From Phytophthora quininea (Eukaryota; Oomycota; Peronosporomycetes; Peronosporales; Peronosporaceae): a stretch of DNA of 64,000 nt. Under the pieces are notes generated by a model. The model did not search any database. It was not told where the DNA came from and saw nothing but the letters and a program-made list of their open reading frames with translations. Each line of letters starts with the position of its first letter. Within the stretch, counting starts at the first letter, position 1. Shown here piece after piece: positions 1-64,000 of the stretch. The position numbers and the translations under genes were made by a program. The DNA is taken from contig JAAVTG010000542.1 in the NCBI GenBank assembly GCA_011947345.1, positions 301,661-365,660 of the forward strand, in the 5' to 3' direction.

Positions 1-445
1 AGTTTGTGTCCGCGAGTATGTGGGCTTGGAGTAGTCGCCACCTGGTGCAGATCACTGCAGCACCGATTGACAGGTGCTGGGAGATATTTTACACAGCAGC
101 AACCTGTCAGGTGACCGACCCTAAAAAGCGCTCTCACGCTCGGATCCTCGATCGATTGATCGACGCGTCGTATGGACGAACAGAGCAGGCGATCAAAACC
201 AACACAGTGGGGTAAGGCAAGCAAGGCGATCAAGGCAAGCCTTTGCGGACGACCATGCGGAGCGGTGGCGGGGTCAACTCCTCTGCGGCATCTGGCTTCG
301 CGGACGAGTCTCGTCGACCACCACGACAGGATGTGCGTCCGTCCACGACAATCGATGCGCTGCTCGCTTGTTGTCGTTGCAGTGGCACGCTTCGTCGATT
401 GCTCTGCTTCCGTGACGACGACGCCACCGCCTCCTGCTGCTGCTG
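1..445. repeat. Direct repeat copy 1 (upstream of pectate lyase)
   Basis: These 445 bp recur in the same orientation at 2684-3128 and look identical by eye. The match stops inside a CTG trinucleotide run. This copy lies about 215 bp upstream of the pectate lyase ATG and so probably includes its promoter region. The match runs off the left end of the window, so the real repeat may be longer. Reading frames inside it are short and unlike any family I know. Confidence 0.9.
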
Positions 446-513
446 CTGCTGCTGGGGACCTCTTCATCGCCACACTGTTCGCTCAGTTGACGCGGCAACA
501 GGAGTGCCATGAC

Positions 514-521
514 CCAACAGC

Positions 522-552
<31 letters not shown>

Positions 553-553
553 C
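514..553. repeat. CAACAG/CAGCAA microsatellite in the pectate lyase leader
   Basis: A run of CAACAG-type units lies about 110 bp upstream of the pectate lyase start codon. It follows a CTG run near 434-454. Both would lie in the 5' leader or proximal promoter. No coding role is evident. Confidence 0.7.
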
Positions 554-660
554 CAAACCAAAACGCAGACCCGCACCACTCTCATTGTTCAATTCGCGCT
601 CCCCGCAGCAAGCTACCAGCAGCAACTACTCCAACTACTACCCCACCAACCACTCCAGCC

Positions 661-1446
661 ATGGTCAACGCCTTCTCCGCCGTCGCCGTCGCGCTCGTCG
701 CCACCTCGGTCGTCGCCAATGCCGCCTCCATGCGCTCTGAGGCCGCCGCCATGCCCTCGGGTTCGTGGCCCTCCAGCAAGGGAACCGTCGCGTACTCCAA
801 GCCGTACACCGTCAAGAAGGGCGAGGTCTTCGACGGCGGCATGAAGACGTACGAGCGGTCCGACATCAAGTGTGGCGAGCAGAAGGAGAGCGGCAAGGAC
901 ACGGCCGTGTTCCTCGTGGAGGCCGGTGGCACCCTCAAGAACGTGATCATCGGCAAGAACCAAATGGAGGGCGTCCACTGCGAGCAGAGCGGCTGCACGA
1001 TCCAGAACGTGTGGTGGGACGACGTGTGCGAGGACGCGCTGAGCATCAAGGGCGGGTCGGCCAGCAGCGTGTCCAAGGTGATCGGCGGCGGCGCACGCAA
1101 GGCCGAGGACAAGGTGGTGCAGCACAACGGCCTGGGCACCGTCACCATCGAGGGCTTCTACGCCGAGGACTTCGGCAAGCTCTACCGCTCGTGCGGCACG
1201 TGCGGCGGCAAGTCGCGCAAGGTGAGCGTCAAGAACGTGTACGCCGTGAACGGCAAGAAGAGCCTCGTGACGGTGAACAAGAACTGGGGCGACCAGGCCA
1301 CCATCGAGAACGTCAAGATCAAGGGCAAGAAGATCGACGTGTGCGCGTGGTCGCAGGGCTCCACGTCGGGCGAGCCCAAGGAGCTGGGCGCCGGTCCGTC
1401 GGGCTCGCTCTGCCAGTACTCCACCAGCACCGTCACCTATGCGTAA
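661..1446 (+). CDS. Secreted pectate lyase, polysaccharide lyase family 3
   Basis: Predicted enzyme of 261 residues that cleaves de-esterified pectin by beta-elimination in the plant cell wall. The ATG at 661 is preferred because it opens a clear signal peptide (MVNAFSAVAVALVATSVVANA, cleavage near the last Ala), although the frame stays open upstream to 172. After a Ser/Ala-rich linker the mature part shows the PL3 pattern: KGEVFDGG, then many short beta-helix turns, an acidic Ca-site stretch WWDDVCEDALSIKGG, and HNGLGTV followed by YRSCGTCGG. About eight cysteines are spaced as in extracellular disulfide-bonded members. The length fits oomycete PL3 proteins. The frame is unbroken, unlike most other genes here. 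PL3 genes are usually clustered in Phytophthora; only one lies in this window. What I infer: cell-wall degradation during infection or saprotrophy. Confidence 0.93.
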   Translation: MVNAFSAVAVALVATSVVANAASMRSEAAAMPSGSWPSSKGTVAYSKPYTVKKGEVFDGGMKTYERSDIKCGEQKESGKDTAVFLVEAGGTLKNVIIGKNQMEGVHCEQSGCTIQNVWWDDVCEDALSIKGGSASSVSKVIGGGARKAEDKVVQHNGLGTVTIEGFYAEDFGKLYRSCGTCGGKSRKVSVKNVYAVNGKKSLVTVNKNWGDQATIENVKIKGKKIDVCAWSQGSTSGEPKELGAGPSGSLCQYSTSTVTYA

Positions 1447-1604
1447 GGCGTGCGCGACCTCGCGATCTCTGTGGTCATTTTACTCTGCCGCCGGCTCTTG
1501 TGCGAGTCGAGTGTGTTCTGTTGGTCGGTTTGCAGTCGGTTTACAGTAGTCCCTCCTTCGTGTCGTGGTTGAATCGTTTATTCGGAATCGAAATAGAAAG
1601 CTAG

Positions 1605-1656
1605 ATGTTTGGAACTCATGTTTGGAACTCATGCTTCGAACTCATGCTTGGAAACG
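1605..1656. repeat. 13-bp tandem repeat, four units
   Basis: Four consecutive 13-bp units of the form ATGTTTGGAACTC begin at 1605. The first two are identical and the last two have one to four changes. It lies about 160 bp after the pectate lyase stop codon, in its 3' flank. Confidence 0.85.
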
Positions 1657-1776
1657 CTCTCATCTAACGTTGGTACTTTTACTTTGAGCTCACGTACATG
1701 TAGCGTCCTGTCGACTACCGAAATGCTGGCGAACGAGCAGCTGATGCGGCCCACTAGGTCAAAGCACGCTACCCAT

Positions 1777-1807
1777 GACGCAAAGGTATTATCAATACCT
1801 TTGCGTC
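1777..1807. repeat. Perfect 14-bp-stem hairpin inside a longer imperfect palindrome
   Basis: GACGCAAAGGTATT is followed by a 3-base loop and its exact reverse complement. Pairing continues outward with a few mismatches over roughly 1764-1822. It could be the collapsed remnant of a fold-back MITE or a chance stem; no gene is adjacent. Confidence 0.75.
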
Positions 1808-2683
1808 GTGGCTAGCGTATTATAGTGCGATTGGTGCAAGAAACGTCTGCACCCCTGAACCAAGGTCTTACCTCGTCCACTGGATTAACGGCAGGACAGG
1901 ACGCATTTGAGGTCGGGCCCACTTGACTTGACAGAGGTGCGCGTTCTTCGAGCAGCAAATCGCGGCGGACGGCGGCGCACCTTCTCGCAGTCTTGCTGTT
2001 TTGCTAGTCACGCCGCCATACCAGCGTAGTGACTACGGTAGTCATCGGCGATCTCAACCATGCGTCATTTAATCGCTCGACCACCGCAGCTATCCATCGG
2101 ATTAAGGTCAAGCGAATTAATTGGCCAGGCTGATCGATCTTGCGAGTATTGCCGTCGGCCAGCCAGCACGGTGTGGTGTGTGATGCGACTGCAGGCGGTC
2201 GATGGCTGAAGTAGCCGCCGTGGTGGTGAATTTCGATCGGCCGTTGCAGGCATCGACCCAAAAGCGAAAGCGGGCGACGCTCCTCGCGTGCCTCGGGTGC
2301 AACCTTACTCTGCGCGCCAGACGGTCGAGGAGTCCATTTCTGCTGCCGCTCAAAACACGAATCGTGTAGCACGACAAATCCTAGCGCCAGGAGAATCAAT
2401 CGATCGCTGCCTCCAGGGACGCAACGCTCGACACAAAGTGCCTGGCACGCTGAGTCGCGACAGGTAAGGCCTATTCCCTTGAAGCACATGGATCTACGGC
2501 GAGAGGGCGTCGTGTCGTGGCTCAGCAATACTAGTTTACAGCAATTACTTGACTATACTAGCTGGGCAAAGATGCAGCCGTCTCAGCACGACGGACAGAG
2601 AGAAGCGCCGAGTTGGTAGCTGGGAAGATTCGCTCGGAGCGGTCACCACGCCGTTCGTTTGGTCTTTTTGCTGTTTGACGCCG

Positions 2684-3128
2684 AGTTTGTGTCCGCGAGT
2701 ATGTGGGCTTGGAGTAGTCGCCACCTGGTGCAGATCACTGCAGCACCGATTGACAGGTGCTGGGAGATATTTTACACAGCAGCAACCTGTCAGGTGACCG
2801 ACCCTAAAAAGCGCTCTCACGCTCGGATCCTCGATCGATTGATCGACGCGTCGTATGGACGAACAGAGCAGGCGATCAAAACCAACACAGTGGGGTAAGG
2901 CAAGCAAGGCGATCAAGGCAAGCCTTTGCGGACGACCATGCGGAGCGGTGGCGGGGTCAACTCCTCTGCGGCATCTGGCTTCGCGGACGAGTCTCGTCGA
3001 CCACCACGACAGGATGTGCGTCCGTCCACGACAATCGATGCGCTGCTCGCTTGTTGTCGTTGCAGTGGCACGCTTCGTCGATTGCTCTGCTTCCGTGACG
3101 ACGACGCCACCGCCTCCTGCTGCTGCTG
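2684..3128. repeat. Direct repeat copy 2 (upstream of the PLD-like gene)
   Basis: Second copy of the 445-bp block at 1-445, offset 2683. The copies part company inside the CTG run, after which this one enters the frame of the phospholipase D-like gene. It may supply that gene with the same upstream region as the pectate lyase. Confidence 0.9.
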
Positions 3129-4051
3129 TCGCTGCGGCAGGGCATGCCGTGGAAGTACACGCCGAAGAAGCCGAAAAAGTGGAGCGCGCAGGAGACGCTG
3201 CTCAGCGCAGCAACGCGAAGCTGTCTTCGCCGCTCGACAAGACTATCATTGCCAGAGACTCGCATCGCTCGTTGAGAGGGCTCAACCACCTCCTGCACCA
3301 CCGCAACGAGCCGCGGGTCAAGCAGGGTCGCCCGCGGCAGTACGCCATCTCGGCCGCGGCCGCCAAGATTCGGGTACGAATGGTGCTAGACGACAAGCCC
3401 GTCACCGCCTACAGCTTCGAGACGCTGGCGAAAGTGGCGGGGATGCCGCGGTCAACGTACAGGACGTACCACGGCGAGATCGTCGCGGAGATGAACCTCA
3501 TGGAGCACGATAAAGAGGACTGGTGGGCCGAGGACTCCAGAGGCCAGGCGACGCTGTTGGAGCTCATCCAGGCCGCGAAGACGTCTCTCCACACTCGATA
3601 TTCGAGTGGACGCATCTGAGGCTGGCCCAGGAAGTAGTGGAAAGGTTTAGGAAGGGCGTCCGCGTCATCGTCTGGACGAACCCGTGGCTGTGGACCCGGG
3701 ACAGCCGGCCGATTTTCGAGCTGCTGATCAACAACGGGGTCCCGGTGTACACGCCGCAGTCACAGAAGTCGTACAAAAGTCCACACGAAGCTGCTAATCG
3801 TCGACGGAAGCTTGATCCACAACGGTAGCTCGAATTGGACCGGAGGTGGAGTGGATCAGGACAAAGGCACCGTGTCGGCGTCGGGGAACATCGTGCAAGC
3901 AAAGGCGGCGAACGAAGAATATAACCAGCTCGTCTACAGTCCCGACAAAGCCAAACAGAACATCGCGCGCATCCTGGTGCATTGCGAAGCGGGGGTTCTT
4001 GTGCGGGACATCGACGCCGTCGACCAGCATGTTCTTGCTCGCAGTACTTGA
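2855..4051 (+). pseudogene. Phospholipase D-like (HKD motif) protein, frame broken
   Basis: Three overlapping frames together describe one PLD-superfamily protein. Frame one (2855-3619) has an Ala-rich start, a basic stretch, a helix-turn-helix-like segment (KVAGMPRSTYRTYH) and the start of a PLDc domain (LLELIQAAKTSLHTRYS). Frame two (about 3600-3770) carries the central strand and helix (LAQEVVERFRKGVRVIVWTNP). Frame three (3776-4051) carries the HKD signature: VHTKLLIVDG, then IHNGSSNWT, giving His, Lys, Asp and the trailing GSxN. Only one HKD motif is visible, as in single-domain PLDc_2 proteins that dimerise, so activity as nuclease, lipase or phosphotransferase cannot be decided. The first part overlaps the duplicated block, so the true start may be near 3143 or elsewhere. 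Two frame shifts (near 3600 and 3770) either inactivate it or are consensus errors. Confidence 0.65.
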
Positions 4052-4147
4052 CTTCACAGATCGGCCTTGCTTCAGCTTAGTACTAAATTTTAAAAAATTA
4101 AAAAATTATAAATAAGCGGCGGGCCGTCTACATATAGAAGTTCCGGC
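4052..4147. promoter_or_regulatory. AT-rich spacer before the deubiquitinase gene
   Basis: Short spacer with an A/T-rich stretch (4083-4115, including ATTATAAATAAG) ahead of the first frame of the large protease gene. It may hold the upstream gene's 3' end and a core promoter, but no defined oomycete initiator element was confirmed. Confidence 0.3.
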
Positions 4148-4608
4148 ATGGGGCACTATGAGTTCGTCGCGGGGCTCGAGGTCACGTACGGCAACGCGCT
4201 TGCTACCGGCGGCGGCTTCCACCGCGTGACGACCGTCGAGGCGCGGCTGCCGAGGTGTCTCCGCTCACGTATCTCTGGTACAAGCTGGCCGCGGGCGGCT
4301 CCGAGTCTTCCGAGACGCCCAGCGCCGTCACGCACCTGCGAGTGGGCTCGGAGCGCCCTCCAGAGGACGATGCGTCCTGGACCAAGCTGGACAAATCGCT
4401 GGACCGATCCCGAGGATGCTTCCTGTGGTTCAAGAGCGCCCCCTTCACAGCGCCAGCGTCCCCACGACGCAGAGCAACCAGCCGCTGCCGCTCAAGGAGA
4501 TCCGAGTGGCGCGGGACGTTAAAGACATCCCCGAAGGCTTCGAGCACCTGGAGGAGCCTCTCATCAGCCAGGAAGGCGACAGTACGACTGGTCCTAATGA
4601 GGTTTTAA
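4148..4608 (+). other. MABP-like beta-prism region of the deubiquitinase
   Basis: N-terminal module with repeated hydrophobic and LDKSL-type motifs: VTHLRV, SWTKLDKSLDRS and CFLWFKSAP, then LKEIRVARDVKDIPEGFEHLEEPL in the next frame. This alternation of a start-strand, a 'kLdksLn'-type turn and an 'fLwfk'-type strand is characteristic of MABP domains (MVB12-associated beta-prism), which bind membranes in ESCRT-I and DENN proteins. Its fusion to a C19 protease is unusual. It could instead belong to a separate upstream gene, since the 4640-4709 gap is not bridged by any frame I trust. Confidence 0.5.
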
Positions 4609-7600
4609 CGGGGGAGCTAACATTCTGCTTGGTATGTTGATGATCAGAGGAACTGCGCACCTATTTGTGTTTCCGCCGACTCGTGAGTGAAGACTTCAGC
4701 GGCTCCAAGTGGTCCATTCTGAACCAAAAGCAGGCAACTGGATCGACGTTAAGGACCTGTCATCCAACAAGTGGAGTGTGGCGCAGATCTTGCAGCACTC
4801 TCCCAGCGAGATCCGCGTGCATATTCCTACCTGGCGGAAGGGGAGGGACGAGTTCTTGTCGAAAGCCACTTGCCGCAATCGCGTGGCCAAGCTTGGGACG
4901 CACACGAATGTGTACATGTCCCCGGCCTACCCGTTCCCGCGCAAACAGGGCAGTGCCTGGAGCGCAGGCATGAAGGAGCTGCAACAAGCACGGGAACAGT
5001 TTGACAAGTACTTTTACGACCGAGAGAAACAGGCGACGTATCTCCCGCGGCTTTTGATCCCGTTCGTCGAGAAATCGCTGCTGTGCACGTTCCTGTCGAG
5101 CGAACTCGCAGATGAAATGAACAAGTTCCATCAGCATGTGCTGAAGAATATTGTGGCGTGTATGCTGGGGAAAGACGCCAACAGCGTTATGTTGTCCATG
5201 CTGTCACTGCTGCGGATGATCCTGAACGGACACAGCTCGTGCATGTTCTTTTACGTCAAGTACCCTGGGAGCTATACAGCTGCCAAGTATCAGCGGCTGG
5301 TGTATACCTCATATTTGGTGAGCCCGGATGCGCTGGCAACGATTCCAACGCGCCACCCGTGCCGATCTTTCTACTACATTGATAACGTGGATTTATTTGT
5401 CCAAGCGGGAGGCTTTCGTGTGATCCTCCAGCGCCTGACTTGTCCGGACATTGAGCTAACTGAGGTACTGCTGTATTGCACGATCCTCAACGAAGCGAAA
5501 CCTTGTTTAGCCCAGCAAAAGCGACGCCGAAGCTCGTCCTCCAGTCGACGCCGTCAAACAACTGATGTTCAGATTGAGGATTTCTTTCGGGACTTTTTGA
5601 ACGCTACCTTCACACGGTTACGACATATGAGTGGAGAGGAGCTAAAGGACGATGATGGGCTCATTGACCAGATCGTTGGTGTTGTGGATTCGCTTTGTAG
5701 GGATGGTTTGCTGCTAGGAGGCAGCAACGTGGAGGCCGACGTGGATGAATTGGCTAGCATAGAGATTGCGAATGCGTCGTGCGACGTGGATTTTGCCGAG
5801 TCCATCGAGGTTTTCCACTTGGATCTCTCTAAGAAGTTTATCTGTTGCCCTTATTTGGCCCAACGCTTACTGGGAATATCGCGCATCAACAACTTGATCA
5901 CCATGGCGCAGCGGAAGGACACCCTTCAGAGGAAAGCGAGTTTGAGTTTGCGGCGTAACTCATCGTCGACGATTAGTACGACGTCATCGCTGAGTGCAAG
6001 TACTACGTCGTCCTCAAAGGTTTCAGCTTCTGGGAGCCAGCCTATGACCAAGTGGCTGCGTACAAAGTACATTGTGGAGTGGTTGGCGGCGTCAGATATC
6101 TTGGAGGTGATATTAGGGGATCGAGAGAGCTGTGCAAAGTACTCTCTTCAAGAGAGCACCCACTTGGAGATTCTCAAGCGCTCTAAAAGATGTTCGGGTT
6201 TGTTGCGGCACACGGTCTCTTAACGGAGCAGCATATCGTACTCATGTGGAAAATGGCGATGAATCAACTTAGGTCGGGGAGAAGAACTGTCTTTGACGTT
6301 CTGATATCGCTTTGCAATGTACTGTCAGCTGATCTGATGGATGTTGTCGTGGTCCTGTTGACACAAGTCCCCTTGGGCGATTATGACGAACTGATTGTAA
6401 ACTTCATCAAGCGTGTAATTACGATTGCATCGAAACTTGTAGTCGAGTCGGAAACGACTGGCTTCAAGATGTCACTCGTCTTTGGTCAGCGCTGCTTCTG
6501 GATCAAAGAATAAGCTCAGTGCAAATGCTCAAAAGACGTCGAGGTGCTTAGCAAAGTGGTAAGCTTGTGCTGTACTCTACTTTGGAACGCGATACTGCAA
6601 TGCGATGCGTCCGACGGGACAAGTAATGCTTCAGGGTTGCGTGGGTCAATGCGAGCTGAAGTTGAGTCGGCGCTTGCGGACTCCTTGAATCACGTGCAAA
6701 AGTTGTGGCTTTCGGCAGGGTCTTCGTCGTCGCCTTCGGGGAAGGAGCAGCAACAGTTGTTAAGTGATTACTTGCGGAAGTGCGCGGAGAATATTAAAAA
6801 TGGGGCTCTGGTGGAGACGTCGATGAGCTTGATTCAACGTATTGTGGATGGCTATGGTGGGAGCTCGTCCTCTTTGTCTGCTTCGACTCTGTCGCTGACA
6901 AGGGCAAGTTCTCAACCTCCCACCACAGCTAATGAACTGATGAAAGAGCTCAATAATGCACACAGCATCGTGGCAGTTATTGTTAATTCGATCAAGATCT
7001 TCGTCACTAACTCCGACCTCGAGAGTCGGGCAAAGATTGCCCACCTAGACGGCATCCAGAAGCGCTTATCTTTCCTGGGATACATCGTGACAAAGTCTGA
7101 TTTAAAGCTTCCCTTTGACGCTGTCTGTCAGTTGTGGGGTTGTTTTGACGCCGCTGAAAGCAGCAAAGAAGAACGCGAAGTGTTCTTTGCATGGTTTACG
7201 ACGGTCATCCCTGACCCAAACAACTTTGTTCACCGAGCATATTCAGGTCACACTGGGTTTTCCGAAGCTGTGGTAGGTGAGATTTTTCAATCGCTGATCG
7301 GGGGCAGAGTTCATCACCGATTCGTTTGGACATGAAGACGATGAGTAAACAGTCATTTTGGGCTCTGGAGAGGTTGTTTCGGTTTGTCAACATGAGCACT
7401 AAACGACTCTCCTGTACTGCAGTCGTTGGAAGTGCATCTCAGCGGAGTGAGAGCGTTTCGGGCGAAAAGGATAAAGAAGATCTGTTTGTAGTAGAGGCGA
7501 TGGATTTGCAAGGTCTTGAAACTCTATATGATGTAGCGCTTCGTGCCGAGGACGACTCTGTCAGTGAACAAGCGATTAACTATCTGATTTATTTGCAGCT

Positions 7601-10600
7601 ACATGTTGGGTCGAAGCTTGTGCGGCGCGAGGTATGGTCCGACTTCGTGGAAATCTGTCTCTGGCGGTTAAACGAGAAGATGAAAGGCAAAATTGACGCG
7701 TCAAACACACGAGAGGTTCTCCGGCTGTTGGTATTACTGAGTACCTTTCTCCATCAGTCAGTTGTACAGGCTCCAAATACTACTGGGGCATTTGATGGTC
7801 CCGAAGAGCTGACAGTTTACGTTCGTACACAAGACGGTCGAGTTGCCGCACCCTTTCGATATCACTTGCGACGAACCTCGTTAGTGTCAGAGCTCCGTGA
7901 TCGGATCGCGAAAGATACTAGCCACCCGGCTGACCGAGTGCGCATCGTGAACTCGTTAAAGACAAAGCTAACGGCTCAAGGCCATGGAAAATTCACTCTT
8001 GAGAAAGCGCGCGTTTTTACTGGCCACCACTCGGGGAAGATCTCGTTAGCACAGACAGCTCCTACGCCCTCTCGCAAGATTACCAAGCAAGTCAACTATG
8101 TTGAAGCGATTCTGTTATCAAAAGTCGAAAGCGACACCAGCGGGCATGTCAATCGCAGTGTGTTGGACTTTCACGGCGCAGCTGGCTCTGCTTCTGTAGT
8201 CGGGGGTGCTGGGAACAACAGTAGCACTGAGTGCGACTGGCACGCTATTAAGTCGGAGGTATCAGGAAACGATACGTGGCTGCAATTGTTGTTCAGCTTT
8301 CTATCATACAATGACGGGATCTCGGATGAGGCGTGGAAAGTGTTGAAGTTACTCACTACAGACGAGGACATGGAGAAGCAAATGCGGACGTTGAATAGCG
8401 TGCTGGCTATTGACGGTTCGATTCGTAAGACCCCAGATTCATTTGATTGGGACCTCCTCTTAGACTCTACATGTCCTCCAAAACTGTTGTATCAGCTGGA
8501 ACTGGTAGAAACATTTGCTCTTTGTGGCGATAGGCATCACTTAAGTGGCGAAGACGATGTGGATGAAGATCATGTGGGGGAAATTCAGTTACCGGTGCGA
8601 GCATTAATGGGGTCGATGCTTTGATTGGTGTTGTTAATGTTTGGAGTTCTTCTTTTCTGAAACTTGGTGGTCGAGTGCAGCTGGAGCAGTTCATACTGTC
8701 GTCGAGTCCAAGTCAGTTACTTGTCCATGGAGAACTGTCAGTGATGTGTCTGTCCAAGTTGCTCAAACTTCTTCGACACTTTATATTAGTGGAGTCGAAG
8801 ACGGCGGAAGAGAACGGTGAGGTAGTCATGAGAGACCACCAAAAGCTGATTCACCAACTCCTAGAAGCATTGCATAGTCTCCAGACTATTGAAAAGGCCT
8901 CTGAGGAAACAGCAACTTCTACAGTGAGTCCAGGAAATGCATCGTCACAACCCCAAGGCGTGCACGTTAGCGGAGGAGACAAATCGAACTCTCCGTTGCC
9001 ATCGTGTTTGACAGCGTATGCCCGTCCACAGCTCGTAGACCCCGACAATGTTGACGATATCCCGAATGACGCCTATTTGATGACAAGGCTGCTGTCATGC
9101 ATTGCAACGTGCGCTTTGGTGGCTGGTCAAGACACTCTCCTTCTTTTGAAAGCTGTCCTGGCTACGGCCAGATCTTCCTAAACTGTTTGGTTGGAAGTCG
9201 CTTCAAACCTGTTCGATTAGAAGCTGCTAGTGCAATCGCATCTCTGGCAACGACAAGGAACAAGCTCCAGGAAGACCGAGTAGCGTGCTGCAACTTTTTC
9301 CTTCAGCTGTTGGGAGAGTTTACCGGGTCGGTGAGCGATGAAGAGTACTACAATGTGTTCATCCTGCTGGTTACCAGTGCGGAGGACTTGACGAAATTCC
9401 CTATCCTGCCATCCTGCCAAATGCTGTGCCGCCGGATTAAGGCGTTTGATATTGAAGATGATGTGCGCGAAGCCATTACAGCTACCACGGTTTCTCGAAG
9501 AAGAAATGGCGGTAACTTGTCGCCTGGCATCGTTTCACGGGCCGCAGACGCGCTTCTGGAAGGGCAATTGTCGACGCTGCTTGCCATCATCAAGCGAATC
9601 CCTGCGGTTTTAGCCGACGGGGTCCTAGACGTCCCGTGTGACGGGCGTAGTTTGCGCGAAGTTGTATCGCCCACACTTCATGAGAAGGAAGGGATCTTGC
9701 ATGAGCTTTTCCACAAGTGTCTGTTTGCCACTCCAGAAAACAGGATGAATGGGGATCTCCAGATGGAGAAAATAATGGGGATGCTGCCGATCCGTTGCGG
9801 GCCTCTTCGACCTCTCAATATTATCTGCAACAGCCCAAGTGCTGCAGCGATTCATGTCGCGGTGTCGCTTTCGACCTCCTTGCTGAATTGTCAATCGACA
9901 ATACGGAGGGGCTTCGCTTTTTGCTTACACAAATGGCAAATCAGCATTCTCTCGAGCGCCCACAGGAGCCTGTCGTGGCTACGTCAGCGACATCAACGTC
10001 GAAGCATAAGAGTGCAAAAGCTGCGAAAGACCACCTGTTGCTGCGGGGAAATACGTGGGCTTGAAGAACCTTGGGTGCACTTGCTACCTCAATTCAACAA
10101 TCCAAAGCTTCTTTATGATGCCACGGTTCCGTCGGCAAGTCTTGCGCCTTCAATCGGATGGTAACTTAAGTGGCAGTGATCGTACTGAGGCGAAAACTCT
10201 GACGTATGAACTGCAGTCGCTGTTTGCACATCTCGAGGGTAGCGCGAAGCCCTACTATAATCCACGCCCATTCACCCGAGCAATGAAGACGTGGGATGGT
10301 GAAAGTGTGGATGTGAATGTCCAGCAAGATGCCAGCGAATTCCTGACGTCGTTCTTCCAACAAATTGAGTCCGAGATGAATGGCATCAGTGGTGGAAGTG
10401 ACCACTTCAGTAGTGACGAGAACATCCTCAACACATTCTTCGGCGGGGAATTTAGCAACGAGCTCGTTGCAGAGGGAGATCGCTACAGCGAACGGTTTGA
10501 GCCCTTCCACTTTATCTCTGTACCCGTTCGTGATCGGAAAACCTGACCGAGTCTCTTGATGGGTGGGTAGAAGGAGAAAAGGTGAGCTACACATGGGAGA

Positions 10601-13124
10601 AGAATAGTGGGCCTGGAAACGAGGGCGAAGTGGGCAATAACGACCATGAGGAGGAGAAAGTGACGCTGGAAACTCACAAGCGCATCTCTATTTCGAAACT
10701 ACCTGCATACCTTATCATTCATCTCAAGCGGTTTGAATTTGACTTTGAGAAAATGCAGCAGATCAAGCTGCACGATCGCTTTGAGTTCCCTACCGAACTA
10801 GACATGTACCCGTACACGAAGGAAGGCCAGCAAGTGAAGAGAAAGCGATCAGTGTCGCCGTCGGATGATGCTGCTGGCAACCACGACCGTCTGAGTACGT
10901 CTTCGGATAACGGGGACGATGCAAGAACTATGGCTCCGGAATACTCGCAGTACGAGCTAGTGGGGACAGTTGTACATCTTGGCACTGCGCATTCAGGACA
11001 CTATTACTCGTTTCTACGTGATCAGCAGACGCAGCGAGAGAAGAACCAGTGGTACGAATTCAATGATACGCTGGTAACTCCCTTGACCCAGCTCAAATTC
11101 CTGGGGAGTGCTTCGGTGGCGAAGAGAGAACGAATGGAAGTTCAAACTCACTCTCATCGGAGGGAGCGCAGACAGCCAAGATGAAAACCGCAGCAGCTTC
11201 ATGTTGTTTTACGCCCGAGTGTCTCCCGGATTGCGTGAAGTTGGTGATGAAGATGCTTCTTGTGTCAGTTTTCCAGGTGCAGTTCTTGTTGCGGCATTCT
11301 GTTTACGGCTGAAACGACGAGCGTCCGCGCGACTGGCACATTTGCGCAGTGTCTCGCTCGTCATTGCGCCAGAGCCGATCCGAAAGCTCATCGCGATGGA
11401 AAACCGCTTATTTTGGCGGAAGAGATACCTTTACGACACGCGGTGCCTGAAATTCACATTCAACCTTCTCCGCTCGTGTCTTGTCGGGCTAGAGAGTGCC
11501 GCGAGTATGGCGGTCTTGCCCAGTTTTGAACCCGTTGAGGTCCATTCGAGGCCTTACAAGTGGCGACCAAGTTTGTGTTTGGCACGCTGTGGCAAGGTGG
11601 CGACGTGAGCAAAGTATTGGAATGGCGTCTCGTACTGCAAAGTCTTTACCATTCGGATGTTGGTGGCTGTCGCTGGTTCTTGTCAACGATGGAAACCAAC
11701 GAGGCGCTGCTGTTGGAGTTGTTGGTGTTTAACGAGCACCGAGAAGTTCGCGAACTGATGGCCAATGTGCTGTCGGAAGCGATCGCAACCACGTCAAACA
11801 TTGACTTTGAAGAGGAAGCAGAGACCACGCCACAAACGCTGTCTGAACAGAATGACGAGGCCAAGAAGCAGCTGCCGGCCTCATTCGAGTTCATGTTCTT
11901 CGTGATCCAACTCATGCCAGCACTGCTCTCCGTTCCTGTCCAGCATCACCGTCAGTACTTCCTCACCATGTATGACTTTGTACAAACAGGCCGCAACGAA
12001 GGCTCTTTCCTCGTGGTGAACAGCGTGGTGGGCGCGATTGTGGGGCTCCTGACGGGCTTAGGACACACACAGCCGCTGCTTCAGTTGCAGCTGAAGAAGC
12101 ACAAGTCGAGGCAAATCCTCAAGCGCATTGACCTAAGTGTCACCGTTTTGAAGCTGCTGTCAGTGTTGATTCGCTGCAGTTTGCCGCCAGCAATGGATGT
12201 CAAAGCTGATGCTGAGTATCCTTTGATGCTTCCGTCCAACATGGTCCACGACCATGTCGATCTGACTCCAACCGACCATGAAGTACTGCTCAATGAGCGC
12301 TTCATCACTTTGCTCACCCAACGCGCCAACCATTACACCAAAGAGACGAAGCCACTGGAGCAGATTGTAAGCCACTTGTGCTGGGAAAGTCGCCAAGTCA
12401 CCTCCTCCTTCTTGGAGAAGATCATGTATGGGATCGAAGTTGAAGATCACCATGACGTCAAGCCGTACTTTCGGACGCTGAATTCCTTGCTGAAAATCCG
12501 AGACTCGCTGGCTGAGGAACGACTCACAGATGGTCTGACAAAGTTGATTGCTGTGATGGCTTCGCAACAAAAGTTTTACAAAGCCACAGAGACATCGCTC
12601 GACATGCTCGCCAGGTTGGCCAAGCGTCACAGCGCGGTGGCCATGTGGCTGCGAGACAACCGCGGAGCTGTTCATGGATGGAGAAGTGGCTGCAGGCGCA
12701 CCGTGGACCTGAGGGCTACTTGCAGCAGCGCAAAACGGTCCTCGTTAAGCCGAATAGCACGTCGTCCTGGGTGAATGTGAGCGTGACGAGTTCGGGGCTC
12801 ATTAAGGCTATCGACCGCTCCATCACAAAGCTGCTCCCACGGATCCGCAGCGTCCTCGATCCAGAAGCTGCGTTGGAGACGTTCTATGACAGCGACGACA
12901 ATCCCCAGCGGCTTGTCGGTAAGCGTGTGCGCGTTAAGTGGGCTAAAGACAAGTGGTACGAAGGCATCGTCCAGCAGTTTAACGAAGACACGTACGAGCA
13001 CTTTGTGGCGTATGACGACGGCGACAAACGATCGTATCACATGAGCGAGAAACTATTTTACGTGGTGGATTTGACGCCGTCGCCCAAGCCGAAACCTCGA
13101 AAGAAAAAGCCACAGCAAACGTAA
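4148..13124 (+). CDS. Giant ubiquitin-specific protease (peptidase C19), frames broken
   Basis: One gene of roughly 2,900 codons, read as about ten overlapping frames: 4148-4640, 4709-6223, 6190-7335, 7326-8624, 8621-9181, 9097-10064, 10055-10546, 10582-11184, 11108-11608, 11560-12774 and 12645-13124. The order is: MABP-like N-terminus; a Tudor/MBT-like module near 4735-4860; a long helical, low-motif region; a possible ubiquitin-like fold near 7800-8000; the C19 catalytic domain (10055-11270); a helical C-terminal region; and a final Tudor/Agenet-like module (WYEGIVQQF to VAYDDGDKRSYHM) with a Lys/Pro-rich tail. Size and layout recall the USP9X/USP24/USP34 class of very large deubiquitinases, which remove ubiquitin from substrates in the cytosol. 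Several breaks fall at A4 or G runs (e.g. 6186-6189, 10538-10541), and protein similarity continues in the next frame, so indel errors are more likely than decay. Introns cannot be excluded at every break. Confidence 0.8.
10055..11290 (+). other. C19 ubiquitin hydrolase catalytic domain
   Basis: The Cys box reads GLKNLGCTCYLNSTIQS; the active cysteine is the one before Tyr. Next comes the QQDASEFL motif that helps form the oxyanion site. The His box is LVGTVVHLGTAHSGHYYSFLRD, with the Asn/Asp of the triad in WYEFND. After that the FMLFY strand ends the fold near 11215. All catalytic elements are present. The domain is split by a break at 10538-10541, where an AAAA run is one base off, and by another near 11110-11120. 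Confidence 0.9.
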
Positions 13125-13287
13125 GCAAACTAAGAAGTGATTGTGCTGCGAGAATATGAAAAATGTGGATGTTAGCAGGTGCAAGCTGCTTAGTGTGTTC
13201 CCATTTCAGTCGGAAGAAAATAACTCCAGGGGGACCAACCGGAAAAATAGTCAATTCAACAACGCACTTTCGGTCGTGAGCGACACC

Positions 13288-16200
13288 ATGGCCATTAACC
13301 CTCCGAAATGTGCTGTGAATATGGAGCAGCGGCTGGCTGCACTACGACGAGACCAGGAGATCGATGGTTTACGCGTCTACCTCATCAAGTACAATCTCTT
13401 CCCGCGGAATCGGGATCCGCACAACTCGCCCATTCGCCTGGAAGAGCTGAAGGAGCTCGTGAAGCATTGGAAGCTGCACCGACAGCGAGGGTTTTGGAGA
13501 GATCACCCCGACAAAGATGACCTCGTGCGAGCATTACTACAGCACATTAAGAGTGAGGCAGCAAACAAGAAACGGCGACAGGACGCTCAGGACAAATACC
13601 GCAGTAAGACTTTGAACGGGGACGACGGCAGTCCAGGGAAGCTTCGTGATCTTACAACTTTTTCGGTACCAATGGAAATTCGGAAGGGCAGGAGGGGGAG
13701 ACGATCGCGAGCAAGCAGTCGCCTCCACCAAGAAGAAAAACATTGGTGGAGACTTGTTCTACCAGCGTGGTGACTATGATGAAGGTTTGATCTACCTATC
13801 ACGTATCGATAGATCTCGTTTCCAGTCGGAAAGCCACAATCCATGTCATGACTTGCTGACGACATCTGCTTCAGCTCCAACGCCACTGAACCGCCTTCTG
13901 CTGCCATCATCCGACGAGGGCAGCAAGAGTAAAAGTGGTGTTGGATCAGTAACTGGAAGTGGTAGCGCCGCAGCAAATGAGAACGAGAAGAAGGGGTCCG
14001 TTCGTCAGATTCCGACTTCATCTGCGACGTTGACCCCAGTGTTCAGCAGCAGCGTCAGCCCCGCAGTCTTGACCAAGGACGTGAAGCTTAAGTCTGTCGA
14101 AGGTCTCTATAGTATTTCGTGCCACAAGGGCTACGAGGCTCAACTTCTGCGCGAGGGAGCACTCGCCACCTTGTCCAGTGTGCTGAAGGTGGATGACCCG
14201 GCCATTCGTCTGTATGCTGCTGCTGCGATTCTCAACCTCACGCATTACACTCCGGTGCCACCTGCGCCTCTTGGCACTCCAGTGAAGAAACCTCAAGCGC
14301 AGTCTTCTTCGTCGTCGCTGTTAACATTGGCGCCACCGCAGGCTACCAAAGATTTGTACACCAAGATGATGGATGGAAGTGTCATAACAGCATTGCTAGA
14401 CCTCATGCACACACCCCACGCAACAGTGAAAGCTTTGTGTGCCCGTGCGCTCTTGCGCTTCACGATTGACGAGGCGCATCACTTCGCGATGGTTCATGAA
14501 GGCGTGGTAAATGCTCTGCTGCAAGTGATGGCGACAACGACAATGACGATGGTATCGCCCTTGGCTGCGCCAAACGAAGTGAAATTATTATGCGTGCTGG
14601 CGCTCGTGAACTTATCGGGGATACCCCGTGCAGTCACGTGCGATGCTCTGTTGAGCGTTATTACGGCGCTGGCCAAGCATGGAGATACCGGAACTCGCAG
14701 CATTTGCGCACAGGCTCTGTTAAATCTCTCGATTGTACCTACGACGCGCAGTGTCGTTGTAGAAGAAGGAGCGTTAGGCGCACTTTGCGTGCTCGCATCT
14801 GCGGGAATGAAGCCTATGCAGCTCGCCCTGCTGGAATCGGTTGCATGCACGCTGTGCAACTTGGCGGCCGTCAAAACGAACCAGGAACCGCTGTCAAAAA
14901 ACAATGGGCTCAACATTCTGTCGGACATCTTGGACGGCGTTGCGGCAGAGCTCCGGCGAATGGAAGTGGCCGTCAAGAAAGAAGACGATCATGGAGGCGA
15001 CATCTCTCTTGTGTGCAATTCGAAAGGACTGTGTTAACGCGGTTGCTATGCTCTGTTGCAACCCAAAACTTCATGTGCGCATTCGCAACTCAGGTTTCAT
15101 CGCCAGGCTGCTGAACATACTTGAACAAGCAGGTGCTGATGGCATGGACGAAGAATACAGTGATGACGATGAGCCAACAGCACTTCCTGGCAAGCTAGCT
15201 ACGTCTCAGACGATGGTGCCTTTGGATGCGGAAACGGAGAAGTATGCTGTGGTGGCGCTGGCAAATTTGGCTTTAGATGATCGGTGCCGTCCTTCACTCG
15301 TGCAAGAAGGCGCTGTGCCTGTGTTCCTAGACTTGCTAAGTGCTCCTCAAGTGCCGACTACCGTTGCTCATATGCTACGGCAAAACGAAGGCAGCGTTGA
15401 AGATTTGGACCAAACGACTTAACGCTTTGCTGCTGAAGCTGGACTGTGTGACTGCGCTGAGCAATCTTCTTCTACATCCCGCTAACTTTCAAGCTCTCGT
15501 CGATGCTGGTGTCGTCCCTACTTTCCTGGATCTCATTCGGAACGATGCAACATCCGCCCCGGGTGCAAGCAGCAGTAGTCGTGAAATCCAGAAAGCCTGT
15601 GTTTATGCCATGTTGGGCCTTGCTAAAGACCCTGGGATGAAAACGAGGCTTGCAGAGGCATCGAAAGTGTCTGGTGGCAAGGATGATGTTGGTCAGACTG
15701 GCGCGATTCCAACGATGCTGGCGTTTGCGTCCAAAAATCTAGGGAATGCGGAGCTGTGCGGAGTTTGCATCAGCTTCTTTCACCACTTGTCGTCCCGAGC
15801 GGAGAACCACGAGTTACTCTTTTACGAGGGCACGGTGGGGTTGCTCGTCCGGGTGATGCAGAAACCTAGTACGGCCGAGGCCCCGGCGACCATGTATGCA
15901 CTTTGGTTGGACTGTTTGTCTACGCTGGCGCACCTTGCATCACACACAGCCAGACACCACAGCCTTCTTGACGATGGCGTCTTGGAGGCTATCCAGCACT
16001 TTTTAATTGTATTGGCTGCTGATCAGCGACCACGTGATGCAATTACTGACAAAAATGTTATCAAGGCGCAATATGCAGCAGCTCAGATTGTCTTTAAGAT
16101 GCACGAACTTTGCAGTGGAAGCGTGGCCCCGGACGGGTCTACAAGACCAGCAGCAGCTCCGGTGGATGCGCCGGCATTCTTCGCATGTCTGCTGCTGCTC

Positions 16201-19164
16201 GCCACACAGTCAGCATCAAAGAATTCACGGCTGTCAAAGTCAGCAACGTTGCTTCAACAACGAACAGCACGGCGGACAGCGCTTACCATTGCCAAAGTAG
16301 CCCTAGCACCTCCACACGGCGCTAGACTTCTGTCGGAGCACGCTGATATTCCACCAGCACTGAACATGGTCATGCGGACTGGTATTCATGAAGCCCAAGT
16401 TTGCGCCGCGATTGCGCTGTGCAATCTCGCAGCAGAGCGCGTAACGTCTGCAAAGGGCAAGCCGCTGGCGCGTGTTTGGCGTGACGCGACTGTGGATGAC
16501 TTCATCGTCATCACACTGCTGCGTGTGAATAATCTCCAGACAAAGTGCATTTGCGCCAAGGCCCTCTTCAACCTCTTAACGCACGAGGAAGCTCGTGACC
16601 AGCTCGTGAAAGATGGGGTGTTGTATGCGTTGGTAAAGCTCGCGCGGCTTGAGGATGATTCCATCCGCGACTTGGCGCTGCGGGCATTGTACAACATTTC
16701 CCTGGACCCTCGAAAAACGCCTCAGCTACTTGAGATGGAGCTTGTGCGGATTTTGGTGAAGATGTACCAAGGTGACTTGCAAAAAATGATGAAGCGGCTG
16801 GTGATCGGCATTTTCAGCAATATCTCGAGCGCGTCATGTCCGCTAGGTGGTAATATTCCACCCAAGACAACGAATGCAGATGAAGATGATAGCTCTCCTG
16901 TCGACAACAACGGCGCCACAAATTCGATCTCCAAAATGGAGCTGCAGATGATTCAAGAAGGAGCATTGGGTGTGCTGAAGAGTCTTGCCAAGGCTCGCGA
17001 TCCTGAAATGAAACTCTACGTGGCCAATGTGCTATACAATCTGTCTTGTGCGGCTGAACTTCGGGTGGCCGACCTACTCGTACAAGACGAGAGCAGTGTC
17101 GTTAGCACCCTAGTAGCAGAACTCAAGTCGGAGAGTCAAGACGTCCGCAAGTACGCGGCCAAAACCCTCGCCAACTTGAGTGCATCCGCCGTGGCTGTTC
17201 AGATTATGACGAACGACGCGGCTAGCGGGGTTGTGAGCGTGATCAACGAAGCTATGAAAGGCTTCAAAACGAGAACAGGGTCGTCAAGTTCAGGTCATGA
17301 ATCTTCACAGGCGGATTCATCCTTGGCTTGTGTCGAGACGAATTGCGCGTGCGTGTTCGCGCTTCGTAACCTGTTCTCGCATGAAATGAACCAGCGGAGG
17401 TTTATCGCTTGCAATGGACTTCCCACTTTGGCCGCTCTTCTCTCAAGTCCAGCGATGGCATCGGAGGCTGCAACGCTTCGTGTGGCGACGGATATGGTCT
17501 GCTCTTTAGCAAGATTCAACAGCGGAGCCAATGGAAATATCGGCGGAGTGCCTTATGAGGAGCGGGTCGTAAAGGACGGAATTGTTCGTGCGCTGGCAGC
17601 AATTGCGAAGAGTGCGGTTGACGGCTCAACAACGAAAGCCGAAGAGAACGCCGCCTGCATGAATATTGTGACGTCGTTGAGCAGTTTGTCGAGAAACTCA
17701 CGGTGCCACGATGGGATGCTTCGTGACGGCGCACTAAACGCACTCGCGGCATTGTGTGTCACCAATGCTAGCGATACGCGCGCACCGTTCAAGGGCCTCA
17801 TCGGCGTGCGTGGCGAACCTTTTGCTTTTCATTGTATGGTAGTTATCCGCAATTTGTCACGCCAAGAGCCTCCACCACTGACGTCTTCAGGAGCGCAAGT
17901 GTCAAGCAGTTCTGACAGCACGACTGATAATATCTCTGGTAGCTCCAAATCGGAGGATGTGCGTAGTCAGCGACTCAGCGGGCAAGCAGCTCTAGTGCCC
18001 ATCGTACTCGCGCTATCACAGGCTACGAATACCCAAACGCGCGAACACGTTGTGGTGTCGCTGTATAATTTGTCACGATTGCGCCGTTGCAAGCGGCAGC
18101 TCATCAAGAACGACGGTGTGAAGGTGCTTCTCCGGCTTGGAACGAGTGCTATTACGGCATTCAAGCGGCACGTGTGTTCTCTCGCCCTGCAGGCTTTAGC
18201 AACGCAAGCTCCACCCCCGCCTCCGACGGAAAATGACTCTGACTCTGCCGCGACAAGTACGGCAAATGCTGCCGATTGGGACAAGCCCTACATCGACAAG
18301 GTGGTGCAAGAAGGTATCGTCGCGGCGATTGCAGCGTTAGCGGACACGCATCAACACGATTTACTGGTAAATGTGTCAACAAACCTTTACGCGATCGCGC
18401 AAAGCCCTCCAGCAGCTGTCGAGCTGGTGACCTTGCTGCGGACGACCAACCGAGCGGTCGAACAGCGAGGGTCTCCTCCAGACTGGGGGAAAGTGGTGAT
18501 CACCGACTTGTCTTCTTGGCCGGAAATTGAGCCGGACGGCGACGGGAAGAGAGCAATCCGCGTCGACAATGGGCTCACGCTCGATTCGGTCTCGTCGAGT
18601 CTTCAAGAGGAAGAGCATGGCGTGGACGCTTACTCGGACGGTAGTGATGATGAAGGTCAGCGGAAAAGTTCACACGGCAAGTCGTCAACTGGCAAACTGC
18701 TGGGTACGACCTCGGCGTCGTCCCCAAAGCACACCGCAAAGTCACCGTCTGCCCTGACGTCAGCTCTGGCCCCACCACGAAGCTGCAGCACTGATTCCGT
18801 GCTCGGCTGCTTCCAGCTCTTGGCTGACCCGAATCCTGAAAAAGTCCGCGTCAACGTCGAGTTCGAACTTGCTGGCCGTCGTGCAATGACACCGACCCCT
18901 TCGAGCATTTCCAATGCCAGCGCTGGTGACGAGCTACCAAAGCTGCGTCCTGAATCCGCTCCAGAAGGACCAGTTGAGGCGGTCATGAGATCAGATGCTG
19001 GGCGTAGCGGTCAATCGACACTGACTCAAGTCCGCCAAAACGCTTCGACCGGTAACAGTTCGAGCCATCGACGTTTGACAAGCAATGGAGTTTATAAGAC
19101 CGATGCTAAGTCTCCAACTGGAAAGCGACGATCTCATCAGCTAGAGCCACTGCACATGACTTGA
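13288..19164 (+). CDS. Large armadillo-repeat protein, three frame breaks
   Basis: Protein of about 1,950 residues. I chose the ATG at 13288 (context CACCATGG) over the earlier open frame from 13141. The N-terminus is basic and helical (MEQRLAALRRDQEIDGLRVY; ELVKHWKLHRQRGFWRDHPDKDDLVRALL), followed by low-complexity Ser/Gly/Lys. From about 14090 to 18450 there are dozens of tandem armadillo units of the form 'GAlxaLxxLl...vxxyaaxALxNLs' (GALGALCVLASAG, KYAAKTLANLSASA, QALLNLSIVP). The tail is acidic and Ser-rich. The role is probably a scaffold or adaptor; no catalytic domain is visible. Long ARM-only proteins are abundant in oomycetes and often tied to flagella or the cytoskeleton, but nothing here fixes that. 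Frames change near 13694-13698 (G5 run), 15010 and 15400. It starts only about 160 bp after the deubiquitinase stop, on the same strand. Confidence 0.85.
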
Positions 19165-19710
19165 TAGATACGTTGCTGATAAAGATTAAGCCAAACTAAC
19201 CGAGAAGGATGCCAAACTTAGCATATAACAACTAATATGTTAAACCTTATCGACAACACGCATATCCCATGCAAGCAAGAGTAACCAGTTTGACGTGTCT
19301 GCAGCGCGGTAAGTACAACCAAATTCCGTTTACTTTAAAACGCGAAGCACTGCTAACGACAGTTCCCTCCTCCATTACGAACTGCGTATAACTACATACA
19401 TATTCGCTAACACTACCGTCCATGTCTTGGGTCCATGTTTCTCCCACGTTCCTCCCATGTAGCGCCCATGTGTGAAGTTTTTCAGCAATATATTCCAAGC
19501 CCAATTTGTGTCCATGCCTCGCATCGAAATTGCCCATGTACCTGTCCCTGCCCAGTCCCATCTATTTCTATACCGAAGCGGAAACGACCACTTCGCTTCC
19601 CGCTTTTGAGCTCGTCTACCCTCGCTTTTTTGCCGCCTTTGTACGCCGCGTGACGTTCGGAGTGTGGCTAGTAATCTCATCAGCGATGGATTTGCCTAGC
19701 TCTCCAGGGT
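19165..19710. other. Spacer with possible MULE terminal repeat
   Basis: No gene recognised. Around 19430-19520 the sequence is rich in CCCATGT and TCCATGT words and contains TAGCGCCCATGT and TTTTCAGCAATATATTC. Close matches to both words occur near 28305-28375. With the proposed inversion undone, the two sites would be inverted, as expected for terminal repeats of the MULE described below. Confidence 0.35.
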
Positions 19711-20464
19711 GTGGTACTCTTCAAGATGACGACGATAAGGAAAAGAAGCGAAATCGGAGGCAACGCAGGAGGTATTACTGCAATTTCGTCGTGTGAACAA
19801 ACAGCCCTGCCTGTACGGGGAGATGATGAAAGCAAACTATTGCCAACAACTTCAATCGATCCTGTTGAAGTGGAAGTTGAGGCTCCTGTACTTTCGTACC
19901 CAACTGGGAGTCATGGTCAGAGTATTTACCTCTATATCAGCGCCGGACCTTCCAGGTCATTAGAATTCAAGAGACAGTGAGTTATCCATTCCGTAATGCT
20001 GGCCTGAACAAGAGCAAAACCTTTTTAAATGGTGAAAGTGTGCCGTTCGTTCCGGAGAATTGGGAGATATACAAGCGCGTGTACATTTGCACCCATTCCT
20101 GGAAACCAAGAGATCGAGGGACAGGAAAGTGGCCCAAACGTGTCCTTCGAGGCTTGGACTGTCCTTTTCGCTTCGTTGTCCAGCTTTGCGAGGCAACTGG
20201 AGGCTGGCACTTAGAAGTTCGATACGGCAACTGCGTTCACAATCACAAGGTTGACGATGCCATGTTCAACACATATTGCTCCAACCGCGGTATCCACAGC
20301 GATGAGGCTCAAGCTGCTGTAGCTGAGATGGCTCGAAATGGACATAAACGAGCGCGCATATATGAATATCTGCTGAGTCGTGGAGAAAATATCGTAACAA
20401 AAGATGGAGACAATCTAGTGCAGGCGTACAAGACTGGGGTATCTATTGGTATGTGTGATGACGA
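19711..20464 (+). pseudogene. MULE transposase, N-terminal zinc-finger part
   Basis: Frames 19711-19980 and 19977-20464 read as the N-terminus of a Mutator-like transposase. An acidic low-complexity start leads to a WRKY-GCM1/FAR1-type zinc finger: YICTHSW..., LDCPFRFVV, then NCVHNHKVD, giving the C-C-H-H ligands. A helical linker (EAQAAVAEMARNGHKRARIYEYLLSRG) follows. The protein stops where LTR A starts at 20467; the DDE part is missing here and is found, inverted, at 35366-34975 and 33380-32417. One frame change lies near 19978. Confidence 0.7.
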
Positions 20465-20466
20465 TG

Positions 20467-20720
20467 TATAACGTTGGACTTCAGAATTCAGAGTTCGTGT
20501 CTTGTATTTTGCAAAAGCAGGATGAGAAAACTAACAGATCAGCTCAACCCGGAAACGGAGACCTTGTGAAGAGCGGGATCTTCAACTGGTAATCATGCAT
20601 GTGGTTGAGATAAGATTGCCAGTCAGCGGCTATCATTGCGGGTAGCAACGAGAGGGTTTCGCGAGCTCCTCGAGAGCCCCAACAACTTGCAGTATGACGA
20701 TCGGTTCTGAGAACATTACA
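20467..20720 (-). repeat. LTR A, 3' copy (Ty3/gypsy element A)
   Basis: Reverse complement of 35367-35621 with only a few differences. In element sense it starts TGTAATGTTCTCAG and ends near CGTTATA. It is preceded in sense by a purine tract (CTGGGAGGA) acting as polypurine tract, so it is the 3' LTR of the minus-strand pol next to it. No clear target-site duplication was found. Confidence 0.85.
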
Positions 20721-20834
20721 TCCTCCCAGGACTTACCTGCGGCTCATCGATGCATGCCCACGGAGGCGCTCGCCTAGCTTGTCCAGCAAGTCATTCCAAT
20801 GACTAACGTGGTCGATGTCTTCTTCAAATTCCTA

Positions 20835-21941
20835 TCAATTCTCGTTGTCAGGCAGATCTACCCATGAACAAAGGTACTGAAGTCGTCCACCACGACAGCG
20901 TTTCTTGAGCAGTTCTTGGATTACATACACTCGTTCGCCTTCAGAGCCATACATGCGCGGTGCACTTTTCGTGATTTGTCGGCCACGGAAAATTTCGGGA
21001 ATGTCAAGTGAGAGTTTGAGTTGGTCCACATTAAAGGTGGTATGACGTCCACGAGCTACATATCGATGAGGTAGTGCCACTCGATACGCGTTCTCACCGA
21101 TACGCTGCTCACCGAAAATGGTCCGTACCACTTGGAAAGTAGTTTGTTGCACGCAGGATCTCGCTCTGGATCGTAGTCAGGTTGACCGAGCTCGCTACTG
21201 AGGACACGAGAGTCCACGTAAACTAAGTCGCCGCTTGGAAAGACATTTGTTGACGACCGCGGCTGTAATATTTAGCTTGACATTCTTGGGCCAACTTCAT
21301 ATTGCGCTGGGCCAACTCAATAGTTTCTTGCCGAGCTCGCGTGAGATTTTGTGCTGAATTTCCTGAGGATAACTGAGTCTGAAGCACGATCGGTGAACGT
21401 GGTTTGCGACCGCAGTCAACTTCAAATGGAGATACTCGAGTCGAAGTCGATACTAAGGTAGCATGGGCGTACTCCACAGTCGGTAGCATCTTCAACCAGT
21501 CTTCACCATAATGCGAGACAACACATCGAAGACTGTCTTCTAGAGTACGAATTTGTCGTTCGCTGCGGCCATCGGCTTGGGCTCTCTTTGACACTGTCAT
21601 GCGCTGTTTAACTTGCATAATCGACATTAATTCACGCCAGAATTCACTCGTCAATCTCGGGTCGCGATCGGAAACAATGGACACCGAAAGTGAATAGTAG
21701 CGCACCACGTGGTCGAAAAACAATTGTGCCGCAGTTTTAGCATCCACATCCTTCGTAGTTGGAATATAACACGGGCGATTGGAGAGTCTGCACACAACCA
21801 CATAAATTGCATCGAAATTGTGCACTCAAACCCAGGATGCGAGACCACAGCTGCATCGTGAAAGTCGTGCATCAATCTAAGCAAAATGGTATCAAGTTGT
21901 GGGACGCGTAGGACAGGAACGACATTATTTCCTTTCACCAC
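20835..21941 (-). CDS. Element A integrase and chromodomain-like C-terminus
   Basis: Frames 21941-21651, 21825-21223 and 21152-20835. Integrase core: MHNFDAIYVVVCRLSN, then SIVSDRDPRLTSEFWREL with the second Asp, then GRSERQIRTLEDSLR with the DDE glutamate context. The C-terminus ends VYVIQELLKKRCRGGRLQYLCSW, the first strands of a chromodomain, which in chromoviruses targets integration to modified histones. The HHCC zinc finger is only partly visible just upstream (HDFHDAAVVSHPG). Frame breaks interrupt it. Confidence 0.75.
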
Positions 21942-21965
21942 CAGAATGTCATCATGAAGCTCGTA

Positions 21966-23599
21966 TTATCCGCATATGTGATCGTCTTGACGCCGAAGGC
22001 CCTGGAGGATGGCCACACAATCCTCATCCTTTTTGTATGCTTCTTTAATATCGCGCGCAAACTGATCATCCCCCCACCAAAAGTGAGGTAAGACCGACAA
22101 TGCCATATTTGTGTCCAGGTCTGTCGTCGACGGCACGAATGCTGCGGTTCCTTCTATTAGAAGTTTAGCAGCTCTCGTCACAAAACGTGTCTTGAAAACA
22201 AACAACCCCATCGAAGTGGCACAGACTGGAGGTCGAGATAATGCATCTGCTACGACGTTGGAAATTCCTTTCTTGTGCACCAACTCGAAATCAAATTGCC
22301 CGAAAAATTCAAGCCTTCGCATCATTTTAGGGGACAAGTTCGGATAATGTAAGAACTAGCGACAGGCAGAATTGTCTGTGTGCACCACAAAATGACCTCC
22401 TAGCACGTAACATCTCCATCTCCCGAGGCAAGTTTTAATGGCATAAAGTTCTTGTTCATGCCCTGCCCACTTGCTCTCGGCGTCTGATAACTTGCGGCCG
22501 TAAAAACTGACTGGGTGGTCAAATCCATTAACTTGCTGGCTGAGAACTCCACCAACACACATCTTCGAGGTATCGGTGGTGACTCTAAACGGCAGTGACA
22601 TGTCTGGTAAGCGCAGAATTGGAGCTGATATTGGTGTTGTCTTGATGGTATTGAACGCGTATTCTTGGTCAGAGCCCCACTTCCACTCAGTTTTGTCCTT
22701 TAGTAAATCAAACAGAGGAAGCACCAGATCAGCATAGTTGCGCACAAAACGACGGTAGTAACCAGCCAGTCGCAGGAATCGCTGTAAGTCTTTCACATTG
22801 TTTGGACGAACCCAGTTGGGGATTGCAGTAGTTTTGTCGGGGTCAACGCGGACACCAGCTCTACTCACGATATGGCCGAGGAACCGAATCTGGTCTTGAG
22901 CAAAATGGCACTTGCTGGGCGGGCGTACAGTTGCTCGGTTTTCAAAATCTCAAACACTCGACGTTGATGCTGTAGGTGCTCGATATGGTTCTTTGAGAAC
23001 ACACAGATATCATCCAGATAAACAACTACAAATGTGGACAGCTCCTTGTTCTCGAAAATCCGACGCATTAAGCGGGACCACGTGCCTGGCATCTCTGCCA
23101 GGCCCATGGACGCCACAAACCACTCATAGATCTCTGATCCTGCCCTGAAAGCTGTATACTGCCGAGAATCGAATGTCATTCGCATTTGATGGTACCCAGA
23201 GGCTAAGTCAATCAAAGTGAACGTGTGCTCCTGCGAGTCGATCGAAAATCTCGTCAATGCGGGGAATGGGAATGCGCGGGATATCAGTGACAAAGTTCAC
23301 ATAGCGATAATCGATCACCCACCGCACGGGCTTTGACGGATCACCCCACGCAACCACTGAATTTTTGACGGCAATGCTCCCGTGACTGGATCGCGCTTTG
23401 GTACTGCGAAGATGTTGGACACCCACGGGGACGAGCTGCGTTGAATCCACCTTTTTCGCAACAACTTATCGACAAACACTTGCAGTGCTTCCTTCTCGAC
23501 GTGTGCGTGGCGAAACGGAGGGCAAGAAGATGGAGTTGCTCCTTGCTTCAGTTGCACCGAGTGTTCTATGTCCCGTTCGGGTGGCAGGCCTTCTGGCAA
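21966..23599 (-). CDS. Element A reverse transcriptase and RNase H
   Basis: Frames 23599-23315, 23450-23208, 23293-22865, 22868-22356 and 22337-21966. The RT begins with SPWVSNIFAVPKRD and VRWVIDYRYVN. The palm motif is VYLDDICVFSKN, with YLDD intact. The connection domain includes RFLRLAGYYRRFVRNYA. RNase H follows, with FRVTTDTSKMCVGGVLSQQ, ELYAIKTCLGRWRCYVLGGHFVVHTDN and, after a break, NVVADALSRPP. All core motifs of Ty3/gypsy RT-RH are visible. It copies element RNA to DNA in the virus-like particle. Confidence 0.85.
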
Positions 23600-23631
23600 T
23601 TCTTCTCAAAGATTATCCGCGAACTCCTTCA

Positions 23632-24304
23632 CTAGTTGCTCCACGTCGGCGTCAGGTTTTTGTTACCATCGTCCCCCACGACATCCAGGTGGAAAACTTC
23701 CGCATACATCCCGGCGGCCAGGTTGCGACGGAAGTCATCAGCATCGATGTATTCTATCTCGGGTTCGAGATCTGACGGAGGCTTCCATTCTCGTGGTAAA
23801 TACCTACGTGGTGGGCTTCGCCACGACAGAGTTCCAGCTGACCAGTCAATATTGGGATTCTCCCGACGAAGCCAAGTTTGTCCAAATACTTCATCAAAGT
23901 CCTGCTTCAAAGGCCACTCCACTAACTCGACCAAACACAAACGATCTTCCACCGTCATATCCAACGTAAACTTCCGCGATGTAGTCTTCGAGAGTCTTCC
24001 TTCAAAGTCGCGGGCCTGAATCATTTCTTCCTGAATTCCAGCGGGTGCCGCTAGCAGATCGCGCCGCACAATGCAATGCGTCGCACCGGAGTCAACCAAC
24101 ATATTCAGACGACGCCCTTGCACGAGAGCATCCACAAACAAAAGATCGGTGCCCTCCACTTGCACCTTATCCAAACAGAGCTCCATCGCGCAGACAAACG
24201 TGTCGATGACACTACGCTCGTCAGGTAGATCTTCTCTCTCAAACTCGACCGGACTGTCATTTTCAGAGGTTGCGCACGGAGGTTTAAATTCACATGGCTC
24301 AACG
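23632..24304 (-). CDS. Element A aspartic protease region
   Basis: Frames 24347-24105 and 24186-23632. The retropepsin motif is LNMLVDSGATHCIV, with the active Asp in DSGA; later IDWSAGTLSW marks the end of the fold. It would mature Gag-Pol. The upstream end is cut at 24304, exactly where the element B LTR begins. Confidence 0.75.
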
Positions 24305-24604
24305 TGTCACGGGCACAAGCCCGTAAATCGCCAAGACACAGTCGCATTACCGGCCATATGCAACCGAGGTTGTATTTCTGGCGATCCTCCAGCGTGGTTG
24401 GCTGTGGCTACCGTACCGGCCACGATTCCTGTCGGTACTGCGTCAAAAATCGCCGTTCTGTTTGCAACCCTCGGTAGACTGCACGGTCTTTAAAGTTGCT
24501 CGGGTTTGCAACCGAGCGGCATACAAACATCTAATATGAGTTGCAAATGAATCCATACGTGACTGCAGTAACGAAAGGTCGCATTGCACAACTCGCACAG
24601 CATC

Positions 24605-25775
24605 ATGACAAGTCGCTACAAGCCGGAGCTCGTGAAGTTCATGTCGTTCAAGGACGGCGTTGCGTACAGCAAAGATCACACGTTCTCAGCAGAAGAACTC
24701 CTACAGATTACACCATCTCACTTGTGTCGCTGGATGAACCAGCAAGCGTACGGTGACGAAGCACCTGGCGACGATCTGAGGCCTGTTCACCGGCGTTCGA
24801 ACACGCTTGAGTTTTCAAAGAAAGCCATATCTTCGTTCATGCCACGCATCAACACAGCATGGGATCCAGTGTCTGAATGCGGCAAGCCCACGCGCTCTGA
24901 TGCTGTTAACAAGTTGATCAAGAAAGTGAAAAGTTCGAGGTGCGACGAGAGGGGGCAGAATCCAAAGCTCGACGTGCTGTTGAGTTTGAAGAATTCACAA
25001 ATCTGTTGCTTCTCGTTCGGTCTTTGTGGGGAAAAGATGACTCTGCGTACATGGTGGGGAGCGTTTTGACGCTTCAATGGCATATCTGCGCTCGTATCGA
25101 TGACATGATGAAACTGCCATTTGATAACTTCTCTCCAATTACTCAGTACACTTCTACCCTTCTTTTTCAAATGCGGTGGTCTAAGAACATTCATGATGAA
25201 CGAGACGCCCCAGAACAGATAATTATTGGCAGTATGGACCCCAAGATATGTGCGATGCTCAACCTTATTATTTACATCGAGTCTGTCGCGAACGTAGTGA
25301 GTTCGGAGTTTTTGTTCGGGAATCCAAAGGACGGGGACCGCGCTGTGCGCCGATTCTTGACAAGCCTGGTGCAAAATGAAGCGTTCAAAAAATGAAGGCA
25401 GGAAAATTGGGCACACACAGTCTGCGTAAGGGGGCAGCTACGTATGCAAAGCGCAGCGGCATCTCAAAAGATTTTATTAATCACCGAGGACGATGGCAAA
25501 CACGGAAAGATGTCGTTGATGCGTATCTGGAGAACACGCAGCCGTACCCAGATGCTTTAACTGCGTCAACGTTGACTAGGCCATTAGGCCCTTGCTTTTA
25601 CAAGCTGAAGGCTGGAATCGGCTGCGTAACACCCACTTTACTTTTGGATGAAATTTCACCTACAGCAAACCAGCTCATGGGCGAATCGATTGCACAGACC
25701 TTAGCGTTACCGCTCCTGTGGGCAGCACTGCAACCTGCAGACAGCTATAGCTACACACTGATACCTGTAATTTGA
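24605..25775 (+). CDS. Crypton tyrosine recombinase
   Basis: Frames 24605-25069, 24940-25395 and 25392-25775. The N-terminal helical part (AYSKDHTFSAEELLQI; HLCRWMNQQAYG) looks like the core-binding SAM-like region. The catalytic domain has LTLQWHICARIDDMM (first Arg), LGTHSLRKGAATYAKRSG (His-x-x-Arg), FINHRGRWQTRKD (His/Trp) and VVDAYLEN (nucleophile Tyr). So all main R..HxxR..Y residues are present. The frame changes fall at an A4 run (24929-24932) and an A6 run (25387-25392), suggesting miscounted bases. It should catalyse excision and integration of the surrounding element. Confidence 0.85.
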
Positions 25776-26526
25776 GACATAAGATTGTGAGATTTTACAC
25801 AAATGCAGGAGGGACTCCAACTCTGAACCCCGTTGAACGACGAGAAGTTAACGTCACCGGAGATGGTTCCCAATTGAGTATTGGTGTTATCGAAGACGAC
25901 GACAGCAATGACGAACATGACTCCTCCATAAACAATGCTCGGAGAGTGTCAACACGTAGTTTCGGAGGTGGTGACGGCACTCGGAGCGAGTTTACGGCGC
26001 TTCGCGCCCAGCTCTCATCCAGCCGACGTCTGACGATGGATTTAATGACAGAAGTGCATCAATTACGACGAGAGAATCAACGCGAACAGCAAAAACGCAA
26101 GCGCTATTGCGCCGCCTTCTTATACAACCAGCCGTCCGATTCAATGTCGTGCCGCATCATTCTGAGCCAAATTTCGAGCCAAATTCTGAGCCACCTCCAC
26201 AATCTCGGCCGGTACCTATTGCTAGGCTTTCTAAACGACCCAAAGACTTGTTTGAACTCTGGAATGAGTATCAATTCGGATGCTGTGGACCGAAGCCGGC
26301 AAATAAATTTACTGCAACAGAACGAGGTGCAAACAAGTTTGCATTTTCGAGACGACGAGTTTTTTGGGATGTGGTTGCTAATCTGGTTCGATCCGGGTTC
26401 ACCAGCGACACAGCAATCGACAAAGTGTACTGCGTGTATGGTAAACAGCTCTCAGTGTCGAATATTCTAAAACTCATGCGCGCTGATCGTCAGCAGCGAG
26501 TCGGACATCCAAGTCTCCGCGGCTAA
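25772..26526 (+). CDS. Crypton GCR1_C-type DNA-binding C-terminus
   Basis: Continuation of the Crypton protein, or its second ORF. An acidic linker and a coiled coil (LTMDLMTEVHQLRRENQREQQKRKR) lead, after one frame shift near 26100, to a domain with LFELWNEYQFGCCG, KPANKFTATERG, KFAFSRRRVFWDVV and AIDKVYCVYG. This pattern is that of the GCR1_C domain found fused to YRs in CryptonF-type elements of fungi and oomycetes. It likely recognises the element ends. Confidence 0.8.
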
Positions 26527-26908
26527 CACGTTCTAAACCACTTCAACACTGTCAATGCTATAGTAGAATATTAGTCAATCCGAGCAGTGTTGTTACCACG
26601 GTTGCACAATTTGCCTGTATTTATGCAATTCCTGACCCAACGGCACCTCGGAGGTTTCGAGTTCCTCCTCGGCACTGAGCTGCACGATCGCAGTTCGCGT
26701 TGGTTTCATAACTTCCTACTCTTCGCTTTAAAATTTGCTGTAGCTAGAGGCTTGCAGCCACCATAACATCAATAAGTCTTCATTTTTCCACCTTTCCAAC
26801 AAGTGAAGACTCACCCACGTCAACTTCTACCAGAGCACGTGACAATTTCGAAATTAGAGTGAAAACTCTGAAGAAAACGACTACAACAACTATCGACTAG
26901 TGCTTGCT

Positions 26909-26991
26909 ATGGGCAAGAAGACCGCTCGCTACTCCGAAGATCAGTCCCCCAACATCTGCCCCCGACAGTCGCCGCGAAACGACGACCACTA
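26909..26991 (+). pseudogene. Element B leader and first gag codons (fragment)
   Basis: After LTR B comes a 64-bp leader, then an ATG (MGKKTARYSEDQSPNICPRQ) cut at 26991 by solo LTR C. The sequence resumes, reverse-complemented, at 47421 (ACTAAGCAACATGCGG...), upstream of the B gag body. Which ATG is used is unclear; a second one lies at 47380 on the minus strand. Confidence 0.5.
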
Positions 26992-27993
26992 TGTGGCAGA
27001 GCGCGATTTACCGAAACCGCTCTTGCGCACGGTGCCCAGACTACCGACTGCGGAGGGGTACTCCGATATGCCGTGCGTGTGCTGAACTCTTCCTCACCTT
27101 GTGTACCCGTCGGCGGGCGGGTAGCGCTCTTCAGGTGGCTTGGAGATGAGTGGGTTGATGGTCACTTGAACCGACTTGGGCAGTCGCGGGACCTTGGGCA
27201 GCAGCGTGGATATGCTTCGCCTGCTGTCCGGGTTGGGGTGTCGTCCTCCGAGCGAGTCTTCGAGCTCGTGGTCGACGGGCCAGACGCTGTCTTGGGCCCT
27301 TCTTGTCCTTGTCCTTTCCTTTGCTTGGGCTCTTGCGAGCGTAACCGCTTCCGATAGCGGGATCTCAGGGGTGAGAGTGATCACCGGCCAAAATCTTCCG
27401 GGCCCTCTGCGACTTGACGGCGTGGGTGGGCCAATACCTTCCCGTGCCCGATGCCTCTTGTGCGTTCCAGGGGAAAATCAACTCTGTTTGTTCTTTAGCA
27501 TTCTTCTCTATCCACTACAGCTGTCTGCACTCCTCTACACTATCCTTACTTTGCCCTTGCTTAACGTCTTCAAAAGAGAGCACCCAAGATCTTGTCACCG
27601 CTCATTGGGTATTACTCAGCTCCGCCGTCCTTCAACTTGCTTGCGCATCACTCCTTCGCCGGGCTTCCTTTGCACAACATCCACTCGATCGTAGAGTGCC
27701 ACCAGAGAGTGATTGCATACCCACATAACTGCACATGACCGATGCACAGTGATCACCGGAAGTGATCGTGATCGCGTGTCGAAATGATCGCACCTGATCA
27801 ACCGAAAGTGACCGTGTACCGAAATGATTGCTCGTGATCGACCACCAATGACCGACTAAAGTGACCAACCCAAAACTGATCGCGGTCGGTCGGTCGGGAG
27901 TTCTCCGAATGTTCTCTGTGTGTCTCACCCATCCCTCACCATCATCCAACAATCGCGGTCTCTTCCCATCAATCCGCAACAAGCTTCACCACA
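26992..27993 (+). repeat. LTR C, copy 1 (1,002 bp, solo)
   Basis: Starts TGTGGCAGAGCG and ends GCTTCACCACA, with TG...CA ends and a short inverted terminus TGTGG/CCACA. It is nearly identical to the reverse complement of 47422-48419; the length difference is one CGGT unit near 27880 plus about two substitutions. The flanks are ACTA (26988-26991) and CTTC (27994-27997), so there is no duplication in the present order. The part at 27720-27870 is packed with GATC and CGAAATGATCG-type words. Long ORFs inside it are mirrored in the other copy and resemble no protein. Confidence 0.85.
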
Positions 27994-29900
27994 CTTCAAT
28001 GGCTTCAAGAACGAGCCCGAATCCATTTTGGGCTTCTTAGGCTCCTGGCTCTAGCACTTATGTGGAGGGAGCCCGGAAATCGACGGTTTCAGGCTCCCTA
28101 ACTTTGGCGAACTCCAAAAGCGCTGGTTACGGGTTCGTGTAACCGCGGGCTCGTCTGAGGCTTCTGGGGTCATTTTCTATGGAGCAGTGATGGATGGATG
28201 GATGGATGAAGAAGCAGGCACAATAAATAATGCTATCCCAGCCTTCGTGAAGCCCTAGTATGAGAAGTACCCGGATTTTGGCGAAAAATCCAAAACATTT
28301 ATGGACGATGCTAGCGCCCATGTTTTATAATCCATGTTGCGTCCATATTTTGGTAATATTTTCAGTAATTTATTCTGCTCAAAATTCAGAATAACAATCA
28401 GTTCGCGAGTCAAGGAAAGGTGATTTGGGGGGTAACTATAACATCGTAAGCTCCGCTAAAAGCTAAATGAAATTGCGGCTGTCAGTATCTTATACAGTCG
28501 TGTCTAAAACCGACATAACAGTCTTTCGCTGCCACACTGACTCTATTGTTCACGAGAAAAGCAGCAAGCGGCATATGCTGTTGTTTTGCGTTGTTTAGCT
28601 AATAATTATTTGGCCAAATAATATAAAGTATAATCGATATTCCACTAATTCTGTCGTTGTCCATAGAAATGTGCAGAACACTTATTTAATAAAAGACCAA
28701 CTGATTGGCCAATAAGAAGGCGTGAAATTGGTTCTAGCGACGCGAGAGCATGTCGGATCGATACGGGGACATCGTGAATATTTGCCTGTTAGATTAGCTC
28801 TAGTACATGCCAATTATCATAAGCTAACAGTCTCTAGCGGAGCTTTTGACTTTTGAGTCTGCCAAAAAGAGCAAAAACCTTTACTTGACTCGCGAACTGA
28901 TTGTTAAGCAATTTCCGATTTATTTTCCAGGGATAAGCCTTTATCTTTTAGCGGCAACTATCTGCTTGTGTGTGATTCGTAGCTCGCTTCATGCGGATGG
29001 TTGTACCTTGCCTTTCCCACTGTATGAGGCTGCATAGTACGTGGGGCAGAGCTGGCATAGATTTAATGAGCTTCAGTAGTCTGGACACTTGGAGACGAAT
29101 GGAGAGTTTGAGTGGCAAAGGCTGCATATGCAGAATAACCGCTACTGGATTTGCTGGAGAACACTTTAGTTTTATTTATTTTCCTACGTGTTAGCCTTTA
29201 TACCGACCGGGTATTGTCCAGTCATATCGAAGAACCATTCAGGACATATTGCATAAGTCTGAATTTGAGTCCAAATCTGCAGGGATTGAAGTATCTATGT
29301 AGCACCAATACCAAAACACACATAAAACCTGCAGCTGTATCTATCAAATTGTATCGGTGTATCTGTACACTCCACAGTGAAATCAATCCCCAATTTCTTC
29401 TTGGAGGTGTTGCTTAGATCCATTGCAAGTTACTCCAAAGCGCGCTTGTAGCTAGTCGTGTTACGAGAATCATAGAAGTTGACCTTGTTGTCACGATAGT
29501 CTACTACCAAACCACACCAGTGAAAATTGCCAAAGTTTACGGGGATTAATATTTACCAGCCCTGTTCGAAATATCCCAGTGACAGGCGGTTTATACGATC
29601 GGGTACGATCTGCCCTCGGGTTCGTCGTGTTGCAGGTTTTGCATTGGCAATTCCGCCTTTCATAGCGGTTCCGGTATTGTTTTGCAATCGAGTACAAAAT
29701 GCACAGATGTTATTCACATTGATTAAAATGTGATCGAACTTGCCGTTCGGTTAAGTGTTTAGTTTTGCGGTATAGGCAAAGACCGGTTTTCGCCATCAGA
29801 TTCAGAAGAATACGCATCCTCCCGTCGATGGGCAGGCTTTGATCATTACTAGAGGTTGTCTGAGTCGCTTTTGTACAAGTCGATACACGAATAGTCATTA
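27994..29900. other. AT-rich non-coding stretch, MULE 3' flank
   Basis: No gene recognised in 1.9 kb. It includes a (TGGA)n microsatellite at 28188-28207 and a block near 28305-28375 (TAGCGCCCATGT, TTTTCAGTAATTTATTC) resembling 19450-19500, a candidate second MULE end. Short ORFs (e.g. 28846-29037, 29151-29417) have no recognisable features. Confidence 0.45.
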
Positions 29901-30114
29901 GAGGTTTTTAGCAGCTTTCATACGGTTCATGCTAGCAACCGTTTATTGATCCGTCCGTAACACGACAAATAAGCAGTTTTAGCACATCGTGCTTAGGAAC
30001 GGTTTGGCCAGCTGGAGTTCAGGTAAGAATAGACACAAGCTTGCCGAGAAATTAGCATGGAGGGTACGGAAGTGCTCACTCTTGTAAAACCTATCTCTCC
30101 AGCACGTCAGCAGT

Positions 30115-30926
30115 ATGACCATGGTGTTTCGCTTCTCCTACGAGCAAGACCAAGAGATCATGCGCGAACTCATCCGCCTCAAGCCTTTCGCTGCTAAAAG
30201 AGGGACAACGACAAAGGTGCGGATGGACGTAGCGGCCGGCGTATCAAATGCGATCAAGGTCACACTGAATGTGAAGCAGGTTCGAGATCGACTCAACGTG
30301 CTCAAGGCGGGGTCTCGTGCTGATGAAGCGGTGTCAGCTCTGGCCAGTGGTGTAGAAGAGTCGCTGAATGCCGTCAATGTTCAAAGTCATCATGATGAAC
30401 GTTCAGGGCTTGTACGTGAGTACCTGTCTTTGGAATTCATGCACAAGGATAAAAACAACAGCAAAAGGACGGCAAACAAAAGCGAGAAGAGGATCTTGCA
30501 CGCTGCACGGAGGAGATTGTTCGTGAAAGCACTCGCCGGCGCGCAATGAGGGGTCAGGAGGAAGCAAGCCACACCAGCTCTGACAGTGAAAACAGTGACG
30601 ACGGTAGTACAACATCGTCATTTTTGACGAACGTGTCCGCTTTGACGAGTACATCCGAGACGCGTAGCGCTACCCGAACGCCTCCAAAAGGTCGAATGCG
30701 TTTACACGCGAGATTGAACGCCGGGAGAAGCGGCAAAATCTTCAATTTGACCTATAAGTACGTGAGCAAGAGCAGACACAGTCATTTCGAACAGCGACTT
30801 GCCTTTGAGAGACAACAAGCGGAGGATAGACTATTATTTGAGGAACACACGCAGGCTAGTAATCGAGAGCTGATCCTAGCATGTGCAAAGCTTTTCAGCG
30901 ACACACTTCTCAACAGAAAGAAATAA
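30115..30926 (+). CDS. Harbinger 1 Myb/SANT-like accessory protein
   Basis: Frames 30115-30549 and 30546-30926. A tri-helical DNA-binding N-terminus (FSYEQDQEIMRELIRLKPFAA; NVKQVRDRLNVLKAG) is followed by a basic linker, a Ser/Thr-rich stretch and a C-terminal coiled coil (FEQRLAFERQQAEDRLLFEEH). In Harbinger elements this second protein brings the transposase to the nucleus and the ends. One frame break lies at 30546. It converges on the transposase, whose stop is about 17 bp away. Confidence 0.7.
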
Positions 30927-30943
30927 TGATCAATACATCGCAA

Positions 30944-31985
30944 CTACATTGGATTTGACTGAGAATATCTGCTCCAACGTCGACTGCAAGTACTCACGGA
31001 TATTGGGGGCTTGACTTTGAAGTAGTCGCTGGCTGTGTTACCACCGCGCAAGCACGTTATACAGTTAGTCATCAGCACGCCCACACGATACATTTTGCCC
31101 ACGGGTTGCGTTCCAGTCCTCAGGTTCGACTTCACGTCCAACGTTTTCCAATAGTTGAGTATTTGCGCGTAGGACCACTCCACGGAGACCATCAGCTTAC
31201 TCATGGTGCTATTAATTTGCAATTGGGCTGCTGTCATATTGCCGAGAGCTCCTTCAAACGGGCTCAACATCGCGTCATCTCGGCCGTAGGCACAATCTCC
31301 AAAAATTCGGTAGTCCTGGAAGCGTTCATCAGCGCGAATTTTCCCCGCAATACAAGACGCTCTGTACATCTTAATGTCATGGTTGCGCCCCGGAAATGGG
31401 CCGAAAAAATGCGAGATCATCCCGTCCGGCGTCACGAGTGACTGGAACTTCAAGCTGTGCTTTCGTTTGTGTCCATTATACATGTACTGCTGCGTCAAAT
31501 ACTTCCGCTTCCCGCATACTTTCCTTGGCTGCGCGCGGCATATAACTCTCACAGTACCGTCGATAAAGCACCAAATGTTGGTGTACGGAGCTCCTGCGGC
31601 AAAATTGCTTCGAAAAACTCGCTCAATTTGCCGCTGAGAAGATCTCCACTAAAATCCAGGGTTCTCGAGAATTGAGAGTCCAGTTGATCCAACAAATGCA
31701 GGAAAATGTTGGACAACCCACTTGGACTGCGCCCAAAAAAGCACTCAAGTCTACCCAACGCATCGGGACCGCTAGCTTGTACAGCACGATACAGACAGCC
31801 TCCATACCTGTCGCTTTTGTCCTTTCGCGCGTGACGATATCGTCAACCTCCATGAGCGACACAAGCGTCGCCTGCTCTCTTTTGTTGAACCGAAAAGTTT
31901 TGACACACAAGTCGTCCAACAAAGCGTTAAGGTTGAACGGAGCCCTTAAGGGGCCATCACCTCCGGTGCAGACAAAAGAAAGCAA
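30944..31985 (-). CDS. Harbinger 1 DDE transposase (HARBI1-like)
   Basis: Frames 31985-31623, 31758-31549 and 31552-30944. The N-terminal helical part includes LVSLMEVDDIVTRERTKATGMEAVCIVLYKLA. The first catalytic Asp lies in an IDGT motif around 31560, in a frame joining two of the ORFs. It is followed by YNGHKRKHSLKFQSLVTPDG, the second site GPFPGRNHDIKMYRAS and then FGDCAYG, as in DDE_Tnp_4. It cuts and joins the element ends. Two frame breaks (near 31640 and 31555) interrupt it. Confidence 0.8.
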
Positions 31986-32416
31986 AAATTACCGACGCCT
32001 CAAACACGTTTCCCGCAGCTTGGGCCTGCCACCAGCGCTGGAGAAGATGCGCATGCTTGTAGTGACGAGGGACGCCGCGAGTAAGTGAGCGACAGTACCA
32101 AACGACCTGGCTGTCAAGATCCAACGAATCGTCGTCGAATAGCTGCTCCGTCGTCGCGGTTTGGAGAATTGAAAAGTGGCGTTTAGCAACTTCACCACGG
32201 TTTGCATGCGATATAGGACCCGTAACTTTTGATGCTCATACCGTAACTTTTAGCTGTAAATTCCGGTTGCACCTGTTTCATTCGGTTCGAGATGCTGGTT
32301 GAGACGGTTGATTGCCATATGGTTAAGCGGGAAAAAGCTTCATTTCGGTTGTGCTAAAAACCTCTATTGCGTCATCGCGTTTGACTCTTTTCGCTGTCGA
32401 ACATTTCTCCACTGAG

Positions 32417-33380
32417 CTAAACGAAAGCCAAGTGCTCTCGATATTCCTCGTCATCAGATATCTCAGTCAGCTCGCTGCTAATAACTTGAACAGCACTAAT
32501 TGCCTCCTTATACTTCTCTTGAGATGCCAACGCACGCTTTCCGGCAACAATTTGGAAAGCATCGTACTTAAAGGGCTGGATTGGTGCAGGCTCTTCGATG
32601 GCGCTAAGCCATCTATCATCCACACAGTTTAGAGGGATGCATCCACCTTCGTGACCGATTTTTCTACGATATGCCATAGCGTGTTTACATGGTAATTTCA
32701 TCGTAAGTGCGAAGAACGTGTGCATTTCCACGAGGTCAAACTCACACGATAGGTGTTTCGATCAGGTCGAATTTGTACTCGTTGACTTTTCTAACAGCAA
32801 CGACATACGGTTTCTCCACATGCTCAGCTACGTAATGGATAGTAAACCGCAATACACCATTCATCTCCTCGTCATAGTTGCGATTTATGCGTCTACCCAC
32901 ACGAGCCTTACTAAATGTGTACTCATTTGATGAGCGCATGTCGGAGTTTATGATAGCTTGTATGCTGTCTCTCATATTCGAACGTGCAGTCACGCCGTCC
33001 TTAAAGTGGCCAAACCAACTCTCTAAGTGATTGTCTGTGGGAACTTGAAAATGCGGAAGCCTTGAACGCTTGTGCAAAACCCACATGTCTTGACATGACT
33101 GCCAATTTTTCTCCATGTACGAAAAACTCATCAAGTCCAGATCTGTTACACAGCAATCGCAAAGCTTCATAGTCGGAAGCGTACTCATCAGCATTTTGTG
33201 AGTAGATCATATTTTGTAACAATGCGTTAACTGCGTCATGATCTTCTTCTGACAGCTTGTCGTACTCAGATTTTCGCGAAGCCGTCTTCAAGTATTTGAC
33301 AACATGGAAAGAGCACACAAGAATTTGTGTGCGGGGAAGCATGCCTTCAGTACTCGAATCGCATTCAAAACTTATCCACC
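32417..33380 (-). pseudogene. MULE transposase, C-terminal part with SWIM zinc finger
   Basis: Frames 33342-33001, 33194-32742 and 32731-32417. Starts with VRVIMVDK, then QILVCSFHVVKYLK, the last part of the MULE DDE domain, then helical motifs (FQVPTDNHLESWFGHFKDGV). It ends with a SWIM finger around LPCKHAMAYRRK (CxC/CxH type). This belongs with the zinc-finger start at 19977-20464. It has several frame breaks and is separated from the middle part by the 33430-34960 insert. Confidence 0.75.
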
Positions 33381-33429
33381 ATTATGACGCGAACTTTATC
33401 CAGAGCAACATGAGGCGACGGCGGTGAAC

Positions 33430-34960
33430 CGAAACCGCCCAGGGTAGTATAGTGCGGCGCCTTCGAGGTGGCTTTGGAGCTGGGTTCCTGGAACGAGCCC
33501 TGGTTCCAGCCCTGGATCCACTTGAAGAACCCCAGGGTACGCAGTCGAAATCCTGGGTGGCGTGTGCTCCTTGTGGCAATCCCCTTCGAGGTTCGTTTAA
33601 TTCAATCTTTGTCACCAGGATCCAAGCACAAAAGTGAGTACACGATGAGTTGAGAGTTAGCGCCGACACTCACTTCCCAGGAACAACCCTCCTAGCGAGA
33701 ACCAAGCCAACAACCAACGCACAGAGTTAATATACCACAATTAATATGCAGGTTCCTTAATTATTTGCACTGGCCCAAGGAACTGGGCCACAAACGTCGA
33801 GTGTTGATGAGTACTAGTTTCCTGGACCACGCGACGAGAATATTCAGGTACTCAGATGTGTTATCACGTGCACCACCTCCTTTTACCTGAAACACAAACA
33901 CTTGGGTCAGAAGGACTTTCGAGCTCAAAGCGAGTTGCTGTCCCTGTATGCGGTAGTCAATCGAGCGAGAGATTCTGGAAGGTGACTACAGATGCCCCTC
34001 CAAAACCGTCGTTAACATGAAGTGGTACACCCCAATGCCGCCCAGGTGTCCAACTAGGATATGGAATAGATCGGATCACTCCAAAGCTGGCCTGCCTTGG
34101 TCCTCCACCTAACTTGGACTTGAGTTGGTGGAGTTCACACGGACGACCAGTCCTAGCCGATGCGCCCGGTAGGGATAAGCTTCACAGTCACCAATTGGCC
34201 TTGGACCTCTTCCGGACCGCAAGCCACTTGCGTGTTAGATGGCAAATTGAGCTCTGTTTATATGTTAGGCTATTTACTATAGACTTTTCCCTTGCACGTC
34301 GGTTTGACTTGATCTTTGTATGAATACGAGTGGCAGGCGGTTTTAGATTGCGCGACCCTCCGCAGTAGTGACCTTTGAGTAGGCGACGCTTGGTCCGGTG
34401 ATTTTTCAACCAATATCCGGAAAGATATCACCAGGATGCGTGCTTGTAGGGCACGGTTTCAGGGGCATAAGTCTCTGCCGCCTCGATCCAAGTGATGGAA
34501 GGCAGATCCTAGGCAAACCTGTCGTTTGCCACTTGAAAATGGTCGGTTCTCCTGGTTCCAGGTGCATCTACCTTGTCCTGGACGTGCCTACTTGGTTTCA
34601 GGGTACTTGAGAATATCTTGACTTGAGTATAGTAGATTCAGACATAGTTGCATCGCGATCTTGGTTGCAGTGCTTGGATCGTAGTACACCAACATGAACA
34701 CTCTTGGATCCAAGTAGCCACATCCGAATTCTTGCAAGCCAGGTTGGACCCAGGGATGAGTCAACATTCACGCCTTGGATCCCGGAATGACAGACTTGTG
34801 AACACCATATCTCTTCTCAATCACGCTTGATAGTCCGAGTCAGATGACACGGCATCATCACTGGGCAGGTTCAGGCTGAGACAGTTGTAGTAGCATGGGT
34901 ACGCACCCATCAAACTTAAAATCTGGACCAATCACAGGGCAGAAAGGGGAAAATCGAAGA
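33430..34960. other. Unrecognised 1.5-kb insert inside the MULE gene
   Basis: MULE coding similarity stops near 33415 and resumes near 34975, so the intervening sequence was inserted. It has no coding ORF I recognise. It carries repeated words such as CTTGGATCC, CCTGGTTCCAG and CCTTCGAGGT, and could be a non-autonomous LTR or solo-LTR element. The ends and target duplication could not be set. Confidence 0.45.
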
Positions 34961-34974
34961 GTTGCATCGTGTCA

Positions 34975-35366
34975 AACTCCATTTACACGTTTGAAGTGGT
35001 CTACTGCACGGAGCATATGCCAGTTAGCATTTTTCTCAAGCAAAGAATGCTGAACTTGTTGAGTGTCGCCGTTTTCATCTACGACCATAAACGTACATAG
35101 CTGATAGTTGTACCTGTTAGCAGATAAAACATTAGAATAAGGATAAGACCTTTAGAATAAGGAAACGGGGAAACAAAGCTGATACCCACACGTTCATCTT
35201 ATGCGTACAATCGACCAGAATGAGCTCAGGAAAGCGAGACACCGTACAGCTCATGTGACGAGATGAAATACTGATAACTGCGGTTATTGTCATATCATTT
35301 TCATCAACTGTGAGAACGTTACCGTCGACACCTGCAAATTCAGCCAAAACCAAGCCGCAAATATTG
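34975..35366 (-). pseudogene. MULE transposase, middle DDE part
   Basis: Read from LTR A toward lower coordinates: LHNICGLVLAEFAGVDGNVL, then FPELILVDCTHKMN, where the Asp of LVDCTHK is the first catalytic residue. Next, in another frame, comes FMVVDENGDTQQVQHSLLEKN, the strand and turn that precede the second Asp. It is cut at 35366 by LTR A and near 34975 by the unknown insert. With the inversion undone it directly continues the N-terminal part at 20464. Confidence 0.7.
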
Positions 35367-35621
35367 TGTAATGTTCTCAGAACCGATCGTCACACTGCAA
35401 GTTGTTGGGGCTCTCGAGGAGCTCGCGAAATCCTCTCGTTGCTACCCGTAATGATAGCCGCTGACTGACAATCTTATCTCAACCACATGCATGATTACCA
35501 GTTGAAGATCCCGCTCTTCACAAGGTCTCCGTTTCCGGGTTGAGCCGATCTGTTAGTTTTCTCATCCTGCTTTTTGCACAATACAAGACACGAACTCTGA
35601 ATTCTGAAGTCCAACGTTATA
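35367..35621 (+). repeat. LTR A, 5' copy
   Basis: Starts TGTAATGTTCTCAG and ends CCAACGTTATA. It is the inverted match of 20467-20720. The A gag follows after a 92-bp leader, so this is the 5' LTR of element A. Confidence 0.85.
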
Positions 35622-35713
35622 ATTAGTAGCACTTGTTGGTCACACTTCAACTCCATTCTACTCGCCGCGCCACCCCGACCCGTTTGAAAAGACTCCGTCT
35701 CGCCCACTCAAGT

Positions 35714-36561
35714 ATGGAAGAGCAGAACCCCGTCATGGCGCTTCTGGATGGTCTCACCCAGGCCATTCACGAACTCTCCCACACGATGGCCTCGCAGAAC
35801 AACGATTTCGGACGTCAGTCATGGATCAGCTGCAACATCAACAGGCAAACAGAGAATTCAAAATTGAGGGCGCATCTATGCCAAAATTTTATGGCAAACC
35901 AACCGAGAGTGTGGACGAGTTTATTTTCGAGGCCAAGTTGTTCATGAACGGAAAGAACATCGATTACGACCACCCTGGGAACCAGGCGCGAGTGGTGGCT
36001 ATGTTGACCAGTAACCTCCGCAAAGGAGCTGCCTCGTGGTATCACAGCCACATCATGATCGATGAAGAGCCTATTGTCTCAGTTGACGTGTTTGAAGCGG
36101 CTCTGCAGGATGAATTTCTTCCTCCCGACCAGCAACACAGTTTGCGCGCTGCGCTGCGTGCATGCAAGCAGACGAGTGACGTGGAAGAATATGTGTCGCG
36201 GTTTCGCAAGATTATCACCCAGATCTGCGATATGTCTGCCTTAGACAAGGTGGATCACTTCTCTAAAGTCTGAGACTAGCAAGGAAGTTGACTACCTCAA
36301 CTGCAACTCGCTGAAGGAAGCTATTTCGGCGGCTCAAGCCTACGAACGAGATCATTTTGGTGGTCGTCATCAACCAAGTGGACGGCGCGACGGACCGGAA
36401 CCCATGGACGTTTCCTGTGTGACGGCTCGCCCAACACTCGAGCAGTGTCGCCGTCAGAGACTGTGCTTTTACTGTCGCGAACCTGGACACCGCATCTCGG
36501 ACTGCCCAAAGAAGCGTCAGAGAAACGACAGAACCCAACGGATGTAATGGAGTGTCCGTTG
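35714..36561 (+). CDS. Element A gag with CCHC zinc knuckle
   Basis: Frames from ATG 35714, then 35821-36273 and on to about 36546. An N-terminal helix (MEEQNPVMALLDGLTQAIHEL) is followed by a retrotransposon gag domain (FIFEAKLFMNGKNIDYDHPG; AASWYHSHIM; FEAALQDEFLPPDQQ; VEEYVSRFRKIITQI), then a basic linker and the knuckle LCFYCREPGHRISDCPKK. It forms the particle shell and binds RNA. Coding is cut after CGTTG at 36561 by LTR B. Two frame breaks (near 35820 and 36270). Confidence 0.8.
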
Positions 36562-36818
36562 TGTCACGTGCTCTGGTAGAAGTTGACGTGGGTGAGTCTT
36601 CACTTGTTGGAAAGGTGGAAAAATGAAGACTTATTGATGTTATGGTGGCTGCAAGCCTCTAGCTACAGCAAATTTGAAAGCAAAGAGTAGGAAGTTATGA
36701 AACCAACGAACTGCGATCGTGCAGCTCAGTGCCGAGGAGGAACTCGAAACCTTCGAGGTGCCGTTGGGTCAGGAATTGCGACTGTGTCTTGGCGATCCAC
36801 GGGCTTGTGTCCGTGACA
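36562..36818 (-). repeat. LTR B, second copy (3' LTR, intact)
   Basis: 257 bp; in element sense it runs TGTCACGGACACAAG to AGCACGTGACA from 36818 down to 36562. It follows a polypurine tract CTGGAGGAGGAAG at 36819-36831, which fixes it as the 3' LTR of the minus-strand element. This uninterrupted copy defines the Crypton insertion point in the other LTR B. Confidence 0.85.
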
Positions 36819-36989
36819 CTTCCTCCTCCAGAAGCGCCGTTGCTCTCGTAGGCGGCAAGGTGTCAACATAGTGACGAACTAGTGCCAGCACTTGGAGCAA
36901 GTTGCCCAGCAGTTCTCAGGATGGCTTGATCGATGAATCCAGCCATTGAACCTTGAATTGACGGACGCCTCGGTAAGTCCGATGGCTCA

Positions 36990-38951
36990 GAATGTCGGCC
37001 ACGAGATGTCCCTCAGAGCCGTCCGCTACGAGAACAGGTTGGACTCGAGTCTCTCGGGGTGGGGATCTTGATCACGGTGGTACATTCGTAGACGGGAAAC
37101 GTGATAGTCGGGGTGAAGTCCCAAACCCGGCGGTAGGTCGAGAGTATAGGTGTCAGGACCCGCGATATTGAGTATCCGGTAGGGGCCAATAAAGCGCGCA
37201 GCATTTCCGCTTGCCGTCCGTGCCCATGTGGATAGTGTCGAGGTTGCGGGTATCGACTAGCACGCTGTCACCCACAGCGAAGGTGATGACTGGCCGATTG
37301 CGGTCGTAGGAATCGTGCCAACGAAGTTGGACTGCCGCCATCGCATCTTGGGCTTCAGCTAGAATTACTTGCTGATGGTGTACGAAGGTAGCCGCTCGGG
37401 TGGATTCGGACCCTGGAACTGAGCAATCCGCAACGGAGCGCGGCTGGTATCCGAGGACCGCCATAAAAGGCGACATGCCAATCGACGAGTGCACTCGCGA
37501 GTTGTATGCGAACTCGGCGAGCGGAAAAAGCTGATCCCAATTGTCTTGGTGCGGATTTACGTTACGAAGTGTCGTAAGTACTCGCTGACAAACTTGATTG
37601 TCGCCTCAGACTGTTCATCCGTCGATGGTTTAAACGCAGTACTGAGGTGAAGGCGAGTACCCTGCAGCTCCATGATGGAGCGCCACATAGCCGCCGTAAA
37701 TTTGGGGTCGCGATCGGAGACGATTGAGCGTGGTAGTCCATGCAAACGCTGATAAAAGGAGCAAAACAGCTGAGCACTCGAGGCCGCCGTCGCCGTCGCG
37801 TGAGTAACGAGGAAATGCGTTCTCTTGGTGAGGCGATCCACAATCACGAGGGCCGCATCGTAGCCTGTAGTGGTGGTGGGAAGTGGTGTAAGGAAGTCCA
37901 TACTGATGTCCAGCCATCTTTGTTCAGGAATTTCAAGTGAATGTAGAAGTCCCGCAGCTTTCCCACGCACAGCTTTGTTGCGCTGGCAGAGTTCGCACAA
38001 TGCGACATAGAGGTCAACCGCCGTAGCCATGCCCTTCCAGTAGAATTTCTCGAGGACGTGAAGCAAAGTCTTCGCTTGTCCTGGGTGGCCGCGGGTTGGG
38101 ACGTCATGTTCCTCGAAAAGAACACATTTGCGCAGACCTGGAACATCAGGAACGCAGAGACGTCGCGGCGAAGCGGGTCGCAGCTGGAAGTAGAGTAATC
38201 CGCCGTCGAAGGTGAATCGCCGGCAACGGCGACTAGATTTTGCGTTATCCGCAAGGATATCGCGCACAATTGGGCCGAAATATTTGTTCGAAGAATAACC
38301 TTGGCGGCATTCCCGCTCAATATCCATCGCATGTGCCGTCTGATGAAGAAGTACTTCGTCTGCATCTGGTGCTCCATTCGTAACCATCGAGTTGATCAAA
38401 GTCGAGAGGCTGATAGCTCGAGCAGTTCCGTCATTCCAGTCTGCCCGTCTAGAAATCGCATCAGCAACGACGTTCGTGTTACCTGGCACCCATTTGAAGA
38501 GCGGCTGGAATAATGCGAGCTCGTTCAGCCAGTGGGCTAAGCGCTGGGAGCATGTTTGCTGCTGCAAGATACTCTCAATCGTGTGATGATCCGTGTTCAG
38601 AAAGAAAGGTCGATCCAGCAAGTACACCTTCCAGATCCGCATCGCATGCAACGCAGCCAGCAATTCATTTTCCCACGTCGGATAAACCAACTCCGGCTTA
38701 GTCAGCTTGCGTCCGCCATAAGCGATGGCCTGCTCGCCTCCGTTGTCATCCAGCTGAAATAGGTAGCCACCCACCGCAAAGTCCGACGCATCGACGTTAA
38801 CGTGGAATGGCCTGGTGAAGTCTGGATGGGCGAGGACGGGAGGTGAGGTGAGCTTGTCCTTCAGTGTCGAAAACGCATCCAGTTGCTGGGGAGTGAGTGT
38901 GATTGGGTCCTGAGGACGCTTGTTCCGGGTCAATTCCGTCAATAGCGCCAC
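36990..38951 (-). CDS. Element B RNase H and integrase
   Basis: Frames 38951-37557, then 37494-37153 and 37204-37013. RNase H: FHVNVDASDFAVGGYLFQ, NELLAALHAMRIWKVYLLD, LNTDHHTIES, TNVVADAISRR. The zinc finger HHCC shows HDVPTRGHPGQAKTL and YVALCELCQRNKAV. Integrase core: DISMDFLTPLPTTTTGYDAA, IVSDRDPKFTAAMWR and STDEQSEATIKFVSEYL; the usual Gly after TD (TDGQ) is Glu here. The C-terminal part (ALLAPTGYSISRVL; FTPTITFPVYE) resembles the tail that follows the core, but frames are broken there. Confidence 0.85.
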
Positions 38952-40261
38952 TTACTCAGCGAAACCATCACAAAATCGCATCACGTAGACGCAAGTCCCG
39001 ATGAATGCTTGCATATCCCGCTTAGTCTTGGGAAGAGGCCAGTTGCGGATACTTTCGCACTTCTTAGGGTCCATCCGCACCCCGTCACGACCGATGAGGT
39101 CGCCGAGGCACGGGATCTTGGGCTGGCAAAACACGCACTTTTCAATCTTGATGTAGAGATTCTCTTGCGCGCAGCGCTCCAATACTTTGTCGAGAGCTGC
39201 GAGGTGCTCATCCATCGACTCGGTTTCGGTAAACACGAACAGATCGTCAAAGTAAGTTTGACAGAAGCTGTTGAAGTCCGAGAAAATCGCTTGGACTAGT
39301 CGATTGCAGCACGATGGACTACTCGAGATACCCATCGGAGTGACGAGGTATTCGAACAGTCCGTCCGGCGTTGCGAAGGCCGTGTAAGGGATGGAGTTCT
39401 CGCTCAGCTTTACTTGATAAAAGCCCCAGAGTAGGTCCATCGCGGAGAACAGTTTGCCGCGAGCCATCGCGCGCAAGATTTCGTCCTTGCGCGGAATTGG
39501 GTTCGTCGGAACTTTGATCTTTGAGTTGAGTCCTCGAAAATCGTGTACGATCCTCCATTCACCAGAACTTTTGCGCACGCAGAACATGGGGGCACAATAG
39601 GGGAAGAGGACGGCCTGATGATTCCTGCCTGTAGCATCTCGCGAGCCCAAGATTGTATTGCGGCTTTCTGCTCCGGGGAAAGCGGGAATTGTTTCCGATG
39701 GATAGGTGTGGCGTCTGCAACTTCGATCGTGGCGTCCATGCCTTCGTGTCGAGTAGGAGGAACGTTAGGCAGCGTGGAACGAAACACGCTATCGCGATAC
39801 TTGCTGACGACAGGATACGCTGGCGAGGTTTTTAGAGCTTGCCATGCGTCGTCAGCTTTGGGACTTGCTGTATCCGGCGCAATGAACAGACACAACTCAT
39901 TATCTTTCTCGCTCAGCAACTTGACCACGTCACGACTCGGAACAATTCGAGTTCGGCCTTGGGTACCGTTGTGGTCATGCTGTAGATAAAACTGTAAGAG
40001 CGCGAGGTCCTCCCTGACTGGAAAATGGCATCGGACTTGCGAAAAGCGCTGACTAGCGATGCGACGAGCTTTCTGCTGTGGCGCGCACGGCTTGAATGGC
40101 AACGACTTGGCTCCTTGATCACCCTCAGGCAATGATCTTGGTGTAATTACTCGCTTGGACCAGTCGAATGAGGGATTGACTTCGGCTAGCCAAGGCATTC
40201 CCAGCAATACATCTTGAGATTCGGGCACCTTCAGGACGAACGCCGTGGAATCATAGCGAGG
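38952..40261 (-). CDS. Element B protease end and reverse transcriptase
   Basis: Frames 40228-39410 and 39650-38952. The protease end VLLGMPWLAEVNPSFDWSKR is the strand and IDW region. A linker follows, then the RT N-terminus (SPEQKAAIQSWAREMLQAGI; RPSSSPIVPP). The second frame has CVRKSSGEWRIVHDFRGLN, FSAMDLLWGFYQV, and the catalytic QTYFDDLFVF with YFDD intact. It ends FIGTCVYVMRFCDGFAE. The front of the protease is beyond the D insertion, at 46060-46222. Confidence 0.85.
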
Positions 40262-40266
40262 GAATC
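40262..40266. repeat. Target-site duplication of element D, left (GAATC)
   Basis: GAATC directly left of the D LTR; repeated at 46025-46029 directly right of the other LTR. Confidence 0.95.
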
Positions 40267-40523
40267 TGTTGTAAATATGGTAGCACTTACTCCTGAACAG
40301 GCCAAACGGCTAGAGCTGCTGTATTTACGGTAACTTTGGCGAGGAAGCGTGAGAGTTGGAAACCAGAGGACTTCACTACAGACTCTGGTCACGACGTGGA
40401 CACTTGATAGAAAATTGTGAAGTAAATGTATTTGAACGCTGCTGTATGCCTTTTCGCTACGCGGCTCTCCGCTACGATATCTTAAACGGTTTTTTCTGAA
40501 CGAACGGTGGAGGAGCCACCACA
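40267..40523 (-). repeat. LTR D, 3' copy (257 bp)
   Basis: Identical by eye to 45768-46024. Ends TGTTGTAAATATGG and GGAGCCACCACA on the + strand. In element sense it is preceded by GAAGGAGGTCG, a purine tract. The frame that encodes the chromodomain stays open through all of this LTR. Confidence 0.95.
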
Positions 40524-40599
40524 CGACCTCCTTCAGAAAGAGACCTTCACCTCGGCCATTGACGAATCGTCTGAATAAAAGCTGGGTTCTTTCGAGAAT

Positions 40600-43500
40600 G
40601 CGCTGTGATGTACGAGTCGGGAGCCCGTTTGCCTTTCGATGGTACTCACGAATTAAACCAGGGACAGACAACAAGTTTACTGTGGGTTCCCAGGTAATGT
40701 CGTCCCAACGCCCGACCCACTTGCATTTATACTGCTCAGTTCCGTCGCGGTTGATACGATGATCGATAATTTTCTCGATAAGATGCCCCTCAGACCCGTC
40801 TTTCAGTCGCAACGTCGGGACAGTCGAATCCCGTACACATCCCGAAGTGTCCTTAACAAATTTTTCAGCACCATCGTGTGAAATACGGGGTGAATTTGCA
40901 GTTCACGTGGCAAATTCACTTCATAGCTCGCTCCATCGTGATGAACTTTCAGAACTTCATAAGGACCTATCCATTTTGATGCAAATTTCCGCTGGACTGC
41001 CCCCACTGTCGTGGGATTGAAGTCCTTTGTCGAAATGAGGACCATCTCCCCACTTCGAACTTTTGGTCACGTCTTCCTCGGTCGTAATGCAGCTTCATCT
41101 TCTTTGCGCTCGACCGCAGTTGAGCCTGCACCGCTCGAAGTATACTCTCCAAATGAGCCACGAATTTCGTTGCTGGTTCTTTCCGAGTGTCTGGCAACGC
41201 TAAATCGGTTGGAAGTTTTGGGGAATATCCTAGATCTGCTACAAAGGGACTCATTTCGATGCTGGATTGATAGCGATTGTTGTAGGCAAATTCTGCCAAC
41301 GCCAAGTAGTGGTCCCAATCGTCCTGAAAACCACTAACGTAATGGCGCAAATAGGATGAAAGAATCCCATTTATTCGTTCCACTTGTCCGTCCGTCCTCT
41401 GATGGTGAGCCGACGCTAGTTTAAGCTTAGTGCCAAGAAGTTTTGCACACGCCGACCAGAATTTGGACGTAAACTTGGAATCTCGATCCGATATGATGTC
41501 GGATGGCAGACCGTGGTGTCGTACATACACCTTCACAAACAATTCTGCTAAATCTTCCGCAGTAATCGTGGAGATGGTTTCTACGAAGTGGGCCCGTTTG
41601 GTCAGCCTGTCAGCAATGACCAAAATGGTGTCATAACCATTTGTAGTTTCTGGTAACCCGGTAATAAAGTCCATACCAATTGATGTCCATCTTCCAGTTG
41701 GAATTTCGAGTGGGTGGAGCAACCCTGGTGCTTTTCCAGTCCGGTGCTTGTTCCGCTGACAAGACTCACAGGTTGCCACGTAGTTTCGAACGGTTCGATG
41801 CATTCTCTTCCAGTAGAAGCGTTGTTTAACGGATGCGATGGTTTTTCGATTCCTGGATGCCCTGCACTTGCAATGTCATGGAGCTCCCATAGAATTGTGT
41901 TTTGCAATTCTGTCGCCTCTTGAGGAATGAAAATACGAGATTCTTCTCCATCTACCCAGCGAATAAGGTTTTCTGTTTCGAAGAATACAAATTTTGCGTT
42001 GCCTCTGGGTTGTTCAGGTAGGTTATCTCCTCCAAACCCAGCATTCTTTGAGCTAATCGGATCATCGTTAATAGTGACTTTTGTTGCAGGCGTCGCGCCG
42101 CGTTCATTTGCCTCTGTTTCTGCTGTACAAAATCGATCGCAAAGTCCGGACGACGGCTCATTGCGTCTGCAACCGTGTTGGTTGTCCCTGGAATGTATCG
42201 AAATCGCAAATTAAACTCGGACAGCAAATCATACCATCGACAAATTCGACGGTTTATTTTCCTCTGCGTCAGGACACGCTCCAACGAATGATGATCGGTC
42301 TCCACTAAGCAACCTCCATCAAGTAAGTAAATTCTCCAAATGTTTAAGCAATGTACAATCGCTAACATCTCTTGCTCATGCGTGGGATAATTTAATTCTG
42401 CGGCCTTCATCTTTCGGCCACAAAATGCTATAGGTCTCTCCACTCTGTTTTCTGTGTGCTGAAATAAAACTCCTCCCACAGCGAATCGAGATGCATCGGT
42501 TCTCATCCCGAACGGCTTAGAAAAATCTGGCAAAGCAAGTATTGGCGTGTTACACAACGCACCTTTTAATTCTTCGAACGCTTTGCGGTGCTCCGAGGTC
42601 CAGCTAAACACCCTTTTCTTTTGAGACTTTACCAATTCGAATAACGGTGCACTCATTTCGGAGTACGATCGGCAGAAATTTTGCACGTACACCGTTGTTC
42701 CCAGGAACGATTGTAAATCTCGAACTGCTCGTGGCTCAGGCCACTCCTGTATTACTCGAACTTTGTCAGGATCAATCCTGACCCCATCTCGCCCCACAAA
42801 ATCACCTAAGCACGGAATTTCAGCTGCACACAATGTCGATTCAGCTAGCTTCAGATACAATTTTTGTCACGACAGCGCTCAAATACTTTTCGCACTGCCG
42901 CTAGATGTGATTCCACATCCTGCTGCTTGGTAAAGACGTAAATGTCATCAAAATACGTTGCAGAAAAATCTCTCAGGTCCGCAAAAATACCCTGCACTAT
43001 ACGGTTAAACGTTGCAGGAGCGTTGCTTAGGCCCATTGGTATCGCAATATACTCGAACAATCCATCGGGCGTTTGAAAGGCTGTAAAAGGAATGTCCTTT
43101 TCGCGCATCCGCAATTGATAATATCCTGATAGCAGATCGAAACAGCTCAACCAAAACGAACCGCTCATTCTATCAAAGATTGAGTCCTTGCGAGGCATTG
43201 GAGAAGACTGACGAACTGTACGCTCGTTCATGGCACGGTAATCGTGCACCACTCGCCAACCCACTGCCTTTTGATGCAAAATGTAGGAGCCGCGTGGGGA
43301 GACTTGCTTGGCCGAATCAGACCAGCTTTTAGCATCATTTTCGTCCATTCCCGAAGTGCTGATTCCTGGCTTGGACTAAGTCTCCACTGCTGTCTATAAA
43401 CTGCTCCCGTGCCCTCTTTTATCTCCATCTCGTGCTCTCCATGGACAGGAGGTCCGACTGGCAATTCTGTTTTGAAAATCATTGAAAACTCTTCGAGGAG

Positions 43501-44328
43501 AGAGTATCCCGGATTATCCTTAAAACTTTCGAGGTCGGTATGCAGTTGATGTTGCTGCTTCTCGGTCGCGACTGCTGCCGACACCACTGCCTTCGCAAAA
43601 CCTTGCTCTAATAGCACTTCCGCATACAATGCGTTCACCGTATCAGGTGGTAGAATCGCCACAAACTCTACTTCTGGGTTTCGCATTAATTTGCGAGCTG
43701 CTTTAAGCGAAATATGCTTTGTAAATCCCCATCGAGCACAATAATGAAAGCTTCTTTCGGCCGGCCACTCGGGTGCCTTCTTCAGCTTGCTCGACTGGCC
43801 TACCTCAGCCCCGACAACGAACGGCTGTTTCTCAGACGGTCGTGACCTACTATTCCACCGCCGTAGCTCCTGTTCGTACTGCTTCTTGCTGTATAACTTG
43901 TCTGTTTCCCAGTCGATAATTGGCACCATGGCTCGCTTCCATGGCACTCCCAGCATCAGATCACATTTGTTTGGAATGAAACAAATATTAAAGTCGAACA
44001 CGAACGGCTCCATCTCATCTACTACGATTTTCAGCGGGAGAATTCTGTTCGGCACTTGCTCCGTCTTGCCATTCGCGTACGTCACCGCGAAGTGGCCAAG
44101 GTCAACGACGTCGTTCTCCCAGTGGTGTTTTCTTACAAATGCTTCAGTGATCCCGCAAAAGTCAGCTCCTTCGTCGAAAAACGTCTTACACCGTTGACGC
44201 TGAGCATTTTTCAGGCAAACGGTCTCTTTAATCAGATACTTTGCTGGCTTGTCAACTTTGCAGTTCTTCTGGAAGTAGATCCGATTCGTCGACTTTCCGG
44301 GGTCGAAGACCTTCGACTGCGAGGGCAT
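40600..44328 (-). CDS. Element D pol: protease, RT, RNase H, integrase, chromodomain
   Basis: Frames 44328-43228, 43348-42851, 42860-41952, 41907-41602, 41803-40967, 41045-40803, 40812-40600. Protease-like site CKTFFDEGADFCGITEAF (DEGA where DSGA/DTGA is usual). RT: VVHDYRAMN, CFDLLSGYYQLRM, SATYFDDIYVFT. RNase H: FGMRTDASRFAVGGVLFQ, DHHSLERVL, TVADAMSRRP. Integrase: HHCC (LHDIASAGHPG; CESCQRNKHRTG), GMDFITGLPETTNGYDTI, IISDRDSKFTSKFW, RTDGQVERINGI. Chromodomain: LIEKIIDHRINRDGTEQYKCKWVGRWDDITWEP, which directs integration to heterochromatin in related elements. All enzymatic motifs are intact. Breaks at 43269-43272, 42859-42865 and 41842-41846 are short A/T runs. Confidence 0.88.
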
Positions 44329-44369
44329 GATGGCTTCGTCAGGTCTCGGGACGCCATCCCCGGGACCAA

Positions 44370-45740
44370 CTAGTTTAAATCCGACTTGAAAGTAGCAAAG
44401 TCGGCTTGTAGTGAAGCGACCATTTCCAGCAGACGTTCAGTGCTAGAATGCGAAGCTTCCGTCGTCGAAGACGAGGCGTTATTCTTTTTCTTCAGCCACT
44501 TTGGCTGCATTTCGGGGTGCATTTGCCAGCATTTATCTCGTGAATGACCTTGCTCTGTGCAGGACGTGGGCGTGCACCTAGTCACCTCAGTCTTCTTGTC
44601 TACGTTATTGTTGGGAGCGGATTTACGATTCTTCCCCATGTTCGGATCTCCAGTTCCTTTGCTATTGGAATTCTTTTTGTTACCCGGCTCCGCTGTGCTT
44701 TTGCGCGGGTTCATTGCTCGAGCAGCATCGACGAGGCCTTCTAGCATCGTGTGCTGTTTGGTCTGCAGAAAATTCCTCAACTCTTGTGATTGCAGACCTT
44801 TCTTAAACAGAATCATTTTGAACTTCACAGATACCTCTGAGGTTCGCGAGAGGCGGACAAATTCCTCAATGTAAGTATCTAAAGCTCGAGAATCTTGTGT
44901 GCAATCAAACAAACGCGCCACTTGGTCCTCTTCACGAGATTTGGTCAGGAAACGCTGCCGCATTTTCTTCGCAATGCAACTCCATCGCCACTCACCGCTA
45001 TACTCCTGCAACAGCCAGACTTTCGCCTTGCCCTTCGTGTGGCTCATCATCAATTTACCAACACGGGCGTCAACTTGCGGTTGCTTGAAAAATAATCCAA
45101 AAGCACCGTGCCACATGATCATATTGCGAACATAGACATCAATGTCTTCGTTGTTCTCGCCACCAAAAATGGGTGTTTCCTTCTGCTTGAAGCTCTTAGT
45201 AATTCGTGACTCCAATTCATCATCATTATACACAGGAGTATTCGCGGGCATAGTTCCAACCACGTCCCATTCTGGATAAAGCTCAACATCTTCTCCAGCA
45301 TTTGCTTCCACCCCTGAGATGTTTGTCACTGTTGATCGCAACTCAGCTACCTCAACCTGTTGCTTGTGTACCTCTGCGCGCATTTGCTGTATTTCAGCGT
45401 GCATGGTTCTAAATTTTTCGGTGTGATCCATCATTGTTGCACTACTCTGACTAGAATATTGTTGCATCTGCTCAATTACTTGTTCCAAGAGTTGTTGAGT
45501 CCGGGACGCTTGCTCGGAGCTCTCATGCTGACGGGTCTCCACTCGAGTTGCAAAATTCGCCACCGACTCTGTGAGTACAGTCTGATCCCTCTGTAAAACA
45601 CGAAGAACATTCTCCCACCGGGGCAAATTCGTTAATAGATCGCGAACGTCGTCGACCTCTTGACCAGTAAGTCTCGGCGGCTGGGCTCCATCTTGGCCAG
45701 CGTTAAAGTCGTCGATTTCGACTCCAGGTCTGTCGTCCAT
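44370..45740 (-). CDS. Element D gag
   Basis: One unbroken frame of 456 codons. An acidic N-terminus and a long coiled coil (HTEKFRTMHAEIQQMRAEVHKQQVEVAELRS) precede a gag domain (VYVRNMIMWHGAFGLFFKQP; KVWLLQEYSGEWRWSC; RQRFLTKSREEDQVARLFDC; ALDTYIEEFVRLSRT). It ends with a basic Asn/Lys-rich tail and a Cys/His cluster (CTPTSCTEQGHSRDKC) that resembles a variant zinc knuckle. The ATG at 45738-45740 lies only 27 bases from the LTR end. Pol is in another frame after a short gap (stop at 44370, next frame from 44328). Confidence 0.88.
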   Translation of the reverse strand: MDDRPGVEIDDFNAGQDGAQPPRLTGQEVDDVRDLLTNLPRWENVLRVLQRDQTVLTESVANFATRVETRQHESSEQASRTQQLLEQVIEQMQQYSSQSSATMMDHTEKFRTMHAEIQQMRAEVHKQQVEVAELRSTVTNISGVEANAGEDVELYPEWDVVGTMPANTPVYNDDELESRITKSFKQKETPIFGGENNEDIDVYVRNMIMWHGAFGLFFKQPQVDARVGKLMMSHTKGKAKVWLLQEYSGEWRWSCIAKKMRQRFLTKSREEDQVARLFDCTQDSRALDTYIEEFVRLSRTSEVSVKFKMILFKKGLQSQELRNFLQTKQHTMLEGLVDAARAMNPRKSTAEPGNKKNSNSKGTGDPNMGKNRKSAPNNNVDKKTEVTRCTPTSCTEQGHSRDKCWQMHPEMQPKWLKKKNNASSSTTEASHSSTERLLEMVASLQADFATFKSDLN

Positions 45741-45767
45741 TGTCGCTACGACTCGAAAGCTCTACAA

Positions 45768-46024
45768 TGTTGTAAATATGGTAGCACTTACTCCTGAACA
45801 GGCCAAACGGCTAGAGCTGCTGTATTTACGGTAACTTTGGCGAGGAAGCGTGAGAGTTGGAAACCAGAGGACTTCACTACAGACTCTGGTCACGACGTGG
45901 ACACTTGATAGAAAATTGTGAAGTAAATGTATTTGAACGCTGCTGTATGCCTTTTCGCTACGCGGCTCTCCGCTACGATATCTTAAACGGTTTTTTCTGA
46001 ACGAACGGTGGAGGAGCCACCACA
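45768..46024 (-). repeat. LTR D, 5' copy (257 bp)
   Basis: Same sequence as 40267-40523. It carries the element's promoter. The bases between it and the gag ATG (45741-45767) must hold the primer-binding site; in sense they begin TTGTAGAGCTTTCGAGTCG. GAATC follows at 46025-46029. Confidence 0.95.
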
Positions 46025-46029
46025 GAATC

Positions 46030-47380
46030 CGGGTAGGTGTGCGGACAGCGTGCATGGGCGTCGAGGGACAAACGAGACGCGGCCTGCTCCCAGCTTTAGC
46101 TTCAACGGGTGGTTGTGTGCCTGAATCTTGAGGTTAAGCTTCTCCGCCAAGGCGGTTGTGATAGCGTTGAAGGAGGCTCCAGAATCGATAAAAGCAGAGG
46201 CAGTGGTGCCACTCACGGACACGGACTGCTCCAGATAACCATAAAGAGATTTTTCTGACGACTCAGCACTGCGTCATCGCGCTCATAGGCGAAGGCATGC
46301 TGAGTCGCAGAGGCTGGCTACGGTACTGCCGTATGGTTCTCGGTAGTGCAGCCTTTCTCGGCGGGCTGGCGCCCCGCCGAGATGTCTAGTTTTTGCGCCA
46401 GCACCCTTCCTCGGGCAGTCTGGCGACTTGTGGCCCTTGACCCCGCAGGTGAAGCACGTCACTTCAGGAGTTTCTGCAGTCGGGTTCTGGTTTGCGGAGA
46501 TCCACCTGCACTGCGGCCGCGTCCTGGCTGCTGACGGCCTGGCGTATTTGCGCTTGATGCTCCTGTCGGCAGACGAGTTCGACTTGGCTTCCGGGCATTC
46601 TCGAAGCATTCTCGAATCGCTGCGCGTGCTCGATCGTGTCTTGTAGGCTCGTGGGAATATTTTGGCAGATGTAGGAGCTTGTGTCGGCCCGGATATTCTG
46701 CTGGTAAAACCAGCGTTTGATCACGTCGGGAATCTCGACGGACGCCTGCGACAACAGGAGCATGAACTTCGACGTATACTCCTGCTGCGACCCCGTCACT
46801 TGCAACTCGTACATCTTCGTGAGGAGGTTGTATTCAAAGTCACTGTCCCGGAACCGAGCTCGGATGCGCTCCTTGAACAAGGTCCACGTCTGAGGTGCCT
46901 CGCCGACTGAGGCTTTAAATTCACGGTACCACGACATTACGTCGGGACCAAGAAAAGGAACCACCATGTTAACGAACCGCGAGTCGTCGGCTTCTCGCTC
47001 AGTGCTGTACGCAGCGAAGTGCTCTTCAATCTGGAAGATCCACAACTCCAAGTCCTCATCTCGTTTGCCGAGGAACTTGGGTGGGTTCGCACGCTGCTTT
47101 TGCTGATTGGCTTTCTACTGCTGAGCAAACATCTCACTCTGAAAAGCAGCCTGTTGCACCATAAACGCCTGCATCTGTTGCTGGTTATTGAGGACCGTTG
47201 CTTGCATCTGCTGCTGGCTCGCCAGCAAGGATTGTTGCTGCATCGACATCATCTGGAGCGTTTGAGCCATCATTTGCTCCATCTAGGGAATCGGAGGCGG
47301 GGCCGAGGTAGCCGATGGTGAGTTGGTCTGGGCTTGATCGCCGACAGGGTCTGCTCATTGCTTTCTTCTTGGGTCGGCAT
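46030..47380 (-). CDS. Element B gag, zinc knuckle and protease start
   Basis: From ATG 47380 (MPTQEESNEQ) through several frames. A Gln/Met-rich coiled coil around 47285-47110 precedes a gag domain at 47051-46464 (LWIFQIEEHFAAYSTE; FLGPDVMSWYREFKASVG; WTLFKERIRARFRDSDFEYN; QEYTSKFMLLLSQ). The CCHC knuckle VTCFTCGVKGHKSPDCPRK lies near 46440. The protease start ASAFIDSGASFNAITT (active Asp in DSGA) runs 46222-46060. It is cut by element D at GAATC, and the protease continues at 40261. An in-frame TAG and frame breaks lie near 47285 and 47110. Confidence 0.8.
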
Positions 47381-47421
47381 GCTCTGTTCTTGAGGATCTT
47401 GCTCGCCGCATGTTGCTTAGT

Positions 47422-48419
47422 TGTGGTGAAGCTTGCTGCGGATTGACGGGAAGAGACCGCGATTGTTGGATGATGGTGAGGGATGGGTGAGACACACAGA
47501 GAACATTCGGAGAACTCCCGACCGACCGCGATCAGTTTTGGGTTGGTCACTTTAGTCGGTCATTGGTGGTCGATCACGAGCAATCATTTCGGTACACGGT
47601 CACTTTCGGTTGATCAGGTGCGATCATTTCGACACGCGATCACGATCACTTCCGGTGATCACTGTGCATCGGTCATGTGCAGTTATGTGGGTATGCAATC
47701 ACTCTCTGGTGGCACTCTACGATCGAGTGGATGTTGTGCAAAGGAAGCCCGGCGAAGGAGTGATGCGCAAGCAAGTTGAAGGACGGCGGAGCTGAGTAAT
47801 ACCCAATGAGCGGTGACAAGATCTTGGGTGCTCTCTTTTGAAGACGTTAAGCAAGGGCAAAGTAAGGATAGTGTAGAGGAGTGCAGACAGCTGTAGTGGA
47901 TAGAGAAGAATGCTAAAGAACAAACAGAGTTGATTTTCCCCTGGAACGCACAAGAGGCATCGGGCACGGGAAGGTATTGGCCCACCCACGCCGTCAAGTC
48001 GCAGAGGGCCCGGAAGATTTTGGCCGGTGATCACTCTCACCCCTGAGATCCCGCTATCGGAAGCGGTTACGCTCGCAAGAGCCCAAGCAAAGGAAAGGAC
48101 AAGGACAAGAAGGGCCCAAGACAGCGTCTGGCCCGTCGACCACGAGCTCGAAGACTCGCTCGGAGGACGACACCCCAACCCGGACAGCAGGCGAAGCATA
48201 TCCACGCTGCTGCCCAAGGTCCCGCGACTGCCCAAGTCGGTTCAAGTGACCATCAACCCACTCATCTCCAAGCCACCTGAAGAGCGCTACCCGCCCGCCG
48301 ACGGGTACACAAGGTGAGGAAGAGTTCAGCACACGCACGGCATATCGGAGTACCCCTCCGCAGTCGGTAGTCTGGGCACCGTGCGCAAGAGCGGTTTCGG
48401 TAAATCGCGCTCTGCCACA
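47422..48419 (-). repeat. LTR C, copy 2 (998 bp, solo)
   Basis: Inverted match of 26992-27993, over 99 percent alike by eye. Flanks are TAGT (47418-47421) and GAAG (48420-48423). They do not match each other but match, complemented, the flanks of the other copy. Confidence 0.85.
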
Positions 48420-48700
48420 GAAGCAGTTGCGGGTTCGTCGTATAGCCGTTCGACTAGCCCGTGATTGGTGGAAAACCACCGAAGTTATTTGCAATCTTAG
48501 ACCGACACTGAAACTTATCCCAAGCAGCGCCCAAGATCTCTGCCGCTTTTTGGCTTGCAATGCCCCCACCACTTCTGCCCGTGTTCAACCCCCTAGCGCG
48601 GCCAAACTTCCGGTCGTCTGGCCCGTTCACGGTAGTCCCGCCGAGAGAAGCTGAGACGTCCTATATTTTTAAGTGGGGGTTTGCGCTCAATCCCAGGACG
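48420..48700. other. Flank of LTR C and start of hAT remnant
   Basis: No gene recognised. With the inversion undone, GAAG here continues directly from the complement of 27994 onward. Confidence 0.4.
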
Positions 48701-50860
48701 AGAGCGGTGTGCTGACAACAAAACGGACTTGTATCGCGTACGAGTCCTGCAGAACCAGCGGGAGAAACCTATTCTCGATATCCAGCGGCAAGACATCAAA
48801 GGCAGCGCCAATTGAGGGTTTATCACCATCTGCGATCGCCGAAAAGCGAGGTGGGGTTGACAGGAAAACGTAAACAAGACGCTGAAGTGGAAATGTTGCG
48901 CGCATCACCGCTTTTGCCAGCAACCCTGCTCGTCTTAGCTTGTTCCTAGAAACCCTTTGAATCATCAACCACAATCTGCCCCTGAAGATCGGTGAATACG
49001 ATGAGTCAAGACTTCTTGAGGCTCTAATTGTCAAAAAGGAAATGTAGACTGTCGTCAGTGCCAAGCGTGTTAAGGAATCTATCATCAAGCTGTATCACGC
49101 GACGAAAAAGAAATCCTGAAATATCTTGCCGATAACTGCGAAACCTACCCAAATGTTACTCTTGTCGCTGACTTCCGGATGTGCAAGACGACGGGGACAA
49201 ATACTTAGGAGTGAGAGTGTACCTGGTCGACAAAGAAGGACGGTTAACTCGGTTCTTCTCGGCACGAAGAAATTTAATCCCGCCTACAGCAATCGTGATG
49301 GTGGGATTCGTGCGCCATTTGAAAGGTGGTTAGCGAAAATGTTGAGTGACGTTCATTTTGAACCTAAAACCTTTTATGGGGCTGCCAGTGACGCCGGCGG
49401 CGACGTCAAACACATGCTGAAAACGAAGCTTAAGCTGAAGTGGGAATGGTGTTTTGCGCACATGTTGCATGCAGCAACAAAGGAGTCTTGTGGAATTGGT
49501 GGTAAAAAGAGTCCAGCAGCTAACTCAGAAGTGGCCGAGTTAATCTCCAACACGACACTAGTAACCACACACGTAAAACTTGTGAGCAAGATAGGGGATC
49601 TTTTGCTGAGTTATGTGAGGAGGAGACAACAGGTGTGCCAGCGAAGTTGCTGGGATACTCAGCGACTCGCTTTCTGAGGAAAACAAATGCCATGAAGCGA
49701 GTGCTTGATAAATTGTCCGCTGTCGTCGCATGGTATGAAGAACGAAAGCATCAAGCGCTACGAGAGCGGAAGGCGCCACCCGACTTTCCTCTAGCGAATT
49801 GTCACGCCGATTTGGTTTCAGTACTCTCGATTTTGATGCCGATTGCTGATATAAAATTCAAATGCCAAGATGAGCAAGTGGAAGTTCCTATGTCGTTGTA
49901 CATCGATGATCTGCAGCCAAAGCGATCGGTCCGCCACTACCTGTCCCGGACAAAACTCCTCAGTGGATTTGGACAGCGAACTCACGTCAACAGCATCGAA
50001 AACCCGCGATTTACTGCACAACGCTGTGGACGAGAGGTTTTTCTCTCGGTACTACAAAGACGCCAATCTCAAAGAATGTGACTTCGTCCTGGAGATGATA
50101 CTGCTCCTTCACCCGATTTACAAGCACTCAATTCGAGAATCCCTCAACACAGTCGTTGTGAAGTGTTGCCGGCAGTATGGAATGAAAGAAAAATCTATTC
50201 ATGACAGACTTCAAGAGGTGACAAATAAAATCCGCTCGAATCTTATCGCACTTTTGAAGTCTATTGCTGGACCGATTCATCATGGACAAGAGCAAGTGTC
50301 CGTGGCACAGGCGAATCTTAGCAGGTTGGAGACACGGTTTGCCCCACGGTTCGCGAGAACAGTGCAATCCAATCGTGTCGATCGTCATGCCGAATATGAG
50401 CTAGACCGCTGGATGGACGATACTGTTGATGTTCTGCGCAATACCAACATGACTCAAAAGAAAATGTTCTTCAATTTTGGAGAGAATGGAAGAGGCGGGA
50501 GAATACCGGATCATCCCCATAGCCGCTCGCGTGCTTTTCGCCATACCGTCTTCATCGTGTCAAATTGAATGTGACTTCAGTGTCAGTGGAGAAATGGCTT
50601 CATCCCAGCGCACCAGCTTGGCCGGAGACAGCATTGACATGTGTATATTCCTGAACAGGAACCCAGAGTTCGTCAACTTGCTTCAGTGCGAAGAGATCCC
50701 ACGCGGCCAGCATGACTCGCTCAAGCCTAGAGATGTTGTGCTGGAATTTGATCCAGAAGCGCACATGACCGATCTCAATACTGACCTTCTGTTGGAATTT
50801 GTTTCGAGCACCACCTTGTCTCGTGAGCTAGAAGACGAGGAAGAGAAGACATCCCGTTGA
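48700..50860 (+). pseudogene. hAT-family transposase remnant
   Basis: Frames around 48700-49100 (weak), 49126-49677, 49635-50081, 49870-50568 and 50477-50860. Recognisable parts: FEPKTFYGAASDAGGDVKHMLKTKL then WEWCFAHMLHAATKESCG, the hAT core with its CxxH-like motif; helical LLGYSATRFLRKTNAMKRVL; and the C-terminal dimerisation domain IIPIAARVLFAIPSSSCQIECDFSVSG ... NRNPEFVNLLQCEEI. An acidic tail follows. At least four frame breaks and stops in the N-terminal part. Element ends and an 8-bp duplication were not found. Confidence 0.75.
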
Positions 50861-50869
50861 CGATCACAT

Positions 50870-51783
50870 TCGTGTCTACCTCATTTTAGTCTTTTGTTAA
50901 ATAATCATGTTGTCCGTCGAACGAGCCTGCATCGCCGCTGCGAACTTTTTAATACTCCAGAATCACTGCTCATAGCTCGTTGACAACACGGTGGCCAGCA
51001 TCTCGAACGGGATTTAAATGCAACACTCCTTCTTTGTGTCGTTCACGTGTCGTCGCTGGAAGTCGAGAAACCTTTCGGTGCAAACTAACACTGAATCGGG
51101 AAATACGTCACCGACTTCGCGCCGGTCGACTTAGTGACTTGCTCACTACACTCGCCTTGCACTGGGACAACTTGCTCCGCTATGTATCTCACCACTGACC
51201 TACGGCTTCAGCTCCTCAAACAATGATGCCGCAATGTGCCGGTGGACGGAGCCTTTGTTCGACCTCGCCGTAGCCGCCTACACAATGATTTTGGTCTGTA
51301 TTTCCACGATGCCCGAGGCAAACCCGGGCTATGCATCACGATGGAGGCTCCCGATGATATCAGTGCCTGCAGAATAGCGTTAGCAGGCTTTTGTACGAGC
51401 CATACGTGTTCAGCAACGCCATCCGTCGGACCATCGAGCAGATACCCCCAGTATTTCTAGCCATTGATCACCTACGTAAAAACAACAACTGTGCAAGACG
51501 GAGTCAATCACCATCATATATCTATGAAATACCTGTCGCGGCCAGCCCTGCGTTCACTTCCTAGTGATGTAAGAGCGATGTCCAAATAAAAAGTGATCGC
51601 TTTTTCTTGATAACTTTTGCATAAACGGGACAGCTGCAAAAAGCAGTCAGAGATTTCGTTGCCTAAAAGTCGAAAAACAAAGTAGCCTCACGACCAACTT
51701 TTTGGAGCCGGAGATAACTTTTGACAGCGCACACGTAAAAAGCTGTCCTAGCACTGATCGCGTGTCGTGCCGTCTACAGCCTC
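50870..51783. other. Spacer between hAT and Harbinger 2
   Basis: About 0.9 kb without a recognised gene. Small ORFs at 50980-51198 and 51236-51460 have no motif. From about 51570 the sequence becomes AT-rich and may hold the left end of the next element. Confidence 0.4.
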
Positions 51784-52905
51784 ATGAGCACCAGTGACAG
51801 CCGTCGGAGCGTGCAAGGCATCGTCGAAGACGAAGACGAAGCCATGGACGACGTTGCCGACAGCGCAACAGAGGCAGAGCGCCCAAGTAAGCGTCGAAAG
51901 CCGTACAACTCCTGTCGCTGTGTAACAATGTCTCTATGTCCCAGAGTAATGACGAGAGCATGTTATCGGACGGTGAAGACGCTGCAGATAGCGATGATGA
52001 TGAAGCCATGCTGCTGTTTTTGCTTTTCGTCATGCTTGGTGCTCTGTTTGGCACAATGGACTGGAGATCTCTTCGTGCGCCGCCCAGCGAGCAGATCACT
52101 GTTAGGTCAGATTTCTATCGCAAATTGAAGGCCCAGAGATCAGCCAAGGCATATCGAAAGACATTACGTTGCACACCGGCGTCATTCGATGCGCTGTGTT
52201 CGTTTTGGAACCGCAGTACTACATTATGTATGGTTTTCCGAGAAAAATACTCAAAACGAGTTTGATTTTGGTCTAGCGGTACTTTTGACATACTACGGTA
52301 ACGGGTGTGGCCAAGACGGAGATGGAATTGGAGGAGCAGCGGTTCAGCTGGGGATGTCACGAACCGTGGCGTCGCGTTACATTAATAACATTGAGAAGTT
52401 GCTTTATGAGATGGTGGATGCAGTGATATATTTTCCTCCTCGAACAGCGGACGATGAGTGGAGTGAATTGGCGGATGGATTCGCTGCTCGCAATGCCGAT
52501 TTTCCTGACGTGGCCTGCGTTTTTGATGGGACTCTTATACGAACGCGACGACCGCAGGACTTCCTGCTAAGACGTTGAAAATATGCTGAGAATTTATTCG
52601 CTTAAGGTTTTGTGCAGGGATTTTATGACAAGAGTGGCAAACCGTCCTATAACGGCTTGGCTGCTATCGATTACCGCTCGAAATTTCGCTACATTGGAGT
52701 GTTTAGCGGCAGCAACTCTGATCAATCGATGTGGAATCAATCCACCGTTTTAGGTGCAAATGCAAGAGAATTGTGTCCGCCTGGAATTAGTTGTTTGGGT
52801 GATGCGGGCTTCAAATTGTGGCCGTTCTTGATGGTGCCATTTGACGAACGTGGCGGCAAGCATTTGACACGGAAGCAGCGAACTAATTCGTGCATTCATC
52901 GCTAA
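51784..52905 (+). pseudogene. Harbinger 2 DDE transposase, truncated
   Basis: Frames 51784-52128, 51936-52265, 52189-52578 and 52612-52905. An acidic start and a hydrophobic stretch (MLLFLLFVMLGALFG) lead to a helix-turn-helix-like region (AAVQLGMSRTVASRYINNIEKLL) and the DDE_Tnp_4 core: VACVFDGTLIRTRRP (first Asp), GVFSGSNSDQSMWNQS (second), CLGDAGFKLWPFLMVPF. The usual end after LTRKQ..N is missing, and the frame runs into the convergent partner gene. Three frame breaks. Confidence 0.75.
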
Positions 52906-54123
52906 TATCACCAGTCTTCCAGTTCTTGATTTCTTGGTAGAGTCCGTGTGTAACCTGATGCAGGCCGGTGAGTTTTTGAAGGAGAGCTTCGTTGGTAGCT
53001 TGCTGCTTGTTGTTAGCATTTTCAATTGAGGCCACCAGCCTGCCGAATAGCTCCGTCATATCTTCATTGCTCTGCGCCGGTTGATGGCGAGCTGTAAACA
53101 CTCGCTCAATTGTTTCGAAACCCAATCGCAAGGTGTCATTCACGGCATCAACGGGACGCTTCACCGCTGGCTTGCCGCTTTGGTTTCTGCGCTGCGCTTT
53201 CTTTTTGCTACCGCTTTTGCTTTTCTCTGGCTTCAGTTGGTGACTCACATGATTCGCTGCCATCCTCTCCATCCGCTTCGTCGTCATTGCTGCTGTCGTT
53301 GGCGGCGTCACTGGCCTTCGCCGCCGTCCCAGATTCTGCAAAAGCTTCACCCGTACACCCGGGGCAACGAGAAAATACGTCGCACAGTAGTGGCCACAAA
53401 GCAGCAAGATCATATCCTAGCTGCTTCAGATAAGCAGGTCGTACATTTGCTGGATCGCATGTGAGCTGATGCCGACTGCCACCTTCGCCATCCGCGGTGC
53501 TGCCGCCCGAAGCTTCATTGGGATCCTCAAGAAAGAATTCATTCGGCATTTCGGGATACTTGCGGTCTGGCTCATTGCCTAGAGTCACTGCCATTTGCAG
53601 CGCGGTTTCCCGTGGCTAGCATGCGGGTTCTCTTGGACTTGTAAGCAGCTCGCACACAATCTATTTTGTTCTTGAACTGCTTCACTTCGACGTCACCTGG
53701 TCCATCACTGCCCCATGCGTGTTCAGCCAAAGCGCGTTCCTTGAAGACATTCACAGTATCTTCCCAAATGGCTCTTTAAGCTTTTGTGTTTGAGTTCTTA
53801 GTAGCAAACTCTTTCAAGATTCGCTTATTCATGAAGCGAGCTTGGATTGCCAGGGACGTCAACTCCACCGTCCACTTCATGCTCTTCCACTCTTTCCCCA
53901 GCGGCGCCTTCGCGACTTTTGTCTTCCGTTTCTTGGACGTGCGCTTGGCCTTGGACTTGGCCGCAGTTGGAGCTGCATTCTCAGTTGTTGTCGAAGACGT
54001 CTGAGAGAGAGATGTCGCATGTTCCTGGTATGGCGTCGAGCCATTCGTAGTGTGGACCTTGGAAATCGATGAGGGAGTGTTCCTTGTCTTGGGTTTCAGA
54101 GTAGTTGAAGTGATGTCAGTCAA
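52883..54123 (-). pseudogene. Harbinger 2 Myb/SANT-like accessory protein
   Basis: Frames 54123-53776, 53754-53572, 53594-53208 and 53413-52883. Ser/Thr-rich start, basic nuclear-localisation-like stretch (KSKAKRTSKKRKTKVAK), then a SANT-like DNA-binding part (WKSMKWTVELTSLAIQARFM; FKNKIDCVRAAYKSKRTRM), an acidic Asp/Ser-rich linker and a C-terminal coiled coil (ENANNKQQATNEALLQKLTGLHQ). Tail-to-tail with the transposase, ends overlapping by about 23 bp. Three frame breaks. Confidence 0.65.
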
Positions 54124-54619
54124 GCCAGGTTCAACGGCACGGCGATTTACATGTCTCGGCCGCTTATGTGGCGGCCCTCGAGCCTCAGGGCTCTGTTGGG
54201 ATGGTCCTCAAGTCGGATCACTGCTTTGTGTGCCTGGTCCAGCGTTGTGCTCTTCATACTGGGTGTAGTATGCTGGCAAGTTGAGCGAGGGTGGTGGAGT
54301 TGTCATTCCTGACATGTGGACGCGTCCCACCCCGGCTGGGGATAGCTGCATCGCTTCTTGGCTATCGTCTTGACCAAACGATGTATCGAACGTCGCGTTC
54401 TCTGCACTGCAACGCGCAGGAACACCACGCTTGTGTCGGCGCGGAGCTGTGCGCATTGTTGTGCGAGTGCGCAATGAAAGTCCTGTGTTATGTCATTTGC
54501 TGAGTAAAGGGTGCTTTAAAAGTCGACGCTTGCACGTTTGGACATGAAGATGACTTTTGTTGCCTGCTTTTTCGTCATGTAAGGAAGTCGTTGGCTAAAG
54601 AAGTCATCTACTTTTCTAT
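54124..54619. other. Spacer right of Harbinger 2
   Basis: No gene recognised. The AT-rich part at 54480-54620 may include the right end of the Harbinger element, but no inverted end matching 51570-51780 was confirmed. Confidence 0.35.
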
Positions 54620-54623
54620 TTGG

Positions 54624-56280
54624 TCATCGCTCTAAGCGTGCAGCCAGCTCTGCTTGTTGCGCAACCTGATACTGCTGCTCCGTGGCTATATCTTGAAGGC
54701 CCAATACACGCGTTGGGGATCGATCACGTCGGGAGTGGCGTAGCTCCAGACGCTGAACTCGAGAGGGCACAACTAGTGGGGCATTTGTTTCCAGTGAACG
54801 ATCAACAAGTGGCCTTGACGGAGGTTGCAGCACTAGTACCACGTTTGCTGAATTTTCCACGGCACCGTGCTGCTGGTAACGGTACGCTGTAACATCATCA
54901 ACAGGGAGCAACGTTTGTACGAGATCAATGTCACACTCTTGACAAAGACAACGCTGGACTGGCAACTCACTACTGTCAACCGAAGTGGTGTGTCTGTCGA
55001 TCCATATCTACTGTTAAAATATGTCCTTCTCCATGCATCTTGAATGCGTTCTTCCAACACCAAATCTTCTCCACTCATCTTCTCCTCTTCATCATTATCA
55101 TCAGCGTCACAATATTGTTCATCGCATTCAAGACCGAGGCAGCGAGAGTGATTCACTCTTGTGTCCAAGTTGCGCAAACCATCTTTAATGGCACCCGCAT
55201 TTGTAGATGCTACCGCTTCAAGACTGCGCTCAAGCGTGGCGTTAATTTGGGCAGCGAAGTTGCTTCGGTCGATATCACAGGGGAGGGGATGCGCTCGTTA
55301 TCGTTTTCACGTTCTGTCTTCACGGCTTCATCAACAGAGTTACTTGCACACGCGCTTTGGCGGTGTAGCTGTTCCTGAAGAATTGATATCGCATCAGCCT
55401 GGCGCTGCACCTGCAGATTGACCTCTGACTGCGTGTTCGTTAGAGCACGTTGTACTCTTGCCTCCAATTTGCTCTCACTGTGTGTCATTAGCTCCAATAC
55501 AAGTTGCCGAACATATTCGCGTACAGGGCCTTCCACACCACTCGAGATATCACGCTGCAATTCCTCACGAGCACGAGCAAGATCGACCTCGAATTTCTGT
55601 TTAATATCATCATCAGCACTTGCGGACGCCTCTGCTACCAACTTGCCCACTAGCTGAGCTGTATCCTCTCCTGCCGCCGCCTTGTCCGTCATCGCCACGA
55701 TTTTCTCGTCCAACATCTAATAAATGTGAGTGGTGATTGCTTCTAAACTGCTGCTCAATGTTCTCAATCTCGTCAAAGCGAGTGCGTGCACAGCTCGTTT
55801 GAGCAGCCATTGCCATCTGAGACGCGCGCTTCTTGTTGTATTTCCTGCAATGCTTGGGCCGGTTTCTCGTTCACAAACGTTTCAATCTACGACGACCTCT
55901 CGCTGTCCAGCAACTCAAGCCTCTGAAACTGTTTTGGAGCTCTGTCTGTGTTGTCGTTGAAGCTTCGCTGAGGCGTTCGGCAATAAGCCGCTGCTGGTTT
56001 GTAAGCTGCTGCACGTTTGCCTCGGTTGAAGCTTGAACAGCCATCAAGGCGGCGTTCTGCGCGTCACTTTGTTCTTGCTGCCGATGCTGTAGAAGCGTCT
56101 GCTCAGCAGCCAAAGCCTGTGTCTGCGCGATGATGTGCTGAGCAAACCCAACAAGTCGAGAATCAGCGCCTGAATTGAACGCCATGGTCGATGGCTGCAC
56201 TTCTCTGGGGAGCTCGACGATATCAGATTCTTCTACTGTTGCGAGATCTTCGGCTTGGGCAGTGACGTCCGCGCCTTAGG
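54624..56280 (-). pseudogene. Coiled-coil protein of unknown function, frame broken
   Basis: Frames 56200-55871, 55816-55613, 55716-55210, 55177-54833 and 54965-54624. The first two thirds are helical and rich in Gln, Ala and Glu (IIAQTQALAAEQTLLQHRQQEQ; LARAREELQRDISSGVEGPVREYV; QVQRQADAISILQEQLHRQ). The last third has Cys pairs (QRCLCQECDIDL) and basic residues. I do not recognise the family. It could be a retroelement Gag or a structural protein. The 5' end is uncertain: the frame is open above the ATG at 56185 and may start further up. Confidence 0.4.
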
Positions 56281-56749
56281 CCGCTAAGGCTGCAACTTGT
56301 GCTCGAGCTAGTACCACCGCCGCGGAAGGGGGCGAATTTATTTTCTGGCCTCAAGATCTCGATATATTACACTCGGAAAGCACCCAATGAAGAAAATGAC
56401 GTTTTGGGCCAATGACACTGCAGAGTTGTGAACCCACCCACGGAGCTCGCTCGTCACGAGACCGGTTCATGAGGGTTTTCGGGGAGCCTCAAGAGCCCGG
56501 TTTGTCGCCGGCTCGTCCAAGATTTGATTTGGACCATACGGTTTAACCGACCACTCAATTAATCCTCGTTTGGCTGTGCTCTCAGCACTTCATTTGCTTT
56601 CAATCCCTATCACTAGTTTGTTTGTGCAGACGCCTGGAACAAATCAACCCAACCGAAAAGGTTAGTACTAAAGCAAGAATTAGCACGAAGTGCAGAACTT
56701 CGGTCACCACCGGAATAGCGATAAGGACACGAAAGCAGTGGTAAAGTAG
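56281..56749. other. Non-coding spacer left of element E
   Basis: No gene recognised. A block rich in GAGCCC/GGCTCG words (56440-56520) faintly resembles 28005-28160, but the match is too weak to call a repeat family. Confidence 0.35.
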
Positions 56750-57000
56750 TGTAACGGGGTTACACGAAAGTCATAACCGTGCGTTGACTTTGGATGTTAC
56801 ACGAAACTCTTAACCATGCGTAGAGCTTCGGCTCTGTAGCCATCTGGCTCTCCACCACTCATTTACATATCTCTTAGATTAACTATGCCACATAGTTTAG
56901 TCTATACATTTACAGCAAAGGTCAGATAAACAATTCAATTCAGTTCTATTTTTGCAGTTAACTAGTGTTGTCCTTGTTTTAAGGGACACTGACTCTGCGA
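56750..57000 (+). repeat. Possible 5' LTR of element E
   Basis: TGTAACGGGGTTACA at 56750 has the look of a Ty3/gypsy LTR start (TGTAAC with an inverted GTTACA). The gag ATG is 430 bp downstream. The far end of the LTR cannot be set because the 3' LTR is not in the window. Confidence 0.4.
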
Positions 57001-57180
57001 GTCCTAGTTTCGGGACTGTATTTGGTTCTTGAATAGAACCGAAGGCTGGAAGCCTAAAGGCACAGACTCGGGGAGTCCAGCGTCTTCCTCTGTGCACGTG
57101 CACCGCTACGCAGCCCCGCTGCACCTGGTAGCACTTGTAGTCAATCCGACTCTTGAGTCGTCGACTGAACCTCTGTGAGG

Positions 57181-57935
57181 ATGGAGCAGGCAGCGTTCGC
57201 ATACCTGACTCCTAGTCAGCAGGACACGCTTAATAAGCTTGCGTCCTTGCTGGGCCCTGAGGGCATGGCGCTCCTTGCATCGCAAGGACCTGACGCCGTG
57301 ACGGCACGCCTTGAGGCGTTCTCGGAGTACGAGAGTGCTATGCTAGAGCATATCCAGCAGCATGTCGCTGCTGCAGCGCCCCTCAGCGGGCGAAGCCACT
57401 CTCGGTGAGCGTGAAGACCTTCTCGGGGAAGGAGGGAGAGAATCTCCTGTTGTGGACCCGAGAGGTCAAAATGGCCATGAGATCGGCCATGCTCCAAATG
57501 GAGAACCGGCGCGTGGCGCTTACGATCTCGAAGCTCGAAGGGCGAGCGAGAGAATGGGCCTTGACGTCGGGGACGTTGGTCGAAGAGGCCTTCCCGACCT
57601 GGAAGGAGCTGAAAGGGAAGCTCATGCAGGTGTTCTTCCCGCCTAACCAGGCGTATCGCGTGAGGTCACGCTTCCTTGCCACCCGCCAGGGTAAGAAGGA
57701 CTTGGTGGACTATGTCCAAGAGCTACGAACGCTCATCGCAGGCATGGCTGCCGCCGACCCTCTACCTGAGGTGGTCACTGTGACCGTCTTCATGGAAGGA
57801 CTCCGAGCTGGAGTGGCTCGCACGGAAGTATCCCGCCAGGGCCCGGCCGACTTTGAGAAGACCGTCAGTGTCGCATTGAATGCCGAGCTCAATTTTAAGT
57901 TGTCTCGAGTCGGTGCCAACACCAGCTCTTCCTGA
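57181..57935 (+). CDS. Element E gag
   Basis: Frames 57181-57408 and 57405-57935. N-terminal helix (LTPSQQDTLNKLASLLGPEG), then a gag domain: FSGKEGENLLLWTREVKMAM, AREWALTSG, FPTWKELKGKLMQVFFPPNQ, KKDLVDYVQELRTLIAGMA. The frame change at about 57405 is a single overlap. The knuckle CYVCGSTRHLRPTC is in yet another frame at about 58026-58067. Confidence 0.82.
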
Positions 57936-58006
57936 TCGAATGATCCTGAGCCCATGGACCTCGGCTATGCTGAGGATGAAGCTGAGGAGCTCAGAGCTGC
58001 TGAGCA

Positions 58007-59131
58007 GTGAGCAGGCATCCAGCGATGCTATGTGTGCGGGAGTACCCGCCATCTGAGGCCGACATGTCCTCTGCGCAGGCAGCGCTCCGGCCAGCTCGGC
58101 CGCATCCCTGCCGAGAGCCAAATAGGCTCGGCGCAGGGAAACGCCGGCTCCCAGTAGGTGCGGGGCGGCCTACTGGGAAAGAACTGAGTTCTGTTGTGCC
58201 TGTGGGAAGTGAGAAGCAGCAGGGCTCAGCCCCGAAGAGCTCCGTGCTCTATAACACGGAACGTGTATGCAAGCCGGGCTTGCTGGTCGTCCTGGTGGAC
58301 GTCAAGGGCTTCGACAAGCCGTGGGTAGTCTTGATAGACTCTGGGGCGTCTGGCAACTATGTCAGACGCTCTACCGTCCAAGGTAGCCAGCGGTACGCTG
58401 AGGCTCTACAAGAGCGAAGTGGCGACACGGTCACTGTCCGTCTCGCGACGGGGGCCCGTGTCACGGTGCTGAGGGTCCCGATTGACCTGGGGCTGAAGTT
58501 CTTGGAATTCGATAGCGTAGAACGCTGTCTGGTTCTTGACCTGGATTCGAGGTACGACCTCATCCATGGCATGGCGTGGCTGGAACGCCACGAGCCATGG
58601 ATCGATTGGCGGTCGAAGACCTTGGGCGCTACGCGCATCTCTCGTAGCGGAACTTTGGCGAGTCATGAGCCCACCTCTGCTAGAAAGCAGAAGCGCTATT
58701 GGCGCGAGCACTGGGCCGAGTCGGCCATGGTACTAGGTGTCGGTGTGTCCGAGTTGGTGGACTGCGTCGTAAAGGACTGTAGTCCTGAAGAGCCTTTGAG
58801 GGCTGTTAGTTGTGCGGCAGCACGTACTCCGCTGAGCGATGTCGGTCATAGATCGAGCGAGTCGCTGGATGTCCGAAGTGACACCGGGTCTTCTCTGAAG
58901 GCCGTTACATCGACTGCGGCGAGTGCCGGCCGCGATCAAAGATCTCACGACGCTTCGCGTGGCGCCCCCTCGGGCGAATCCCCTCCTTCGAGAGGCGGCG
59001 AGGGCGCAGTGAGCTCCCCGTCCCCGCCTGGACGTGCCTCGGCGAGGCGGAGGCGTAGGAAACCGCGGCGTGCGCGACACAAGGTGTCTATAGCGCCAAT
59101 GGCGTGGGCCGTCTCGAGCGCCGAGCTGTGA
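58007..59131 (+). CDS. Element E zinc knuckle and protease
   Basis: The CCHC knuckle is followed by a Pro/Arg-rich linker and a retropepsin domain, LLVVLVDVKGFDKPWVVLID, with VLIDSGASGNYVR carrying the active Asp. Later come LVLDLDSRYDLIHGMAWLER and PWIDWRSK, the typical close of the fold. A low-complexity, Arg-rich tail ends at 59131. RT starts in another frame at 59157. Confidence 0.8.
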   Translation: MSRHPAMLCVREYPPSEADMSSAQAALRPARPHPCREPNRLGAGKRRLPVGAGRPTGKELSSVVPVGSEKQQGSAPKSSVLYNTERVCKPGLLVVLVDVKGFDKPWVVLIDSGASGNYVRRSTVQGSQRYAEALQERSGDTVTVRLATGARVTVLRVPIDLGLKFLEFDSVERCLVLDLDSRYDLIHGMAWLERHEPWIDWRSKTLGATRISRSGTLASHEPTSARKQKRYWREHWAESAMVLGVGVSELVDCVVKDCSPEEPLRAVSCAAARTPLSDVGHRSSESLDVRSDTGSSLKAVTSTAASAGRDQRSHDASRGAPSGESPPSRGGEGAVSSPSPPGRASARRRRRKPRRARHKVSIAPMAWAVSSAEL

Positions 59132-59156
59132 ACAGCTCTACATTCTCATCGGCGGA

Positions 59157-61377
59157 GTGGCGGGTGTGGTCGAGGGAGGTATTCACCTCGATGACCTGCC
59201 AAGTATTGGCGAGCTCTTGGAGCTGGACGAGATGTCCGTCGCCAAGTTTGGGGCGGTGCTGAAGGACGGCGAGCTCGCCGAAGTGGTCATCATTCGACCC
59301 GAAGACGAGTTGAACTCGTCGTCCCTCGTGGACGAGTCGGTCTTGGCCGAGACCAAGAAGGCATTGAATGCGCGGAGTGGGTCAGCGATTCTAAAGGACC
59401 CGACTGACCCCTTCTATCCTTTGCTGAAGGAGTATGGAGGCGTCGTCTCAAAGGAGCCACCTAGTGGCCTCCCTCCTGACCGAGGGGTCCACCATAAAAT
59501 TGACCTGGTTCCCGGAACGAAGTACTGCGTCACACGCCAGTGCCCCTTGTCGAAGGAGCAGTGCGACGTCATTGACGCCTTCTTCCGTGCTAAGCACGCG
59601 GCAGGGCTTGTGCGTGAGAGCAAGTCTCCGCACTCCACGCCGACGTTCTGTGTCAGAAAGCCGAACGGCAAGTGGCGCATCGTTCATGCTTTCAATAAGC
59701 TGAACGCGGCCACGATCCCGGCGCAGACGCCGATTCCTAGGAAGGATGTTCTTCAGAGCAACATGGTTGGTTGTACCATGTATAGCGCGCTCGACTTAGT
59801 CGATGGCTATTACCAACTGCTCATGCGAGAGAGTGATGTGCCGCTTACAGCGGTGAGCACCCCGAGCGGTATGCTCTGGGAGTGGCTCATTATGCCCCAA
59901 GGGCTGTCGAACGCGCCAGCGATGTTCAATCGTCTTGTGACGCAGCTATTCCGGCCCCATCGGGCGTATGCGCAGACATACTTTGACGGCATCTTCGTCC
60001 ATGGTCGTGCTGGGCACGGGAAGACTGACGTCGAGATGCACGTTGAGCATCTGCGAGGGTGCTCGAGTGCATGCGCACGAACAAGTTGTATGCCAACGTA
60101 GACAAGTGTGTCTTTGGCGCCGAGGAAATTCCTTCCTCGGCCGCTTCATTGGGAAGCGTGGCTTGCGAGCAGATCCCGCCAAGGTCAAGGCCATTGTTGA
60201 CTGGCCGGTTCCCTTGAACCAGAAGGACCTTCGCAAGTGGCTTGGCCTTGCCAACTACTTGCACAAGTACAGCGAAAACTACGCTGAGCTGGCTAGGCCA
60301 TTGCCCAATCTCCTTAAGAAGGATGCGGACTGGTGTTGGCGTGCTGAGCACGAGACTGCGTTTGCGCAGATCAAGGAGAGCCTCCTGCAGGCGCCGATAT
60401 TGGCGCTGCCGGACCCCGATCGTCCGTTCAGTGTCGTCTGTGACGCCTCCGATTTTGCCATCGGCTGCGCTTTGCTACAAGCGGACGCCGAGGGGCGTGA
60501 ACGCGTGATCGCGTTTGAGTCTCGCCAACTTAAATCTGCGGAGAAGAACTATCCAGTTCACGACAAGGAGCTACTTGCGATGAAGTATGCTCTCGTCAAG
60601 TTCAGGGTGCACCTGCTCGGCTCTAAGCCGTTCGTGATCTTCACGGATCATGCGTCACTACACACTGCGACACAGTCACCTCACCTCTCGCAGAGAATGG
60701 CCCGCTGGTTCTCCTTCTTTGCGGAGTATAACTTCGAGGTGAAGTACAAGCCTGGCAGGCAGAACGTCCTGGCCGATGCGCTGTCGCGCCGGCCGGACTA
60801 TGAGCTTTCTCATGTCACGATGGTGACGTCGTCGGTGACGGATTTGATCCGAGCAGCGTATGCACAGGACAAGTCCTGCGTCGCTTTGCTGCGCGCTCTG
60901 CGGAGCGAGGAGTTCAAGGACTCGAAGACAGAACTGTCTGGGCGCTTGCGGGCGAGGCTGCATCGCTACACCTGCGATGGCGGCCTGCTGTACTACAGCA
61001 CAGGTCCCGATGATCTTCCACGTGTCGTGGTGCCTCATGGCGAGGACCTCAAGTATCGGATACTGTATGAGGCTCACGACGCTCCCACGAGCGGCCACCT
61101 GGGTCGCGAGAAGACCTACAGCTCGGTGAGCTCCATGTTCTGGTAGCCCAAGCTGTACAAGTGGGTCAGCACATATGTGCGCACGTGTGAGACGTGTCAA
61201 CGGGTCAAACCCGCGCCGCATGCGGCGGCGCCGCTGGCGAGTTTGCCTGTACCCAGTGGATGTTGGCAGTTCATGAGTATGGACTTTGTGTTTGGCCTGC
61301 CGAAGGACTCGGCAGGCAACACGCGTATTGTGGTCTTTGCTGACCGATTGAGCAAGATGGCTCACTTAGCGGCGGTA
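59157..61377 (+). CDS. Element E RT, RNase H and integrase start, truncated
   Basis: Frames 59157-60101, 59968-61146 and on to 61377. RT: HSTPTFCVRKPNGKWRIVHA, YSALDLVDGYYQLLM, then QTYFDGIFVHGRAG, i.e. YFDG in place of YFDD. RNase H: FSVVCDASDFAIGCALLQAD, DKELLAMKYALVKFRVHLLG, FTDHASLHT, NVLADALSRRP. Integrase zinc finger: HDAPTSGHLGREKT, an in-frame TAG at 61144-61146 after MFW, and CETCQRVKPAP. The core starts SMDFVFGLPKDSAGNTRIVVFADRL and is cut at 61377, where an inverted copy of the element begins. A G3 run at 60057-60059 breaks the frame; the other copy has four. Confidence 0.82.
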
Positions 61378-63979
61378 CCGATGGCAAAATCGGAGGCGTC
61401 ACAGACGACACTGAACGGACGATCGGGGTCCGGCAGCGCCAATATCGGCGCCTGCAGGAGGCTCTCCTTGATCTGCGCAAACGCAGTCTCGTGCTCAGCA
61501 CGCCAACACCAGTCCGCATCCTTCTTAAGGAGATTGGGCAATGGCCTAGCCAGCTCAGCGTAGTTTTCGCTGTACTTGTGCAAGTAGTTGGCAAGGCCAA
61601 GCCACTTGCGAAGGTCCTTCTGGTTCAAGGGAACCGGCCAGTCAACAATGGCCTTGACCTTGGCGGGATCTGCTCGCAAGCCACGCTTCCCAATGAAGCG
61701 GCCGAGGAAGGAATTTCCTCGGCGCCAAAGACACTTGTCTACGTTGGCATACAACTTGTTCGTGCGCATGCACTCGAGCACCCCTCGCAGATGCTCAACG
61801 TGCATCTCGACGTCAGTCTTCCCGTGCCCAGCACGACCATGGACGAAGATGCCGTCAAAGTATGTCTGCGCATACGCCCGATGGGGCCGGAATAGCTGCG
61901 TCACAAGACGATTGAACATCGCTGGCGCGTTCGACAGCCCTTGGGGCATAATGAGCCACTCCCAGAGCATACCGCTCGGGGTGCTCACCGCTGTAAGCGG
62001 CACATCACTCTCGCATGAGCAGTTGGTAATAGCCATCGACTAAGTCGAGCGCGCTATACATGGTACAACCAACCATGTTGCTCTGAAGAACATCCTTCCT
62101 AGGAATCGGCGTCTGCGCCGGGATCGTGGCCGCGTTCAGCTTATTGAAAGCATGAACGATGCGCCACTTGCCGTTCGGCTTTCTGACACAGAACGTCGGC
62201 GTGGAGTGCGGAGACTTGCTCTCACGCACAAGCCCTGCCGCGTGCTTAGCACGGAAGAAGGCGTCAATGACGTCGCACTGCTCCTTCGACAAGGGCACTG
62301 GCGTGTGACGCAGTACTTCGTTCCGGGAACCAGGTCAATTTTATGGTGGACCCCTCGGTCAGGAGGAGGCCACTAGGTGGCTCCTTTGAGACGACGCCTC
62401 CATACTCCTTCAGCAAAGGATAGAAGGGGTCAGTCGGGTCCTTTAGAATCGCTGACCCACTCCGCGCATTCAATGCCTTCTTGGTCTCGGCCAAGACCGA
62501 CTCGTCCACGAGGGACGACGAGTTCAACTCGTCTTCGGGTCGAATGATGACCACTTCGGCGAGCTCGCCGTCCTTCAGCACCGCCCCAAACTTGGCGACG
62601 GACATCTCGTCCAGCTCCAAGAGCTCGCCAATACTTGGCAGGTCATCGAGGTGAATACCTCCTCGACCACACCCGCCACTCCGCCGATGAGAATGTAGAG
62701 CTGTTCACAGCTCGGCGCTCAGACGGCCCACGCCATGGCGCTATAGACACCTTGTGTCGCGCACGCCGCGGTTTCCGCCTCCGCCTCGCCGAGGCACGTC
62801 CAGGCCGGGACGGGAGCTCACTGCGCCCTCGCCGCCTCTCGAAGGAGATTCGCCCGAGGGGGCGCCACGCGAATCGTGAGATCTTTGATCGCGGCCGGCA
62901 CTCGCCGCAGTCGATGTAACGGCCTTCGAGAAGACCCGGTGTCACTTCGGACGACTCGCTCGATCTATGACCGACATCGCTCAGCGGAGTACGTGCTGCC
63001 GCACATAACAGCCCTCAAAGGCTCTTCAGGACTACAGTCCTTTACGACGCAGTCCACCAACTCGGACACACCGACACCTAGTACCATGGCCGACTCGGCG
63101 TGCTCGCGCCAATTTCTGCTTCCTAGGAGTGGGCTCATGCTCGCCAAAGTTCCGCTACGAGAGATGCGCAGCGCCAGGTCTTCGACCGCCAATCGATCCA
63201 TGGCTCGTGGCGTTCCAGCCACGCCCATGCCATGGTCGTACCTCGAATCCAGGTCAAGAACCAGACGGCGTTCTGCGCTATCGATTCAAGAACTTCAGCC
63301 CCAGGTCGGGACCCTCGCACCGTCGACACGGGCCCCCGTCGCAGACGGACGGTGACCGTGTCACCACTTCGCTCTTGTAGAGCCTCAGCGTACCGCTGGC
63401 TACCTTGGACGGTAGAGCGTCTGACATGGTTGCCAGACGCCCCAGAGTCTATCAAGACTACCCACGGCTTGTCGAAGCCCTTGACGTCCACCAGGACGAC
63501 CAGCAAGCCCGGCTTGCATACACGTTCCGTGTTATAGACACGCAGCTCTTCGGCTGAGCCTGCTGCTTCTCACTTCCACGGGCTCAGTTCTTTCCCAGTA
63601 AGGCCGCCCCACTGGGGCCGGCGTTTCCTGCGCCGAGCCTGGCTGTCTCGGCAGGGATGCGGCCGGAGCGCTGCCTGCGCAGAAGGACACATCGGCCTCA
63701 GATGGCGGGTACTCCCCTGCACATAGCATCGCTGGATGCCTGCTCACTGCTCAGCAGCTCTGAGCTCCTCAGCTTCATCCTCAGCATAGCCGAGGTCCAT
63801 GGGCTCAGGATCATTCGATCAGGAAGAGCTGGTGTTGGCACCGACTCGACGGCAAAATTGAGCTCGGCATTCAATGCGACACTGACGGTCTTCTCAAAGT
63901 CGGCCGGGCCCTGGCGGGATACTTCCGTGCGAGCCACTCCAGCTCGGAGTCCTTCCATGAAGACGGTCACAGTGACCAC
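61378..63979 (-). pseudogene. Element E second copy: gag end, protease, RT, RNase H start
   Basis: Frames 63979-63698 (gag end), 63506-63135 (VVLIDSGASGNHVRRSTVQG protease), 62620-62264, 62298-62005 (RT start, CVRKPNGKWRIVHAFNKLN) and 62036-61362 (QTYFDGIFVHGRAG, then FSVVCDASDFAIG). YFDG is found here too. It ends at 61378 in the middle of RNase H. Frame breaks are more common than in the left arm, but at 61781-61784 this copy keeps the base the left arm lacks. Confidence 0.75.
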
Positions 63980-64000
63980 CTCAGGTAGAGGGTCGGCAGC
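61378..64000 (-). repeat. Inverted partial copy of element E (fold-back right arm)
   Basis: Reverse complement of about 57748-60464, cut by the window end. It holds the same gag end, protease, RT and RNase H start. The right arm is about 94 bp shorter over the same span: many small gaps (e.g. near 63108 and 63115) and fewer substitutions. The arms are joined by the 913-bp loop 60465-61377. Confidence 0.9.

Follow-up and report, generated by a model that had tools for sequence, protein, structure and literature searches.

Exchanged target-site duplications indicate a 19.4-kb inversion in a Phytophthora quininea assembly, likely produced by crossover between two inverted solo LTRs

A 19.4-kb segment of a Phytophthora quininea genome assembly lies opposite to the order seen in its uninterrupted relatives, and the likely cause is that the inverted LTRs at its two ends crossed over with each other. 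We analysed a window of 64,000 nucleotides, the terminal part of contig C532 (301661-365660 of 365660 bases), in an assembly of 87.2 Mb and 993 contigs. Our reference for the uninverted order consists of paralogs of the elements that the segment's ends interrupt, namely a repeat R, a retrotransposon A and a MULE-like transposase, and not of an orthologous chromosome. The flipped order is supported because these three sets of relatives agree with it and because flipping restores three target-site duplications, those of the two LTRs and that of a second retrotransposon, B. The initial annotation had proposed that crossing over between the LTRs, or a misassembly through them, explains the arrangement; the inversion itself is supported by our analysis, and between the two causes the evidence leans towards crossing over.

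The segment (27994-47421) is bounded by two solo LTRs of one family, family C. LTR C1 (26992-27993, plus strand) interrupts element B in its gag region, and LTR C2 (47422-48419, minus strand) sits within repeat R. The two copies are inverted and 99.4% identical over 1002 alignment columns, which confirms the positions, orientation and near-identity first reported for them. Both are full length at both ends, begin with TG and end with CA, and have no element body alongside, as solo LTRs do, with the 4-bp duplication of each appearing only after the flip. As assembled, the plus-strand flanks read ACTA-C1-CTTC and TAGT-C2-GAAG, and neither LTR has a matching pair. Flipping 27994-47421 gives ACTA/ACTA at C1 and GAAG/GAAG at C2, both matching at 4/4 positions, so the earlier claim that a single flip restores two duplications at once holds. 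The C1 duplication is divided between 26988-26991 (ACTA, plus strand) and 47418-47421 (ACTA on the minus strand, TAGT on the plus), and the C2 duplication between 27994-27997 (GAAG on the minus strand, CTTC on the plus) and 48420-48423 (GAAG, plus strand). The chance that two random pairs of 4-mers from the window would both match is 1.6e-5. At both LTRs the flipped flanks match over exactly 4 bp and not 5, as elsewhere in the family. Three differences separate C1 from C2, one indel of 4 bp and two substitutions, and all three fall within the last 111 bases; the first 891 bases are identical, whereas the closest of the 27 other copies compared shows 6 differences. This 891-base identity would fit gene conversion at the crossover, and would also fit two young insertions from one source.

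We compared C1 and C2 with other members of their family in the assembly. A search of the contigs for family-C LTRs gave at least 41 matches (with the best 40 of 262 candidates scored), and the 35 loci that we read account for 37 of the 41 listed, the four weaker ones (71-78%) being left out. Twenty-nine copies, C1 and C2 included, are complete or nearly so at both ends. Six incomplete loci (L052, L053, L056, L061, L062 and L063) were left out of the count, as were four complete loci whose similar flanks suggest that they are copies of counted ones (L007, L044, L045 and L059). L038 and L048 had been merged by an automatic removal of duplicates based on 6 bp of flank, but their wider flanks differ and they were counted separately, and L005 and L006 were counted as one two-LTR element. 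Among the loci read from these at least 41 matches there are thus 22 other complete insertions, 21 solo LTRs and the one element with two. A perfect 4-bp duplication flanks 19 of the 22; L043 matches at 3/4 positions, and L055 and L060 have no duplication. A 5-bp flank match occurs at none of the family-C copies tabulated. Among complete copies whose own flanks fail to match, no pair other than C1 and C2 cross-matches in both directions. L005 and L006 (C606:32573-45384) cross-match one way, as expected for the two LTRs of one element; they have the same orientation, are 10.8 kb apart and 99.3% alike, have outer flanks AGTA/AGTA, and apparently delimit a full-length family-C element of 12.8 kb. 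When flanks were shuffled among the copies, some swapped pair arose in 6887 of 20000 trials, which at face value speaks against the swap. We set this estimate aside because the shuffle deals true partners back among the copies and so overstates chance. Elsewhere in the family, L056 (C88:17753-22244) has the flanks of L050, and about 1.5 kb interrupts its LTR; this is probably an insertion that differs between haplotypes.

Repeat R provides one set of relatives. In the window it begins at 28163 on the minus strand, inside the segment, breaks off at 27994 after its first 170 bp, and resumes at 48424 on the plus strand outside the segment, where its remainder occupies 48420-56492 (48424-51562 and 54636-56492 match, with an insert between). 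We searched with the empty C2 site as the flip would restore it, that is, the flipped join with 600 bases per side and a single GAAG. Beyond the home locus there were 31 matches, of which 25 cover only the part left of the joint, two cover only the right part and four cross it. In these four (C176, C3, C508 and C666) R runs uninterrupted through the flipped joint in one alignment each, at 82-83% identity. They carry no LTR at the joint, and the GAAG letters themselves differ there. Because the four copies are 97-98% alike over 3.7-5.3 kb, these loci amount to nearly one witness. The insert in R (51563-54635, 3.1 kb) is composed of repeats found elsewhere at 93-96% and has no counterpart in C176, C508 or C666. 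Two further elements lie near the first part of R: a 515-bp element with 30-bp inverted ends (28392-28906), one end of which has 25 other matches in the genome and which resembles a MITE, and a 2.5-kb DNA transposon with inverted ends (29897-32368), which has a DDE_Tnp_4 match on the minus strand and three copies elsewhere at 93-96%.

The site of C1 lies in retrotransposon B, whose parts face opposite ways as assembled: the 5' LTR lies on the plus strand, against minus-strand matches to gag, reverse transcriptase (RT), RNase H and integrase. The 5' LTR (24305-24346 and 26625-26844, plus strand) is split by an insert and preceded by CAACG at 24300-24304; the start of the internal region, as read from the sequence, follows at 26845-26991 and is cut at C1. 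Inside the segment and on the minus strand lie the rest of the internal region (36819-47421) and the 3' LTR (36562-36818), with minus-strand CAACG at 36557-36561. Only after the flip do the outer flanks of B become CAACG/CAACG, a perfect 5-bp duplication. Its profile matches to gag, RT, RNase H and the integrase zinc-binding domain are above curated cut-offs and that to the integrase core is below; together with the LTR pair and the CAACG duplication that the flip brings together, they give B the features of a Ty3-like LTR retrotransposon. The B LTR extends further than self-comparison shows, as its 5' copy is interrupted by an insert of 2.28 kb (24347-26624), a partial relative of which occurs in C548. 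We had considered reading 24304-24346 as internal sequence of B, and ruled this out since C490, C776 and C91 show it to be the start of the B LTR. A DNA relative spanning the flipped C1 joint was found in none of 10 matches elsewhere, five lying left of the joint and five right, and the case for this site therefore rests on ACTA and on the anatomy of B. A third retrotransposon, D (40267-46024, minus strand), lies inside B and wholly within the segment, and serves as a control: its LTRs, 257 bp each, are identical, and it is flanked by GAATC on both sides as assembled, with no flip needed.

Retrotransposon A is likewise divided between the two sides of the breakpoint. Outside the segment are one LTR (20467-20720, plus strand as aligned to the other copy) and an internal region (20721-24304, minus strand) with minus-strand matches to RT (22868-23296) and RNase H (22359-22949) and weak protease and integrase matches under the curated cut-off. 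Inside the segment are the other LTR (35367-35621, minus strand) and an internal region (35622-36561, plus strand) with a gag match at 35623-36270. As assembled, the gag match, on the plus strand, thus opposes those to RT and RNase H. C558 contains a relative of A that crosses the site where B is inserted, with no B and a single CAACG; it aligns there as one block of 291 columns with 78% identity. After the flip the flanks of A are CGATG/CAATA, matching at 3/5 positions. We did not count A as another perfect duplication since, with its LTR ends set by other copies, this match fits decay and proves nothing. Between the two LTRs of A there are 6 differences in 255 columns and one gap, between those of B 6 in 262 and two gaps, and between those of D none in 257, so that A and B are older than D; C1 is younger than B, because it sits inside it.

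The third set of relatives comes from the split predicted transposase that flanks A, labelled MULE in the initial annotation. Its N-terminal half (19881-20466, plus strand) is outside the segment and gave no Pfam match, and the next part (35130-35366) is inside the segment on the opposite, minus strand. Relatives carry open frames of several hundred residues. Searched separately, both halves match ten contigs besides the home contig, and in nine of the ten they lie close together on the same strand with the N-terminal half first, with no gap in C454, C951, C273 and C749 and gaps of 21-62 bases in C290, C748, C952, C464 and C606. In the tenth, C3, hundreds of kilobases separate the matches to the two halves. 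Some of the nine score identically and are probably copies of one another; as several supporting loci are closely alike, both here and among the R copies, the independent witnesses are fewer than the loci. In addition, position 20202 meets flipped 35129 to within 1-2 bases in C3 and C78.

The strands of the split parts, the relative in C558, the nine transposase contigs and the CAACG duplication bear out the proposal that one flip rejoins A, B and the MULE-like element in consistent orientation. The reading of the initial annotation would have failed had the halves come from different element families, or had the assembled flanks been contiguous at another locus. The split halves in fact belong to the same elements, and the joint searches found no such locus: outside the home locus only C543 and C752 are matched by both flipped-joint queries, with the matches there more than 300 kb apart, and none of the matches to either query supports the assembled joins. 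The locus therefore combines the features expected of an inversion between transposable-element copies, namely homologous copies in opposition, exchanged duplications and a reversed inner order.

On the basis of these arrangements we propose the following history. Element A would have inserted into the MULE-like element, B into A and D into B. One LTR-C element would have inserted into the gag region of B at the target ACTA, and a second one, oriented the other way, into the nearby repeat R at the target GAAG. Both would have been reduced to solo LTRs, which, being inverted, would then have crossed over with each other and swapped their inner flanks, the order of these last two steps being one that we infer.

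A contig that is presumably the other haplotype, from its similarity to the window, gives no information on the orientation of the segment because it lacks the nest. This contig, C915, is 99% identical to the window over 4141-12499 and 97% over 12500-20395; from 20395 it skips directly to 48673, sharing the two bases GT at the joint, so that about 28.3 kb, the whole nest, is absent. Truncated remains of the transposase and of R persist in it, and we therefore read it as a deletion and not an empty site. Searches of the contigs, one of them with the best 40 of 94 candidates scored, showed no further copy of the nest in either order. It is conceivable, if somewhat unlikely, that the block still flips: about 900 identical inverted bases would allow repeated inversion of the 19.4 kb in dividing cells, with both orders coexisting in the strain and the exchange keeping the LTRs identical, on a sole nest-bearing haplotype opposite one that has lost the nest. 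Three other observations concern these neighbouring sequences. In C915 (29086-29443) the 357 bp corresponding to 50734-51090 are inverted, with C176, C508, C666 and C3 collinear with the window, and judged by these alignments this is a micro-inversion in C915; we looked for short inverted repeats at its ends and saw no clear one. Over 4141-7073, C914 also matches, at 98% beside the 99% of C915, giving more than two near-copies in the assembly. The last 6 kb of the contig (57750-64000) are occupied by a 2.7-kb inverted repeat that is 95% identical and partly a common repeat.

By our inference the inversion arose through homologous recombination in the organism itself and is not a product of the assembler. 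Long identical inverted repeats are a classical cause of misoriented assembly, and the true genome could have the flipped order if the assembler had taken the wrong path through the 1-kb inverted LTRs and so reversed the segment. The 891 identical bases that the LTRs share would permit this, and the nest is about 16 kb from the contig end. However, repeats longer than these LTRs were resolved in the same assembly: six full-length copies of the 5.76-kb element D, the home copy and five others at 99%, are laid out at separate loci, and the 12.8-kb family-C element on C606 was assembled with both its LTRs. The window also contains no N, and together with the separate D copies this suggests that the reads were longer than the LTR. 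Because longer repeats of like identity were laid out as separate copies, we lean to crossing over and regard an assembly error as unlikely. A real inversion could also have arisen from breaks in the LTRs that were joined in another way, for example by template switching during replication. Such a route would leave identical joins, and the identity of the first 891 bases hides the exact point of exchange, but both switch points lie in the same homologous LTR and neither LTR is shortened at either end. A homologous crossover predicts full-length LTRs with the switch points inside them without extra assumptions, and we consider the alternative route very improbable. That there was no inversion at all, and that two unrelated LTR insertions with decayed duplications have flanks that cross-match by chance, might draw on the 3 of 22 other complete insertions that have no perfect duplication, but it can practically be dismissed given the probability of a chance double match, the rejoining of R, A, B and the transposase by the same flip, and the uninterrupted relatives that contradict it.

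The preferred mechanism, crossover between inverted copies, is already known for DNA transposons of Drosophila; according to two reports it leaves the switch points in homologous sequence and the duplications exchanged (PMC3355041, PMC2775673). The account of Drosophila buzzatii inversion 2z3 attributes it to ectopic recombination between copies of Galileo, and like C1 and C2 those copies lie opposed at the segment ends with their target-site duplications exchanged (PMC2775673). The two cases differ in that the Galileo copies are DNA transposons flanked by 7-bp duplications and here we have solo LTRs with 4-bp duplications, in that the chimeric Galileo copies were demonstrated by variable sites whereas the first 891 bases do not distinguish C1 from C2, and in that the old order of 2z3 came from non-inverted chromosomes and ours from paralogs (PMC2775673). 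In a second Drosophila report, exchanged duplications are likewise present and are read as proof of ectopic recombination; in contrast to our case the element is a DNA transposon with 9-bp duplications, and one breakpoint retains only a 27-bp footprint of it (PMC3355041). Inter-element LTR recombination as treated by REANNOTATE is similar in that separate elements, once inserted, recombine through their LTRs and so rearrange the surrounding DNA, but the passages available there concern segmental duplication and LTR dating, and name inversions only as yet to be detected (PMC2672092). Among titles and the openings of abstracts, in a literature that mostly excludes subscription journals, we recognised no solo-LTR inversion with both duplications exchanged, and we claim no priority.

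Cross-matching the flanks of solo LTRs that fail to match on their own could reveal inversions or misjoins across an assembly without a second genome. In the nest described here, the exchanged duplications and the stack of nested elements together form an unusually complete record of one rearrangement. Mobile DNA is known to rearrange chromosomes in this way, and the inversion, if real, would be a clean example.
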